From the IMG/VR virus record IMGVR_UViG_3300029812_000105, positions 1-41,044 of that record: a DNA stretch of 41,044 nucleotides. One strand, written 5' to 3'. The DNA comes from a virus. Under the pieces are notes generated by a model, which saw only the letters and a program-made list of their open reading frames with translations, was not told the DNA's origin and ran no database searches. This document shows positions 1 through 41,044 of this stretch, piece after piece. Position numbers and translations under genes: made by a program. Position 1 is the first letter of the stretch, and every line of letters begins with the position of its first letter.

Positions 1-14
1 GAAAGGAGTTTGAA

Positions 15-515
15 ATGAAGAATTGGTTAAGAATCGCGATTATTGGGCTGGTTCTGGGGCTTTTGAGTTTTAAGCCTGCCGGCTCTCGCTTGTTTGGTCT
101 TTTTGTTACAGCCTGGGCCGAGCAGGAGTGCCCGGTGCCGGCAGTGGTAGAGCCCAACGAGGTGGGTTTTGATTATGACGCCGGGCAGGTACTTTGGCCC
201 ATCGTCAAGGCGGAACGGATACCTATTGGTGAGAATTGGTCTTGTGGTCTGCAATGCTGCGACCCGGAAGAAATGGCTATTAGCGTGCAGATTGACAACG
301 GACCTGCGGCAATGACGGTAACGCCGGACATCAACGACGCCGAGGTGTTCCGGCTGGACTGGATACCGCAGGCGGTGGGCGTGCATTATGTGCAGGTGTC
401 CTGCACCGATACGGAACCGCCCGATTCGGATGGGCCGAAGACCACTCGGCGGTGCATTTTGCTGGATGTTTTCCGGGTCAATCAGCCGCCGGTTATCGTG
501 GGGTGCGGGGGATGA
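15..515 (+). CDS. secreted protein of unknown function
   Basis: The 166-aa product begins with a basic N-terminus and a hydrophobic stretch (about residues 5-35, IIGLVLGLLSF then LFGLFVTAWA), which reads as a signal peptide with possible cleavage after AWA. The mature part is acidic and rich in Cys (CPVP, CGLQCC, SCTD, RRC), suggesting disulfides and a periplasmic or surface location. An AGGAG Shine-Dalgarno lies 5 bases before the ATG. The 3' end is followed by a non-coding repeat array. The segment DAEVFRLDWIPQAVG resembles an immunoglobulin-like strand pattern, but no family is recognised. Its place upstream of the packaging genes fits a moron or a late secreted gene. Confidence 0.7.
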   Translation: MKNWLRIAIIGLVLGLLSFKPAGSRLFGLFVTAWAEQECPVPAVVEPNEVGFDYDAGQVLWPIVKAERIPIGENWSCGLQCCDPEEMAISVQIDNGPAAMTVTPDINDAEVFRLDWIPQAVGVHYVQVSCTDTEPPDSDGPKTTRRCILLDVFRVNQPPVIVGCGG

Positions 516-517
516 AA

Positions 518-540
518 GATATATCAAAAACGATATATCG
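518..540. promoter_or_regulatory. paired GATATATC palindromes
   Basis: GATATATC occurs at 518-525 and 532-539, the second inside the 10-bp palindrome CGATATATCG (531-540). A third copy sits at 6126-6133, just before the capsid-gene terminator. All three precede packaging or head genes. An operator or late-promoter role is possible, but no standard -35/-10 pair is associated. Confidence 0.25.
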
Positions 541-544
541 TGGC

Positions 545-692
545 CCGGCAAGGCGAGGCAGGGCACGGCAGGCACGGCACGGCATGGTGCGGTATGGCGA
601 GGCGAGGCACGGTGAGGCACGGCAGGCGTGGCGGGGTGAGGTGCGGCAAGGTCAGGTGCGACCTGGCGTGGCAAGGCAGGCAAGGCAAGGGG
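545..692 (+). repeat. degenerate G-rich pentamer array (GGCAN/GGTGN)
   Basis: About 150 bases consist almost entirely of five-base units such as GGCAC, GGCAG, GGCAA, GGCGA and GGTGC, so GG recurs at a near-constant 5-base phase on the + strand. All reading frames stay open here and give low-complexity ARQGxARHG-like peptides, which explains several spurious ORFs. The array lies between the secreted-protein gene and the packaging genes and ends directly in a hairpin. Strong G/C strand asymmetry and regular GG doublets could favour R-loops, G-quadruplexes or a packaging or protein-recognition site; these are inferences. Confidence 0.85.
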
Positions 693-693
693 G

Positions 694-724
694 CGGGGTC
701 TGATGCAGGCCCCGTCCAGTTTTT
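694..724 (+). terminator. hairpin plus T-run, terminator-like
   Basis: CGGGGTC (694-700) pairs with GGCCCCG (708-714) around the loop TGATGCA, with one G-U pair. TCCAG and then five T follow. It closes the pentamer array. A near-identical hairpin occurs at 35849-35866. Confidence 0.6.
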
Positions 725-739
725 GAAAAGGATTGACAA

Positions 740-1071
740 ATGAGACGGAAGGAACATAAAGGCTTAGAAGAAATACTGTGGCCGAGGGGTAAAAGAGCGC
801 AAAAAGAGATATTCGGCCCGGTGGTGGTTTTGCGGAAATTCATCGCATTGTTTCACCCGCTAGGTGGGATACTAACCCATTCGGGGCAGTTATCGAACAA
901 AGCGAAAGAAAATTTACGCAAGGCGCTTGAGGAGATGCACCAGGGGGCCGACAATGCTTCGCGGTTGATGATTCTCGAAGAGGGTCTGAAATATGAGCAG
1001 ATAACAATGCCACCGAAAGATGCGCATGTGGAACTTGAGAACAAAGGACTGACGGATGAGACGGAAGGAAC
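740..1071 (+). repeat. 16-bp direct repeat bounding the portal fragment
   Basis: ATGAGACGGAAGGAAC occurs identically at 740-755 and 1056-1071, 316 bp apart. The second copy is the start of the HTH gene and the first begins the portal-fragment ORF. This is the arrangement expected after a duplication or template-switch insertion between two copies of a short sequence. Confidence 0.85.
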
Positions 1072-1081
1072 CGGATTATAG
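740..1081 (+). pseudogene. portal-gene fragment duplicated upstream of the terminase
   Basis: An open frame of 113 codons whose residues from about 31 on match an internal part of the portal protein encoded at 3347-4999. Shared strings include RLMILEEGLKY, QITMP and KDA, and a 20-base stretch is identical (965-984 and 4100-4119). The match ends near 1035, where the frame runs into the next gene in another phase. The first codons (MRRKE) copy the start of the gene at 1056. An AAAGGA precedes the ATG, so it may be translated, but it lacks both ends of a portal protein. I call it a rearrangement relic; a small functional derivative cannot be excluded. Confidence 0.75.
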
Positions 1082-1277
1082 GCATTTATACGCCGTCTGG
1101 CTGGTAACGATTAAGGGATTGAGCCAGCGGGCGGCGGGCAGGAAGGCAAAACTGAGCCATACAACGGTTGGCAGATGGCTCAAAAGGCTTAGATTGCACC
1201 ACTTGAAAAAAAATAAACGGGGCAAAATCGCCCGCTACACGCCAGGAATGGACAAATCAGCCGTTAAGCAATTCTAA
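1056..1277 (+). CDS. small helix-turn-helix protein, possible small terminase component
   Basis: A 73-aa basic protein. Residues about 22-46 (LSQRAAGRKAKLSHTTVGRW) have the helix-turn-helix pattern seen in homeodomain-like and transposase/resolvase DNA-binding domains, followed by a Lys/Arg-rich tail. AAAGGA lies 8 bases before the ATG. Position just upstream of the large terminase is where a DNA-recognising small subunit is expected, so TerS is an attractive inference, though the protein is much shorter than most TerS. A regulator is the alternative. Confidence 0.55.
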   Translation: MRRKEPDYRHLYAVWLVTIKGLSQRAAGRKAKLSHTTVGRWLKRLRLHHLKKNKRGKIARYTPGMDKSAVKQF

Positions 1278-1318
1278 TAAATGCACCACTTGCTCTTATA
1301 AGTGAAGGGCAGTGGTTT

Positions 1319-1507
1319 ATGAAGAAGCCCATTAGGGACATATCACACGTCCCAAGGCCGGATAAGGTCGTCATAGTAATCTTCGACCGGGTTTGCCCCA
1401 TCTGCGGGGCAAGGCCGGATGACGCATACGGTATGCACTTCGATATAGGCATTGAAGAAGATGTCGTTTTCGGCTGTTTATGCTTCAATTGTGATTTCTC
1501 TTGGTAA
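1319..1507 (+). CDS. small zinc-ribbon-like protein
   Basis: A 62-aa protein with two Cys pairs, CPIC near residue 26 and CLCFNC near residue 53, consistent with a structural zinc site. The stop codon lies 3 bases before the terminase ATG, suggesting translational coupling. A GAAGGG stretch precedes the start. No family recognised; possibly an accessory of packaging. Confidence 0.5.
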   Translation: MKKPIRDISHVPRPDKVVIVIFDRVCPICGARPDDAYGMHFDIGIEEDVVFGCLCFNCDFSW

Positions 1508-1509
1508 TT

Positions 1510-3276
1510 ATGGGTAAACGTGGTCCTAAGCGATTATCAATAGAGCAGTTAGAGAAAAGGGGCAGTTGGTTAGCTGCAAGACGGCAAAAAGACCAACAGA
1601 TGCAGCCGCCGAAAGGACGGAAACGCGAGATTCCGCCGCCGGTAGACCCTGAATCGCTGCTCGAACTTATCAAGACAATCCCCGATTATGACCCGTACAA
1701 GGGGGCCGAGGACTATTACTTCGAGCCGGAGGCGGCTGCCGAAGCCATAGACTTCTTCCAGCAGAAGCTTGCCCATGTCAAGGGCGAGAAGGCGGGCCAG
1801 GCATTTCTGCTTGAGGATTGGGAAAAGGCCATAATCGCCAACCTGTTCGGCTGGCTCAATAAGGTAACGGGTTTTCGGCGGTACAAAGAGGCGTTTATCG
1901 AGGTCGCCCGCAAGAATGGCAAGACGCCGATGGCGGCGGGCATAATCCTGTACCTGCTGTTTATGGACCAGGAGTCGGGTGCGGAGATTTATGGGGCCGC
2001 GAGCGAATACAAGCAGGCTTCGTTGGTCTTTATTCATGCGCAAGGTATGGTGCGGCAGGAGGCCACGCTTGCTGATAATTGCAAGATTTTCAAGGGCCAG
2101 GCCAAGGCCATTGAGGTGGGTGAGCCGGGGGACCCGAACTATGGGGTCTATCGGGTTATAAGTTCCGATTCGCTTAGCGCACACGGATTTAATACGCACG
2201 GGGCGGTTATAGACGAGCTGCATACGCAGCCGGATTCAGAGTTAGTCGATGCGCTGATTACTTCGACGGGAGCAAGACGCCAGCCGTTGATTGTATACAT
2301 AACGACCAGCGACTTCGAGCGGGAAGGGTCGATTTGCAACGAGAAGGAAGATTATGCGTTAAAGGTCAGTAGTGGTATTATCGAAGACCCGACGTTTCTG
2401 CCGGTAGTGTACCAAGCCGATAGGGATGATGACTGGACGAGCGAGGAGGTCTGGAAGAAGGCAAATCCAAATTTAGGTGTTAGTGTATTATTGGACCGTT
2501 TGCAGCGGGCGTGCAAGCAGGCACAAGAAAGTCCGGCCTATGAAAATACATTCAAGCGGCTGCATTTGAATATCCGCACGCAGCAGGATGTTCGCTGGCT
2601 GGGCATGGATAAGTGGGATGCGTGCGATGGGCTTGTTGATGCCGAGGCTTTGGCGGGTGCTGAATGCCTTGGCGGGCTGGATATGTCCACAACGACCGAC
2701 TTATCGGCATTTGTACTGGTATTTCGCGGGGACGGGATGATTTACGTCCTGCCGTACTTCTGGCTGCCGGAGAAGGCGGCTTACAGACGGCACCGCAGGG
2801 ACAAGGTACCTTATCCGTTATGGGTCAAGCAGGGCCATATTCGCACAACCCCCGGCGATGTCATCGACTATGATATTGTGCGAGCGGAAATAAATGAACT
2901 GGGCAAGCGGTATAATATCAAAGAGATTGCCGTGGACCGGTGGAATTCAACGCAGATTATGACGCAGCTCCAAGGCGATGGCTTTGAAATGGTGCCGTTC
3001 GGCCAGGGTTATGCTTCGATGTCGGCACCGAGCAAGGAATTGGAAAAACTGATAATCCAGGGGGGCCTGCAACACGGGGGCCATCCGGTTCTGCGCTGGA
3101 TGGCCTCTAATGTTGCCGCAGAACTCGATGCGGCGGGCAATATCAAGCCGTCGAAGAAAAAGAGCACCGAGCGGATTGACGGCATAGTGTCCCTGATTAT
3201 GGCCATAGGCCGATTGATAGCACAGCCTGAATCGAGACTGAGTATTTACGAGACTCAAGAGCCAATGGTTCTTTGA
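1510..3276 (+). CDS. terL: terminase large subunit
   Basis: The packaging motor ATPase and nuclease, 588 aa from the ATG at 1510; an in-frame TTG at 1501 overlaps the previous gene and is less likely. Residues 132-139 carry the phage-type Walker A (VARKNGKT), about 233-238 the Walker B with catalytic Glu (VIDELH), and about 264-267 an ITTS coupling motif. The C-terminal half has the RNase-H-like nuclease pattern beginning GGLDMS near 388-393 and a later Asp in VDRWNS. Length and motifs fit the HK97-type Terminase_1 family. It is followed by a 70-base hairpin-containing gap and the portal gene, the usual order. Confidence 0.95.
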   Translation: MGKRGPKRLSIEQLEKRGSWLAARRQKDQQMQPPKGRKREIPPPVDPESLLELIKTIPDYDPYKGAEDYYFEPEAAAEAIDFFQQKLAHVKGEKAGQAFLLEDWEKAIIANLFGWLNKVTGFRRYKEAFIEVARKNGKTPMAAGIILYLLFMDQESGAEIYGAASEYKQASLVFIHAQGMVRQEATLADNCKIFKGQAKAIEVGEPGDPNYGVYRVISSDSLSAHGFNTHGAVIDELHTQPDSELVDALITSTGARRQPLIVYITTSDFEREGSICNEKEDYALKVSSGIIEDPTFLPVVYQADRDDDWTSEEVWKKANPNLGVSVLLDRLQRACKQAQESPAYENTFKRLHLNIRTQQDVRWLGMDKWDACDGLVDAEALAGAECLGGLDMSTTTDLSAFVLVFRGDGMIYVLPYFWLPEKAAYRRHRRDKVPYPLWVKQGHIRTTPGDVIDYDIVRAEINELGKRYNIKEIAVDRWNSTQIMTQLQGDGFEMVPFGQGYASMSAPSKELEKLIIQGGLQHGGHPVLRWMASNVAAELDAAGNIKPSKKKSTERIDGIVSLIMAIGRLIAQPESRLSIYETQEPMVL

Positions 3277-3278
3277 GC

Positions 3279-3322
3279 CTGACAATACCCGCCGGCAATC
3301 GGAAGCAAGGGTTGCCGGTCAG
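3279..3322 (+). promoter_or_regulatory. hairpin between terminase and portal genes
   Basis: CCGGCAA (3292-3298) pairs perfectly with TTGCCGG (3312-3318), and outer CTGAC (3279-3283) with GTCAG (3318-3322) can extend it across a bulge. No T-run follows, so an mRNA processing or stability element fits better than a terminator. Confidence 0.5.
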
Positions 3323-3346
3323 ATATACTCACTTTAAGGGGGCAAA

Positions 3347-4999
3347 TTGAAGATTTTAGATACCGTAGCCGGTTGGTTGGGCTATTCCAGCCTGAAGGCG
3401 GCTACGCAGCGCGATAAGACCGGCTGGTTCGTAGAATGGCTACGGGGGGGGATGAAATCCGCCTCCGGCGAGAAAATTAACGAACATACATCGCTCCAAA
3501 TCGCCGCGTTCTACGCCTGTATGCGCAATATCAGCGAAGACGTTGGTAAGCTGCCGTTAAAAATTTACAAAAGCATAAAACCCCGCGGCAAGGAGCCGCA
3601 ATTTGACCATCCGGTATATCGGCTTATTCATGATTCACCGAATCCTGAAATGACGGCAATGACGTTCCGGCAGACCTTGACGGCGCACTGTTTGGGTTGG
3701 GGCAACGGATATGCAGAGATTCAACGTGATATTGCCGGACATCCGGCGGCGTTATGGCCGCTCCGCCCCGACAGGGTGCGGGTATATCGAGTAGACGACG
3801 GTTTGATTTGGTATGAGGTCACTACCGACAACGGCGAGCGGACATGGCTTCGGGCGGATAAAATGCTGCACATTCCCGGACTTGGCTACGATGGATTGCA
3901 GGGCTATAACGTAGTGAAATATGCGAGAGAGTCATTGGGTATAGCAGCGGCGTCACAAAAATTTGCGGGGTCGTTTTTCGGCAATAGTGCAATACCGGGT
4001 GGGGTATTGAGCCATCCGGCGCAATTGACGGACACGGCGAGGGGGAATTTGCGCAGGGCGTTTGAAAAGATGCACAAGGGGGCCGACAACGCTGCGCGAT
4101 TGATGATTCTCGAAGAGGGCCTCAAGTATGACCAGATAACAATGCCGCTCAAAGATGCGCAGTTTATCGAGAGTCGGGAATTTAGTATCCCTGAAATCTG
4201 CCGGTGGTTCCGAATGCCGCCGCACAAGGTACACGATTTATTACGCGCAACTTTTGACAACATCGAACATCAGAGTCTCGAATATGTAACGGATACGCTG
4301 ACGCCGTGGTTTACGCGATGGGAGCAGGAGATTTGGCGCAAGCTGCTGACGCCCGATGAGCAGGAGCAGGGATATTTCGCAAGGCATACCGCCGAAGGAT
4401 TGCTGCGGGGTGATATTAAGACGCGGTACGAGGCATATCGGACGGGCCGGGAATGGGGCTGGCTGAGTGCCGATGACATCCGGGAGCTTGAGGATATGAA
4501 CCCACTGCCGGATGGCCTGGGCGAAGGATATTTGATACCGCTTAATATGCGGGAGGTGGGCGAGGAAGCACCACCGCCGAGGGCGTTGTTGCCGGAGCCA
4601 AAGGAAAAGGCGGTGGCTATGGCGTTTGACGGAAAAGATGACCATATCGGGATGGATGCGATTATCGACGATATGGCGGCGCGACTGGCAAACGCCGAAA
4701 TCCGTGAGGTCGAAAAACACGCAGACCAGGCGAGAGCCGAGCCGGAGGCATTCGGCGAGTGGGTGGAGAAGTTTTACGCCAAACACGCGGGTTATATCAA
4801 AAAGACGCTTGCGCCGCTGAACGAAATGGTCAAAGGCGGCCTGCCGCTCGATGCGATTACAGAGCGATTGACGACCGAAGGTATTGAAGCGTTTATGCAG
4901 GGCAACTTTGACGGCAGCCTTGCGGCATGGAAGGAAATCAGAAAAGATGGTATTGTAATTATGTTGAAAGAGGTAACAAAAAATGCCTTATCCAAATGA
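3347..4999 (+). CDS. portal protein, HK97 family
   Basis: Forms the dodecameric ring at the head vertex through which DNA is packaged. The 550-aa product has the family's N-terminal pattern (AAFYACMRNISEDVGKLPL, about residues 52-70), the mid-protein LMILEEGLKY region and the clip region ending near residue 400. An acidic C-terminal extension of roughly 130 residues follows. The start is TTG, supported by AAGGGGG ending 4 bases upstream; no better ATG is near. The 3' end overlaps the protease gene by 17 bases. Part of the gene is duplicated at about 830-1035. Confidence 0.93.
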   Translation: MKILDTVAGWLGYSSLKAATQRDKTGWFVEWLRGGMKSASGEKINEHTSLQIAAFYACMRNISEDVGKLPLKIYKSIKPRGKEPQFDHPVYRLIHDSPNPEMTAMTFRQTLTAHCLGWGNGYAEIQRDIAGHPAALWPLRPDRVRVYRVDDGLIWYEVTTDNGERTWLRADKMLHIPGLGYDGLQGYNVVKYARESLGIAAASQKFAGSFFGNSAIPGGVLSHPAQLTDTARGNLRRAFEKMHKGADNAARLMILEEGLKYDQITMPLKDAQFIESREFSIPEICRWFRMPPHKVHDLLRATFDNIEHQSLEYVTDTLTPWFTRWEQEIWRKLLTPDEQEQGYFARHTAEGLLRGDIKTRYEAYRTGREWGWLSADDIRELEDMNPLPDGLGEGYLIPLNMREVGEEAPPPRALLPEPKEKAVAMAFDGKDDHIGMDAIIDDMAARLANAEIREVEKHADQARAEPEAFGEWVEKFYAKHAGYIKKTLAPLNEMVKGGLPLDAITERLTTEGIEAFMQGNFDGSLAAWKEIRKDGIVIMLKEVTKNALSK

Positions 5000-6083
5000 A
5001 CACGCATGTCGGTTGCGTAATCCTAAAGATTTTCAGGCCGATAGTTTCAGACGGGATGAAAGAGAGCATGACGGCAAAAAGTACGGCGTGATTTTCGGCA
5101 GATTAAAGGGTAAGACCGCGATAACCGAGCAGGCTTATCGTTACAACAAAAAGACCTGGACGGCGGCGGAAGCCAAGTCACACTGTGCCGAGCACAAGGG
5201 CAAATTTGAGGCGGCAGCCAAAGAGCAGGCTGTGAGCATTCTGCCGAATGTATGGGGCAGGATATGGGCGATAATACCGGAAACGCTACGGGAAATGGCT
5301 GCATCGTTGGCCGAACAACAGCATGAGCTGGTTGGTGCGACCGCGAGACCGTCGCAGGAGTATAGCAAGATTGCGATATTGCCGCTTTGGGGGGTAATCA
5401 ATCACAAACCGAGTCTTTTGAGTATGCTGTTTGGTGGGACATCACTTGAGGGATTTGGTGCATACTTTCGTGCTGCGGTTAGTGACCCGACCGTAAAGGC
5501 GATTGTGCTGGATGTTGATAGTCCGGGCGGTGAGGTTGCAGGCACACACGAAATGGCAAGGGAGATTTTCGCCGCCAGGAGCACAAAACCGATTTATGCT
5601 ATGGTAAATACGCTGTCGGCGTCGGCGGCGTATTGGATTTCGGCGGCGGCGGATAAAATCTGGATGACGCCGAGCGGCTTGGCAGGTTCTATTGGCGTAT
5701 ATGCTCTTCATGAAGACAAGAGCGGCGCGGATGAAAAGGGGGGAATTAAACATACGATAATTAAGGCCGGCAAATATAAAGAAGAAGCAAATCCATTTGA
5801 GCCTTTGAGTGATGATGCAAAAGCGGCGCTGCAACAAATGGCAGATGATGCTTACGATATGATGACGGCGGATATTGCTGAGTTTCGGGGCGTGTCGCAG
5901 CGTAAAATACAGAACGGTTACGGTGAAGGCCGTGTTTTGGGTGCGAAGCGCGCGCTCAATGCGGGCATGGTGGATAAGATTGCGACTTCGGCGGAGTTGA
6001 TGCGCTATATGGCGCGCCGAGTCGATAAACCGCGAACGAGAACAAAGAGGGCTGAGCTGGACAGACAAAGGCAGGTTTTGTGA
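4983..6083 (+). CDS. prohead protease, S49 (SppA/ClpP-like) family with N-terminal extension
   Basis: Processes the prohead during head maturation. Residues 1-80 form a basic domain (MPYPNEHACRLR, then GKTAITEQAYRY) that I recall at the front of various phage head proteins. Residues about 130-345 are an S49 serine-protease fold: SPGG at 180-183, probable nucleophile Ser214 in SASAAYW, and the general-base Lys in AGKYKEE (264 or 266). Position between portal and capsid agrees. The ATG lies inside the portal 3' end, so translation is probably coupled. No separate scaffold gene is visible; the capsid delta-like domain may serve. Confidence 0.88.
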   Translation: MPYPNEHACRLRNPKDFQADSFRRDEREHDGKKYGVIFGRLKGKTAITEQAYRYNKKTWTAAEAKSHCAEHKGKFEAAAKEQAVSILPNVWGRIWAIIPETLREMAASLAEQQHELVGATARPSQEYSKIAILPLWGVINHKPSLLSMLFGGTSLEGFGAYFRAAVSDPTVKAIVLDVDSPGGEVAGTHEMAREIFAARSTKPIYAMVNTLSASAAYWISAAADKIWMTPSGLAGSIGVYALHEDKSGADEKGGIKHTIIKAGKYKEEANPFEPLSDDAKAALQQMADDAYDMMTADIAEFRGVSQRKIQNGYGEGRVLGAKRALNAGMVDKIATSAELMRYMARRVDKPRTRTKRAELDRQRQVL

Positions 6084-6161
6084 CAGTAAAAGCCGCAAAG
6101 CGGAAGCAGCGGCGAGTAGCTGATTGATATATCGTAAAGTAAAAGATTGTTAATTTTTGTG

Positions 6162-6184
6162 GACCGCTTCAGGCGGTCTTTTTT
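6162..6184 (+). terminator. intrinsic terminator before the capsid gene
   Basis: GACCGC (6162-6167), five-base loop TTCAG, GCGGTC (6173-6178), then six T. Textbook form. It lies only 16 bases before the capsid ATG with no room for a promoter between, so it is more likely an attenuator, antitermination target or 5'-stabilising hairpin than a full stop. The flanking gap 6084-6200 also contains a GATATATC palindrome and a weak TTGATA promoter-like stretch. Confidence 0.75.
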
Positions 6185-6200
6185 ATTGGGGGGCCAATAA

Positions 6201-7595
6201 ATGCTTATATTACAAGGATTCAAAGACAAGAAGACGGCCCTTGTAGCGGATATGGATGTTATTTTGAAGACCGCTGCCGATGAAAACAGGGACATCACCG
6301 AAGATGAGCAGGCGCGATTCGATGAGCTAAACGCGGAATGCGATGTGCTCAACGGCAAAATCACGACCCGCGAAACCCTGCTCAGACGGCAGCAGGAAGT
6401 CAAAGAGCAGGCCACGCTTCCGCTTATGGACCGCAAGATTTCGCCCGACCAGGTAGCTCATACCGAGCCGCTGAAAATCGAGGTGGACAAAGTAACGATT
6501 CCGGCCACCGTAAAACGCTGGGGTTCTTTGAAGTCTTTCAAAGGGGCCGATGCGGACGTGCGGGCGTATAAGGCCGGACAATTTTACTTCGCAATGTTCG
6601 GAAATGAGAAGGCGAAGCAATGGTGCGCCGAGCACGGTTTGATGGCAGCCGTTCATCAGGAGAACATAAACACAAAGGGTGGATACCTCGTTTATGACCA
6701 GTTGGACAACGACATCATCGACCTGCGCAAAGAGTACGGCGTCTTCGAGCGACTTGCCAGAACGGTGGCAATGACGAGTGATACTATTCTGCGTCCGCGA
6801 AGAACGGGCGGACTTACCGCTACCTTTTTCGGCGAAGACACCGCTATCACTGAGAGCGACAAGGGCTGGGACCAGGTACAGCTGATTGCCAAGAAGCTCG
6901 GCGTAATCGCTCGTATCACAAATGAGCTTACCGAGGATGCGATTATCAACATTGCCGATGACCTTACCGGCGAAATCGCATACGCGTTCGCCAAGAAAAT
7001 CGACGAATGTGGCTTTGCCGGCGACGGCTCTGCAACCTACGGCGGTATGGTCGGTGTGCGGCAGGCGCTAAGCGACGTCAACGGCGTCAATGACGGCGGT
7101 GGACTCGTTTTGGTCTCCGCCGCCGGCGGAAATTACCTTGACCCGACCCTTGCCGAACTCAACAAGCTCATCAGTATTTGTCCGAGCTACGCAAGAAGAG
7201 GGGCTGTGTGGTGCTGCTCGCCTCTGGTTTACGACCAGGTCATTGCCAGACTCGCACAGGCCGCAGGCGGCAATACCGTCAGAGATATTATCGACGGTGT
7301 GCCGACTGAAAAGGCGCTCGGTTATCCGGTCGTTATGGCCGAGGCGATGCCATCAACAGAAGCGGTCAGTCAGATTTGCATTCTGTTCGGTAATTTCGCG
7401 CAGGCCGCCGACTTCGGCGACCGTCGCCGGACCACGATTGCGCAAAGTGATAGCGCTGTTGTTGGCAGTAAATCGGTGTTCGAGCGGGATGAAATCGCAG
7501 TACGAGGAACCATCCGGTTCGACATAAACGTTCACGATGTCGGCACGGCCACCGTACCTGGTCCCGTTGTCGGCTTAATCCTGGCTGCTGCATAA
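6201..7595 (+). CDS. major capsid protein, HK97 fold
   Basis: The 464-aa precursor has a charged helical N-terminal region (about 1-105, rich in Glu/Lys, DITEDEQARFDELNAE) like the HK97 delta domain, normally removed by the prohead protease. The coat domain contains the family segments GGYLVYDQ, IIDLRKEYGVFERLAR and AFAKKIDECGFAGDG. A GGGGGG Shine-Dalgarno precedes the ATG. It is preceded by a terminator-like hairpin and followed 21 bases later by a small head gene. Length and context match the Phage_capsid family. Confidence 0.94.
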   Translation: MLILQGFKDKKTALVADMDVILKTAADENRDITEDEQARFDELNAECDVLNGKITTRETLLRRQQEVKEQATLPLMDRKISPDQVAHTEPLKIEVDKVTIPATVKRWGSLKSFKGADADVRAYKAGQFYFAMFGNEKAKQWCAEHGLMAAVHQENINTKGGYLVYDQLDNDIIDLRKEYGVFERLARTVAMTSDTILRPRRTGGLTATFFGEDTAITESDKGWDQVQLIAKKLGVIARITNELTEDAIINIADDLTGEIAYAFAKKIDECGFAGDGSATYGGMVGVRQALSDVNGVNDGGGLVLVSAAGGNYLDPTLAELNKLISICPSYARRGAVWCCSPLVYDQVIARLAQAAGGNTVRDIIDGVPTEKALGYPVVMAEAMPSTEAVSQICILFGNFAQAADFGDRRRTTIAQSDSAVVGSKSVFERDEIAVRGTIRFDINVHDVGTATVPGPVVGLILAAA

Positions 7596-7616
7596 GCCAT
7601 CGAAAGGGGGTAAATT

Positions 7617-8111
7617 ATGTTACATGTAGACCAATGCGGCGTATGCGTTATGCCGCCTGAGACCACCGCTACCAACGCGACCCATTTGATGGTTTTCGAC
7701 ACCAAAGGATTTGACCGCGCGAATGTGTACCTTGGAATGGCAACGCACGTTACGTCTTTGGCGACACTTAGCACACTGAAATTCACCGAGGGCACAAACA
7801 CCGCTTGCAGCGATGCGATTGTCGCCTTGACGGGCGGCACGTCCGTTGTCGCTGATTCTACGGGCTTTGTGATTCCAACTGCGGCGAAAATGGGAATCGG
7901 CGATATGGTTGAGTTCCAAATCGACCTGAAAGCGCGCAAGCGATATATGAAGCTCAGCGTAACGCCGGGCGACACGACCGCACGGGAAAGCTACGGCATA
8001 GCTTTACTTTCCCGCCCCGGTCAGTCGAAAGATACGGCAGTAAAGAAGTACGTCAAAAACTACGGAGATGCGACCAATTCCACAAGTGTCGCACTTTTAG
8101 TTTCCGGCTAA
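7617..8111 (+). CDS. probable head decoration or minor head protein
   Basis: A 164-aa protein with beta-rich sequence (VTSLATLSTLKF, FVIPTAAKMGIGDMVEFQI), preceded by AAAGGGGGT. Directly downstream of a capsid gene is the usual place for a capsid-stabilising decoration protein, and the size fits, but I do not recognise the family. The enzyme cassette follows after a GC-rich hairpin. Confidence 0.6.
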   Translation: MLHVDQCGVCVMPPETTATNATHLMVFDTKGFDRANVYLGMATHVTSLATLSTLKFTEGTNTACSDAIVALTGGTSVVADSTGFVIPTAAKMGIGDMVEFQIDLKARKRYMKLSVTPGDTTARESYGIALLSRPGQSKDTAVKKYVKNYGDATNSTSVALLVSG

Positions 8112-8142
8112 CGCTTCACTGCCTGGAACGTCCTTTCACTTC

Positions 8143-8172
8143 GGCGGGTTCGGGCTGCGGCCCGGCCCGTCG
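8143..8172 (+). promoter_or_regulatory. strong GC-rich hairpin before the enzyme cassette
   Basis: GGCGGGTTCGGGC (8143-8155) pairs with GCCCGGCCCGTC (8160-8171) around loop TGCG, with a mismatch and wobble pairs. No T-run follows. It separates the head genes from the inserted cassette and may set relative expression or protect mRNA ends. Confidence 0.55.
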
Positions 8173-8216
8173 AGGTAAAAGGGCCAATTAAACCTGTTGA
8201 GTGAAAGGAATGTATT

Positions 8217-8861
8217 ATGATTTTATGGATTGCCGGCTGGCCGCAAAACGGAAGTACCTTGCTGCGGCAGATTATCAGGGACTGTTTTGATATTCCGCCT
8301 TACTCGAAATATACGGAGCCGGAGTTGGAATTTCTTTTTGGCAGTGAGGTCTTGAAATTTGGCATAGGATGGCGAGATGCATCGTTTGAACAGTATTGTC
8401 GCTGCCATAACAGCAATAAGCTCTTTGTAATCAAAACACACGAAATACCGATTGACGACAGTCCTGCGATATTTATCGTTCGTGACGGGCGCGATGCCGT
8501 AACTGCGCTGTGCCGATTCTGGACTATTCCAATTGCCAGTGCGATTGTCGGTCAATCATGCGTTTTCGGCGGCTGGTCGGATTATTACCGTGCCTGGCAG
8601 CCGAAGAAGCGGCCTAAGACCATCCTCGTTCGGTTTGAGGATATGATTGAAGACCCGAATATGATAGCGCGTGACATTGCGCCGATGCTGGGGTGCGAGC
8701 CGAAGCGGCCTTATGTTGATGACTACGAGGAAAAAGGAAAAAGCTGGCCGCAGTTATTCAACGGTCGCACCGGAATTTGGCGGGAAGATATGACGGAAAA
8801 AGATTTGGAACTGTTCTGGCGATGTCATGGTGAAGTGATGGCCGAGCTGGGTTACGAGTGA
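8217..8861 (+). CDS. sulfotransferase (PAPS-dependent type)
   Basis: Predicted to move a sulfo group from PAPS to a hydroxyl or amine acceptor. The 214-aa protein starts with the 5'-phosphosulfate-binding loop GWPQNGSTLL (residues 7-16). KTHEIP (73-78) matches the KTHLP segment that carries the catalytic Lys and His of cytosolic sulfotransferases. FIVRDGRDAVTA (86-97) matches the 3'-phosphate-binding segment, and FNGRTGIWRE (181-190) the C-terminal PAPS-binding region. It is shorter than typical sulfotransferases but has all core motifs. A GTGAAAGGA ribosome site precedes it, shared by the next two genes. Sulfotransferases are rare in phage head operons; the acceptor is unknown. Confidence 0.82.
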   Translation: MILWIAGWPQNGSTLLRQIIRDCFDIPPYSKYTEPELEFLFGSEVLKFGIGWRDASFEQYCRCHNSNKLFVIKTHEIPIDDSPAIFIVRDGRDAVTALCRFWTIPIASAIVGQSCVFGGWSDYYRAWQPKKRPKTILVRFEDMIEDPNMIARDIAPMLGCEPKRPYVDDYEEKGKSWPQLFNGRTGIWREDMTEKDLELFWRCHGEVMAELGYE

Positions 8862-8872
8862 AAGGATGCGAA

Positions 8873-9544
8873 ATGAAATACTCATTAGTTGTGGGGCGCT
8901 TTCAGCCCTTGCACGATGGCCATAGGGCCCTGATACAAAGGTTAATTGATGAGGGCAAGCACGTTGCGGTCGGACTGATGGAAACTGACAGGGACGATAA
9001 AAACCCGCTGTCGGCCATTGGCCGCATGGCGCTAATCCACAAAGCCTTCGGCGACAAGGTACATGTGGTCATTATGCCGCCCATCGGCGAAATCTGTTTT
9101 GGTCGGCGGCCCGGCTACAAGGTAAGACGGATTTATCACGGGCCGGATACGGAGCGACTTTCCGCCAGTGCAATTCGCGGCGATGGCGATGAAATCGAGT
9201 CTGTTTACGACCCGGACTTCATAGAGGCTTTTAACCGGATTGCGGACAAGGTTCACAAAACCAGCTGCCGGCAGGGCTTCTGGCGGGCCGGCGACAAGCG
9301 CAACAAGGGCGAGGTGCTCGCGGAATTGCACAATGAAATCAGCGAGGCCCTTGAATGCCTGCGAGAAGGCAACCCGCCGGATAAGAACATAACGAGCATG
9401 AGTGGCGGCGAGGTTCAGTTGGCGGATGTGTTAATACTGCTGATGGATATTGCAAAGGGCTACGGTTTCAACATTGCCGAGGCCGCGCTGGCGAAAATGA
9501 AGTTTAACGAAGGTCGGGCATATATGCACGACAAGCAGTTTTGA
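8873..9544 (+). CDS. HxGH nucleotidyltransferase fused to a MazG-like pyrophosphohydrolase
   Basis: A two-domain 223-aa protein. Residues 1-115 form a cytidylyltransferase-like domain: GRFQPLHDGH with HxGH at 14-17, and SASAIRG at 97-103 equivalent to the ISxxxIR motif of NMN adenylyltransferases. Residues about 140-223 resemble small MazG-type NTP pyrophosphohydrolases: ELHNEISEAL, then ADVLILLMDIA, then a C-terminal KMKFNEGRAYMHDKQF. I chose ATG 8873 over GTG 8858 because GTGAAAGGA is then a correctly spaced ribosome site. The gene overlaps the sulfotransferase stop through its Shine-Dalgarno. NAD metabolism or nucleotide-sugar activation are both possible. Confidence 0.8.
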   Translation: MKYSLVVGRFQPLHDGHRALIQRLIDEGKHVAVGLMETDRDDKNPLSAIGRMALIHKAFGDKVHVVIMPPIGEICFGRRPGYKVRRIYHGPDTERLSASAIRGDGDEIESVYDPDFIEAFNRIADKVHKTSCRQGFWRAGDKRNKGEVLAELHNEISEALECLREGNPPDKNITSMSGGEVQLADVLILLMDIAKGYGFNIAEAALAKMKFNEGRAYMHDKQF

Positions 9545-9563
9545 TAAGTGAAAGGAAATATCA

Positions 9564-10790
9564 ATGATTAAGTTGAATCTGGGTGCGGGCGATACGGTCA
9601 TCGACGGATATATGCCCATTGACCGTAAGTTCGGGCAGGAAGTTTTTCCGCTGCCGGGCAAGTATGTTGAAAACTCGGTAGATGAGATACGCGCCAGTCA
9701 TGTTTTCGAGCATTTTCCGTATCGGCAGTGCTTTGATGTTTTGAAACACTGGGTATCACGGCTGAAGCCTGGCGGCATAATTAAACTCGCCGTGCCGGAT
9801 TTTCGCAGGATTATCGAGCCTTATGCTCGTGGTGAAAAGACCAATGTGCTCGGTTATCTGTTCGGTGGACAGATTGACGAGAATGATTTTCACAAGGCGA
9901 CTTTTGATAAGACTAGTCTGAGTGATTTGATGACGGCGGCGGGTCTGCGGGATTTGACCGAGTGGAAATCGGAAGTAAACGACTGCGCCGCCCTGCCGGT
10001 CAGTCTGAACATTCAGGGCAGAAAACCGCTCGAAGGCGAGGCGGCGAATCCGATACCCAATGCCGAGCAGACGAATATTGCGGCGGTAATGTCAATGCCG
10101 CGACTGGCGTTTACAGATAACCTGTTCAGCGCAATCAAGGCGATTATACCGTTGGGCATTCCGCTGGACCGTGGGTGCGGGGTATTTTGGGGCCATGTTC
10201 TTACCCGGCAGATAGAGAAACACCTCAGCGACGGCACCGAATGGATTCTGGTAGTTGATTACGATACGTGGTTTACGAAGAACCATGTTATCAGGATGTG
10301 TCAGTTAATGGCTGAGAACGCACAGATTGACGCCTTGTGCCCCGTACAGTGCAAGCGGGAAGAAGATTTGCCGCTGATTGGCGTCAGCGGCCCGGCCAAC
10401 GCCGAAGGTGAAGTGAAGGGTCTTGTTGCTGATTTTCAAAAACCGCTTTACGAAGTCTGCACCGCACATTTCGGCCTGACGTTGATTCGCGTATCGGCGA
10501 TGAAGAGGATGTCAAAGCCGTGGTTCCTGCCGGTGCCGGACCCGACCGGCGGCTGGGGCAAGGGCAGGCAGGACGAAGATATTTACTTCTGGAACAACTT
10601 CAGACGTTCCGGCTGCCGTGTTTTTCAGGCAAACGAGGTCTTCATAGGCCACATGCAACAGGTGTGTACGTTTAGCGGGCTGCCGCAGGATAACTGGCGG
10701 CCAATACACGTTTATATGAACGATTTGATTGACAAAGGCCCGCCGCCGCACGGCGAGCCGAAAGTTGAAATGTTGAAACAGGGGGCATAA
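9564..10790 (+). CDS. methyltransferase-glycosyltransferase fusion
   Basis: A 408-aa fusion. Residues 1-150 are a class I SAM methyltransferase (LNLGAGD at 4-10, HVFEHF at 46-51, LKPGGIIKLAVPDF at 67-80). From about 175 a GT-A-type glycosyltransferase-like domain follows with a DYD metal motif at 232-234 (LVVDYDTWF) and DEDIYFW near 337. The order fits an enzyme that both glycosylates and methylates a sugar or protein target. GTGAAAGGA precedes the ATG and the stop abuts the next ATG. Third gene of the cassette with the sulfotransferase. Confidence 0.82.
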   Translation: MIKLNLGAGDTVIDGYMPIDRKFGQEVFPLPGKYVENSVDEIRASHVFEHFPYRQCFDVLKHWVSRLKPGGIIKLAVPDFRRIIEPYARGEKTNVLGYLFGGQIDENDFHKATFDKTSLSDLMTAAGLRDLTEWKSEVNDCAALPVSLNIQGRKPLEGEAANPIPNAEQTNIAAVMSMPRLAFTDNLFSAIKAIIPLGIPLDRGCGVFWGHVLTRQIEKHLSDGTEWILVVDYDTWFTKNHVIRMCQLMAENAQIDALCPVQCKREEDLPLIGVSGPANAEGEVKGLVADFQKPLYEVCTAHFGLTLIRVSAMKRMSKPWFLPVPDPTGGWGKGRQDEDIYFWNNFRRSGCRVFQANEVFIGHMQQVCTFSGLPQDNWRPIHVYMNDLIDKGPPPHGEPKVEMLKQGA

Positions 10791-11288
10791 ATGGCAAGTC
10801 AATTAAAAGGCGACATTCACGTCGAAGGTTCGCTGACAGCGACGACTTTGGGCATACCATCCGGTACGGTTGTTAATGACGATGTTGCCGCCGCTGCTGC
10901 AATCGCGGCGTCAAAATTGCAGCATCAATACGAAAAGGTCTATTCGCAGGAAAGCGCGACTAGCGCCGCCGATGAGGCGAGGGTGGCCCATGTTGTTCAG
11001 GGTGCAACGGGAACCATCGAGGGATTCGAGGCCGGTTCGGTTGTGGCTGCTGTCGGTGATGATACCTGTGATGTGGATTTGCTCAAGAACGGCACGACGG
11101 TATTGAACGCGGCGATAACGCTCGATTCGACTAACGTTGCTTATACCGTCGAGGCGGGAACCGTCGGCACGAGCGCCGTCGTTGACGGCGATGTTCTTGA
11201 AATCAAGATTGATGCAACACACAATACGGGCACATTGGCGAAGGGTATATTTGCCTGCGTTAAAATCAGAGAGGATGCCGACGCATAA
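10791..11288 (+). CDS. virion structural protein, unknown role
   Basis: A 165-aa Ala/Val/Thr-rich protein with beta-strand character (SLTATTLG, VVAAVGDDTCDVDLLKNG, AITLDSTNVAYTVEAGTVG). The ATG follows the previous stop without a gap and its own end overlaps the connector start. The DLLKNGTTVLNAAI segment resembles a repeated small beta-domain seen in phage head or fibre proteins. Likely a head or neck component; decoration protein is the alternative. Confidence 0.55.
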   Translation: MASQLKGDIHVEGSLTATTLGIPSGTVVNDDVAAAAAIAASKLQHQYEKVYSQESATSAADEARVAHVVQGATGTIEGFEAGSVVAAVGDDTCDVDLLKNGTTVLNAAITLDSTNVAYTVEAGTVGTSAVVDGDVLEIKIDATHNTGTLAKGIFACVKIREDADA

Positions 11289-12091
11289 TGGATTACAGTT
11301 ATTTGCGAATAGCTACAGGGCCGGTGGTTGAGCCTGTTTATCTGGATGCGGCGAAGGACCATCTGCGCGTGACGGGAACGGACGACGATACGCTGATTAC
11401 TAATCTGATTCGCGCTGCGAGGCAATTCTGCGAGGCGTACCAGGGCCGGTCTTTCGTGGTGCGGACGTATGAAATGGCATTCGACAATGAGTTTTCAGAG
11501 ATAATATACCCACCGTTCGGGCCGCTCGTTTCGGTCAGTTCAATTACCTACGTTGATACCGATGGGACCACGCAGACGGCGAGCACGAGTGTTTATACCG
11601 TTGACAGCTATGCCGAGCCGCCGCGCATCTTTGAGGCATACAATCAGGTATGGCCTTCGGGCGTGCGAGGCGTTGAGAATGCTGTCAAGATGACATTTAT
11701 AGCTGGTTATGCCGCGAGTTTTACAGCAGCAGCCGATACGGACATTCTGACCGTATCCGGCAGGACATATACCGACGCCGATATTGTGCGGCTTAGTAAC
11801 AGCGGCGGCGCGTTACCGGAGGGCCTGGCGGCCAATACCGACTATCACGTGCGGGACGTATCAGGCCAGACGTTGAAACTGGCGGCAACGGCGGATGGAG
11901 CGGCTATTGATATTACCGGCGCCGGAACCGGGACACACTTCATAGGCGAGATACCACAGAATGTCATTGCAGCAATTAAACTGGTTCTCGGCCATTTATA
12001 CGAGCACCGTGAGGATGTGACGGAGGTAAAACTCGACGGCATACCGCTCGGCGCAAAGATGCTGTTGCAGCAGGAAAGAGCGAACTGGTGA
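11288..12091 (+). CDS. head-tail connector (HK97 gp6-like) with inserted beta domain
   Basis: The adaptor ring under the portal. N-terminal VYLDAAKDHLRVTGTDDDTLI (in two parts of the first 40 residues) and ARQFCEAYQGRSF are typical of the gp6-like connector family, as is the C-terminal helix NVIAAIKLVLGHLYEHREDV. Between the expected FIAGY and IPQNV elements lies an extra segment of about 78 residues (DILTVSGRTYTDADIVRLS, ALPEGLAANTDYHVRDV, TGAGTGTHF), which looks like a beta-sandwich module found in other phage tail and fibre proteins. At 267 aa it is clearly longer than the usual connector. Confidence 0.85.
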   Translation: MDYSYLRIATGPVVEPVYLDAAKDHLRVTGTDDDTLITNLIRAARQFCEAYQGRSFVVRTYEMAFDNEFSEIIYPPFGPLVSVSSITYVDTDGTTQTASTSVYTVDSYAEPPRIFEAYNQVWPSGVRGVENAVKMTFIAGYAASFTAAADTDILTVSGRTYTDADIVRLSNSGGALPEGLAANTDYHVRDVSGQTLKLAATADGAAIDITGAGTGTHFIGEIPQNVIAAIKLVLGHLYEHREDVTEVKLDGIPLGAKMLLQQERANW

Positions 12092-12408
12092 TGCAGGCAG
12101 GAAAACTACGACATAAAGTAACGCTGAAAACCGGCGGAGAAAGTCAGGATGAATACGGCGAAGTAACATATACCTGGTCAACGCAGGCAACGCTGTGGGC
12201 AAGCATCGAGCCGTTAAGGGGCCGGGAATTGTTGCACGCGCAGGAGGTCAACGCCGAGTTATCGCACAGGGTCAGATGCCGTTACAACTCCAATGTAGAC
12301 GTGGCCGACAGAATCGCCTTCGGCACGCGGACGCTTGAGATTGTGAGCGTGATAAACCCGCGGGAGCGCGGGGCGGAACTGGAACTATTTTGCAAGGAAA
12401 TCCTATGA
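12091..12408 (+). CDS. head-tail joining (head closure) protein
   Basis: A 105-aa protein with the signature of the phage head-tail joining family: GKLRHKVTL at the start, WASIEPLRGREL in the middle, RVRCRYNSNVDVADRI and a final LEIVSVINPRERG. The ATG at 12091 overlaps the previous stop; a GTG at 12088 is also in frame. AGGAAAG lies upstream. Acts as the stopper between connector and tail. Confidence 0.88.
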   Translation: MQAGKLRHKVTLKTGGESQDEYGEVTYTWSTQATLWASIEPLRGRELLHAQEVNAELSHRVRCRYNSNVDVADRIAFGTRTLEIVSVINPRERGAELELFCKEIL

Positions 12409-12956
12409 TTGATGACTGGGGCATTGGTGTTCAGGTTACCGGATTAAAAGAACTCAATCGTGTTCTGCTCCGTCTCGAACGCAAAGACGGCAGGGCGGTA
12501 GTGCGCGATGCTTTGCGAATCGCCACACAACCAGTACAAAATGTGACAAAAATATGCGCCAAAAGAATGGTCGGCGGCAAAATGGGCGATTTACTATCAA
12601 GGAATATCATAGTAAGGGCGGCAAAAAGGAAGCGGCCTCACGAATACAGGTTGCTTGTAATGACAAAGCCGGATGTACCGGAGTTTGTCGGTTACAGCAA
12701 GGGCAGTGCATCGTCGATTAAGAGTAAAAAGCTGGTTTCGGGCACAAGATATTATATCCCCGCCGCTATTGAGTTCGGCCACGCCTTTCCGGGCCGGGGC
12801 GGCAGCGGTGCGAAGGACATTGCGCCGATTCCGTTTATGCGCTCGGCAGCGGATGCGAAAGAAGATGAGAGCAGGCGGCTTTTCATATACCGGATAAACC
12901 AGGGTATCTCAGGTGTTTGTGCAGGCTATGCGCACGGGGGTTTTACGAAGGCGTGA
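12405..12956 (+). CDS. HK97 gp10-like neck/tail completion protein
   Basis: A 183-aa basic protein with the family layout: GVQVTGLKELNRVLLRL at the start, a cationic middle, YYIPAAIEFGH near 121-131 and the conserved aromatic/proline end APIPFMRSAADA. The ATG overlaps the previous stop (ATGA) and AAGGA is correctly placed, so I prefer 12405 to the in-frame TTG at 12390. Confidence 0.85.
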   Translation: MIDDWGIGVQVTGLKELNRVLLRLERKDGRAVVRDALRIATQPVQNVTKICAKRMVGGKMGDLLSRNIIVRAAKRKRPHEYRLLVMTKPDVPEFVGYSKGSASSIKSKKLVSGTRYYIPAAIEFGHAFPGRGGSGAKDIAPIPFMRSAADAKEDESRRLFIYRINQGISGVCAGYAHGGFTKA

Positions 12957-12971
12957 TGAGGATAGCTAAGC

Positions 12972-13394
12972 ATGGCGGTTGATACGGTCGAAAAAGTTAT
13001 TTTCAGCCTGTTGGATAACGATGAGACGGTGGATGGTCTTGTGGGCAAGAGGATTTACCCCGGCGTGATTCCGCAGGGCAAGGCGGTTCCGGCGATAGTC
13101 TATGAGCAGACCGGCGGCGACCGCAGCCATACTTTCGGCGGCGTGGTTGGATACGTCGATAGTGCGTTTGATGTTACCTGCTGGTCGTCTACTTACGGCG
13201 GGGCAAGGACCCTGTCCGATGCAGTCCGCAAGGTTTTGGACGGTCATAGCGGTACAACCGAAGCGCAGAAGGTTTACGTGATGTTTTTGAATAACGAAGT
13301 TGACCAGATAGAGGAAGACCCGACGCTGCTGGGCCGCAGGCGGTTCGGCAAGCGATTGAGTTTCGGGATGATTTTCAAGGAAGCGACAAGCTAA
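12972..13394 (+). CDS. tail terminator / tail completion protein, first copy
   Basis: A 140-aa protein of the gp11-like (DUF3168-type) family: FSLLDNDETV, RIYPGVIPQGKAVPAIVYEQ, RSHTFGG, VTCWSSTYGGARTLSDAVRKVLDG and a C-terminal FGKRLSFGMIFKE. These proteins cap the tail tube. It is clearly homologous to the gene at 15256-15750, and the two copies bracket a holin-like gene, a fibre gene and a further small gene. Confidence 0.82.
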   Translation: MAVDTVEKVIFSLLDNDETVDGLVGKRIYPGVIPQGKAVPAIVYEQTGGDRSHTFGGVVGYVDSAFDVTCWSSTYGGARTLSDAVRKVLDGHSGTTEAQKVYVMFLNNEVDQIEEDPTLLGRRRFGKRLSFGMIFKEATS

Positions 13395-13579
13395 TGGACC
13401 TGAATCAAATTATGAGCAAGAAGCTCGGCGTTGTTACGGCGACCATTGTTAGTCTGGTGTTACTTGTTAAAGAGCAGCCGGAAATCGCCGGCCAGGTCGC
13501 GTGGCATCTGACAGTTATCGTTATCAGTTATATTCTAATCCAGGGAGTGATTGATTTGCGAAAAGGAGATAATTCCTGA
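13394..13579 (+). CDS. small two-helix membrane protein, holin candidate
   Basis: 61 aa with two hydrophobic helices (about 12-24, GVVTATIVSLVLL, and 35-52, WHLTVIVISYILIQGVI) and a short charged C-terminus (DLRKGDNS). Size and topology fit a class II-type holin. Start overlaps the previous stop and the stop overlaps the fibre start. No endolysin is adjacent, so the lysis role is only inferred. Confidence 0.6.
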   Translation: MDLNQIMSKKLGVVTATIVSLVLLVKEQPEIAGQVAWHLTVIVISYILIQGVIDLRKGDNS

Positions 13580-14814
13580 TGAAAAAGATATTGATTCTGT
13601 TTGTATGTTTGGTTTGCCTGCTGATTATGGCCGCCGCCCATCCCCCGGCCCCATTCCACAATGACAACCTGTGGCGGATTTACGACAACGGCGACGTCAC
13701 CAAAAGGGTTGCATTTGAGGTCGATGGGGTTTCTACCGGCACGACGCGGACGATTACAATGGCCGATGCAGATGTGGACTTGGGTAGCCCGGCATTTGAA
13801 GATATAACAACAAGACATGATTTAATACTTACGGGTGGACTTGATGCAGATGTTGTTTTCAAAGATGGGGAAACATTAAGGGCAAATATAGGTATACATA
13901 CAGCTAATCATTTAGAGATAACTTCACAAACTGGTACTGTAACTTTTTTAGCTAATAATATTTATACTTCGGGTGATATAAGTTGTGATGATTTAACTGC
14001 CACCGGTGATATTAAATGTGAGCAGCTTACCCTTAGTGAGACGACTCAGGATTATTTATTTACTAAATTGGGTTATGCAACAACCCAACTTGTTTTGCAA
14101 TCTCAAACAGCAACAGAACCTTGTAATTTACATTTCTTTGGTAAAACTGGTGACGGCAGTGAAGCTGTGATGATTAGATTTTGGGCAAAAAGCATACCTG
14201 CCGATTATACTAATTATGAAAGTTTCACATTCGGATATGTTCCTGGGGAAACACCAAGATATGAATTGTACAGTGCCCAACACGGAGAAGGAGTTATCCG
14301 TCCAATACATATCTGGACCGAGGGCAATACCAACCAGTTCGTAGCCGAGAACGATGGTGATATTTTGATGGCTACCATACCCGGTCTTTCCGGCAAAACG
14401 GCAATGGTCATTGATACCGCTACTCATCAGGTGGGCTATGATTCGTCCTCTTTGGTTTACAAGAAGAATATCCGCAACATTGAAGATGCAAACAGTTGCA
14501 GAATTTACGGCCTTCGCCCCATCATTTACGACTGCAAGGACGATTCAAGCAAGGGCATTTATGGCCTTGTGGCGGAAGAGGTCAACGAGGTAATGCCGGA
14601 AATCGTCCGGTATCGAGTTGACCCTGTGCGAGCAGTCCGCAAGGGTGAGTTCGGCGAGGATGAGTCTTATATCGCCGAATGGAAACAGACCAACATACCG
14701 GACGGCGTCGAGTACAACAGGCTTTGGGCGCCGATGCTCAAGGAAATGCAGAAACTAAGAGCGGAAGTGAATGAATTGCAAGCGAGAATAACAAAGTTAG
14801 AGAGCCGAAAGTAA
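13579..14814 (+). CDS. fibre protein with C-terminal S74 intramolecular chaperone
   Basis: A 411-aa protein. The C-terminal 120 residues are a peptidase-S74 chaperone that trimerises and self-cleaves: SSLVYKKNI (290-298) matches the Ser...Lys site of the consensus SDxxxKxNI, followed by GLRPIIYDCK, GIYGLVAEEVNEVMPEIV and a terminal coiled coil. Ser290 and Lys295 are the likely dyad. The N-terminus (MKKILILFVCLVCLLIMAAA) is a signal-peptide-like hydrophobic segment, unexpected for a virion fibre. Bases about 13800-14330 are visibly more AT-rich than the surroundings, suggesting that the receptor-facing part was acquired by exchange. AAAGGAG lies upstream. Confidence 0.82.
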   Translation: MKKILILFVCLVCLLIMAAAHPPAPFHNDNLWRIYDNGDVTKRVAFEVDGVSTGTTRTITMADADVDLGSPAFEDITTRHDLILTGGLDADVVFKDGETLRANIGIHTANHLEITSQTGTVTFLANNIYTSGDISCDDLTATGDIKCEQLTLSETTQDYLFTKLGYATTQLVLQSQTATEPCNLHFFGKTGDGSEAVMIRFWAKSIPADYTNYESFTFGYVPGETPRYELYSAQHGEGVIRPIHIWTEGNTNQFVAENDGDILMATIPGLSGKTAMVIDTATHQVGYDSSSLVYKKNIRNIEDANSCRIYGLRPIIYDCKDDSSKGIYGLVAEEVNEVMPEIVRYRVDPVRAVRKGEFGEDESYIAEWKQTNIPDGVEYNRLWAPMLKEMQKLRAEVNELQARITKLESRK

Positions 14815-15255
14815 GTGGCGAATGAACTCTCAATGACTTACGAAGGTGGGCTGGCAAATGTTACCGCCAATGTCTTTGCGCCGGACGGCACATCAAGAGA
14901 GGCTGATATAGCCTTGTCTGATACCGGCCATACGGGATTATACTTGGGCGACTGTGCTACTATCCAGGCCAAAGACATAATAATCTATTTTTATGGCGGC
15001 GTTTATCTCATCGGCGATACTTATAAACCTGAGATGGTCTTAGCGTCCGATGCCTTTGATAATATCGCCATAACGGAGCCTTCAGGCGTCGCCTCGAACT
15101 TTCGGGAGATGCTCGTACAATTGTGGCGGCGGTTCTTCAAAAAAAGCACCGCCACACGCGATGCGTTAAAGACATACAAAGACGATAGTTCTGAGGCCAC
15201 GTCGCAGGCGGTTAGTTTCGATGGTACTACAAAGACGGTGGGCAATGCGGAATAA
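14815..15255 (+). CDS. unknown protein after the fibre gene
   Basis: 146 aa, GTG start directly after the fibre stop. N-terminal half is beta-like (VTANVFAPDGTSREADIALSD, YLGDCATIQAKDIIIYFYGG), the C-terminal part is a charged helix with LWRRFFKKSTATRD and a DGTTKTVGNAE tail of the kind found in phage neck or fibre-associated proteins. Probably a structural partner of the fibre or a neck component; no family recognised with confidence. Confidence 0.55.
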   Translation: MANELSMTYEGGLANVTANVFAPDGTSREADIALSDTGHTGLYLGDCATIQAKDIIIYFYGGVYLIGDTYKPEMVLASDAFDNIAITEPSGVASNFREMLVQLWRRFFKKSTATRDALKTYKDDSSEATSQAVSFDGTTKTVGNAE

Positions 15256-15750
15256 ATGGCAACGATTGAAACGGCATTATTCAGTCTGCTATCGTCGGAC
15301 TCGGCTATCGGTGATTTCGTAGAGGACAGGATTTATTCGGGGGTTATGCCGTCCGGCAGGATGGTAAGCGATACCTGGCTGCCGGTTATCGAGCGCAACG
15401 AAGTATTGATGCCACCGTTTGACTTGACGGCGTACAAGGCGGCCTCGGCCATTACTTTTCAGCAAATCGCGGGCGTTAGAAGCCATACGCTAACTGCGCC
15501 TATCGGCTATGTCCGCAGCCGATGGCAGGTGAATTGCTGGGGTTGTGAATATGCCGACTGCCGCAACGTGGCGGCGGCGGTAAGAAAGCTGCTCGATGGT
15601 TACGAAGGGACATACGGCGGGATAAAGCTGTACTGCGTTGAGCTGGTAAGCGAAAGGGATTTACTAAGTCTCGTGGCCGACGTTCGGTCACTTTTACGTT
15701 TTGGCAAGGCATTGGATTTTATTATCCGGTTCAAAGAGGACCTGAATTGA
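15256..15750 (+). CDS. tail terminator / completion protein, second copy
   Basis: 164 aa, homologous to the gene at 12972-13394: shared FSLL, RIYxGVxPxG, GxRSHT, GYVxS, VxCW, AVRKxLDGxxGT and a C-terminal FGKxLxFxxxFKE. It carries an extra segment of about 25 residues after GVMPSGR (containing VIERNEVLMPPFDLTAYKA). Duplication of this gene followed by divergence is the simplest reading. Possibly one copy caps the tube and the other acts at another joint. Confidence 0.78.
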   Translation: MATIETALFSLLSSDSAIGDFVEDRIYSGVMPSGRMVSDTWLPVIERNEVLMPPFDLTAYKAASAITFQQIAGVRSHTLTAPIGYVRSRWQVNCWGCEYADCRNVAAAVRKLLDGYEGTYGGIKLYCVELVSERDLLSLVADVRSLLRFGKALDFIIRFKEDLN

Positions 15751-15765
15751 TGGGGGTAACAAATT

Positions 15766-16203
15766 ATGAGTGACGCTATAGGTGGGTATGGGACAGTATT
15801 AAAGGTGAGGGACGGCACGAATGCCTACACAACTATCGGCAACATCCAGAGCATCGATGGGCCGAACCAGGGCCGCAACTCGATTGATGTTTCGACGATG
15901 GAAAGCACGAGCCGGTTTCGGGAGTTTTTACCCGGAATGCTGGACGCAGGCGAATTGACGTGCGAGATGAACTACGATGGTACAGCGGCGGGCACGGCGA
16001 ATGCATTGCAGACAATTTACGCATCGACGTCAACAGCGCTGGAATGGCACATCGCATTTAACGATGGGACAACGCCGTCAAGTTTCGCCTGCATCGGCCA
16101 CGTTACCGCTTTGGGCTTTGCGGTTCCGTCGTTTGACGACAAGGTATCGCAATCGCTGTCCGTCAAGCTGACGGGCGTGCCGACTTACACCGACCTTACA
16201 TAA
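15766..16203 (+). CDS. major tail tube protein, first copy
   Basis: 145 aa, preceded by TGGGGGTAAC. Shows the lambda-V/TP901-type tube pattern with IGNIQSIDGPNQGRNSIDVS, a MESTSRFREFLPG segment, GELTCEMNYDG and a C-terminal GFAVPSFDDKVSQSLSVKLT. Polymerises to form the tail tube. A second, closely related copy follows 28 bases downstream; the two share a 41-base identical block (15862-15902 and 16343-16383). Confidence 0.88.
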   Translation: MSDAIGGYGTVLKVRDGTNAYTTIGNIQSIDGPNQGRNSIDVSTMESTSRFREFLPGMLDAGELTCEMNYDGTAAGTANALQTIYASTSTALEWHIAFNDGTTPSSFACIGHVTALGFAVPSFDDKVSQSLSVKLTGVPTYTDLT

Positions 16204-16231
16204 AAATTTCAATGAATGGGGGCCAATAATT

Positions 16232-16687
16232 ATGAGTGATTCAGTAAACGGGTATGGGACAACCCTGAAGGTGAGGAGCGCAACCGCTTCAACCAGTTCC
16301 TCGAATTACACATCGGTCGGTAATATCCAGAGTATTGACGGTCCGAACCAGGGCCGCAACTCGATTGATGTTTCGACGATGGAGAGCACGAGTCGATTTC
16401 GGGAGTTTCTGCCGGGGGCGTTAGACGCAGGCGAATTGACGTGCGAGATGAATTATGATGGTACGGCGGTGGGTACGGCAGATGCGATGAATACGCTGTA
16501 CGCATCGACGGCGACGAACTGGGAATGGACTATACAGTTTAACGACCATACTTCAACGCCGTCGAAATTCGCATCTATCGGGCATCTTACAGCGCTTGGT
16601 TTTGCGGTTCCGTCGTTTGACGACAAAGTTTCGCAGTCGTTAAGTTTGAAACTGACCGGTGTACCGACGTACGCGGACATTGGCTAA
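16232..16687 (+). CDS. major tail tube protein, second copy
   Basis: 151 aa, near-duplicate of the preceding gene; most of the difference lies in the first 35 residues (an insertion ATASTSSSNYTS) and the region around residue 100 (NTLYASTATNWEW). The same GGGG-type ribosome site precedes the ATG. Both reading frames are intact, so both products are probably made. They may copolymerise or one may be a minor tube or cap ring. Confidence 0.88.
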   Translation: MSDSVNGYGTTLKVRSATASTSSSNYTSVGNIQSIDGPNQGRNSIDVSTMESTSRFREFLPGALDAGELTCEMNYDGTAVGTADAMNTLYASTATNWEWTIQFNDHTSTPSKFASIGHLTALGFAVPSFDDKVSQSLSLKLTGVPTYADIG

Positions 16688-16716
16688 ACGAACTCTAATT
16701 AGTGAAAGGGGTTATA

Positions 16717-17097
16717 ATGAACCTGACGAAAAAGCAGATTCTCTCAGCTGATGATTTGCCGAAGGAAAAAGTTGAAGTGCCGCAATGGAGCGGTCACGTT
16801 TGGGTCCGAACATTGACCGGCGCGGAACGTGACAGATTTGAGCAAACGCTTTTGGACGGCAAGAATGTTAATATGGCCAACGTCCGCGCACGGCTTGTCG
16901 TATTGACGGCAATCGGCGACGACGACAAACGCATCTTCGACGATGCCGATGCACAGGCGCTCGGCGATAAATCGGCCTCCGCGCTGGACCGCATTTACGC
17001 CGTTGCACAACGATTGAACGGATTGACGGCGACGGATGTCGAGGACCTGGCAAAAAACTCCGGGACCGACCTGAGCGGCGATTCTATTTCCAGTTAG
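16717..17097 (+). CDS. tail assembly chaperone G
   Basis: 126 aa from ATG 16717, preceded by GTGAAAGGGG; the upstream in-frame GTG at 16702 is part of that ribosome site. MNLTKKQILSADDLPKEKVEVP, VWVRTLTGAERDRFEQ and the helical ALDRIYAVAQRLNGLTATDVEDLAKNSG end match the short tail assembly chaperones encoded between tube and tape-measure genes. Binds the tape measure and recruits tube subunits. Confidence 0.85.
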   Translation: MNLTKKQILSADDLPKEKVEVPQWSGHVWVRTLTGAERDRFEQTLLDGKNVNMANVRARLVVLTAIGDDDKRIFDDADAQALGDKSASALDRIYAVAQRLNGLTATDVEDLAKNSGTDLSGDSISS

Positions 17098-17378
17098 CGG
17101 CGTATCTCGGCAAAACGGTCGGTGAGCTTTTGTCAAATATCAGCAGTCGGGAATTGTCTGAATGGATGGCGTTTGCGCAGGTCGAGCCCTTCGGTGAAAA
17201 GCGGGCGGATTTACGCTCGGCGATTGTGGCCTGTACTTTTGCCAACGCCCATCGCGGCAAGAACCAGAAGGCGTTTAAGCCGGTGGATTTTATACCGCAA
17301 TTCGAGAGGCCGGAACCGCAAAGTTCTGAACAAATGAAAATGATGCTGCGTGCGCTTGCACAGAGGAATAAAAAATAA
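16717..17378 (+). CDS. tail assembly chaperone GT, made by -1 frameshift
   Basis: Ribosomes slipping back one base at 17052-17058 leave the G frame after codon 114 and continue at 17058 (CTC) in a frame that stays open to the stop at 17376-17378, adding 106 residues for a product of about 220 aa. The extension reads FYFQLAAYLGKTVGELLSNI then SSRELSEWMAFAQVEPFGE and KRADLRSAIVACTFANAHRG, typical of the T domain. An ATG at 17130 begins inside the conserved T region and would truncate it, so frameshifting is the better model. The stop overlaps the tape-measure ATG. Confidence 0.88.
17052..17058 (+). promoter_or_regulatory. programmed -1 ribosomal slippery site A_AAA_AAC
   Basis: In the G frame the codons are GCA AAA AAC, giving the heptamer A_AAA_AAC of the X_XXY_YYZ type. 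Slippage moves reading into the T frame, which is open across the junction. Lies 39 bases before the G stop. I see no convincing downstream stem-loop. Confidence 0.85.
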
Positions 17379-19576
17379 TGGCGACTATTAGTACGATAGC
17401 GGTCAACTTTGTCGCACGAACCAGGCTATTCGAGAAGAACGTGCGCCGCAGCAGAAACTCCCTCTACGGATTCCAAAAGACCGCGCACAAGATGCGCCAG
17501 ACGATGCGGACCTTATTCGTCGGCGGTACTATGGTCTACGGCCTGCGCAGGGTCGTCGGTGAATATGCGGCGTTTGAAAAGCAGATGGCGATGGTATCGA
17601 CAATGCTGGACAAGCAGACGATGCGCTATATGCCGCGTTATACCGCGGGCCTGCGGCGGATGGCAATAGAGTTCGGCGAAAGCACACAGACACTGAGCAA
17701 GGGTTTGTACGATATTTTATCCGCATCGGTTGCGCCTGAAAAAGCGATGCAAGTGCTTGCGGTATCGACAAAGGCGGCGAAGGCCGGCCTGACCGATACG
17801 GCGGTTGCCGCCGATGCTATCACCACCATACTCAATTCCTACGGCCTTGCGGCGGAAAAGGCAACCTATGTCTCGGACATTTTATTTGCGACGGTCAAAC
17901 GTGGCAAAACCACCTTCGGTGAGCTGGCCCCGAATATCGGCAAGGTCGCAGCCCTGGCGGCGGTTGCAGGTATGAGTCTCGAAGACCTCGGCGCGATGAT
18001 TGCCACGCTGACGCGGGCGGGTCTGCAAACCGAGCTTGCGATGACCGGTATTCGCTCAATCCTGAAGACCTTTATTGCCCCTGCGCGTGAATCGCGCGTT
18101 GCAGCCGAGGAACTTGGTCTTCAAATCGACGAAAATACGCTGAGCACGCTCGGCTATATCGGCGTTCTGCGAAAACTCAGCAAGGCAAACGCCGAGCAGC
18201 TTGCCGCCATTTTACCGAACATGCGGGGGTTGGTCGGCCTTGCGGCGGCGTTGAAACAGGTAGAAGGCGCAGCTAAAGACGTCGAGATGACACAGCGTGC
18301 CGCCGGTTCGATGCAGGAAGCCTACAATAAGATGGTCGATGATATGACCGAACACAGCATTGAACAGGCGAAGGAAGGTCTTAAAAGTCTTGCCACTAGT
18401 TTCGGTATGATACTTGCACCTGCCATTAGAGAAAGTTCTCAGGCAATGAGCACCTTTTCCCTGGCCTTGATGGAAGGGACGAAACAGTATTATGCATTAG
18501 CGAAGCTCCGTGCGGAAAGCCGTGCGCGGTTCTATGAGATATTGGATTTGACAACCAACATCGACGAACTTTATAGCGAGGAGCAACATTTTGCTAACAT
18601 TGCGAAAAGATACCGGGCGGATGCAAAAATTTACGAAGAGGCACTCCAGCTAATCGTTAAAGCAGAGACGAACGCGGCAACCGGTATTGCAGGATTGGCG
18701 AAAAGGACCGAAGCCGCCAAAATAGCAGACACATCCGGCCTCGAAACGATGATTGCTAAAATGCGAGACCTTGTTGGTCTTTCCGACAGCGTTTTCGATT
18801 CGAGCTCAATCATTCACTTCGCAGACAATATCGATAAGACGGGGGCAAAAGTCGCTGAGCTGGCAGACCAGTTCCGTTTGGCGCTGGCAATGAAGAAAAA
18901 GGCGATGAGTCCGGATGTGCTGGCTGGGTTTGAACGGCAATTGCAACAGATTCTGAATATAGAAAAGTTGCGACCGTTCACGGAGAAGTTTTCCGAAATC
19001 TGGGATGATTTGCACCGGCAGGTTAAGAATTTCGGTTTAGGTCCGCTTGAGATTGTCATTAGACAAATGAATGAGATGTCGCGCGCCGCAAGCGAGACCG
19101 GCGCCGGCGGACTGGAGGAATTTAATAGAAACGTAGCTGAAACAATGGAATTGGCCCAGCGGCTTCAGACATTGCAAATGCAGACCACGCTGGCCGAGCA
19201 GGGCAAACAAGTGTGGCGGGAAACCCGGACGGAGCTGGAACGGTACAACAAGCGCATCGAGGAGCTCGGCAAGTTGCTGGAAGGTAAATATATTGATAAA
19301 GATACGTATAGCAGGGCCTACAAGCAGGCCCGCGAGGAGCTGGAAAAGACCGCCGGCGTTATGAAAAACATCCAGGACATCGGCCGGGCGCAAGACATTG
19401 GCCGGTCCCGCGAGTTCAGGCCGTCGCTAATTTCTCCGCTTGGCCTTGTGCCGGATATTGAGATGACACTGAGTCTTAAAAACAAGAACCAGACAAGTGA
19501 ACTCCAATTACACACCAGGCAGAATGAAAGACAAATATCGCTTCTTGAAAGATTGGCAGACCAGCAATGGCAGTAA
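17378..19576 (+). CDS. tail tape measure protein (TP901 type)
   Basis: 732 aa, the longest gene of the window. The N-terminal 330 residues match the TP901 core: TRLFEKNVRRSRNSLYGFQK, YGLRRVVGEYAAFEKQMAMV, GESTQTLSKGLYDILSASV, AVAADAITTILNSYGL, GKTTFGELAPNIGKVAALAA, MSLEDLGAMIATLTRAG. The rest is predominantly helical and coiled coil. Hydrophobic segments are limited, so it is a soluble scaffold that sets tail length; by analogy with lambda, 732 residues suggest a tail of roughly 110 nm. Start overlaps the GT stop, and the 3' end overlaps the next gene by 10 bases. Confidence 0.94.
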   Translation: MATISTIAVNFVARTRLFEKNVRRSRNSLYGFQKTAHKMRQTMRTLFVGGTMVYGLRRVVGEYAAFEKQMAMVSTMLDKQTMRYMPRYTAGLRRMAIEFGESTQTLSKGLYDILSASVAPEKAMQVLAVSTKAAKAGLTDTAVAADAITTILNSYGLAAEKATYVSDILFATVKRGKTTFGELAPNIGKVAALAAVAGMSLEDLGAMIATLTRAGLQTELAMTGIRSILKTFIAPARESRVAAEELGLQIDENTLSTLGYIGVLRKLSKANAEQLAAILPNMRGLVGLAAALKQVEGAAKDVEMTQRAAGSMQEAYNKMVDDMTEHSIEQAKEGLKSLATSFGMILAPAIRESSQAMSTFSLALMEGTKQYYALAKLRAESRARFYEILDLTTNIDELYSEEQHFANIAKRYRADAKIYEEALQLIVKAETNAATGIAGLAKRTEAAKIADTSGLETMIAKMRDLVGLSDSVFDSSSIIHFADNIDKTGAKVAELADQFRLALAMKKKAMSPDVLAGFERQLQQILNIEKLRPFTEKFSEIWDDLHRQVKNFGLGPLEIVIRQMNEMSRAASETGAGGLEEFNRNVAETMELAQRLQTLQMQTTLAEQGKQVWRETRTELERYNKRIEELGKLLEGKYIDKDTYSRAYKQAREELEKTAGVMKNIQDIGRAQDIGRSREFRPSLISPLGLVPDIEMTLSLKNKNQTSELQLHTRQNERQISLLERLADQQWQ

Positions 19577-20334
19577 AATTAGATATAATCGATGGCAATA
19601 GGGGCAGACTTGACCATATCGGCTGGGAATTTGAGCGTATCGCAACCGTAACCGGATTGACCGGCGACGGACACGCAAAGATTTATGCGGCATCGACGGT
19701 AAGTGGTATGCCAATACTGGGGGCGCTGCATCCGTCCGTTCCGTATTGCTATTTAATGGAAAAAAATGCCGAGTCAATTGATTCTGAGACGGTGCGGTTT
19801 CGATTACTTTACCGGACTTCGCGGAGACTGATGGATACCATTGAGGTTGGAGGTACGCTCAGCCAGGGCGAAACCAACCTTGATATCAACGGCAATGTGA
19901 TGATAACGACTTATACTTATCCCACCGACCATCCTATTGAAAATTATCGGGGTTTGCAAAAAGCTCAGTCCGAAATAGTCAGTAAACTTCTTCCCGAACA
20001 TAGTATTGTCATTAGTAGGCTGGAGTTTGCAAATCCTTCGCCGCGGGCCAAGGATTATGTGGGTATGGTAAACGATGGTGCCTGGTCGCTTGATATGTCG
20101 GCGGCGCCGCGAACCTGGTTATGTACTGGCATTGTTGGCCGCAGCCCTGATAACGGCGTGACATATACAGTGACTTACAGCTTCCAATATCGCGGGGACA
20201 CCTGGGATGTCAGCATCCTTCATACGGACCCGGCGACGGGCAAGCCGCCTTCCGAGGCGGGCGACCCAAGCGACACAGTTCTCAATACTTACCAAATATA
20301 CCCGGTGCGAAACTTCAACAATCTCGGACTCTAA
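19567..20334 (+). CDS. probable distal tail / baseplate protein
   Basis: 255 aa, beginning inside the tape-measure 3' end. Segments such as PILGALHPSVPYCYLMEKNA, RFRLLYRTSRRLMDTIEVGG, VTYTVTYSFQYRGDTWDVSI and NTYQIYPVRNFNNLGL are beta-rich. Genes directly after the tape measure encode distal-tail or hub proteins, which is the basis for this call; I do not recognise the family. Confidence 0.6.
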   Translation: MAVKLDIIDGNRGRLDHIGWEFERIATVTGLTGDGHAKIYAASTVSGMPILGALHPSVPYCYLMEKNAESIDSETVRFRLLYRTSRRLMDTIEVGGTLSQGETNLDINGNVMITTYTYPTDHPIENYRGLQKAQSEIVSKLLPEHSIVISRLEFANPSPRAKDYVGMVNDGAWSLDMSAAPRTWLCTGIVGRSPDNGVTYTVTYSFQYRGDTWDVSILHTDPATGKPPSEAGDPSDTVLNTYQIYPVRNFNNLGL

Positions 20335-20337
20335 ATA

Positions 20338-21690
20338 ATGCTGCAATATCTAACACACGGCGCAACACCTGTTGTTTCAAAAGTCAATGAAATCATCGAC
20401 CAGTTAAACCGTCTATCCAGCCCGCTCGGTTCGGCGGGCGTCCAGCTTAACCAGACGCTTCTCGGCAGGGGTCTTGCCGTTAGTCCTGCACAACTCAATC
20501 CGCGCTGGCCGAAACTCGGTTTTGGAGGCAGTACCGGTGTAACGCCCATTGCTTGGTACCTGTTCAATCACAACGCAAAGGACGCCTCCGGCAACGACCG
20601 CGATGGCACATTCGGCGGCGATATGAACGCCGACAAAGATGTGGCCCAGTTCGACGGCAGCGATGATTACGTCGATTGCGGCGCGGATTTTCTCGGCACA
20701 GGCGCAATTAGTATAAGTTTCTGGCACAATCCCTTGTGTGCCGGCGGAGAATATATCTTTGACAATGGCCAGTTTCAGGTCAAAATCGCCGCGTCGCCGT
20801 TTGCAGAAATCACCGTATCGTCGGATGGCGGCACTACAGTAGCCAGCGCAACTTTGAGTTTTACTAACAAAGAGTGGCAGCACTTCGCTATCACCCGCGC
20901 TGCCGACGGCAAGGTTTCGACCTGGCTAAATGATGTGCTCAAAATTGACGATGTTTCATCGGGCACGCCCGGCGACCCCGGCTCAAATCATCTGCGCATA
21001 GGTTCCAGCTTGGGTGGGGCCTCGTTTTATGAGGGCTTGATGCACGATGTGCGCATTTATGGCGAGGTTATCACCGAGGAAAAACGCTTAGAACTATACG
21101 AGGTAGGCAATAAGCGATACTTGTGGGGCGATAATATAATTAAGACTGCCACGCTTTTTCGCGTAAATGACGTGGCAACGGGCGACGGCGTTTACAACTG
21201 CCATCCCTGCCTGATTGATGCGAGCGACTGGGCCGATACGGACGGGGCCGACCGCTTCGCAAATTACGGCAGCACGGTCGAGGTTCTGAATCTGCTCGAA
21301 GGCTACGTCGAGTCTGATTATACTCGCGGCCTCGCGCGGTACGATAAAATGTACGCCTGGCTGGCTCTGGACGATGAGGGCAATATGCGCTGGGTCGGTT
21401 ATCCGCTTGTGCCATCGCCGAGGATGTTCCGGACTACCGAGGCGGCGACGGCCAATGACCACATTACCTGCAATGCTATAACGTACAGCGGGGGCGAAGC
21501 CGGCTCTCTTGATATACTTTACAACGTCGAGGTCTATGCTAAAATTTGCAACGGCACCGCTTTGAACGCCGCCGCCCCGCGTCTGGCAAGCGGCGACTAT
21601 CTTTTCGCCCATCACGAACGCGGCAAGTGGTGGTGTACAACGGTATTTGATACCGATACAGAAGATTGTGATTGTTATACGGCCCCCTAA
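20338..21690 (+). CDS. tail protein with LamG/concanavalin-like domain
   Basis: 450 aa. Residues about 66-260 form a LamG-type jelly roll: AWYLFNHNAKDASGNDRDGT, VAQFDGSDDYVDCG, ISISFWHNP, EWQHFAITRAADGKVSTWLN, and GLMHDVRIYGEVITEEKRLE. Such domains usually bind glycans or proteins, so this is a strong candidate receptor-binding or tail-tip adhesin. The N-terminal 65 residues presumably attach to the tail and the C-terminal 190 are Cys-containing and end in a DTDTEDCDCYTAP tail. Located where lambda-like phages keep tip genes. Confidence 0.78.
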   Translation: MLQYLTHGATPVVSKVNEIIDQLNRLSSPLGSAGVQLNQTLLGRGLAVSPAQLNPRWPKLGFGGSTGVTPIAWYLFNHNAKDASGNDRDGTFGGDMNADKDVAQFDGSDDYVDCGADFLGTGAISISFWHNPLCAGGEYIFDNGQFQVKIAASPFAEITVSSDGGTTVASATLSFTNKEWQHFAITRAADGKVSTWLNDVLKIDDVSSGTPGDPGSNHLRIGSSLGGASFYEGLMHDVRIYGEVITEEKRLELYEVGNKRYLWGDNIIKTATLFRVNDVATGDGVYNCHPCLIDASDWADTDGADRFANYGSTVEVLNLLEGYVESDYTRGLARYDKMYAWLALDDEGNMRWVGYPLVPSPRMFRTTEAATANDHITCNAITYSGGEAGSLDILYNVEVYAKICNGTALNAAAPRLASGDYLFAHHERGKWWCTTVFDTDTEDCDCYTAP

Positions 21691-21692
21691 TT

Positions 21693-22244
21693 ATGAGCGC
21701 AGTAGGCCCATTACAACGCGACCCGGTTACGGGGAAACTAATGCGTGACCCCGTTACTAATAAGTTGATGCGAATGACCTGTCATCAGTGCGGCAGATAT
21801 ACGATTACATTTTCAGGCGTAAGTGAATGTGACCTGTCCGACCCATGTAATCTCAATGAAGATTTAGACGGTTGGCCCAGCGACCTAAACACAACTTTTA
21901 TCTTAACGTATGATGGTGACACGGGTGGCTGGCAGCACGAATGGTCTGCTTCAGCCGGCGGATGGTGCATTTGTTTGACCTGTGATGTATCGTCAAAAAC
22001 ATTACGCCTTTATGCAGGATATACTTGCGGGACAATAGGTTGTACGAATGATATTGCGATTGCGTTTGGCGCTAATTATTTTTCCATTGCCGGCGGTGTT
22101 GTAAACAACAAAATAACATCCGGTGATTGCTGTACTACGGAAGGCGGTAATACTGGTTGCGAGATTGCCAATTGCGGCGGTGATGCAAGCGCTACTGGTT
22201 ATAGTGGCACCGCAAGTATTGTATGGGATAATACCGGGTGTTGA
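21693..22244 (+). CDS. Cys-rich protein of unknown function
   Basis: 183 aa with 14 Cys, spread as CHQC, SECDLSDPC, WCICLTC, YTCGTIGC, DCC, GC and NC. The N-terminus repeats RDPVTGKLM / RDPVTNKLM. The composition (Gly, Thr, Ser, Cys, aromatic) suggests a disulfide-stabilised extracellular or virion-surface beta protein. ATG 21693 is preferred over the TTG at 21672 inside the preceding gene. Possibly a tail-tip partner of the LamG protein. Confidence 0.65.
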   Translation: MSAVGPLQRDPVTGKLMRDPVTNKLMRMTCHQCGRYTITFSGVSECDLSDPCNLNEDLDGWPSDLNTTFILTYDGDTGGWQHEWSASAGGWCICLTCDVSSKTLRLYAGYTCGTIGCTNDIAIAFGANYFSIAGGVVNNKITSGDCCTTEGGNTGCEIANCGGDASATGYSGTASIVWDNTGC

Positions 22245-22246
22245 TT

Positions 22247-22615
22247 ATGGGTTGTTGTGGCAAAAAGATAAAAAGTATAGTAACTGGTTACGGGCTTTTG
22301 GCGATTGATAAAGTGCTTAACGAGGCTTTTGTTCTTCCGCGAAATTCAACGGTCATTGCTCAAAATCGGTTGGTAATATGCTTTAAATGCCCGGAGGCAA
22401 CTTGGCTAAAACCGACCGAATATATTCGTTTCGTTACAGAACATGGTCGGGATATAATTAAGCATTTTGATGACTTAGAAAAATTGCCGAGACTCCCGCA
22501 TGGTAATTATGATACTGGAAAGCAGTTATTTTGCTCAATCTGCAAGTGCTATGTACCAGCCAAAGTCAGGGTTGAGAGTGAAAAATGCCCGAAAGGAAAA
22601 TGGAATGACAGCTAA
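22247..22615 (+). CDS. small Cys-containing, zinc-binding-like protein
   Basis: 122 aa starting MGCCGKKIK, with later CFKCPE, CSICKC and KCPKGK. The two CxxC pairs suggest a zinc site. ATG 22247 lies 2 bases after the previous stop. No family recognised; position after the tail genes fits a late accessory. Confidence 0.55.
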   Translation: MGCCGKKIKSIVTGYGLLAIDKVLNEAFVLPRNSTVIAQNRLVICFKCPEATWLKPTEYIRFVTEHGRDIIKHFDDLEKLPRLPHGNYDTGKQLFCSICKCYVPAKVRVESEKCPKGKWNDS

Positions 22616-22640
22616 CAGCGGACTGAAAACGGAGTAAACC

Positions 22641-22919
22641 ATGGACGCGAAAACAGCAATTTACATTATGATAGGCATTTTCACAGCAATTATCGGGGTT
22701 TACATTTTCCTGTTCAAGCATATCGGCAACGGCAAGCACCCGGATTCCAACAAGGTCGTCTATAAAGATGTGTTCGAGTCTGAGATTGGTAGGATTGACG
22801 ACTGTGTGGAGGGGACTATCAACAATCTCAACCGCCGCATAGACGAACTTCGAGCGGACGTTAAAACGGGATTCGCAGACGTTAAGGAATTTATAAGAAA
22901 TGGACGCCAAACCAGTTGA
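22641..22919 (+). CDS. membrane-anchored coiled-coil protein
   Basis: 92 aa: one transmembrane helix (about 6-26, IYIMIGIFTAIIGVYIFLF) followed by a heptad-rich helix (EIGRIDDCVEGTINNLNRRI, then ELRADVKTGF). A single N-terminal anchor plus coil resembles phage lysis accessory (spanin-like) or superinfection-related proteins. The 3' end overlaps the next gene by 20 bases. Confidence 0.55.
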   Translation: MDAKTAIYIMIGIFTAIIGVYIFLFKHIGNGKHPDSNKVVYKDVFESEIGRIDDCVEGTINNLNRRIDELRADVKTGFADVKEFIRNGRQTS

Positions 22920-23088
22920 AGATATTTGGGGGGACGGCGAACCCGAAAAGCCCAACGGGCTTGGTTTTTATCGCTGCAAGAACCACCCTGAGCACATCGG
23001 CGTTGTGGATTTAGGGCTGGATGCCCCGAACCGCTACCCCTGCCGGGAATGCTACAAAATCATCCTGCAAAACCGCCTCAAAAAGTAG
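22900..23088 (+). CDS. small zinc-finger-like protein
   Basis: 62 aa with CKNHPEH and CREC, a possible Cys/His zinc site in the last two-thirds. It starts inside the preceding gene. Directly downstream is a strong promoter, so this gene probably ends the late operon. Function unknown. Confidence 0.5.
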   Translation: MDAKPVEDIWGDGEPEKPNGLGFYRCKNHPEHIGVVDLGLDAPNRYPCRECYKIILQNRLKK

Positions 23089-23129
23089 AAACTCGCCCAT
23101 TTATAACGCCTGTCCCGGCAATTTTTCCC

Positions 23130-23157
23130 TTGACAGACCAAAGGCTTCTGCTATAAT
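23130..23157 (+). promoter_or_regulatory. perfect sigma70 promoter
   Basis: -35 TTGACA (23130-23135) and -10 TATAAT (23152-23157), both full consensus, 16-bp spacing. Predicted start of transcription is near 23164, which coincides with the first ATG of the prepilin-like gene (23165), so the mRNA would be leaderless or nearly so. Confidence 0.8.
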
Positions 23158-23164
23158 TAGTAAT

Positions 23165-23944
23165 ATGATGAAAACAAAACACGGCATTTCACTTATCGAG
23201 ACGATAATTGTCGTCGCGGGCGTGGCGCTGCTTGCTTATCTGGCCGTACCCGCCAGCCGTGCGCTGATGCGGTCGTTTGACTCGCCGGCCAGTGTAAAGA
23301 CCCTGATAAGCGGTGCGATGGCTTCTGCCCGGGCCATCGCCGCGAGAGAGCATCACTATGCCGGAATACGATTCCAGAAAGTTTTTGACTATGAAAATCC
23401 TATTAAGACGGCGCAATACATGATATTTATTGTTCACGACCCGAACCTGGCGCCTCCAACGCCTCCAGGACAGGAAGATTTCAGATTGTTCTGTCGCGCT
23501 GTCGATGGTATTGAGCCTATCAGACTGCCCGATTCGGTCGGTGTGATGGATGTCAGCGATATCAGTGAGGTATCAGGTGAGGAGAACGTAGCCGTGAACG
23601 GTCCGTTCGAGAACGCTACTACGTTTTCTATTCTCTTTTCACCTGCGGGAAAATTGGTTCGCCATACAGTAAATGTTCAGCGAGCAGACATCAACGATGT
23701 AGTGTTTAACGGATTTCGTGCCGTGCGTGATGGAGATGCAATGTTTTTCGAGGACGGGTTCTTACCGCCGCCGTATCAGCCGAATGACGAAATGAGTCGT
23801 GCGAGTTTTGTTATCTACGACAGCAGACGATTTGAGCAGTTACATCAGCAGGGCCGGACATATTCTGGATATCTTCAAGAATTCATTCGCCGCGAAACGA
23901 TTTATATCAATCGTTACATGGGAACGATGATTTCAAGGGACTAA
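23165..23944 (+). CDS. prepilin-like protein with N-methylation segment
   Basis: 259 aa. Residues 7-30 (GISLIETIIVVAGVALLAYLA) match the type IV pilin / type II secretion pseudopilin leader: cleavage after Gly7, Glu at mature position 5, then a hydrophobic helix, followed by a globular domain of GspH-like size. Pseudopilins build periplasmic filaments. The gene has its own consensus promoter, and no Shine-Dalgarno. I place the start at ATG 23165 (or 23168) because the pilin leader needs it. It is not a phage structural family and is most likely a host-derived moron expressed in the lysogen. Confidence 0.75.
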   Translation: MMKTKHGISLIETIIVVAGVALLAYLAVPASRALMRSFDSPASVKTLISGAMASARAIAAREHHYAGIRFQKVFDYENPIKTAQYMIFIVHDPNLAPPTPPGQEDFRLFCRAVDGIEPIRLPDSVGVMDVSDISEVSGEENVAVNGPFENATTFSILFSPAGKLVRHTVNVQRADINDVVFNGFRAVRDGDAMFFEDGFLPPPYQPNDEMSRASFVIYDSRRFEQLHQQGRTYSGYLQEFIRRETIYINRYMGTMISRD

Positions 23945-23951
23945 TAGGGTT

Positions 23952-24407
23952 ATGAAAGTAACGTCCGAAAAAGGTGTCGTTTTTTCTCTGACCGACCCCA
24001 AAAAATCAAGCCCCATAGCAATAGTTTTTTTATTGCTCGGCCTTGTGCTTATCTTTTACATTTATAAGCATGACAAATCGGACGGCTGGGCTAAAATCAC
24101 TAAGTCCCATGTCTCGGTTTCGACCCAGTGGTTTCAAGGTGGAACCCTTCATGGCGCTACTATAGTGCAATGGAAAAGAGCATCTCATCAGAACAAGCTT
24201 GCGACTGCTGGTGATTGGTTGGCCGGGACTATATGGAAGGGACATCTCAATTCACCCGATGACTTTGATAAGCTTAGGTTGATGGCGAGAATATTGGTCA
24301 GCGGAATCGATATCGTAATAGCTGAAATGCAGGGTGCGTATGCAGACGAAGATGTCGCCCTCCTCGCGGCAATAATCATCACTCAGAGTGACGATTTGGG
24401 ACCATAA
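23952..24407 (+). CDS. membrane-anchored protein of unknown function
   Basis: 151 aa with one transmembrane helix at about 21-38 (PIAIVFLLLGLVLIFYIY) and a mostly hydrophilic remainder. It starts 7 bases after the prepilin-like gene stop, so it probably shares that promoter and may be a partner in the same envelope function. No family recognised. Confidence 0.55.
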   Translation: MKVTSEKGVVFSLTDPKKSSPIAIVFLLLGLVLIFYIYKHDKSDGWAKITKSHVSVSTQWFQGGTLHGATIVQWKRASHQNKLATAGDWLAGTIWKGHLNSPDDFDKLRLMARILVSGIDIVIAEMQGAYADEDVALLAAIIITQSDDLGP

Positions 24408-24520
24408 AAAATAAAAGGTCGTTTTTTCTTGACATCTTTTCATTGGTTTTTTTCATTTGCCAACAGTCTTTTTTTTAACCCGCCGTAGACATCGCCACAA
24501 AATATGAAACCACCTGGCAC
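24408..24520. other. non-coding stretch at the end of the moron unit
   Basis: AT-rich, with several T-runs after 24425 (TTTTTT, TTTTTTT and longer). A weak GACC...GGTC stem before the first T-run could end transcription from the left. No gene seen. Together with 24543-24632 it forms the left part of the control region. Confidence 0.4.
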
Positions 24521-24542
24521 AAAAGGGCCTAAAACGAGGCCC
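24521..24542 (-). terminator. minus-strand terminator
   Basis: GGGCCT (24525-24530) and AGGCCC (24537-24542) pair around AAAACG; on the minus strand the stem is followed by TTTT (24524-24521). It is suitably placed to end a leftward transcript from the gene at 24831-25088. Confidence 0.55.
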
Positions 24543-24632
24543 GCGACCAAATACATCGTTTAATTCATCGTCTCCCGCCCGTGCCCAAAGAGGGTTAATG
24601 TGAAACATCTGATAATCCTTTTCTATTTTTCC

Positions 24633-24660
24633 TTGCTATCTTGTTGCCACCTGCTATAAT
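24633..24660 (+). promoter_or_regulatory. sigma70-like promoter
   Basis: -35 TTGCTA (24633-24638), 16-bp spacer, -10 TATAAT (24655-24660). Same spacing as the promoters at 23130 and 25178. Transcripts would begin near 24667 and carry the hairpin leader at 24674-24706. Confidence 0.6.
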
Positions 24661-24673
24661 TCTACCTTATAAG

Positions 24674-24706
24674 CTCCGCTGAATCAAACAAAGCGTTGTA
24701 GCGGAG
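24674..24706 (+). ncRNA. structured leader or small RNA hairpin
   Basis: CTCCGCT (24674-24680) pairs perfectly with AGCGGAG (24700-24706) around a 19-base loop, just downstream of a promoter. The following 40 bases contain further GC-rich pieces and AAAGGG before an ATG at 24749. May be an mRNA leader or the 5' part of a small RNA. Confidence 0.4.
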
Positions 24707-24748
24707 ACCAGCGGGGCCGTAACGCCTTAGCTATAAAGGGCTTACGCA

Positions 24749-24964
24749 ATGAATACCTCACATCTGGTCGTTATCGACTTTGAAAAAGAACGAGACATTC
24801 AACTTGTCCACCAAATTATGAGAGCCTGGCCTACCGAGCGCGTTTCGCTTTTGCTCGCGGTATTTCAAGCACACGAAGTACGTCAAGTACAAGGTCTCGG
24901 TTGCCGGGCGTCACCATCAAAAGCCTTATTTTTACATCATCCAGTAGCACCGCATAGGTTATAA
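24749..24964 (+). CDS. doubtful small ORF
   Basis: 71 codons, with AAAGGG 7 bases before the ATG and a promoter upstream. The first 40 residues look protein-like (VVIDFEKERDIQLVHQIMRA), but the second half lies opposite the minus-strand gene at 24831-25088 and becomes Pro/His/Arg-rich. Only one of the two is likely to be coding there. Confidence 0.3.
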   Translation: MNTSHLVVIDFEKERDIQLVHQIMRAWPTERVSLLLAVFQAHEVRQVQGLGCRASPSKALFLHHPVAPHRL

Positions 24965-25088
24965 GGGCTGCTTCGATATGCTTGTATTTATGGCCGGGCA
25001 TCCCTTCTATGCTCTTGTCGAAAACGTCAAGAACCGATTGGTCTATGTCGTGATTAAAATGGATTTTTGGCATTTTTTTCATTTCCAT
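24831..25088 (-). CDS. small putative regulator
   Basis: 85 aa on the minus strand, the only well-supported leftward gene. KIHFNHDIDQSVLDVFDKSI, then GHKYKHIEAALITYAVLL, has the look of a short beta strand plus two helices as in ribbon-helix-helix or similar small DNA-binding proteins, with a basic tail (PRAKAKRAR). It lies next to operator-like TCAAGA repeats and divergent promoters, so it may be the lysogeny regulator. Several ATG codons are possible starts and none has a strong Shine-Dalgarno. Family not firmly recognised. Confidence 0.5.
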   Translation of the reverse strand: MEMKKMPKIHFNHDIDQSVLDVFDKSIEGMPGHKYKHIEAALITYAVLLDDVKIRLLMVTPGNRDLVLDVLRVLEIPRAKAKRAR

Positions 25089-25089
25089 A

Positions 25090-25183
25090 AATCAAGATAA
25101 CTCTGTACGCAATAACAAGTTACGTTCCTACCAATCAAGAAACAACAACTTTTTTTCAAGAATGGTCAAGATTTATCTTGACA
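25090..25183. promoter_or_regulatory. operator region with TCAAGA repeats and a dyad
   Basis: TCAAGAT-TT-ATCTTGA (25166-25181) is a 7+7 dyad whose right arm overlaps the -35 of the rightward promoter. Related half sites occur near 25092 (TCAAGATAA), 25134 (TCAAGAAA) and 25157 (TCAAGAAT). The cluster lies between the leftward small gene and the rightward operon, as expected for repressor binding sites. Confidence 0.6.
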
Positions 25184-25205
25184 CCAGCCGATAAGACTAT
25201 AGAAT
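25178..25205 (+). promoter_or_regulatory. sigma70 promoter overlapping the operator dyad
   Basis: -35 TTGACA (25178-25183), 16-bp spacer, -10 TAGAAT (25200-25205). Drives the rightward HNH/YopX/integrase-side genes. Overlap with the TCAAGAT/ATCTTGA dyad suggests repression. Confidence 0.65.
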
Positions 25206-25229
25206 CTGGGGCAAGCTAAGGAGAACGAA

Positions 25230-25457
25230 ATGTTTAGGTTGAATAAAAGGACACTTGACTTGGGCCGGAAGGCCGTGGCGAGCATTTCGTCTCCTTCTCC
25301 TCCTCCGCAAGTTTGCCGCGGCACGCACGGACGCACTTTCGGCCCTATTTTAACGATTTTGGCCTCCGTGCCCGGAGTTAGAATTGCTTGCTCTGCCACT
25401 AAATTACCCATCTTAACATCCAGCAGGGCTTTTGTCAAGGAAAACCATGACCCGTGA
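25230..25457 (+). CDS. small ORF after the controlled promoter
   Basis: 75 codons. AAGGAG is well placed before the ATG and a promoter lies just upstream, so translation initiation here is plausible. The product (VASISSPSPPPQVCRGTHG and so on) is Ser/Pro-rich and not recognisable, and the minus strand is also open. The real protein could be shorter. It overlaps the start of the next gene. Confidence 0.35.
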   Translation: MFRLNKRTLDLGRKAVASISSPSPPPQVCRGTHGRTFGPILTILASVPGVRIACSATKLPILTSSRAFVKENHDP

Positions 25458-25761
25458 AGAAAAAATCGCAGAGCGTTTGCAGCATATACCCCAGAGCTTC
25501 CGGGCCACCTACAAGAGGGCGGTATCGGGCAAGGGCTTCCGGGCGGCGATAAGTGCTCAATGTTTGGAGTGCTGCGGCTGGCAGCGGGAGGAAGTCAAGA
25601 ACTGTGCGGATTTGGCGTGTCCTTTGTGGCTCTACAGACCGGTTCGTGGGGTTACTGGAAGCACACCACGCACTAAAATTTGCCGCGAACAGCCGCGCCA
25701 AGGCAAAAAGTCAAAAGTATCGTCCGATACTATGAATGTTTATGGATTGCCCGGTGGGTAG
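25447..25761 (+). CDS. small Cys-containing phage protein
   Basis: 104 aa. RATYKRAVSGKGFRAAISAQ followed by CLECCGW, CADLACPLWLYRP is a pattern I know from small phage proteins often near HNH genes: a Cys cluster of zinc-binding type with a conserved CPLWxYRP. CAAGGA precedes ATG 25447. The 3' end overlaps the HNH ORF. Confidence 0.65.
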   Translation: MTREEKIAERLQHIPQSFRATYKRAVSGKGFRAAISAQCLECCGWQREEVKNCADLACPLWLYRPVRGVTGSTPRTKICREQPRQGKKSKVSSDTMNVYGLPGG

Positions 25762-26173
25762 GGATGTGTTAATGCGCCAAGTGTTTGCAGGAACTTACCT
25801 AAGTGACGGCGAAAACAGAGGTTATACAGTAAGAGAAAATGAAGCACGGAAATCTGTATACAAAAAGGCTCTCTATCATTGTTGTAAGCCTGGTTGCTCA
25901 TATGGCTTTGACCTTCAGGTTCATCATATATACGAGGTTTCTCAGGGCGGAACGGATGATTTCACAAACTACATCATACTGTGCAAAGATTGCCACCAAC
26001 ATTCGCGCCTGCATCGCCTGTCGGAAGACCATAAAATTGAATTATTGGTTTACAAATTCTATATCGAGCGACTTGAACTTGGATTCTGTTCGGATGAAAT
26101 GGACAATGAGGAATTTGAGTTGCGATTAAGACGATTGCTGGCCCAACGTGTGGATGGTGTTCCAGAAAGGTGA
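25736..26173 (+). CDS. HNH endonuclease
   Basis: 145 aa (or 133 from ATG 25772, which has a better ribosome site, TAGGGA). Cys50/Cys54 and Cys83/Cys86 form the zinc knuckles. HHIYEVSQGGTDDFTNYI (63-80) contains the catalytic His pair and Asn, and KDCHQHSR the final His. Could be a free-standing homing-type nuclease or a phage recombination/packaging helper. Located early in the controlled rightward operon. Confidence 0.85.
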   Translation: MFMDCPVGRDVLMRQVFAGTYLSDGENRGYTVRENEARKSVYKKALYHCCKPGCSYGFDLQVHHIYEVSQGGTDDFTNYIILCKDCHQHSRLHRLSEDHKIELLVYKFYIERLELGFCSDEMDNEEFELRLRRLLAQRVDGVPER

Positions 26174-26182
26174 GACCAAGAA

Positions 26183-26419
26183 ATGACCAAAACCGTGAAA
26201 ACTGACAGATACATCCCAAGGGTTCGAGACCTCTTTTGGGTCAGGCAGAGAGCAAATGGCCTGCTCGCGGGCCTCTGCGCCCCGTTTAGGTGCACCAAGC
26301 GGCACTTCGTAGGCCAGGCACTTATATCTATAGAGGCCAGGGGCCACGGGACAGAGCCAGGCGGGACGCCCTGGAATTTCCGGCTGGACACGTGGGACTT
26401 TGAAAAGGATTGGCAATGA
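26183..26419 (+). CDS. hypothetical protein
   Basis: 78 aa, basic N-terminal half (TVKTDRYIPRVRDLFWVRQR) and a Gly/Trp-containing end. The stop overlaps the next ATG (ATGA), which supports it being translated. Not recognised. Confidence 0.5.
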   Translation: MTKTVKTDRYIPRVRDLFWVRQRANGLLAGLCAPFRCTKRHFVGQALISIEARGHGTEPGGTPWNFRLDTWDFEKDWQ

Positions 26420-26892
26420 GCAGAGAGCACAAATATCGAGCGTGGGATAAAGAAGCCAACTGTATGATAGGGTGGGACCATCTTTGCGATATGATGGAGA
26501 CGGGGAAAATTGAACTACTGGAAAGGCGGTCTCTTAGAAGAGATTGGCCGGAGGCTACTATTAAAAAGTTCTCAAGAACTGGCAATCCTTTTAAGAACCC
26601 CTGCTTTGATTTGATGCAGTACACGGGCCTGAAGGACAAGGGGGGCAAGGAGATATGCGAGGGGGATATAGTAAAAGTGCCTGCTACGATACTGCCAAAA
26701 GGGGAGAGCGGGTGTATTCAAAATGAGGGCTTGCAAGTAGTAAATTGGGATATTACAGAAGATGGTCTTTTTGACGAAAATGTTTATGCGGGGTTTTGCT
26801 TTATGGTAGGCGAACACTTGGTAAAAGATTGTGAAATCGTCGGCAACATCCACGACAACCCCGAAATGCTTTTACCGGCCAGTAGGCCGTAA
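26416..26892 (+). CDS. YopX-family phage protein
   Basis: 158 aa. HKYRAWDKEANCMIGWD at the start, LMQYTGLKDKGGKEICEGDIV in the middle and EIVGNIHDNPEMLL at the end are the hallmarks of the YopX family of phage proteins. Biochemical role unknown; members are common in early or lysogeny regions. AAAAGGA precedes the ATG. Confidence 0.88.
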   Translation: MSREHKYRAWDKEANCMIGWDHLCDMMETGKIELLERRSLRRDWPEATIKKFSRTGNPFKNPCFDLMQYTGLKDKGGKEICEGDIVKVPATILPKGESGCIQNEGLQVVNWDITEDGLFDENVYAGFCFMVGEHLVKDCEIVGNIHDNPEMLLPASRP

Positions 26893-27112
26893 GGAGAAAG
26901 ATATGCCGAAAGAAGAAACTTCAAAATTAACCGAAAAGCCGTATTTAGTTGTAGTCGCTTATGGGATGCATCTCAGGATAAAAGCGGCGTCTGCAAAAGA
27001 AGCAGGCGATGCTGGTTTGGATTTCCTCGACAAGCACATCCATAAAGATGACGCCCCGATTCTTTTGCGTATCGAACCGGAAGAACTTTGAAATTAGACG
27101 GCCCGTAGGCCG
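26877..27112 (+). repeat. two GGCC-NNTA-GGCCGTAA mini-hairpins
   Basis: GGCC-AGTA-GGCC (26877-26888) followed by GTAAGGAG, and GGCC-CGTA-GGCC (27100-27111) followed by GTAAAG. The first places a hairpin directly against the ribosome site of the gene at 26903; the second follows that gene. They frame it like a small cassette. Confidence 0.5.
26903..27091 (+). CDS. small acidic/basic protein
   Basis: 62 aa. TEKPYLVVVAYGMHLRIKAA followed by SAKEAGDAGLDFLDK suggests a beta-beta-alpha fold. AAGGAGA precedes ATG 26903, which is preferred over upstream starts inside the YopX gene. Not recognised. Confidence 0.6.
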   Translation: MPKEETSKLTEKPYLVVVAYGMHLRIKAASAKEAGDAGLDFLDKHIHKDDAPILLRIEPEEL

Positions 27113-27162
27113 TAAAGTGATAGTTCTTTGAAAATTTAATAGGGTTTAGCTCAGAAAAAGGC

Positions 27163-27192
27163 TTGAGCGCCTGCTTTCTTTTGGGGTACAAT
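27163..27192 (+). promoter_or_regulatory. integrase promoter candidate with dyad
   Basis: -35 TTGAGC (27163-27168), 18-bp spacer, -10 TACAAT (27187-27192). The -10 lies in the dyad GGTAC-AATA-GTACC (27185-27198), a possible operator. A GGCTCACAGTTT element follows directly. Confidence 0.5.
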
Positions 27193-27234
27193 AGTACCGG
27201 CTCACAGTTTAATCAATAGGAAAGGAGGCGCAAG

Positions 27235-28257
27235 ATGATAAAGTTAAAGACTTTGTGTGCGAATTATCTGCACGAAAACTTCTGGCTTGCCGACTCGACC
27301 AAAGAAACTACAGAGCGGGCGTTCCGCTACTTGGCAGAGTCGGTAGGCAACCTTGAAATTGACAGGCTTCGTTTCGAGCATATCGCGGAGTACAAGAAGT
27401 GGCTACTGCTTTCTGGTAGGGCCAAAAACTCGGCAAACATTTATCTTCGAGCATTGACTCCCGTTTTCAAATGGGGCGTGAATCTCGGACTCATTGGTTC
27501 TGTGCCGACCGTTGGCGTAAAGCAATTTCGCATAACGCAACGGGCAATACGGGTTTACAGTGACTGGGAGTTGCGGAAGATGTTAGCTATGGCAAGGCCG
27601 CGCTGGAAGGCCATACTTCTTTGTGCCTGGACGACGGGACTCCGTAGAGGAGAAATCCTGAACCTGACGCGCGATAATGTCAGGAATGGCTTTGTATTCG
27701 TAGAGCCTAAAAGAGAAACAAAAAACGGTTGGCTGTGGGAACCGAAGGATAAAGAAATCCGCAAGGTTCCCCTGGTTCAGCCGTTGAAGGAAATGCTGGA
27801 CGGGCTTGACGGTCTGTACCCGATGCTCAGACCTGAACGGTATGAGCACTTGATGAAACTCAAGGTAGCGGGGCTATTAGGTAATCGGCAGCGTCGATGC
27901 CCGGAAGAAAACTTTAGACGGACGTTCGTTTCAATCCAGCGAAAAGCATTTGGCAGGCAAATCGGGGATTTTCATTCCATTAGGAAGACGTACATTACAA
28001 CGATGTTAAACAGCTTGCCGCAGCACTTCGTACAGCGACTTTCAGGGCACTCGGACGTGAGAACAATGGTGACTTATTACGCCGCTTGCAATGAGGTCCA
28101 GTACGATGAGGCCCGCAAATGTGCCCTTAATAGTACAATAGGGCCGGATTCTTGGCTCACAGCAAGCGAAAGAAGGCGTACTGAAAGAGTCCGGCCCAAT
28201 CGGGGTGAGCAGATTCGGACTGCTGACCTCCTGCTCCCAAAGCAGGCGGTCCTGTAA
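27235..28257 (+). CDS. int: tyrosine-family site-specific integrase
   Basis: 340 aa. N-terminal SAM-like core-binding domain (about 1-95, ending VFKWGVNLGLI) and catalytic domain with Arg137 (TTGLRRGEILNL), the HxxR box His247/Arg250 (FHSIRKTYIT), His272 (LSGHSD) and nucleophile Tyr281 (TYY). AGGAGG precedes the ATG. The final residues (GEQIRTADLLLPKQAVL) are encoded by a tRNA-derived attP core rather than by the enzyme fold, a known feature of integrases targeting tRNA genes. Catalyses integration and excision. Confidence 0.95.
   Translation: MIKLKTLCANYLHENFWLADSTKETTERAFRYLAESVGNLEIDRLRFEHIAEYKKWLLLSGRAKNSANIYLRALTPVFKWGVNLGLIGSVPTVGVKQFRITQRAIRVYSDWELRKMLAMARPRWKAILLCAWTTGLRRGEILNLTRDNVRNGFVFVEPKRETKNGWLWEPKDKEIRKVPLVQPLKEMLDGLDGLYPMLRPERYEHLMKLKVAGLLGNRQRRCPEENFRRTFVSIQRKAFGRQIGDFHSIRKTYITTMLNSLPQHFVQRLSGHSDVRTMVTYYAACNEVQYDEARKCALNSTIGPDSWLTASERRRTERVRPNRGEQIRTADLLLPKQAVL
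28200..28247 (-). other. attP core matching the 3' half of tRNA-Pro(UGG)
   Basis: Read on the minus strand: anticodon arm CCTGC-TTTGGGA-GCAGG (28246-28230, anticodon UGG), variable AGGTC, T arm AGCAG-TCCGAAT-CTGCT (28224-28208), acceptor strand CACCCCG and discriminator A at 28200, with no CCA. G72/A73 agree with bacterial tRNA-Pro. The D arm and 5' acceptor strand are absent. Overlaps the integrase 3' end. Phage genes on both sides mark it as attP. Confidence 0.85.
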
Positions 28258-28315
28258 ATCCGTAATAAGTCACCTAAACCCCCAAACTGTGAGCCTTTGT
28301 TTTGAAAGGATTGAA

Positions 28316-28528
28316 ATGGTAAAAAAGATTTGCATAGCATCGCTAAGGGTTGCGTGTGCGTGTCTTTGTGCTGCGACTTTGCTCGCCGCATATCTAAGAC
28401 TAACAAGCGAAGGCTCGGTGGGTTGGAACATCGCTGGTAGCCTTGCCTTTTTGGGTCTTAGTGCCGCTTGGCTGGCGGCAGGCAGTGCTACTTTTACAGA
28501 AGACATAAAACAGTGGTGTGAGCATTGA
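28316..28528 (+). CDS. small two-helix membrane protein
   Basis: 70 aa with two hydrophobic helices (about 5-25 and 38-57, IAGSLAFLGLSAAWLAAGSA) and a short charged end. GAAAGGA precedes ATG 28316; longer in-frame starts lie inside the integrase gene and attP and are unlikely. May be a superinfection-exclusion or holin-type protein. Confidence 0.55.
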   Translation: MVKKICIASLRVACACLCAATLLAAYLRLTSEGSVGWNIAGSLAFLGLSAAWLAAGSATFTEDIKQWCEH

Positions 28529-28529
28529 A

Positions 28530-28962
28530 CTGCCGGGCGGCAGCGTGGAAACGCTACATATTGGCGGTATGATGTGTTAGAGGTGTTACCTGCGCGCTGT
28601 GCAGGGTGAGCCCAGGGCCCTCGCCGTCAGTCGGACAGCAAGCCCGCCCGGTGTCATAATTGTCATCACCCTCCTCCGAAAAGCCGGGGGTTCCGCGGTC
28701 CCCGGCGCTATTATAGTTTTCTCCCCTCCGAAACGGGGGTCTCATAAGGCCCCCAGGCCGGGGTTTTAGATGTTTTCCCCGGCTGCAATCATCTTGCGTG
28801 AAGGGGCCCGCTTACTTAACGGGTGCAGTGGCGGGTCCCCTGCAATAATATCGAGTAGGCTTTGTTGATGTCTCGGAGGACTTCAAGCTTGTCCGGGACG
28901 AGGGGCGGTGGCCGAACACAATAGGTTGGAAAACAAATGGCTGTAGCTGCCGCCCCTTTTTT
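28530..28962 (+). ncRNA. GC-rich structured non-coding region, candidate large ncRNA
   Basis: No convincing gene in 430 bases. Successive hairpins are visible: CTGCCG/CGGCAG (28530-28543), AGCGT-GGAA-ACGCT with a GNRA tetraloop (28542-28555), CCTGC/GCAGG (28589-28605), GCCGGGG/CCCCGGC (28683-28706), the same stem again (28757-28783), GGGGCCCGC/GCGGGTCCCC (28803-28840), and a final GGGGCGG/CCGCCCC with six T. This density suggests a folded RNA ending in a terminator; a replication or packaging site is the alternative. No clear promoter seen. Confidence 0.5.
28902..28962 (+). terminator. long-loop terminator
   Basis: GGGGCGG (28902-28908) and CCGCCCC (28950-28956) followed by TTTTTT (28957-28962). 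The 41-base loop could fold further (GGCC / GGCT). Separates the structured region from the early operon. Confidence 0.55.
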
Positions 28963-28992
28963 CTGAGCGAAAGCCCTGTAAGGAAAATGAAT

Positions 28993-29262
28993 ATGGAAAA
29001 ACCAACACCTGAAAAGATAAAGGCCGAACTGAAACGTCGGCACGATGCAGGCAAGGCATCGGGCGATGACAGCTTGAACTTAGATGCCCTGCAACTCATC
29101 GAGGCCCTGCAAGCCGAGATTGAGGAGTTGAAAGAGTTGCTGAAATATCCCTATAACCGATTAAGGAAGCTTGAGACAAATCCTATAATTGACGCGGCAT
29201 ATAATTCGTACCACGCCAAGCAAATGAGAAGGATTGAGCAGACCCTGAAAGAAGGAGAATAA
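28993..29262 (+). CDS. small coiled-coil protein
   Basis: 89 aa, helical and charged (PTPEKIKAELKRRHDAG, LIEALQAEIEELKELL). ATG 28993 is 8 bases after TAAGGA and is preferred to ATG 28987, which is too close. First gene of the early operon. Function unknown. Confidence 0.6.
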   Translation: MEKPTPEKIKAELKRRHDAGKASGDDSLNLDALQLIEALQAEIEELKELLKYPYNRLRKLETNPIIDAAYNSYHAKQMRRIEQTLKEGE

Positions 29263-29263
29263 A

Positions 29264-29605
29264 ATGCAAGTAGAAATCAATGGAATCAAATATGTGCCAG
29301 CAGAACCCCAAAAGAAAGTTTCTTTTGCGAATATAACTATCAGCGAGGAGCCAAAGGGGTGGGAATGGAGCGAGGATAATATCCGGATAAGTTCTACACA
29401 GCGAGGCTTCGGTGGTTTTGGCGATTACCCACTCCGACTCAGCATATTATGTAACACCGAGAGAGGAAGGGCAATGGGCAAATACGGCTCAAACGCTGGA
29501 GACCTTCCAGGGGATGTTTTCACAACTTCTGATGCCCGCCACGTTGCCTCTGCCATCACTAAACTTTGTGACCTCATCGAAGAGGCCCAGAAAGAAGGGA
29601 AATAA
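29264..29605 (+). CDS. hypothetical early protein
   Basis: 113 aa with beta-rich middle (KVSFANITISEEPKGWEWSE, IRISSTQRGFGGFGDYPLRL) and a helical C-terminus. GAAGGAG precedes the ATG; the stop overlaps the next ATG (TAATG). Not recognised. Confidence 0.6.
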   Translation: MQVEINGIKYVPAEPQKKVSFANITISEEPKGWEWSEDNIRISSTQRGFGGFGDYPLRLSILCNTERGRAMGKYGSNAGDLPGDVFTTSDARHVASAITKLCDLIEEAQKEGK

Positions 29606-29988
29606 TGACCCATCCTGACATTCTAAGAGCAGAGCGTGAAGGTGGACCATTGGCCAATGGAGTTTGGCCAACGGAGCAGAAACTGGAGGAGCCACTTATC
29701 TGCCCGCGAACTGAGAAGGAAATCGACGAAGATGACCTTGAAACCTGCGATTTCTGTGAGAAAAGATTTTGCAAGGACTGCTTCTTTGCGGCAAAGGAAG
29801 CAGGTGGAGGTTTTAATATCAAAAAGAGTGGCATCAATGCCTGCTATGAATGTATGGAAACCGACCGAGAGGCTGTTCAGGTAGCGGTTCTGCTTAGTCT
29901 CTCTTTGCGAGCAGCCAGAACAGGCAGTTTCGGCGACCTCCAGCATTATATGGCTGTGCGGCGGGAATATAAGGAGAACGAACAATGA
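29605..29988 (+). CDS. zinc-binding-like early protein
   Basis: 127 aa with CPRTEKEIDEDDLETC, CDFCEKRFCKDCF and CYEC, consistent with two interleaved zinc sites as in small RING/treble-clef-like modules. The N-terminus (PDILRAEREGGP) is typical of small phage early proteins. The stop overlaps a 30-codon gene. Confidence 0.6.
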   Translation: MTHPDILRAEREGGPLANGVWPTEQKLEEPLICPRTEKEIDEDDLETCDFCEKRFCKDCFFAAKEAGGGFNIKKSGINACYECMETDREAVQVAVLLSLSLRAARTGSFGDLQHYMAVRREYKENEQ

Positions 29989-30077
29989 AACGAATCCTGC
30001 AAACAATCTGTGCAATGTTCTGGGCCTTCTGGACTCCGAAAGCCTTTGACGGCTCAGGGGCGGAAAGGAAAAGGTGA
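29985..30077 (+). CDS. 30-residue peptide gene
   Basis: MKRILQTICAMFWAFWTPKA then a basic end (GAERKR). AAGGAG is well placed and the ATG overlaps the previous stop (ATGA). The amphipathic, Trp/Phe-rich sequence could associate with membrane. Short, so only moderately sure. Confidence 0.45.
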   Translation: MKRILQTICAMFWAFWTPKAFDGSGAERKR

Positions 30078-30079
30078 AA

Positions 30080-30241
30080 ATGGAACATTCAAAACAACTC
30101 CGAATAGAAAAGGCCGCTCCCTCATTGTTGGCAGCGTGCAAAAAACATAAGCGAGAATTTCTTGAACGCTATGATGAGAGTTTTTGGCGTCTTAGGTATA
30201 GCTACGTGGAAGCCGCCATCGCCGAGGCGGAGGAGGAATGA
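30080..30241 (+). CDS. 53-residue basic protein
   Basis: MEHSKQLRIEKAAPSLLAAC, then KKHKREFLERYDESFWRLRY, ending IAEAEEE. GGAAAAGGTG precedes the ATG. Similar short helical proteins (APxLLAACK...) are common in phage early operons. Not recognised functionally. Confidence 0.55.
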   Translation: MEHSKQLRIEKAAPSLLAACKKHKREFLERYDESFWRLRYSYVEAAIAEAEEE

Positions 30242-30245
30242 GGCA

Positions 30246-30479
30246 ATGTATAGATATTTACAATTTTCTCATCTTGGCAGAAACAACTTTTGTGGGGAAA
30301 AACTATTGCATCCTGAGATTGCAACGCCTGACGAAATCGCCGAGGTAGCTTTTTCTGAAGCCCGTAAACATCTTATGTCCAGAGACATTAATTGTGTATT
30401 TGATGCAGAGAAAAACGAAGGAACGGTGTTTGCAGGCTTTCGCGGTGTTGGCAAGTTTTCTGTGGTAGAGAAGGAATAA
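30246..30479 (+). CDS. hypothetical early protein
   Basis: 77 aa from ATG 30246, preceded by GGAGGAATGAGG; an upstream start at 30162 would overlap the previous gene fully and is rejected. TPDEIAEVAFSEARKHLMSR is a clear helix. Function unknown. Confidence 0.55.
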   Translation: MYRYLQFSHLGRNNFCGEKLLHPEIATPDEIAEVAFSEARKHLMSRDINCVFDAEKNEGTVFAGFRGVGKFSVVEKE

Positions 30480-30483
30480 GGCA

Positions 30484-30807
30484 ATGCTACCCGCCCAGTT
30501 GACATTCACAGTCGAGCCGCCGGACTCGGAGAGGCTGAAGGGGCACGTGCGGAGACTCTATAATTTCTTTTGGACCCGGCACCAAATTGACGTCGAAGTT
30601 ACTACCAGTGATTTGATAAGAGTCGCCAAGGCCCAATATAATACTCGCCTAAGAACTCTCCGATTGACGCTGATTCCTATGGGTTGGTGCATCGACGACA
30701 TTGGGCGGGTACCAAATGGCGAACATCTTTACCGGCTCGTCCCCCTGGTGGACAGCACGTTTTATGAGGCAAGAAAAGAAAAATTTAAAGGGAAAAAGAA
30801 TGGATGA
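30484..30807 (+). CDS. hypothetical early protein, possible winged helix
   Basis: 107 aa. LKGHVRRLYNFFWTRHQIDV then TSDLIRVAKAQYNTRLRTLR suggests a helical DNA-binding fold, with a beta hairpin GWCIDDIGRVPNGEHLYRL like a wing. It overlaps the RecT-like gene by 8 bases. Role in recombination or regulation is conjecture. Confidence 0.5.
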   Translation: MLPAQLTFTVEPPDSERLKGHVRRLYNFFWTRHQIDVEVTTSDLIRVAKAQYNTRLRTLRLTLIPMGWCIDDIGRVPNGEHLYRLVPLVDSTFYEARKEKFKGKKNG

Positions 30808-31786
30808 AACACAGAAACAGGAAAACGCGATTGTCGCTCAGGCGATGCAGGTCAATGGCCACGGATTAGTATTACATACTTTGACTGATTACAAACTTGC
30901 AGCAGAGGTCTTTGTCGCATCACGTTTGGCTCCGGTTACTTTCAAGAGCGTTCCGGAAATGGTAGTAGCTTTCACAATCGGAGCGGAATTGGGGCTTGGA
31001 CCGTGGCAGAGTCTACAACAACTGCACGTTGATGAGAAAGGGAGGGTTGCTATAAGCGGCGTGGCTATGGGGGCGCTGATTCGCAAGAGCAAAATGTCCA
31101 GATGGTTGTCGCAAGAATACGAAGGCGAGTTTGAGGATGATAATTTTAAGGCGGTTGTCAAATCTGAACGAACCGACTCCGAGCCAGGCCACGAAAACCG
31201 CAGTGAGTTTTCTATCGCCGACGCCAAAGTAGCCGGTCTATGGAAACACGACAAAAAACCGACGTGGAATAAGTATGCCAAAGATATGCTGATGTGGCGG
31301 GCACTTGGTCGTCATGCGCGAATGTTTTATCCCGATGTACTGTGTGGGTTATACACTAACGAAGAATTGGACCACATCACGCCGGATGCGGCTTACGATA
31401 CGCAGACGCCGCCGCGGGATGAACGCAAACAGGTCGAATCACAGGAACCCGAAGAGGAACGAAACCCGCTCCTTGAAGATGCTATTGCTACGGTCTTTGA
31501 AAAGGCCGAGCCGTTGGTTGGTGATATTGAGAAATTCGCCGACTTATGCGCCGAGGTCTGTGGCGGGACTGCCGAAGATTATATGCGATATGATGAGGCT
31601 TCGGGATTTCGCCTCGACCCGACAGGCTTCGATGCTGAGAAACTGGATGCAATCAATGGGCACATTGAGAACTACTTGGCGGGCAGGCAAAGTTTCGTTG
31701 ATGAGGCAACAGTCGAGGCCGCCAAGAGCTTGAAAGAAGCCGCCGCCAAATCTGAGGAGCTTTTCAATGGACAAAGCAAAACGTGA
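30800..31786 (+). CDS. recT: RecT-family single-strand annealing protein
   Basis: 328 aa from ATG 30800 (AAGGGAAAAAG upstream). The N-terminal two-thirds has the RecT pattern: FTIGAELGLGPWQSLQQLHV, GRVAISGVAMGALIRKS, SIADAKVAGLW, then KYAKDMLMWRALGRHARMFY and PDVLCGLYTNEEL. Anneals complementary ssDNA during phage recombination and replication restart. The acidic, Glu-rich C-terminal 110 residues may bind host SSB-type partners. Its 3' end overlaps the nuclease gene by 20 bases. Confidence 0.87.
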   Translation: MDETQKQENAIVAQAMQVNGHGLVLHTLTDYKLAAEVFVASRLAPVTFKSVPEMVVAFTIGAELGLGPWQSLQQLHVDEKGRVAISGVAMGALIRKSKMSRWLSQEYEGEFEDDNFKAVVKSERTDSEPGHENRSEFSIADAKVAGLWKHDKKPTWNKYAKDMLMWRALGRHARMFYPDVLCGLYTNEELDHITPDAAYDTQTPPRDERKQVESQEPEEERNPLLEDAIATVFEKAEPLVGDIEKFADLCAEVCGGTAEDYMRYDEASGFRLDPTGFDAEKLDAINGHIENYLAGRQSFVDEATVEAAKSLKEAAAKSEELFNGQSKT

Positions 31787-32744
31787 CAGGCTGTTTGGCA
31801 CAGTCACAAAGCCGAAGAAAATCGTGGACCGAAGCTATGCCGAGGGATACGGAACCTGTCCGCTGCAAGCGTTCCTGAGCAAAAAGTACGACCTCGATAG
31901 GCAAATAGACCAGGAACCGCTTGTTACCATCGGGGAAGAGGGCCATTCACTTGTAAAAGAGGCGTGGGATTGGGCACAAGGCGACCGTGGCGCGTTTGTC
32001 GATTACGTCGAGAACGAAATGACGAAGGCCCGGCCCGATATTCAGCCGCAAATCCTCCGGCATATCCGCTACTTAGCGAAAGAAATCGCCTCGATGTCGG
32101 GCGAAATTATGGATGTTGAGCAGCAGATTGAGGCCGAGCTGGATGGTTATACCTGCACCGCTGCGCTTGATGTGCTCGCAGCCGGCAACAACAGCCTGAT
32201 AGTGACCGACTGGAAAATGGGGTTCAAGAAACGCTCCAATCAAGAGACGTTCGATTCGTTCCAGACGCAGTTCGATACGTGGATTCTCTGGCAACAATAC
32301 CCCGATATTGACCTTGTGCATTGGTTCTACAAGGAGACGCGGTGGGGGACTACGGCTTACGCAAGGCTCGAGCGCAACGCAGATTCGCCCCAGATGCCGG
32401 AACTAACGCAGGAGAAGGCGTTTGAGGGCCGTATCAGGTCAACCCTACGGCTTATCGCCGAGGACAGCCGTGTGGCCTGGCCGGAGCCGAAGAAATGCTC
32501 TTGGTGTCCGGCAGTTCTATTCTGTTCACAGGCAAATGCTTCGGCGAAACGTATGCGATGTAATCCACGCAAGTTTGTTGATGAAATGGTCGTACTTGAC
32601 GCCCGATTAGACAGGATGCGGGAAATTGCCAAATTCTTCTATCAGCAATACGGCCCAATGCGAGGTACAAAATCGAGCTTTGACTGGCGACCAACCGGGC
32701 CGAAGTTTATGCCGAAATTGTACCCAAACGGTAAAGGAGATTGA
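31767..32744 (+). CDS. PD-(D/E)XK nuclease with Fe-S type Cys cluster (Cas4/RecB-like)
   Basis: 325 aa. Active-site elements: His60 (GEEGHSLV), Asp135 (AALDVL), Asp148-Trp-Lys150 (VTDWKMG) and QTQFD near 166-170. Cys31 together with Cys244, Cys247 and Cys253 (KCSWCPAVLFC) forms the 1+3 pattern of the iron-sulfur cluster in Cas4/AddB-type nucleases. Paired and overlapping with the RecT-like gene, so it is the exonuclease that makes the ssDNA for annealing. Confidence 0.88.
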   Translation: MDKAKRDRLFGTVTKPKKIVDRSYAEGYGTCPLQAFLSKKYDLDRQIDQEPLVTIGEEGHSLVKEAWDWAQGDRGAFVDYVENEMTKARPDIQPQILRHIRYLAKEIASMSGEIMDVEQQIEAELDGYTCTAALDVLAAGNNSLIVTDWKMGFKKRSNQETFDSFQTQFDTWILWQQYPDIDLVHWFYKETRWGTTAYARLERNADSPQMPELTQEKAFEGRIRSTLRLIAEDSRVAWPEPKKCSWCPAVLFCSQANASAKRMRCNPRKFVDEMVVLDARLDRMREIAKFFYQQYGPMRGTKSSFDWRPTGPKFMPKLYPNGKGD

Positions 32745-32748
32745 GACA

Positions 32749-32994
32749 ATGGGAGAAGGTGCCCCAAAACAAGATTGGAAACTCTGGTATGACAAATGGC
32801 TTGCCGAGACTTGTGCGCTCCAGAGAGAGAACGAGGGGCCCCAGGCCAAGATTGACGAATTGGAATGTGAACTGGACGAGCGAAAAGTGACAGCCCTAAG
32901 CGATGTAATCGAACTGAAAAGACTCCTCAGATTGGCCATGGCCGGTCCTGACGAAAAGGCTACGGCAGAAATTGAGCAAGTTCTGAAGGAATAG
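32749..32994 (+). CDS. small coiled-coil protein
   Basis: 81 aa from ATG 32749, preceded by AAAGGAGA. AETCALQRENEGPQAKIDEL and ATAEIEQVLKE indicate a charged helix. Starts 4 bases after the nuclease gene; probably cotranscribed. Function unknown. Confidence 0.55.
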   Translation: MGEGAPKQDWKLWYDKWLAETCALQRENEGPQAKIDELECELDERKVTALSDVIELKRLLRLAMAGPDEKATAEIEQVLKE

Positions 32995-32997
32995 ACA

Positions 32998-33192
32998 ATG
33001 GCGAAGATGACAGTAGAGGTTGAAGGTTGTAGCCGTTGCCCATTTCGGCGCGAACGGCGTGCAGAGCCTTATCCTTTTCTCGACCCATGGTGTCTCATAC
33101 TAAACAGACTAATTGAGAGACTTGATAAGGCCCCCGAAAACTGCCCCCTGCGCAGGGGGCCGGTGACAGTGAAACTCAAGGAGAAGACGTAG
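32998..33192 (+). CDS. small Cys-containing protein
   Basis: 64 aa with CSRCPFRRER and later Cys residues (PWCLIL, ENCPLRR), a likely zinc site. The gene contains an 18-bp perfect palindrome at 33143-33160. Starts 3 bases after the previous stop. Confidence 0.55.
   Translation: MAKMTVEVEGCSRCPFRRERRAEPYPFLDPWCLILNRLIERLDKAPENCPLRRGPVTVKLKEKT
33143..33160. repeat. 18-bp perfect palindrome
   Basis: GCCCCCTGCGCAGGGGGC is its own reverse complement and lies within a small coding gene, just upstream of the replication gene. Could be a protein-binding site or RNA hairpin. Confidence 0.7.
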
Positions 33193-33224
33193 CACTTTAA
33201 GGACAACTGAAGGAACAGGGACGT

Positions 33225-34088
33225 ATGTGGGTTATAGCAAACTATGACGAATTGTATCGCCCGTATGACAAGAGCGGGCGGGACCTTGTGAATCCTCACT
33301 TCGTTAAATTGCCACAAAAAATAAACGGGCGGGGACTAAAAGCACTGCGAAAAAACGCCAAGAGTAGGTGGATTGAGGTCTTCGGGGTATGGGCATTATT
33401 GCTCGAATTGGCCACCGCTCAAAAGCCGGAATTTCGCGGTCAATTGCGAAATTATAAGGATGAACCAGCCTCAATTCAGGAAATTGCAGAGGATATTGGC
33501 GCTCCCAAGAGAATTAGACTGGTTGAATACACCCTAAATCTTTTAGCAGTAATGGGTTGGGTCAAAATGTCCCCAGAAGGGGACACTGTGTCCCCTAAGG
33601 ACGGGACATCGCGTCCCCTAAGTGAAGTTAAGTTAAGTGAAGTAAAGAGAAGTAAAGGGGATGTCTACAATTCTGTTTTTGAAAAGTTTTGGTCAATATA
33701 TCCGAGGCGGTGGATACGCGAGTCTGACAAATACGTTAAGCGTGGCAAATATGAAGCGTGGCAGGAATGGCAAAGACTGACGGAAAAGGAACGGGCCTTG
33801 GCAAAAAAATATATCGGCAAGGTAAAGACCGGTGAATACGTGCCTGACGCTTGCCGGTGGTTGAAGCGAAAATTATTTGATGATTTCGTCCCAATTGCCC
33901 CGCTGAAGAGTACACGGAGTGAAATTAAACAAGAGGTGGAGTCCTACACACCAGCCACCGAGGAGGAGAAAAAGCAAGTGCGCATCAACCTGCCGCAATT
34001 CAAGGGCGTCCGGACGGTGATGCTGACGCCGGAGCAACAGGCAACAGAAATCAGGAAACAGAAGGAAGCATTAGGGGCAAGGCAATGA
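33225..34088 (+). CDS. phage replication initiator / replisome organiser
   Basis: 287 aa. The N-terminal 120 residues resemble a winged-helix replication domain (FVKLPQKINGRGLKALRKN, RIRLVEYTLNLLAVMGWVKM). After a low-complexity linker (LSEVKLSEVKRSKG) the C-terminal part has FEKFWSIYPRRW, the helical EAWQEWQRLTEKERALAKKY and YVPDACRWLKRKLFDD, typical of phage O/DnaD-like proteins that load helicase. The linker-coding DNA is a repeat cluster that looks like an origin, as in lambda O. No helicase gene is recognised nearby, so a host helicase is probably recruited. Confidence 0.75.
   Translation: MWVIANYDELYRPYDKSGRDLVNPHFVKLPQKINGRGLKALRKNAKSRWIEVFGVWALLLELATAQKPEFRGQLRNYKDEPASIQEIAEDIGAPKRIRLVEYTLNLLAVMGWVKMSPEGDTVSPKDGTSRPLSEVKLSEVKRSKGDVYNSVFEKFWSIYPRRWIRESDKYVKRGKYEAWQEWQRLTEKERALAKKYIGKVKTGEYVPDACRWLKRKLFDDFVPIAPLKSTRSEIKQEVESYTPATEEEKKQVRINLPQFKGVRTVMLTPEQQATEIRKQKEALGARQ
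33568..33659 (+). other. origin-like repeat cluster inside the replication gene
   Basis: TGTCCCC (33568-33574 and 33589-33595) alternates with GGGGACA (33579-33585) and GGGACA (33603-33608), ending in GTCCCC (33613-33618); AGGGGACAC-T-GTGTCCCCT (33578-33596) is a perfect dyad. Eight AAGNN pentamers follow (33620-33659: AAGTG, AAGTT, AAGTT, AAGTG, AAGTA, AAGAG, AAGTA, AAGGG). Iteron-like repeats within an initiator gene suggest the replication origin. Confidence 0.55.
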
Positions 34089-34309
34089 GCAAGAGTATTT
34101 GGATAACGCGGGACTTGTTTTCTGGGTTATGGCGTGGATGGGCGGAAGAACCTGCTTATTTGTGTGGTGCGGGTTGGGTTGGGGCAAGGAGTTTGTGGTG
34201 TAGCTTAAGCAGACCCTTCTTCGCCGACGACCTCCGCTTCAAGGGCGGTCCCCGGAGCATAGCAGAGTTCAAGCTGACAAGAGTGCCGAGGAAGAAGGGC
34301 GGTAAATGA
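34085..34309 (+). CDS. hypothetical early protein
   Basis: 74 aa with Trp-rich N-terminal half (SIWITRDLFSGLWRGW) and a basic end (RVPRKKGGK). Start and stop both overlap neighbours by ATGA. The same KKGGK/KGG-type C-terminus recurs in neighbouring small genes. Not recognised. Confidence 0.55.
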   Translation: MSKSIWITRDLFSGLWRGWAEEPAYLCGAGWVGARSLWCSLSRPFFADDLRFKGGPRSIAEFKLTRVPRKKGGK

Positions 34310-34488
34310 GGATGGCAGCAAACAATTATTATAATCATCCCCGAATATGTATAGTAAATACAAGAATGGGACCAAGTACAGCAGATGTAGAATACCAAAC
34401 AGTTGATGGCCGTTGGTGGAAGAAATGGGATGGAATAGTAAAGACCGGACAGGAAGTACGGCAATTAAAGTTCTGTGAAGGGCGTTAA
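34306..34488 (+). CDS. hypothetical early protein
   Basis: 60 aa. VEYQTVDGRWWKKWDGIVKT suggests a small beta protein. The ATG overlaps the preceding stop and GAAGGGCGG precedes it. Not recognised. Confidence 0.5.
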   Translation: MRMAANNYYNHPRICIVNTRMGPSTADVEYQTVDGRWWKKWDGIVKTGQEVRQLKFCEGR

Positions 34489-34662
34489 ATGAAAATACCC
34501 TTTTTACAACTGCACATAGTCAGAGCGGCCACGCTTGAGAATATCAAGGCGAAGGCGCGGGCCGAGCAAAGGACACTAAGCAACCGAATAGTGGCGAAAT
34601 TGCTCTACGAAAACTTTCGGTTTGCCAGGGCATTAAACGCAACCAGAAAGAAAGGGCGGTAA
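34489..34662 (+). CDS. small ribbon-helix-helix-like protein
   Basis: 57 aa: LQLHIVRAATLENIKAKARA then EQRTLSNRIVAKLLYENFR resembles the strand-helix-helix of Arc/CopG regulators. GAAGGGCG lies just upstream and the stop overlaps the next ATG. Possibly a transcriptional regulator of the early genes. Confidence 0.5.
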   Translation: MKIPFLQLHIVRAATLENIKAKARAEQRTLSNRIVAKLLYENFRFARALNATRKKGR

Positions 34663-34865
34663 TGAATAAAAATTGTGGCAACTGTGCTCATAGATATGTG
34701 TGTATTTACAATGCCTCAATGATTCAATGGTTACGGGACATATCACGACAATCCATAACCGGCCCTGCGACCGAGTTGGACATGCTAAGGAAGGCAATTG
34801 AGCGAACTAAGGCAGCCATAGGTGCTGATTGTAAGTATTATTTGAAGCAGAAGGGCGGCAAGTAA
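34662..34865 (+). CDS. small Cys-motif protein
   Basis: 67 aa. Cys5, Cys8 and Cys14 (CGNCAHRYVC) with a later Cys (DCKYY) form a probable zinc or metal site. ATG and stop overlap neighbours. Function unknown. Confidence 0.55.
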   Translation: MNKNCGNCAHRYVCIYNASMIQWLRDISRQSITGPATELDMLRKAIERTKAAIGADCKYYLKQKGGK

Positions 34866-35542
34866 TGGCGAAAGAGACTGGCCTGATTTTCGTTAGCGAG
34901 AGTATTCCTCGGCTTCTGGATGGCTCCAAGACTATGACCCGTCGGGTGATTGCGCCGCAGCCAGAACTAAACGGGCAGGTGTGGACTTGGCAAGCCCAAA
35001 AAGGTGTCATCTGTCAATGGAAAGCCGACGACCTCTGCCCGATTGGGAATATGAATATACCAGTGGATTATTGTCCATTCGGCGGTATAGGTGACAGAAT
35101 ATGGGTGAAGGAGGCGTGGGCTTGTGGTACGCACATGGGGCAGTTAGTGAAAACCCCTAAAGAATTAGGTGAGGATATGTGGGTTGCGTGGAAAGAAAAT
35201 TATAACGATGATGCGCCTGCCTTAAAACAATTATCATGGAAATCTCCTCGTTTTATGCCTAAGAAGTACGCCCGCATCTGGCGGGAGATAACATCGGTTA
35301 AGGTGGAGCGGGTGCAGGAAATAAGTAAGGAAGACGCCGAAGCGGAAGGAATTAAGTATAACCCTAAGTACGGATGGTTGATACCACCTTGTATCAAATA
35401 TGAACCCTTTCCTTCGTATACTGGTTCCGCACGGCTTGTATTTAGAGACCTTTGGGATTCCCGAAACGCCAAGTGCGGATATGGATGGGAAGCAAATCCT
35501 TGGGTATGGGGAATCGAGTTCAAGAGATTAAGTAATGGCTGA
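34865..35542 (+). CDS. ASCH/PUA-like phage protein
   Basis: 225 aa. VSESIPRLLDGSKTMTRRVI, FGGIGDRIWVKEAW, RFMPKKYARIWREITSVKVE and a final DLWDSRNAKCGYGWEANPWV match a well-known family of phage proteins with an ASCH-type fold, thought to bind RNA or nucleotides. The conserved MTRR and Trp-rich end are intact. It overlaps the next gene by 8 bases. Confidence 0.8.
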   Translation: MAKETGLIFVSESIPRLLDGSKTMTRRVIAPQPELNGQVWTWQAQKGVICQWKADDLCPIGNMNIPVDYCPFGGIGDRIWVKEAWACGTHMGQLVKTPKELGEDMWVAWKENYNDDAPALKQLSWKSPRFMPKKYARIWREITSVKVERVQEISKEDAEAEGIKYNPKYGWLIPPCIKYEPFPSYTGSARLVFRDLWDSRNAKCGYGWEANPWVWGIEFKRLSNG

Positions 35543-35861
35543 CCAGATTTACATATATTGTTTCGGCAATACCCGGACTGCCTTGGGTCGCAGTAGGCTC
35601 CGGTACAAGGGCAAGAAGTGCAAGGTCATTGCGTGGGGCGGGATGAGGACCTGCCTCGTGGAATTTCTTGAAACGGGTGAACGAATAACTTGCAGCAGAA
35701 ATGCGCTGCGGAAAGGAGGCGCCGATGCTCTAAAAACAGAAAAAACAGTCTCACAAACGCGGCCCGCTAAAATAAAAAGTAAACCGAGAAAAGAGACAAA
35801 GAAAAATGGTTGCTTCTCGAACAACCTACCTCGTTTACATTGCCACAAGGGGTCTGTGTAG
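35535..35861 (+). CDS. basic hypothetical protein
   Basis: 108 aa. N-terminal part resembles an SH3-like beta barrel (YKGKKCKVIAWGGMRTCLVE, FLETGERITCSRNALRK); the C-terminal 45 residues are Lys/Arg-rich. Probably binds nucleic acid. Ends at a hairpin. Confidence 0.55.
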   Translation: MADQIYIYCFGNTRTALGRSRLRYKGKKCKVIAWGGMRTCLVEFLETGERITCSRNALRKGGADALKTEKTVSQTRPAKIKSKPRKETKKNGCFSNNLPRLHCHKGSV

Positions 35862-35866
35862 GCCCC
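35849..35866 (+). terminator. hairpin resembling the one at 694-714
   Basis: GGGGTC (35849-35854), loop TGTGTA, GGCCCC (35861-35866); a second pairing GGCCC/GGGCC follows, then AATTTTAAG. Sequence nearly equals the hairpin at 694-714. Weak T-run, so partial termination or mRNA processing. Confidence 0.5.
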
Positions 35867-35899
35867 GGCGGGCCGCAATTTTAAGAAAGGAGTAACAAG

Positions 35900-36490
35900 A
35901 TGGAAAATGGTATTATCGAGGCTTATAAGTTGTTTTCTAAATATACGTGGGCGGTCTGTGCATATACACAAGAGAAGAATAGTTGGGCGTGGGACGCCTT
36001 TTGGCGTTTATTGATTTCATCTGGCTTTGAATTTGGAGAAAAAGACTTAATCGAGCTGCAAAATTATTGTTCGATTGATAGCTGGCATCCGATGTGGCAT
36101 TGTCCCGGTGAAAATTGTTATAGCCGTGCAGTCTCGGATGGGAACTTATCATTTGCAAGAGCCTATGAAAAACACGCAGGGCGAAGACCATTTATTTACA
36201 CTGGGATTGAATATCCCGACCCGCGGGGCGGTTATATAGTACACAGAACGCATCTCAAAACAAAAGGCCGATTGACTGTCGGGGCTGAATTTTTGTGGGA
36301 CCGCAATCGGGTCAGGGTGACGAGTTTTAAGGACGAAAGCCAAAGCCTGATTGCCTGCGCCTATTGTGATAAAGAACCAGATGCGCCTTATGCGCCGGCA
36401 AAAATCAGGAAGCGGTATAAAATTACACACAAAGAACTACGGAAAGCCAAGGCCGCAAAAGTCATTGAGGACGTTAATGAGGCCGAATGA
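35900..36490 (+). CDS. hypothetical protein
   Basis: 196 aa after a strong AAAGGAG. Aromatic-rich N-terminal half (AVCAYTQEKNSWAWDAFWRL, CPGENCYSRA), beta-rich middle, and a basic helical tail (RKRYKITHKELRKAKAAKVI). No family recognised. The 3' end overlaps the methyltransferase by 14 bases, so it may be a partner of that enzyme. Confidence 0.6.
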   Translation: MENGIIEAYKLFSKYTWAVCAYTQEKNSWAWDAFWRLLISSGFEFGEKDLIELQNYCSIDSWHPMWHCPGENCYSRAVSDGNLSFARAYEKHAGRRPFIYTGIEYPDPRGGYIVHRTHLKTKGRLTVGAEFLWDRNRVRVTSFKDESQSLIACAYCDKEPDAPYAPAKIRKRYKITHKELRKAKAAKVIEDVNEAE

Positions 36491-37379
36491 AATCATCTGT
36501 GGGACGTATCCCGAAGTCACCCAGCTATGGCCTGAAAACTGCGTAGATTTAGTTTTCTCTTCGCCGCCCTACGAGGACGCCCGGACTTACGGAATGGACT
36601 TTAATTTGAAGGGTCAGGAATGGGTGGACTGGATGGTAAAGGTCTACAAAGAATCACTGCGAATCTGCAAGGGGCTGGTTGCTTTCGTGGTACAGGGCAG
36701 GACGCGGAATTACAGGTGGTCCTGCGTACCAGCTCTATTGATTGCCGATTTGCACCGGGCGGGTATTTGTGTACGGGAGGGGCCGTATTTTCATCGTATC
36801 GGCATCCCTGGGTCTGGTGGACCCGATTGGCTCCGGCACGATTTGGAATATATTGTCTCGGTTACGTCCGGCGGCAAGTTGCCCTGGAGCGATAATACGG
36901 CTTGTGGACATCCTTGTAAATACCGTACAGGGGGACCGATGAGCAATAGAACAGCTGATGGGCGACGGAGTAACGCGTCTCGTAGCTATGATAAGTCTCC
37001 ACACACGAAAAGAATGCCCGATGGCACAATGCGGCTTCAAGGTTATACAAAACCCGACCAGGCCAACCCTGGTAATGTCATAAAATGCAAAGTGGGTGGC
37101 GGAAATATAGGCAATAAACTTGCCCACGAAAACGAAGCATCGTTTCCGGAACAATTAGCTGACTTTATGCTCCGGAGTTTTTGTCCGCCTGATGGTATTG
37201 TCCTCGACCCATTCTCCGGTTCAGGGACAACGGCGGCGGTAGCCGTAAAGACAGGCAGAAAATACATAGCAATAGATATTAGGCAGAGTCAGTGTGATTT
37301 GACTAAAGCCCGCGTCGCCGAGGCCGAGACGGGCCTAACCGTGGCCGAGCAGAAGACCGGCCAGAAAGGACTGTTTTAA
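36477..37379 (+). CDS. DNA methyltransferase, beta class (N4-C or N6-A)
   Basis: 300 aa from ATG 36477. Motif IV SSPPYE (28-33) is near the N-terminus and motif I DPFSGSGTT (244-252) near the C-terminus, the order of beta-class amino-methyltransferases. SPPY is common in N4-cytosine and some N6-adenine enzymes. The segment between (about 180-225) holds the likely target-recognition part. No restriction partner is adjacent, so an orphan enzyme protecting phage DNA or tuning gene expression is likely. Confidence 0.88.
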   Translation: MRPNEIICGTYPEVTQLWPENCVDLVFSSPPYEDARTYGMDFNLKGQEWVDWMVKVYKESLRICKGLVAFVVQGRTRNYRWSCVPALLIADLHRAGICVREGPYFHRIGIPGSGGPDWLRHDLEYIVSVTSGGKLPWSDNTACGHPCKYRTGGPMSNRTADGRRSNASRSYDKSPHTKRMPDGTMRLQGYTKPDQANPGNVIKCKVGGGNIGNKLAHENEASFPEQLADFMLRSFCPPDGIVLDPFSGSGTTAAVAVKTGRKYIAIDIRQSQCDLTKARVAEAETGLTVAEQKTGQKGLF

Positions 37380-37651
37380 TGGGAAGTCACATAAGTTTTG
37401 CAAAACCCGATATGGTTTGGCTCAGGCGATATGATTGCCCGACCTGTGGTAAAAAAAGGTTTTTTATGGGCTGGCATCAGGAGTGGTACGGCTCAATCTT
37501 TACCTGCCTGAAATGCGGTGAGAGATTTTCCGATGATGAAATGCTGCCTCGGCCATTCTGTCCTCGATGGCGGCAAGACAACATCGCAGGGGCGAAAAAG
37601 TTTTATCGAAAACATAGACATTTACTCAAACAAGGAGGGCTATGGGAATGA
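37379..37651 (+). CDS. zinc-ribbon protein
   Basis: 90 aa. CPTCGKKR and CLKCGERF, 21 residues apart, form a classic zinc ribbon. The ATG overlaps the methyltransferase stop (TAATG) and the 3' end overlaps the next gene. Might act with the flanking modification or nucleotidyltransferase genes. Confidence 0.65.
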   Translation: MGSHISFAKPDMVWLRRYDCPTCGKKRFFMGWHQEWYGSIFTCLKCGERFSDDEMLPRPFCPRWRQDNIAGAKKFYRKHRHLLKQGGLWE

Positions 37652-38424
37652 CAGGCGAATTGCGAGCAGCGATAGAATCTGATGAGCAACTGTATATGGC
37701 TTGGCCGACTGTTGGGCTGGCAGGTTACAGGGGAAGCGTTGCGCACGGAACAGCAGGCGACGTGATAGATGATATTGACGTGGGCGGCGTGTTTATTGCG
37801 CCCATATCCCATTATTTTGGTCTTGCTCGGTTTGAACACATTGAACGCGTCGGCGTTATGGACAGATACGATTTTGCGTTGTTTGAAATACGCAAATATG
37901 TTCGCCTTCTATTGAAGTCGAACCCGAATGTTTTGTCGCTGTTATGGTTGCCGCAGAATCTTTATATCGTCCAGCGAAATTGGGGCCATCGTTTAATTGA
38001 AAATCGCTCGATATTTATGAGCAAGGCCCTGTACAAGAGTTTTGGGGGCTACGCTTATGGGCAATTACAGAGAATGATTCACTCCTGTACAGACCAGGCG
38101 TTTCAAGGAAAGAAGAGGCGTGAGCGGTTTGAAAAATTTGGCTATGACTGTAAAAATGCAGCGCATTTAATCCGGCTTTTGCGTATGGGAATCGAGGCCC
38201 TGTCCACGGGCGAAATAAATGTGGCGCGGCATGACGCTAAACAGCTAAAGGAAATTAAGCGAGGTGAATGGAGATTGGACCAGATAGAAAATGAGGCGGA
38301 AAGACTACAGCATTTACTCGATGAAGCCTTTGTGAGGAGTACGCTGCCCGCAAAGCCGGATTACGCAAAGGCGGAACAATTATTGATAAGCATTTTGGGT
38401 TGGGAATTGAAAAAAGAGTTTTGA
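37642..38424 (+). CDS. RlaP-type (polymerase-beta fold) nucleotidyltransferase
   Basis: 260 aa. GYRGSVAHGTAGDVIDDIDV (28-47) is the Gly-Ser...Asp-x-Asp active site of the nucleotidyltransferase superfamily, with Gly31-Ser32 and Asp44/Asp46, in the arrangement of the RlaP group. The all-helical C-terminal part (LLWLPQNLYIVQ, YAYGQLQRMIHSCTDQAF) also fits. AAGGAGG precedes the ATG. May nucleotidylate RNA ends or tRNA; some family members go with RNA ligases, but none is seen here. Confidence 0.78.
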   Translation: MGMTGELRAAIESDEQLYMAWPTVGLAGYRGSVAHGTAGDVIDDIDVGGVFIAPISHYFGLARFEHIERVGVMDRYDFALFEIRKYVRLLLKSNPNVLSLLWLPQNLYIVQRNWGHRLIENRSIFMSKALYKSFGGYAYGQLQRMIHSCTDQAFQGKKRRERFEKFGYDCKNAAHLIRLLRMGIEALSTGEINVARHDAKQLKEIKRGEWRLDQIENEAERLQHLLDEAFVRSTLPAKPDYAKAEQLLISILGWELKKEF

Positions 38425-38464
38425 ATGACAAGGACGCGAAAGAGCATAGTTAAGGGGCTTAAAG

Positions 38465-38941
38465 ATGTTGATAATGGCGATTGATCCTGGCCCGGAGCAG
38501 AGCGGGTGGATTGTGTATGACAGCACAGCGCATCGCGTGCTTGACAAGGGCATAAAAGAGAATCTGGATATCCGCAATATGCTTATTACTTATGGAGCAA
38601 GCATCTTGGTCGTCATTGAGCAGGTGGAACACTTCGGCATGCCCGTTGGTAAAAGCGTGTTCGAGACCGTTCGTTGGACGGGACGCTTCGAGGAAGAGGT
38701 TTTCAATCGTGGCTCGACGAACGTCGTATTTATGCCGCGCCGCCAAGTCAAGCTGCATCTGTGTAACTCGATGCGGGCAAAAGACCCTAACATCCGCCAG
38801 GCCCTGATTGACCGCTTCGGCGGCAAAGAAAAGGCAATAGGTAAAAAGAAAACGCAAGGCCCTCTTTGGGGAATTAAATCACATCTTTGGTCGGCCCTTG
38901 CGCTGGCTGTGACATACGCAGAAATAAATAATTCAAAGTGA
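38465..38941 (+). CDS. RuvC-like Holliday-junction resolvase
   Basis: 158 aa. Asp7 (MAIDPGP), Glu52 (VVIEQVEHFGMP) and the C-terminal KSHLWSALALAVTYAE match phage RuvC-fold resolvases. The usual C-terminal Asp of HxxDA is Ser143 here, with His140 kept, so metal binding may differ. Cleaves branched DNA during recombination or before packaging. Start at ATG 38465; TAAGGGG upstream. Confidence 0.8.
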   Translation: MLIMAIDPGPEQSGWIVYDSTAHRVLDKGIKENLDIRNMLITYGASILVVIEQVEHFGMPVGKSVFETVRWTGRFEEEVFNRGSTNVVFMPRRQVKLHLCNSMRAKDPNIRQALIDRFGGKEKAIGKKKTQGPLWGIKSHLWSALALAVTYAEINNSK

Positions 38942-38953
38942 AAGGAAAAGAAA

Positions 38954-39355
38954 ATGGCAAAAACAAAGGCAGAGGATGCAGTCAAAACGACACATGAGAC
39001 GCGCAATCTCAAATGCAAGCTGACGAAGGAAGAGCTTGAAGTGGCGGCAGACACGCTGGCCCGGAAGCTGGATGAGGCGGACGCCGCCGAGGATGAGAAA
39101 AAGTCCGTTGCCGAAGAATACAAGTCGCGGGTAACGGCTCTGGAAGCGGAAGCGAAGGTACAAAGGCATCTTGTTCGCAATAAGTACACATTTCGCAACG
39201 TGGATTGCCAGTTAGTGCTGAATTTCACAACCGGCACTGCGGTCTGCAATAGGCTCGATACCGGCGAGACCGTCGAGGCCAGGCCGCTCAATCACGAAGA
39301 AAAACAAATGGACTTTAAGTTTGACGGCGAAGGAGCGCAAAGTGAACAAGATTAA
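38954..39355 (+). CDS. coiled-coil hypothetical protein
   Basis: 133 aa, preceded by GTGAAAGGA. Long charged helix (KLTKEELEVAADTLARKLDE, EDEKKSVAEEYKSRVTALEA) and a small C-terminal beta part (FTTGTAVCNRLDTGETVEAR). Known from phages as a short protein near recombination genes, function unclear. Confidence 0.6.
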   Translation: MAKTKAEDAVKTTHETRNLKCKLTKEELEVAADTLARKLDEADAAEDEKKSVAEEYKSRVTALEAEAKVQRHLVRNKYTFRNVDCQLVLNFTTGTAVCNRLDTGETVEARPLNHEEKQMDFKFDGEGAQSEQD

Positions 39356-39464
39356 GGATGTGGCCATCTGTTTTATGTTCGTCATAGGGGTCTGGATGAT
39401 AATTGCTTGCTGGGTGGCGTTTTGGATTTTGTTGTTATTGGCATTACTCAAGTACATTTTTTAA
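39342..39464 (+). CDS. 40-residue membrane peptide
   Basis: GTG start with AAGGAG upstream, overlapping the previous gene by 14 bases. After MNKIKDVAI the sequence is one long hydrophobic helix (CFMFVIGVWMIIACWVAFWI and on). A single-span peptide before a lipoprotein gene could belong to a lysis or exclusion unit. Confidence 0.5.
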   Translation: MNKIKDVAICFMFVIGVWMIIACWVAFWILLLLALLKYIF

Positions 39465-39470
39465 GGAGAA

Positions 39471-39914
39471 ATGAAGATGAAGAAGACAATGTTGTGGTGT
39501 GTAGTCCTATTGAGCCTGTGTATGGCCTGCGTGGGCTGCATTGAGAGTACGGACCCGGAAACGGGTGAAACCTTATACAACGTGGACCCGAACACGGCGG
39601 CGAAGGTCGAGGTTGGAACTGAAGCGGCGGTAAACATAGCGACTATTCTGGCGGCCTTCTGGCCCGTGTTGTTGCCTGTCGCTGGTGCTGGTGCCGGGGC
39701 TTTAGGGGCTTGGCGGAATATGAAGCCAAAGCTGACAGAAGCGCAAACGAAAGAGGAATTGTACTACAAGTCTACTGCCAGTCTTGTCTCAGCCATTGAG
39801 ACCCTAAAGGTGAAAAACCCTGCGAGTTGGGAGAAGTTAAAAGCAGCACTTGCGATAGGCCCGGAGACTGAGAATGTCATCAGGGCCTTGCGGGGCCTGC
39901 CGCCGAAGACGTAG
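39471..39914 (+). CDS. lipoprotein
   Basis: 147 aa. Signal sequence TMLWCVVLLSLCMACVGC with a lipobox-like end (acylated Cys probably at 23), followed by an acidic stretch, an Ala/Gly/Pro hydrophobic segment (about 62-80, AAFWPVLLPVAGAGAGALGA) and a helical end. Outer- or inner-membrane lipoprotein. Neighbouring membrane peptide suggests a lysis or superinfection-exclusion pair, but no family is recognised. Confidence 0.6.
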   Translation: MKMKKTMLWCVVLLSLCMACVGCIESTDPETGETLYNVDPNTAAKVEVGTEAAVNIATILAAFWPVLLPVAGAGAGALGAWRNMKPKLTEAQTKEELYYKSTASLVSAIETLKVKNPASWEKLKAALAIGPETENVIRALRGLPPKT

Positions 39915-39926
39915 GCGCAAAGGAAC

Positions 39927-39952
39927 AGCCCCCGGCGTTAGGGCTGGGGGCT
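39927..39952 (+). promoter_or_regulatory. hairpin before a repeated leader
   Basis: AGCCCCC (39927-39933) pairs with GGGGGCT (39946-39952) around a 12-base loop. It directly precedes CTTGATTAAGGAGAATC, the first of two identical leaders. No T-run. Confidence 0.5.
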
Positions 39953-40331
39953 TGATTAAGGAGAATCGTTAATGTTGGAAAAACAGGAATTTGAGTTTGT
40001 TCAAAAAGAGTGGGAGTCTACAGAAATTAAAGTTCGCAAAATCGAGAGCCAACTAAGCGGACTTGTCGAGCGAATAGAAAGGATTGAGGGCCGGCTTGGC
40101 CATCGGAAGATAGTAAACGGCAGAACCATACTGTATGACGCAGAGGGCAACGCTATTGCTGATGTAACGCCAACAGGCACGCACATTGACTGCCAAGCAA
40201 AAGAATCAAAGGAATCAAAGGTGTATTGGACAAAGGCGTATAACGAAGCACTACTTGAGCTGACGCTCGAAAACAAAAGACTGGCGGCGGAGCTTGCAAA
40301 GCTACAAACGGGAACTTGATTAAGGAGAATC
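39951..40331 (+). repeat. 17-bp direct repeat carrying the ribosome site
   Basis: CTTGATTAAGGAGAATC occurs at 39951-39967 and 40315-40331, each a few bases before an ATG (39972 and 40335). The repeat includes the Shine-Dalgarno AAGGAG and suggests the two genes arose by duplication of a gene unit or leader. Confidence 0.7.
39972..40319 (+). CDS. coiled-coil protein
   Basis: 115 aa with heptad helix (RKIESQLSGLVERIERIEGR), a central beta part (KIVNGRTILYDAEGNAIADV) and a C-terminal helix (LELTLENKRLAAELAKLQ). Repeated AAGGAGAATC leader. Function unknown. Confidence 0.55.
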   Translation: MLEKQEFEFVQKEWESTEIKVRKIESQLSGLVERIERIEGRLGHRKIVNGRTILYDAEGNAIADVTPTGTHIDCQAKESKESKVYWTKAYNEALLELTLENKRLAAELAKLQTGT

Positions 40332-40334
40332 AAA

Positions 40335-40562
40335 ATGGAGTTAATTCCTGCTAAACAAGCCGTGTGTGAGCCAGACAAGGAGCCAGAGAATCCGATAGGG
40401 AATTGGGCCAGATTAGTGGATAAGGATATTGCGGAGCTCAGGGCGAGACTACGGGTGGTTGAGAATAATTATTGGGCCAAATCATTGATAGGCAGGGACA
40501 TGGACAAGCTCGCCGGGCGGTTGGAAAGAGTAGAGGACAAGCTTAGTAAGCGAAGATTGTAG
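40335..40562 (+). CDS. small coiled-coil protein
   Basis: 75 aa. DKDIAELRARLRVVENNYWA and DKLAGRLERVEDKLSKRR form amphipathic helices like those of the previous gene. Same 17-bp leader. Possibly a divergent, shortened relative of its neighbour. Confidence 0.55.
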   Translation: MELIPAKQAVCEPDKEPENPIGNWARLVDKDIAELRARLRVVENNYWAKSLIGRDMDKLAGRLERVEDKLSKRRL

Positions 40563-40580
40563 AACTGCGCAAGCAGGCTT

Positions 40581-40880
40581 TTGGAAAAGGCTGGCGAAGT
40601 TAGAGCAGAAGAAGAACTAAAGGCTCAAATGATTAAATTAGAGAAACTTTGTGTGGAGTATGTAATGGCGCAAGCGGAAGAGGTGTTTAAGGTGGCGTTG
40701 CGACAAAACGACTTGCCGCACGATGAGATTGCTATCGCAAGTAACGAAGAACGAAGTGCGCATTACTGCCAGCAAACGACATGTATGCTGGTTAGGATAT
40801 TAGAGCCGATGGTAGTGAGATTTGAAGTTACATATCTACAAAAGGAGAACGCCAATGCCGAATACCCCACAAAGTCATAA
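40581..40880 (+). CDS. hypothetical protein, start uncertain
   Basis: Up to 99 aa from a TTG at 40581 or 83 from ATG 40629, which has AAAGG upstream. Helical, acidic (KLEKLCVEYVMAQAEEVFKV). The 3' end overlaps the HNH gene by 26 bases. Not recognised. Confidence 0.45.
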   Translation: MEKAGEVRAEEELKAQMIKLEKLCVEYVMAQAEEVFKVALRQNDLPHDEIAIASNEERSAHYCQQTTCMLVRILEPMVVRFEVTYLQKENANAEYPTKS

Positions 40881-41044
40881 ACAACGAATAGCCGCAACGG
40901 TGGGCCGCAAGTGGTCGGATAAGGGCTATGACGCCAAACGTAAGGCTGACCCGCGATTAAGTGTGGCGTGGAAGATTCGTAACTCGACAAAGTATCGGCG
41001 ATTCCGTAAGTGGTTTGTGCAGCATCATCCGATATGCGAAGACC
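40855..41044 (+). CDS. HNH endonuclease, N-terminal part cut by the window end
   Basis: 63 codons before the edge, from ATG 40855 with AAAGGAG upstream. WKIRNSTKYRRFRKWFVQHH followed by PICED is the N-terminal pattern of phage HNH nucleases, where Cys begins the zinc knuckle. Such genes usually lie just before the terminase genes and help cut DNA at packaging, so the sequence beyond the edge may lead to a small terminase. Confidence 0.7.
   Translation, partial: MPNTPQSHKQRIAATVGRKWSDKGYDAKRKADPRLSVAWKIRNSTKYRRFRKWFVQHHPICED

Follow-up and report, generated by a model that had tools for sequence, protein, structure and literature searches.

The window analysed here spans a complete virus record (41,044 bases). 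It encodes a head module of the HK97 type with terminase, portal, protease and capsid genes, and in addition an integrase, RecT, an exonuclease and a RuvC-like protein. Behind the capsid gene lie three enzyme genes, whose coordinates, strand and order are those given in an earlier note on this DNA. The features of the region are the following.

6201..7595, plus strand: major capsid protein of the HK97 type, on which the conserved array is anchored (Phage_capsid, E 3.7e-36; phrog_10)
7617..8111, plus strand: decoration/cement-like protein of 164 aa, predicted beta sandwich
8112..8216, plus strand: RNA stem-loop between the decoration gene and the first enzyme gene, which could sequester the ribosome site of the latter
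8131..8139, plus strand: anti-Shine-Dalgarno arm TCCTTTCAC, the exact complement of 8201-8209
8201..8209, plus strand: ribosome site GTGAAAGGA of the sulfotransferase gene
8217..8861, plus strand: PAPS-dependent sulfotransferase, ST (Sulfotransfer_1, E 2.6e-9)
8873..9544, plus strand: compact NMNAT-like nucleotidyltransferase (residues 1-105) fused to a MazG-like domain (residues 110-223), NT-MazG
9564..10790, plus strand: fusion of a methyltransferase (residues 1-160) and a GT-A glycosyltransferase (residues 170-395), MTGT
10791..11288, plus strand: small protein of 165 aa without assigned function, between MTGT and the connector
11288..12091, plus strand: head-tail connector, which borders the cassette downstream (Phage_connect_1, E 2.7e-10)

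The trio had been described as lying between the decoration gene and the connector. This placement stands, except that the cassette is separated from the connector by the gene of the 165-aa protein, which has no family match and whose homologue in the related locus L013 is 66% identical and equally placed. The common ribosome site claimed for the three enzyme genes was also found, since GTGAAAGGA is located 6-8 bases ahead of each start codon. It occurs five times in the window, compared to 0.46 expected copies. One of these, on the minus strand at 8131-8139, is the complement able to pair with the first (ST) site. The start codon of NT-MazG is probably the ATG at 8873, while the GTG at 8858 belongs to the ribosome site.

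Several further features were observed in the window. A GC-rich imperfect tandem repeat of TGGCxxGGCA-like units is located upstream of the terminase gene (541-648). A 113-aa ORF, likewise upstream of the terminase gene (740-1081), matches the portal family (E 2.3e-13), and positions 863-1026 share 80% identity with 3998-4161 of the genuine portal gene; judged from these similarities, the ORF is a decayed portal duplicate. Two tandem major-tail-protein-like genes (15766-16687) share DNA blocks of 73-79% identity, and the same duplication is present in L013. The head-tail region encodes a protein ending in a Peptidase_S74 (endosialidase chaperone) domain (13579-14814), and the tail region a protein with a Laminin_G_3 (concanavalin-like) domain (20338-21690), a possible glycan binder. 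An ORF at 23021-23944 carries a prepilin-like segment (GISLIETIIVVAGVALLAYLAVPA), which is unusual for a phage, and has no Pfam match. In the early region, an RlaP-type nucleotidyltransferase (RNA repair, PF10127, E 1.6e-18) is encoded at 37642-38424.

Enzymes of the cassette and the decoration-like protein

The motifs named in the earlier note were recovered, namely the PAPS loop and KTH of ST, HDGH and SASAIR of NT-MazG, and the SAM-type GxG and the DYD of MTGT; the 3'-phosphate motif of ST was recovered with an alanine at R+8, where a serine is usual. The PAPS loop of ST reads WPQNGSTLLR, in which P9, G12, L15 and R17 are invariant in 13 sequences. The lysine and histidine of the catalytic K73-T-H75 and R89 of the 3'-phosphate motif RDGRDAVTA are likewise invariant among the 13 relatives. 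Residue R+8 is a serine in most copies and an alanine in the window, L013 and L009. The relatives were recovered by alignment-based searches, although a single-protein scan of viral contigs had found none, and their profile reaches animal SULT chains in the PDB (E 7e-5). ST shares the PAPS loop, KTH and RDG motif with the cytosolic PAPS sulfotransferases (SULT; PF00685), but it is short (214 aa) and belongs to a distinct subfamily of viruses that is linked to MTGT. Sulfotransferases without a known role have been reported earlier in phages (PMC10580990).

The nucleotidyltransferase domain of NT-MazG matches CTP_transf_like (E 1.2e-7) and carries HDGH and SASAIR, which places it among the HxGH nucleotidyltransferases. 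The motifs GRFQPLHDGH and SASAIR resemble those of archaeal-type NMN adenylyltransferase and phage cytidyltransferases. In contrast to the archaeal-type enzyme, the domain comprises only about 105 residues, is fused to MazG and scores far below the NMNAT cut-offs (34.7 bits against the NMN adenylyltransferase family, curated cut-off 127). The MazG part has a PHROG match (3.6e-20). It shares the core and the ExxE half-motif with the NTP pyrophosphohydrolases MazG, MazZ and RS21-C6, but the ExxD half-motif reads QxxD in all nine cassette copies, with a glutamine where RS21-C6 and MazZ carry a metal-ligand glutamate. Since one canonical metal ligand is replaced, it appears doubtful from the residues that the cassette MazG is active as a pyrophosphohydrolase.

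MTGT gives weak matches in single-sequence searches. Across the family, a methyltransferase PHROG is matched by 76 of 78 members and Glyco_trans_2_3 by 17. An AlphaFold model computed from 78 sequences (pLDDT 93.7) confidently predicts two domains, a class I methyltransferase and, C-terminal to it, a GT-A domain, and the motifs did not fail in this structural modelling. The N-terminal LNLGAGD (GxG) contains the invariant G7, and methyltransferase structures match this part. D232-Y-D234 (DxD) and the C-terminal H363 are invariant in the 78 sequences. On the basis of the model, MTGT can firmly be assigned as a methyltransferase and GT-A fusion. In a structure search of the PDB, A197 of STIV was matched with a TM of 0.66, together with LH3, mimivirus R699, B4GALNT1, GlfT2 and SpsA. 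A197 is believed to attach glycans to the coat protein of STIV (PMC10551542). It shares the viral GT-A fold with MTGT but has no methyltransferase domain, and it belongs to an archaeal virus with another capsid type.

The label of a decoration protein for the product of 7617..8111 is drawn from the position of the gene, the conservation of the family and a weak fold match, and not from a database name. The AlphaFold model (pLDDT 81) is nearly all beta, and the BPP-1 jellyroll cement protein ranks first among its PDB matches (3j4u_H, E 1.7e-3, TM about 0.5), which is suggestive of a decoration or cement role. The decoration protein shows no enrichment of N-X-S/T sequons (132 compared to 137 expected).

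Distribution, partners and fusions

When IMG/VR was scanned with MTGT, at least 451 matches in viruses were obtained, of which 80 were kept for study. Of the 74 nonredundant loci selected by MTGT alone, 67 have an HK97-type capsid gene ahead of MTGT on the same strand; of the seven exceptions, some start at or near a contig end. With the loci picked by capsid and by ST added, the capsid-MTGT array is present in 92 of 99 loci. The distance between the two genes is 0.37-3.2 kb with a median of about 0.6 kb, and does not exceed 0.86 kb in 68 of the 92. In all 86 loci checked, the capsid gene is followed immediately by a decoration homologue, which precedes MTGT; such a homologue is still present in 18 of 19 loci without MTGT. 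MTGT and capsid distances are correlated (Mantel r 0.44, p 5e-4, permutation maximum 0.17). Among capsid-picked loci with enough downstream sequence, MTGT was found in 35 of 58; since about 40% do without it, the modification appears to be dispensable. At the corresponding site, the capsid relatives without MTGT encode mostly connectors, and a search for other glycan enzymes there gave no clear families. A GT8-like gene in L223 adjoins a partial MTGT.

Outside of viral contigs MTGT is rare. Five full-length matches were obtained in 84,980 species genomes, most of them beside relatives of the capsid or ST, and in one phylum that yielded such a match only 1 of 392 genomes was positive. The fusion was not found in cultured phages by sequence search. 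Phycisphaerae are a tentative host candidate: one MAG of this group contains the trio, on a short contig (5.5 kb), and a second MTGT piece.

The check proposed in the earlier note, a search of relatives for the trio at one site, had a positive outcome. About ten independent contigs share ST, MazG and MTGT in this position (the window, L012, L013, L025, L041, L028/L096, L097, L100, L103 and L272), and the MTGT core is present in most relatives. Scattering of the three genes among the relatives, which the earlier note had named as a refuting outcome, was not observed. The NT domain is missing in L028/L096 and L097 and apparently in L272. MazG without NT in L028/L096 and L097 indicates that the partner which regularly accompanies ST is MazG rather than NT. 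MazG was found only where ST is present (8/6/0/85 loci, p 1.8e-8). Conversely, of 20 loci picked by ST alone, some of them near-duplicates, 18 contain MTGT and 17 show the same-strand capsid and decoration context. MTGT is the core of the cassette, to which the ST-MazG pair is an add-on.

In L031, ST and MTGT form one protein. An FkbM methyltransferase is joined to the N-terminus of other MTGTs or sits between their two domains. L003 encodes a GDP-mannose dehydratase within the head module, in the interval from portal to capsid. Cellular relatives of the MTGT methyltransferase domain adjoin GDP-mannose dehydratase and GT41 genes. Together with an epimerase found in one contig, these fusions and neighbours indicate sugar chemistry.

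Two related arrangements were observed in addition. In L010 (10001-11956) and L011 (3858-5813), an MTGT relative with an inserted FkbM-like domain lies directly behind an 897-aa portal-like gene of a different head module. On a 68-kb contig (L099/L272, 885-5484), an MTGT relative, two STs, MazG, FkbM and the epimerase mentioned above are clustered.

The RNA element in front of the first enzyme gene

The 105-base gap before ST folds far more stably than shuffled sequences (z -4.1). The predicted energies of the states with closed and open ribosome site are nearly equal (-45.1 and -43.1 kcal/mol). In relatives, the gaps that separate the decoration gene from the first enzyme gene, be it ST or MTGT, behave likewise, with z < -3 in 47 of 61 and a median of -4.15, and 25 of 56 contain a complement to the ribosome site of at least 7 bases. 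The arm fits the site of its own locus better than those of other loci (mean 6.77 compared to 4.58, p 5e-5), so both sides have changed together. Examples of pairs which changed jointly are CCTTTATC/GATAAAGG, CTTCCATTCGAG/CTCGAATGGAAG and CCTTGTTCATCA/TGATGAACAAGG. The hairpin is absent where only a few bases separate the decoration gene from MTGT, and the stretch behind the decoration gene in loci without MTGT shows weaker folding (median z -2.6).

That any intergenic gap would show such a hairpin is contradicted by 118 control intergenic gaps of the same contigs, which on average gave no such signal (median z -0.5; own 4.34, cross 4.24). A mere terminator was also rejected, since a scan for terminator-like sites gave none in the gap and the anti-Shine-Dalgarno match covaries. 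No Rfam match was obtained in 5900-11400. The simplest use of the hairpin would be to hold down translation of the enzymes on the capsid mRNA.

Proposed function and competing readings

The locus probably encodes a late-expressed virion-modification cassette which would attach a methylated and sometimes also sulfated glycan to a head protein and in which translation of the enzymes would be limited by RNA. Gene identities, position, co-occurrence, fusions, predicted folds and the covariation of the RNA are results of this analysis; the sugar, its methyl and sulfate groups, its acceptor and the direction of the RNA control are putative. Points against this reading are the sequon count of the decoration protein, the decoration homologues in loci without MTGT, the replaced metal ligand of MazG, the capsid-picked loci that do without MTGT, and the negative search for the fusion in cultured phages. 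A phage-encoded glycosyltransferase tied to virion genes, which characterizes virion glycosylation systems, is found here. We infer that MTGT would move a sugar from a host nucleotide-sugar onto a new head protein or onto a sugar already attached to it. The acceptor would most likely be the neighbouring decoration protein, or else the capsid protein; it could instead be DNA, a lipid or a host glycan. The N-terminal domain of MTGT may O-methylate the transferred sugar, and in the window phage ST may sulfate the same glycan with host PAPS. NT-MazG probably serves the ST branch and could supply or clear an activated nucleotide. By pairing with the ribosome site of the first enzyme gene, the stem-loop would keep the enzymes at catalytic amounts, while the same mRNA would give the hundreds of capsid proteins required per particle.

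The earlier note had proposed modification of either the virion or the host surface, with a methylated, sulfated glycan as product. Position and co-occurrence strengthen this proposal in part; the product is a putative one. The fixed position in the head operon and the restriction to viruses favour the virion. Addition of methyl or sulfate groups to an envelope glycan, by which superinfection would be blocked or receptors altered as in serotype-converting prophages, is unlikely. The cassette enzymes show no membrane segments in sequence and sit in the head operon across dozens of divergent phages, whereas conversion genes are usually located at the prophage edge together with membrane partners. 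It speaks for a role at the host surface that the window phage may be temperate, as it encodes an integrase, that hosts with sulfated envelopes exist, and that the cellular methyltransferase relatives stand beside GDP-mannose dehydratase and glycosyltransferase genes. Even less probable is that these are ordinary auxiliary ('moron') genes of unrelated functions, which happen to be tolerated between the head genes. The insertion site does take extra genes and many capsid relatives lack the cassette genes, but this reading, which we regard as very improbable, has to be set against the identical family order across divergent phages, the ST-MazG association, the ST-MTGT and FkbM-MTGT fusions, the co-divergence of MTGT with the capsid and the dedicated RNA element.

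Glycosyltransferase, methyltransferase, ST and NT-MazG might also decorate the bases of phage DNA. DNA-hypermodifying viral glycosyltransferases are known (Pyle et al. 2024, cited in PMC12619734), the MazG-like MazZ is among the matches of the cassette MazG, and nucleotide sulfation was proposed in a metagenome paper (PMC10829341). However, the cassette adjoins the capsid gene, and the best solved glycosyltransferase relatives of MTGT act on proteins, glycans or lipids. Among the early-region proteins scanned, a subset of the ORFs, no thymidylate-synthase-like, hydroxymethylase or TET/JBP family was found; the families seen were only RecT, exonuclease, RuvC-like resolvase, replication initiation protein and a DNA N6/N4 methylase. 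Hypermodification of DNA or nucleotides is improbable, slightly more so than a role at the host surface.

Glycosylation of phage virions by itself is already known. Excerpts on mycobacteriophages describe how these tailed phages put glycans on capsid and tail proteins with their own glycosyltransferases (PMC12363180, PMC11256854), with capsid or tail-tube glycosylation in Che8 (gp110), Corndog (gp38) and Myrna (Freeman et al. 2023, via PMC12363180, PMC11256854). In contrast to the window, the glycosyltransferase genes of the related phage Maravista are located near the 3' end of the genome and not behind the capsid gene, and these excerpts mention no sulfotransferase or methyltransferase-glycosyltransferase fusion. 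For the sulfating branch, the capsid-fixed fusion and the RNA lock, no description was found in the searchable literature, most subscription journals lying outside of it.

A wider generalization, which we put forward tentatively and at somewhat less than even chance, is that a large uncultured group of HK97-type phages bears a methylated, in some lineages sulfated, virion glycan produced by the cassette of the capsid operon, and sets the enzyme dose by a conserved, covarying RNA lock on the ribosome site of the first enzyme gene. If true, one system would combine sulfation of the virion surface with an RNA element new to phages. A sulfated or methylated capsid would alter particle charge, adhesion to surfaces and recognition. 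ST is tied by position, association and fusion to a capsid-locked glycosyltransferase, which makes the role of phage sulfotransferases testable on virion proteins. Similarly, the RNA element offers a testable case of post-transcriptional control of virion-modifying enzymes in dozens of phages.

A further cluster was observed in L279, a phage without a detectable relative of the capsid family of the window. Downstream of its probable coat gene, genes for a sulfotransferase-2-like protein, for an MTGT-like methyltransferase, for proteins resembling glycosyltransferases and for a PAPS sulfotransferase are lined up (1905-6750), possibly an independent gathering of the same chemistry.
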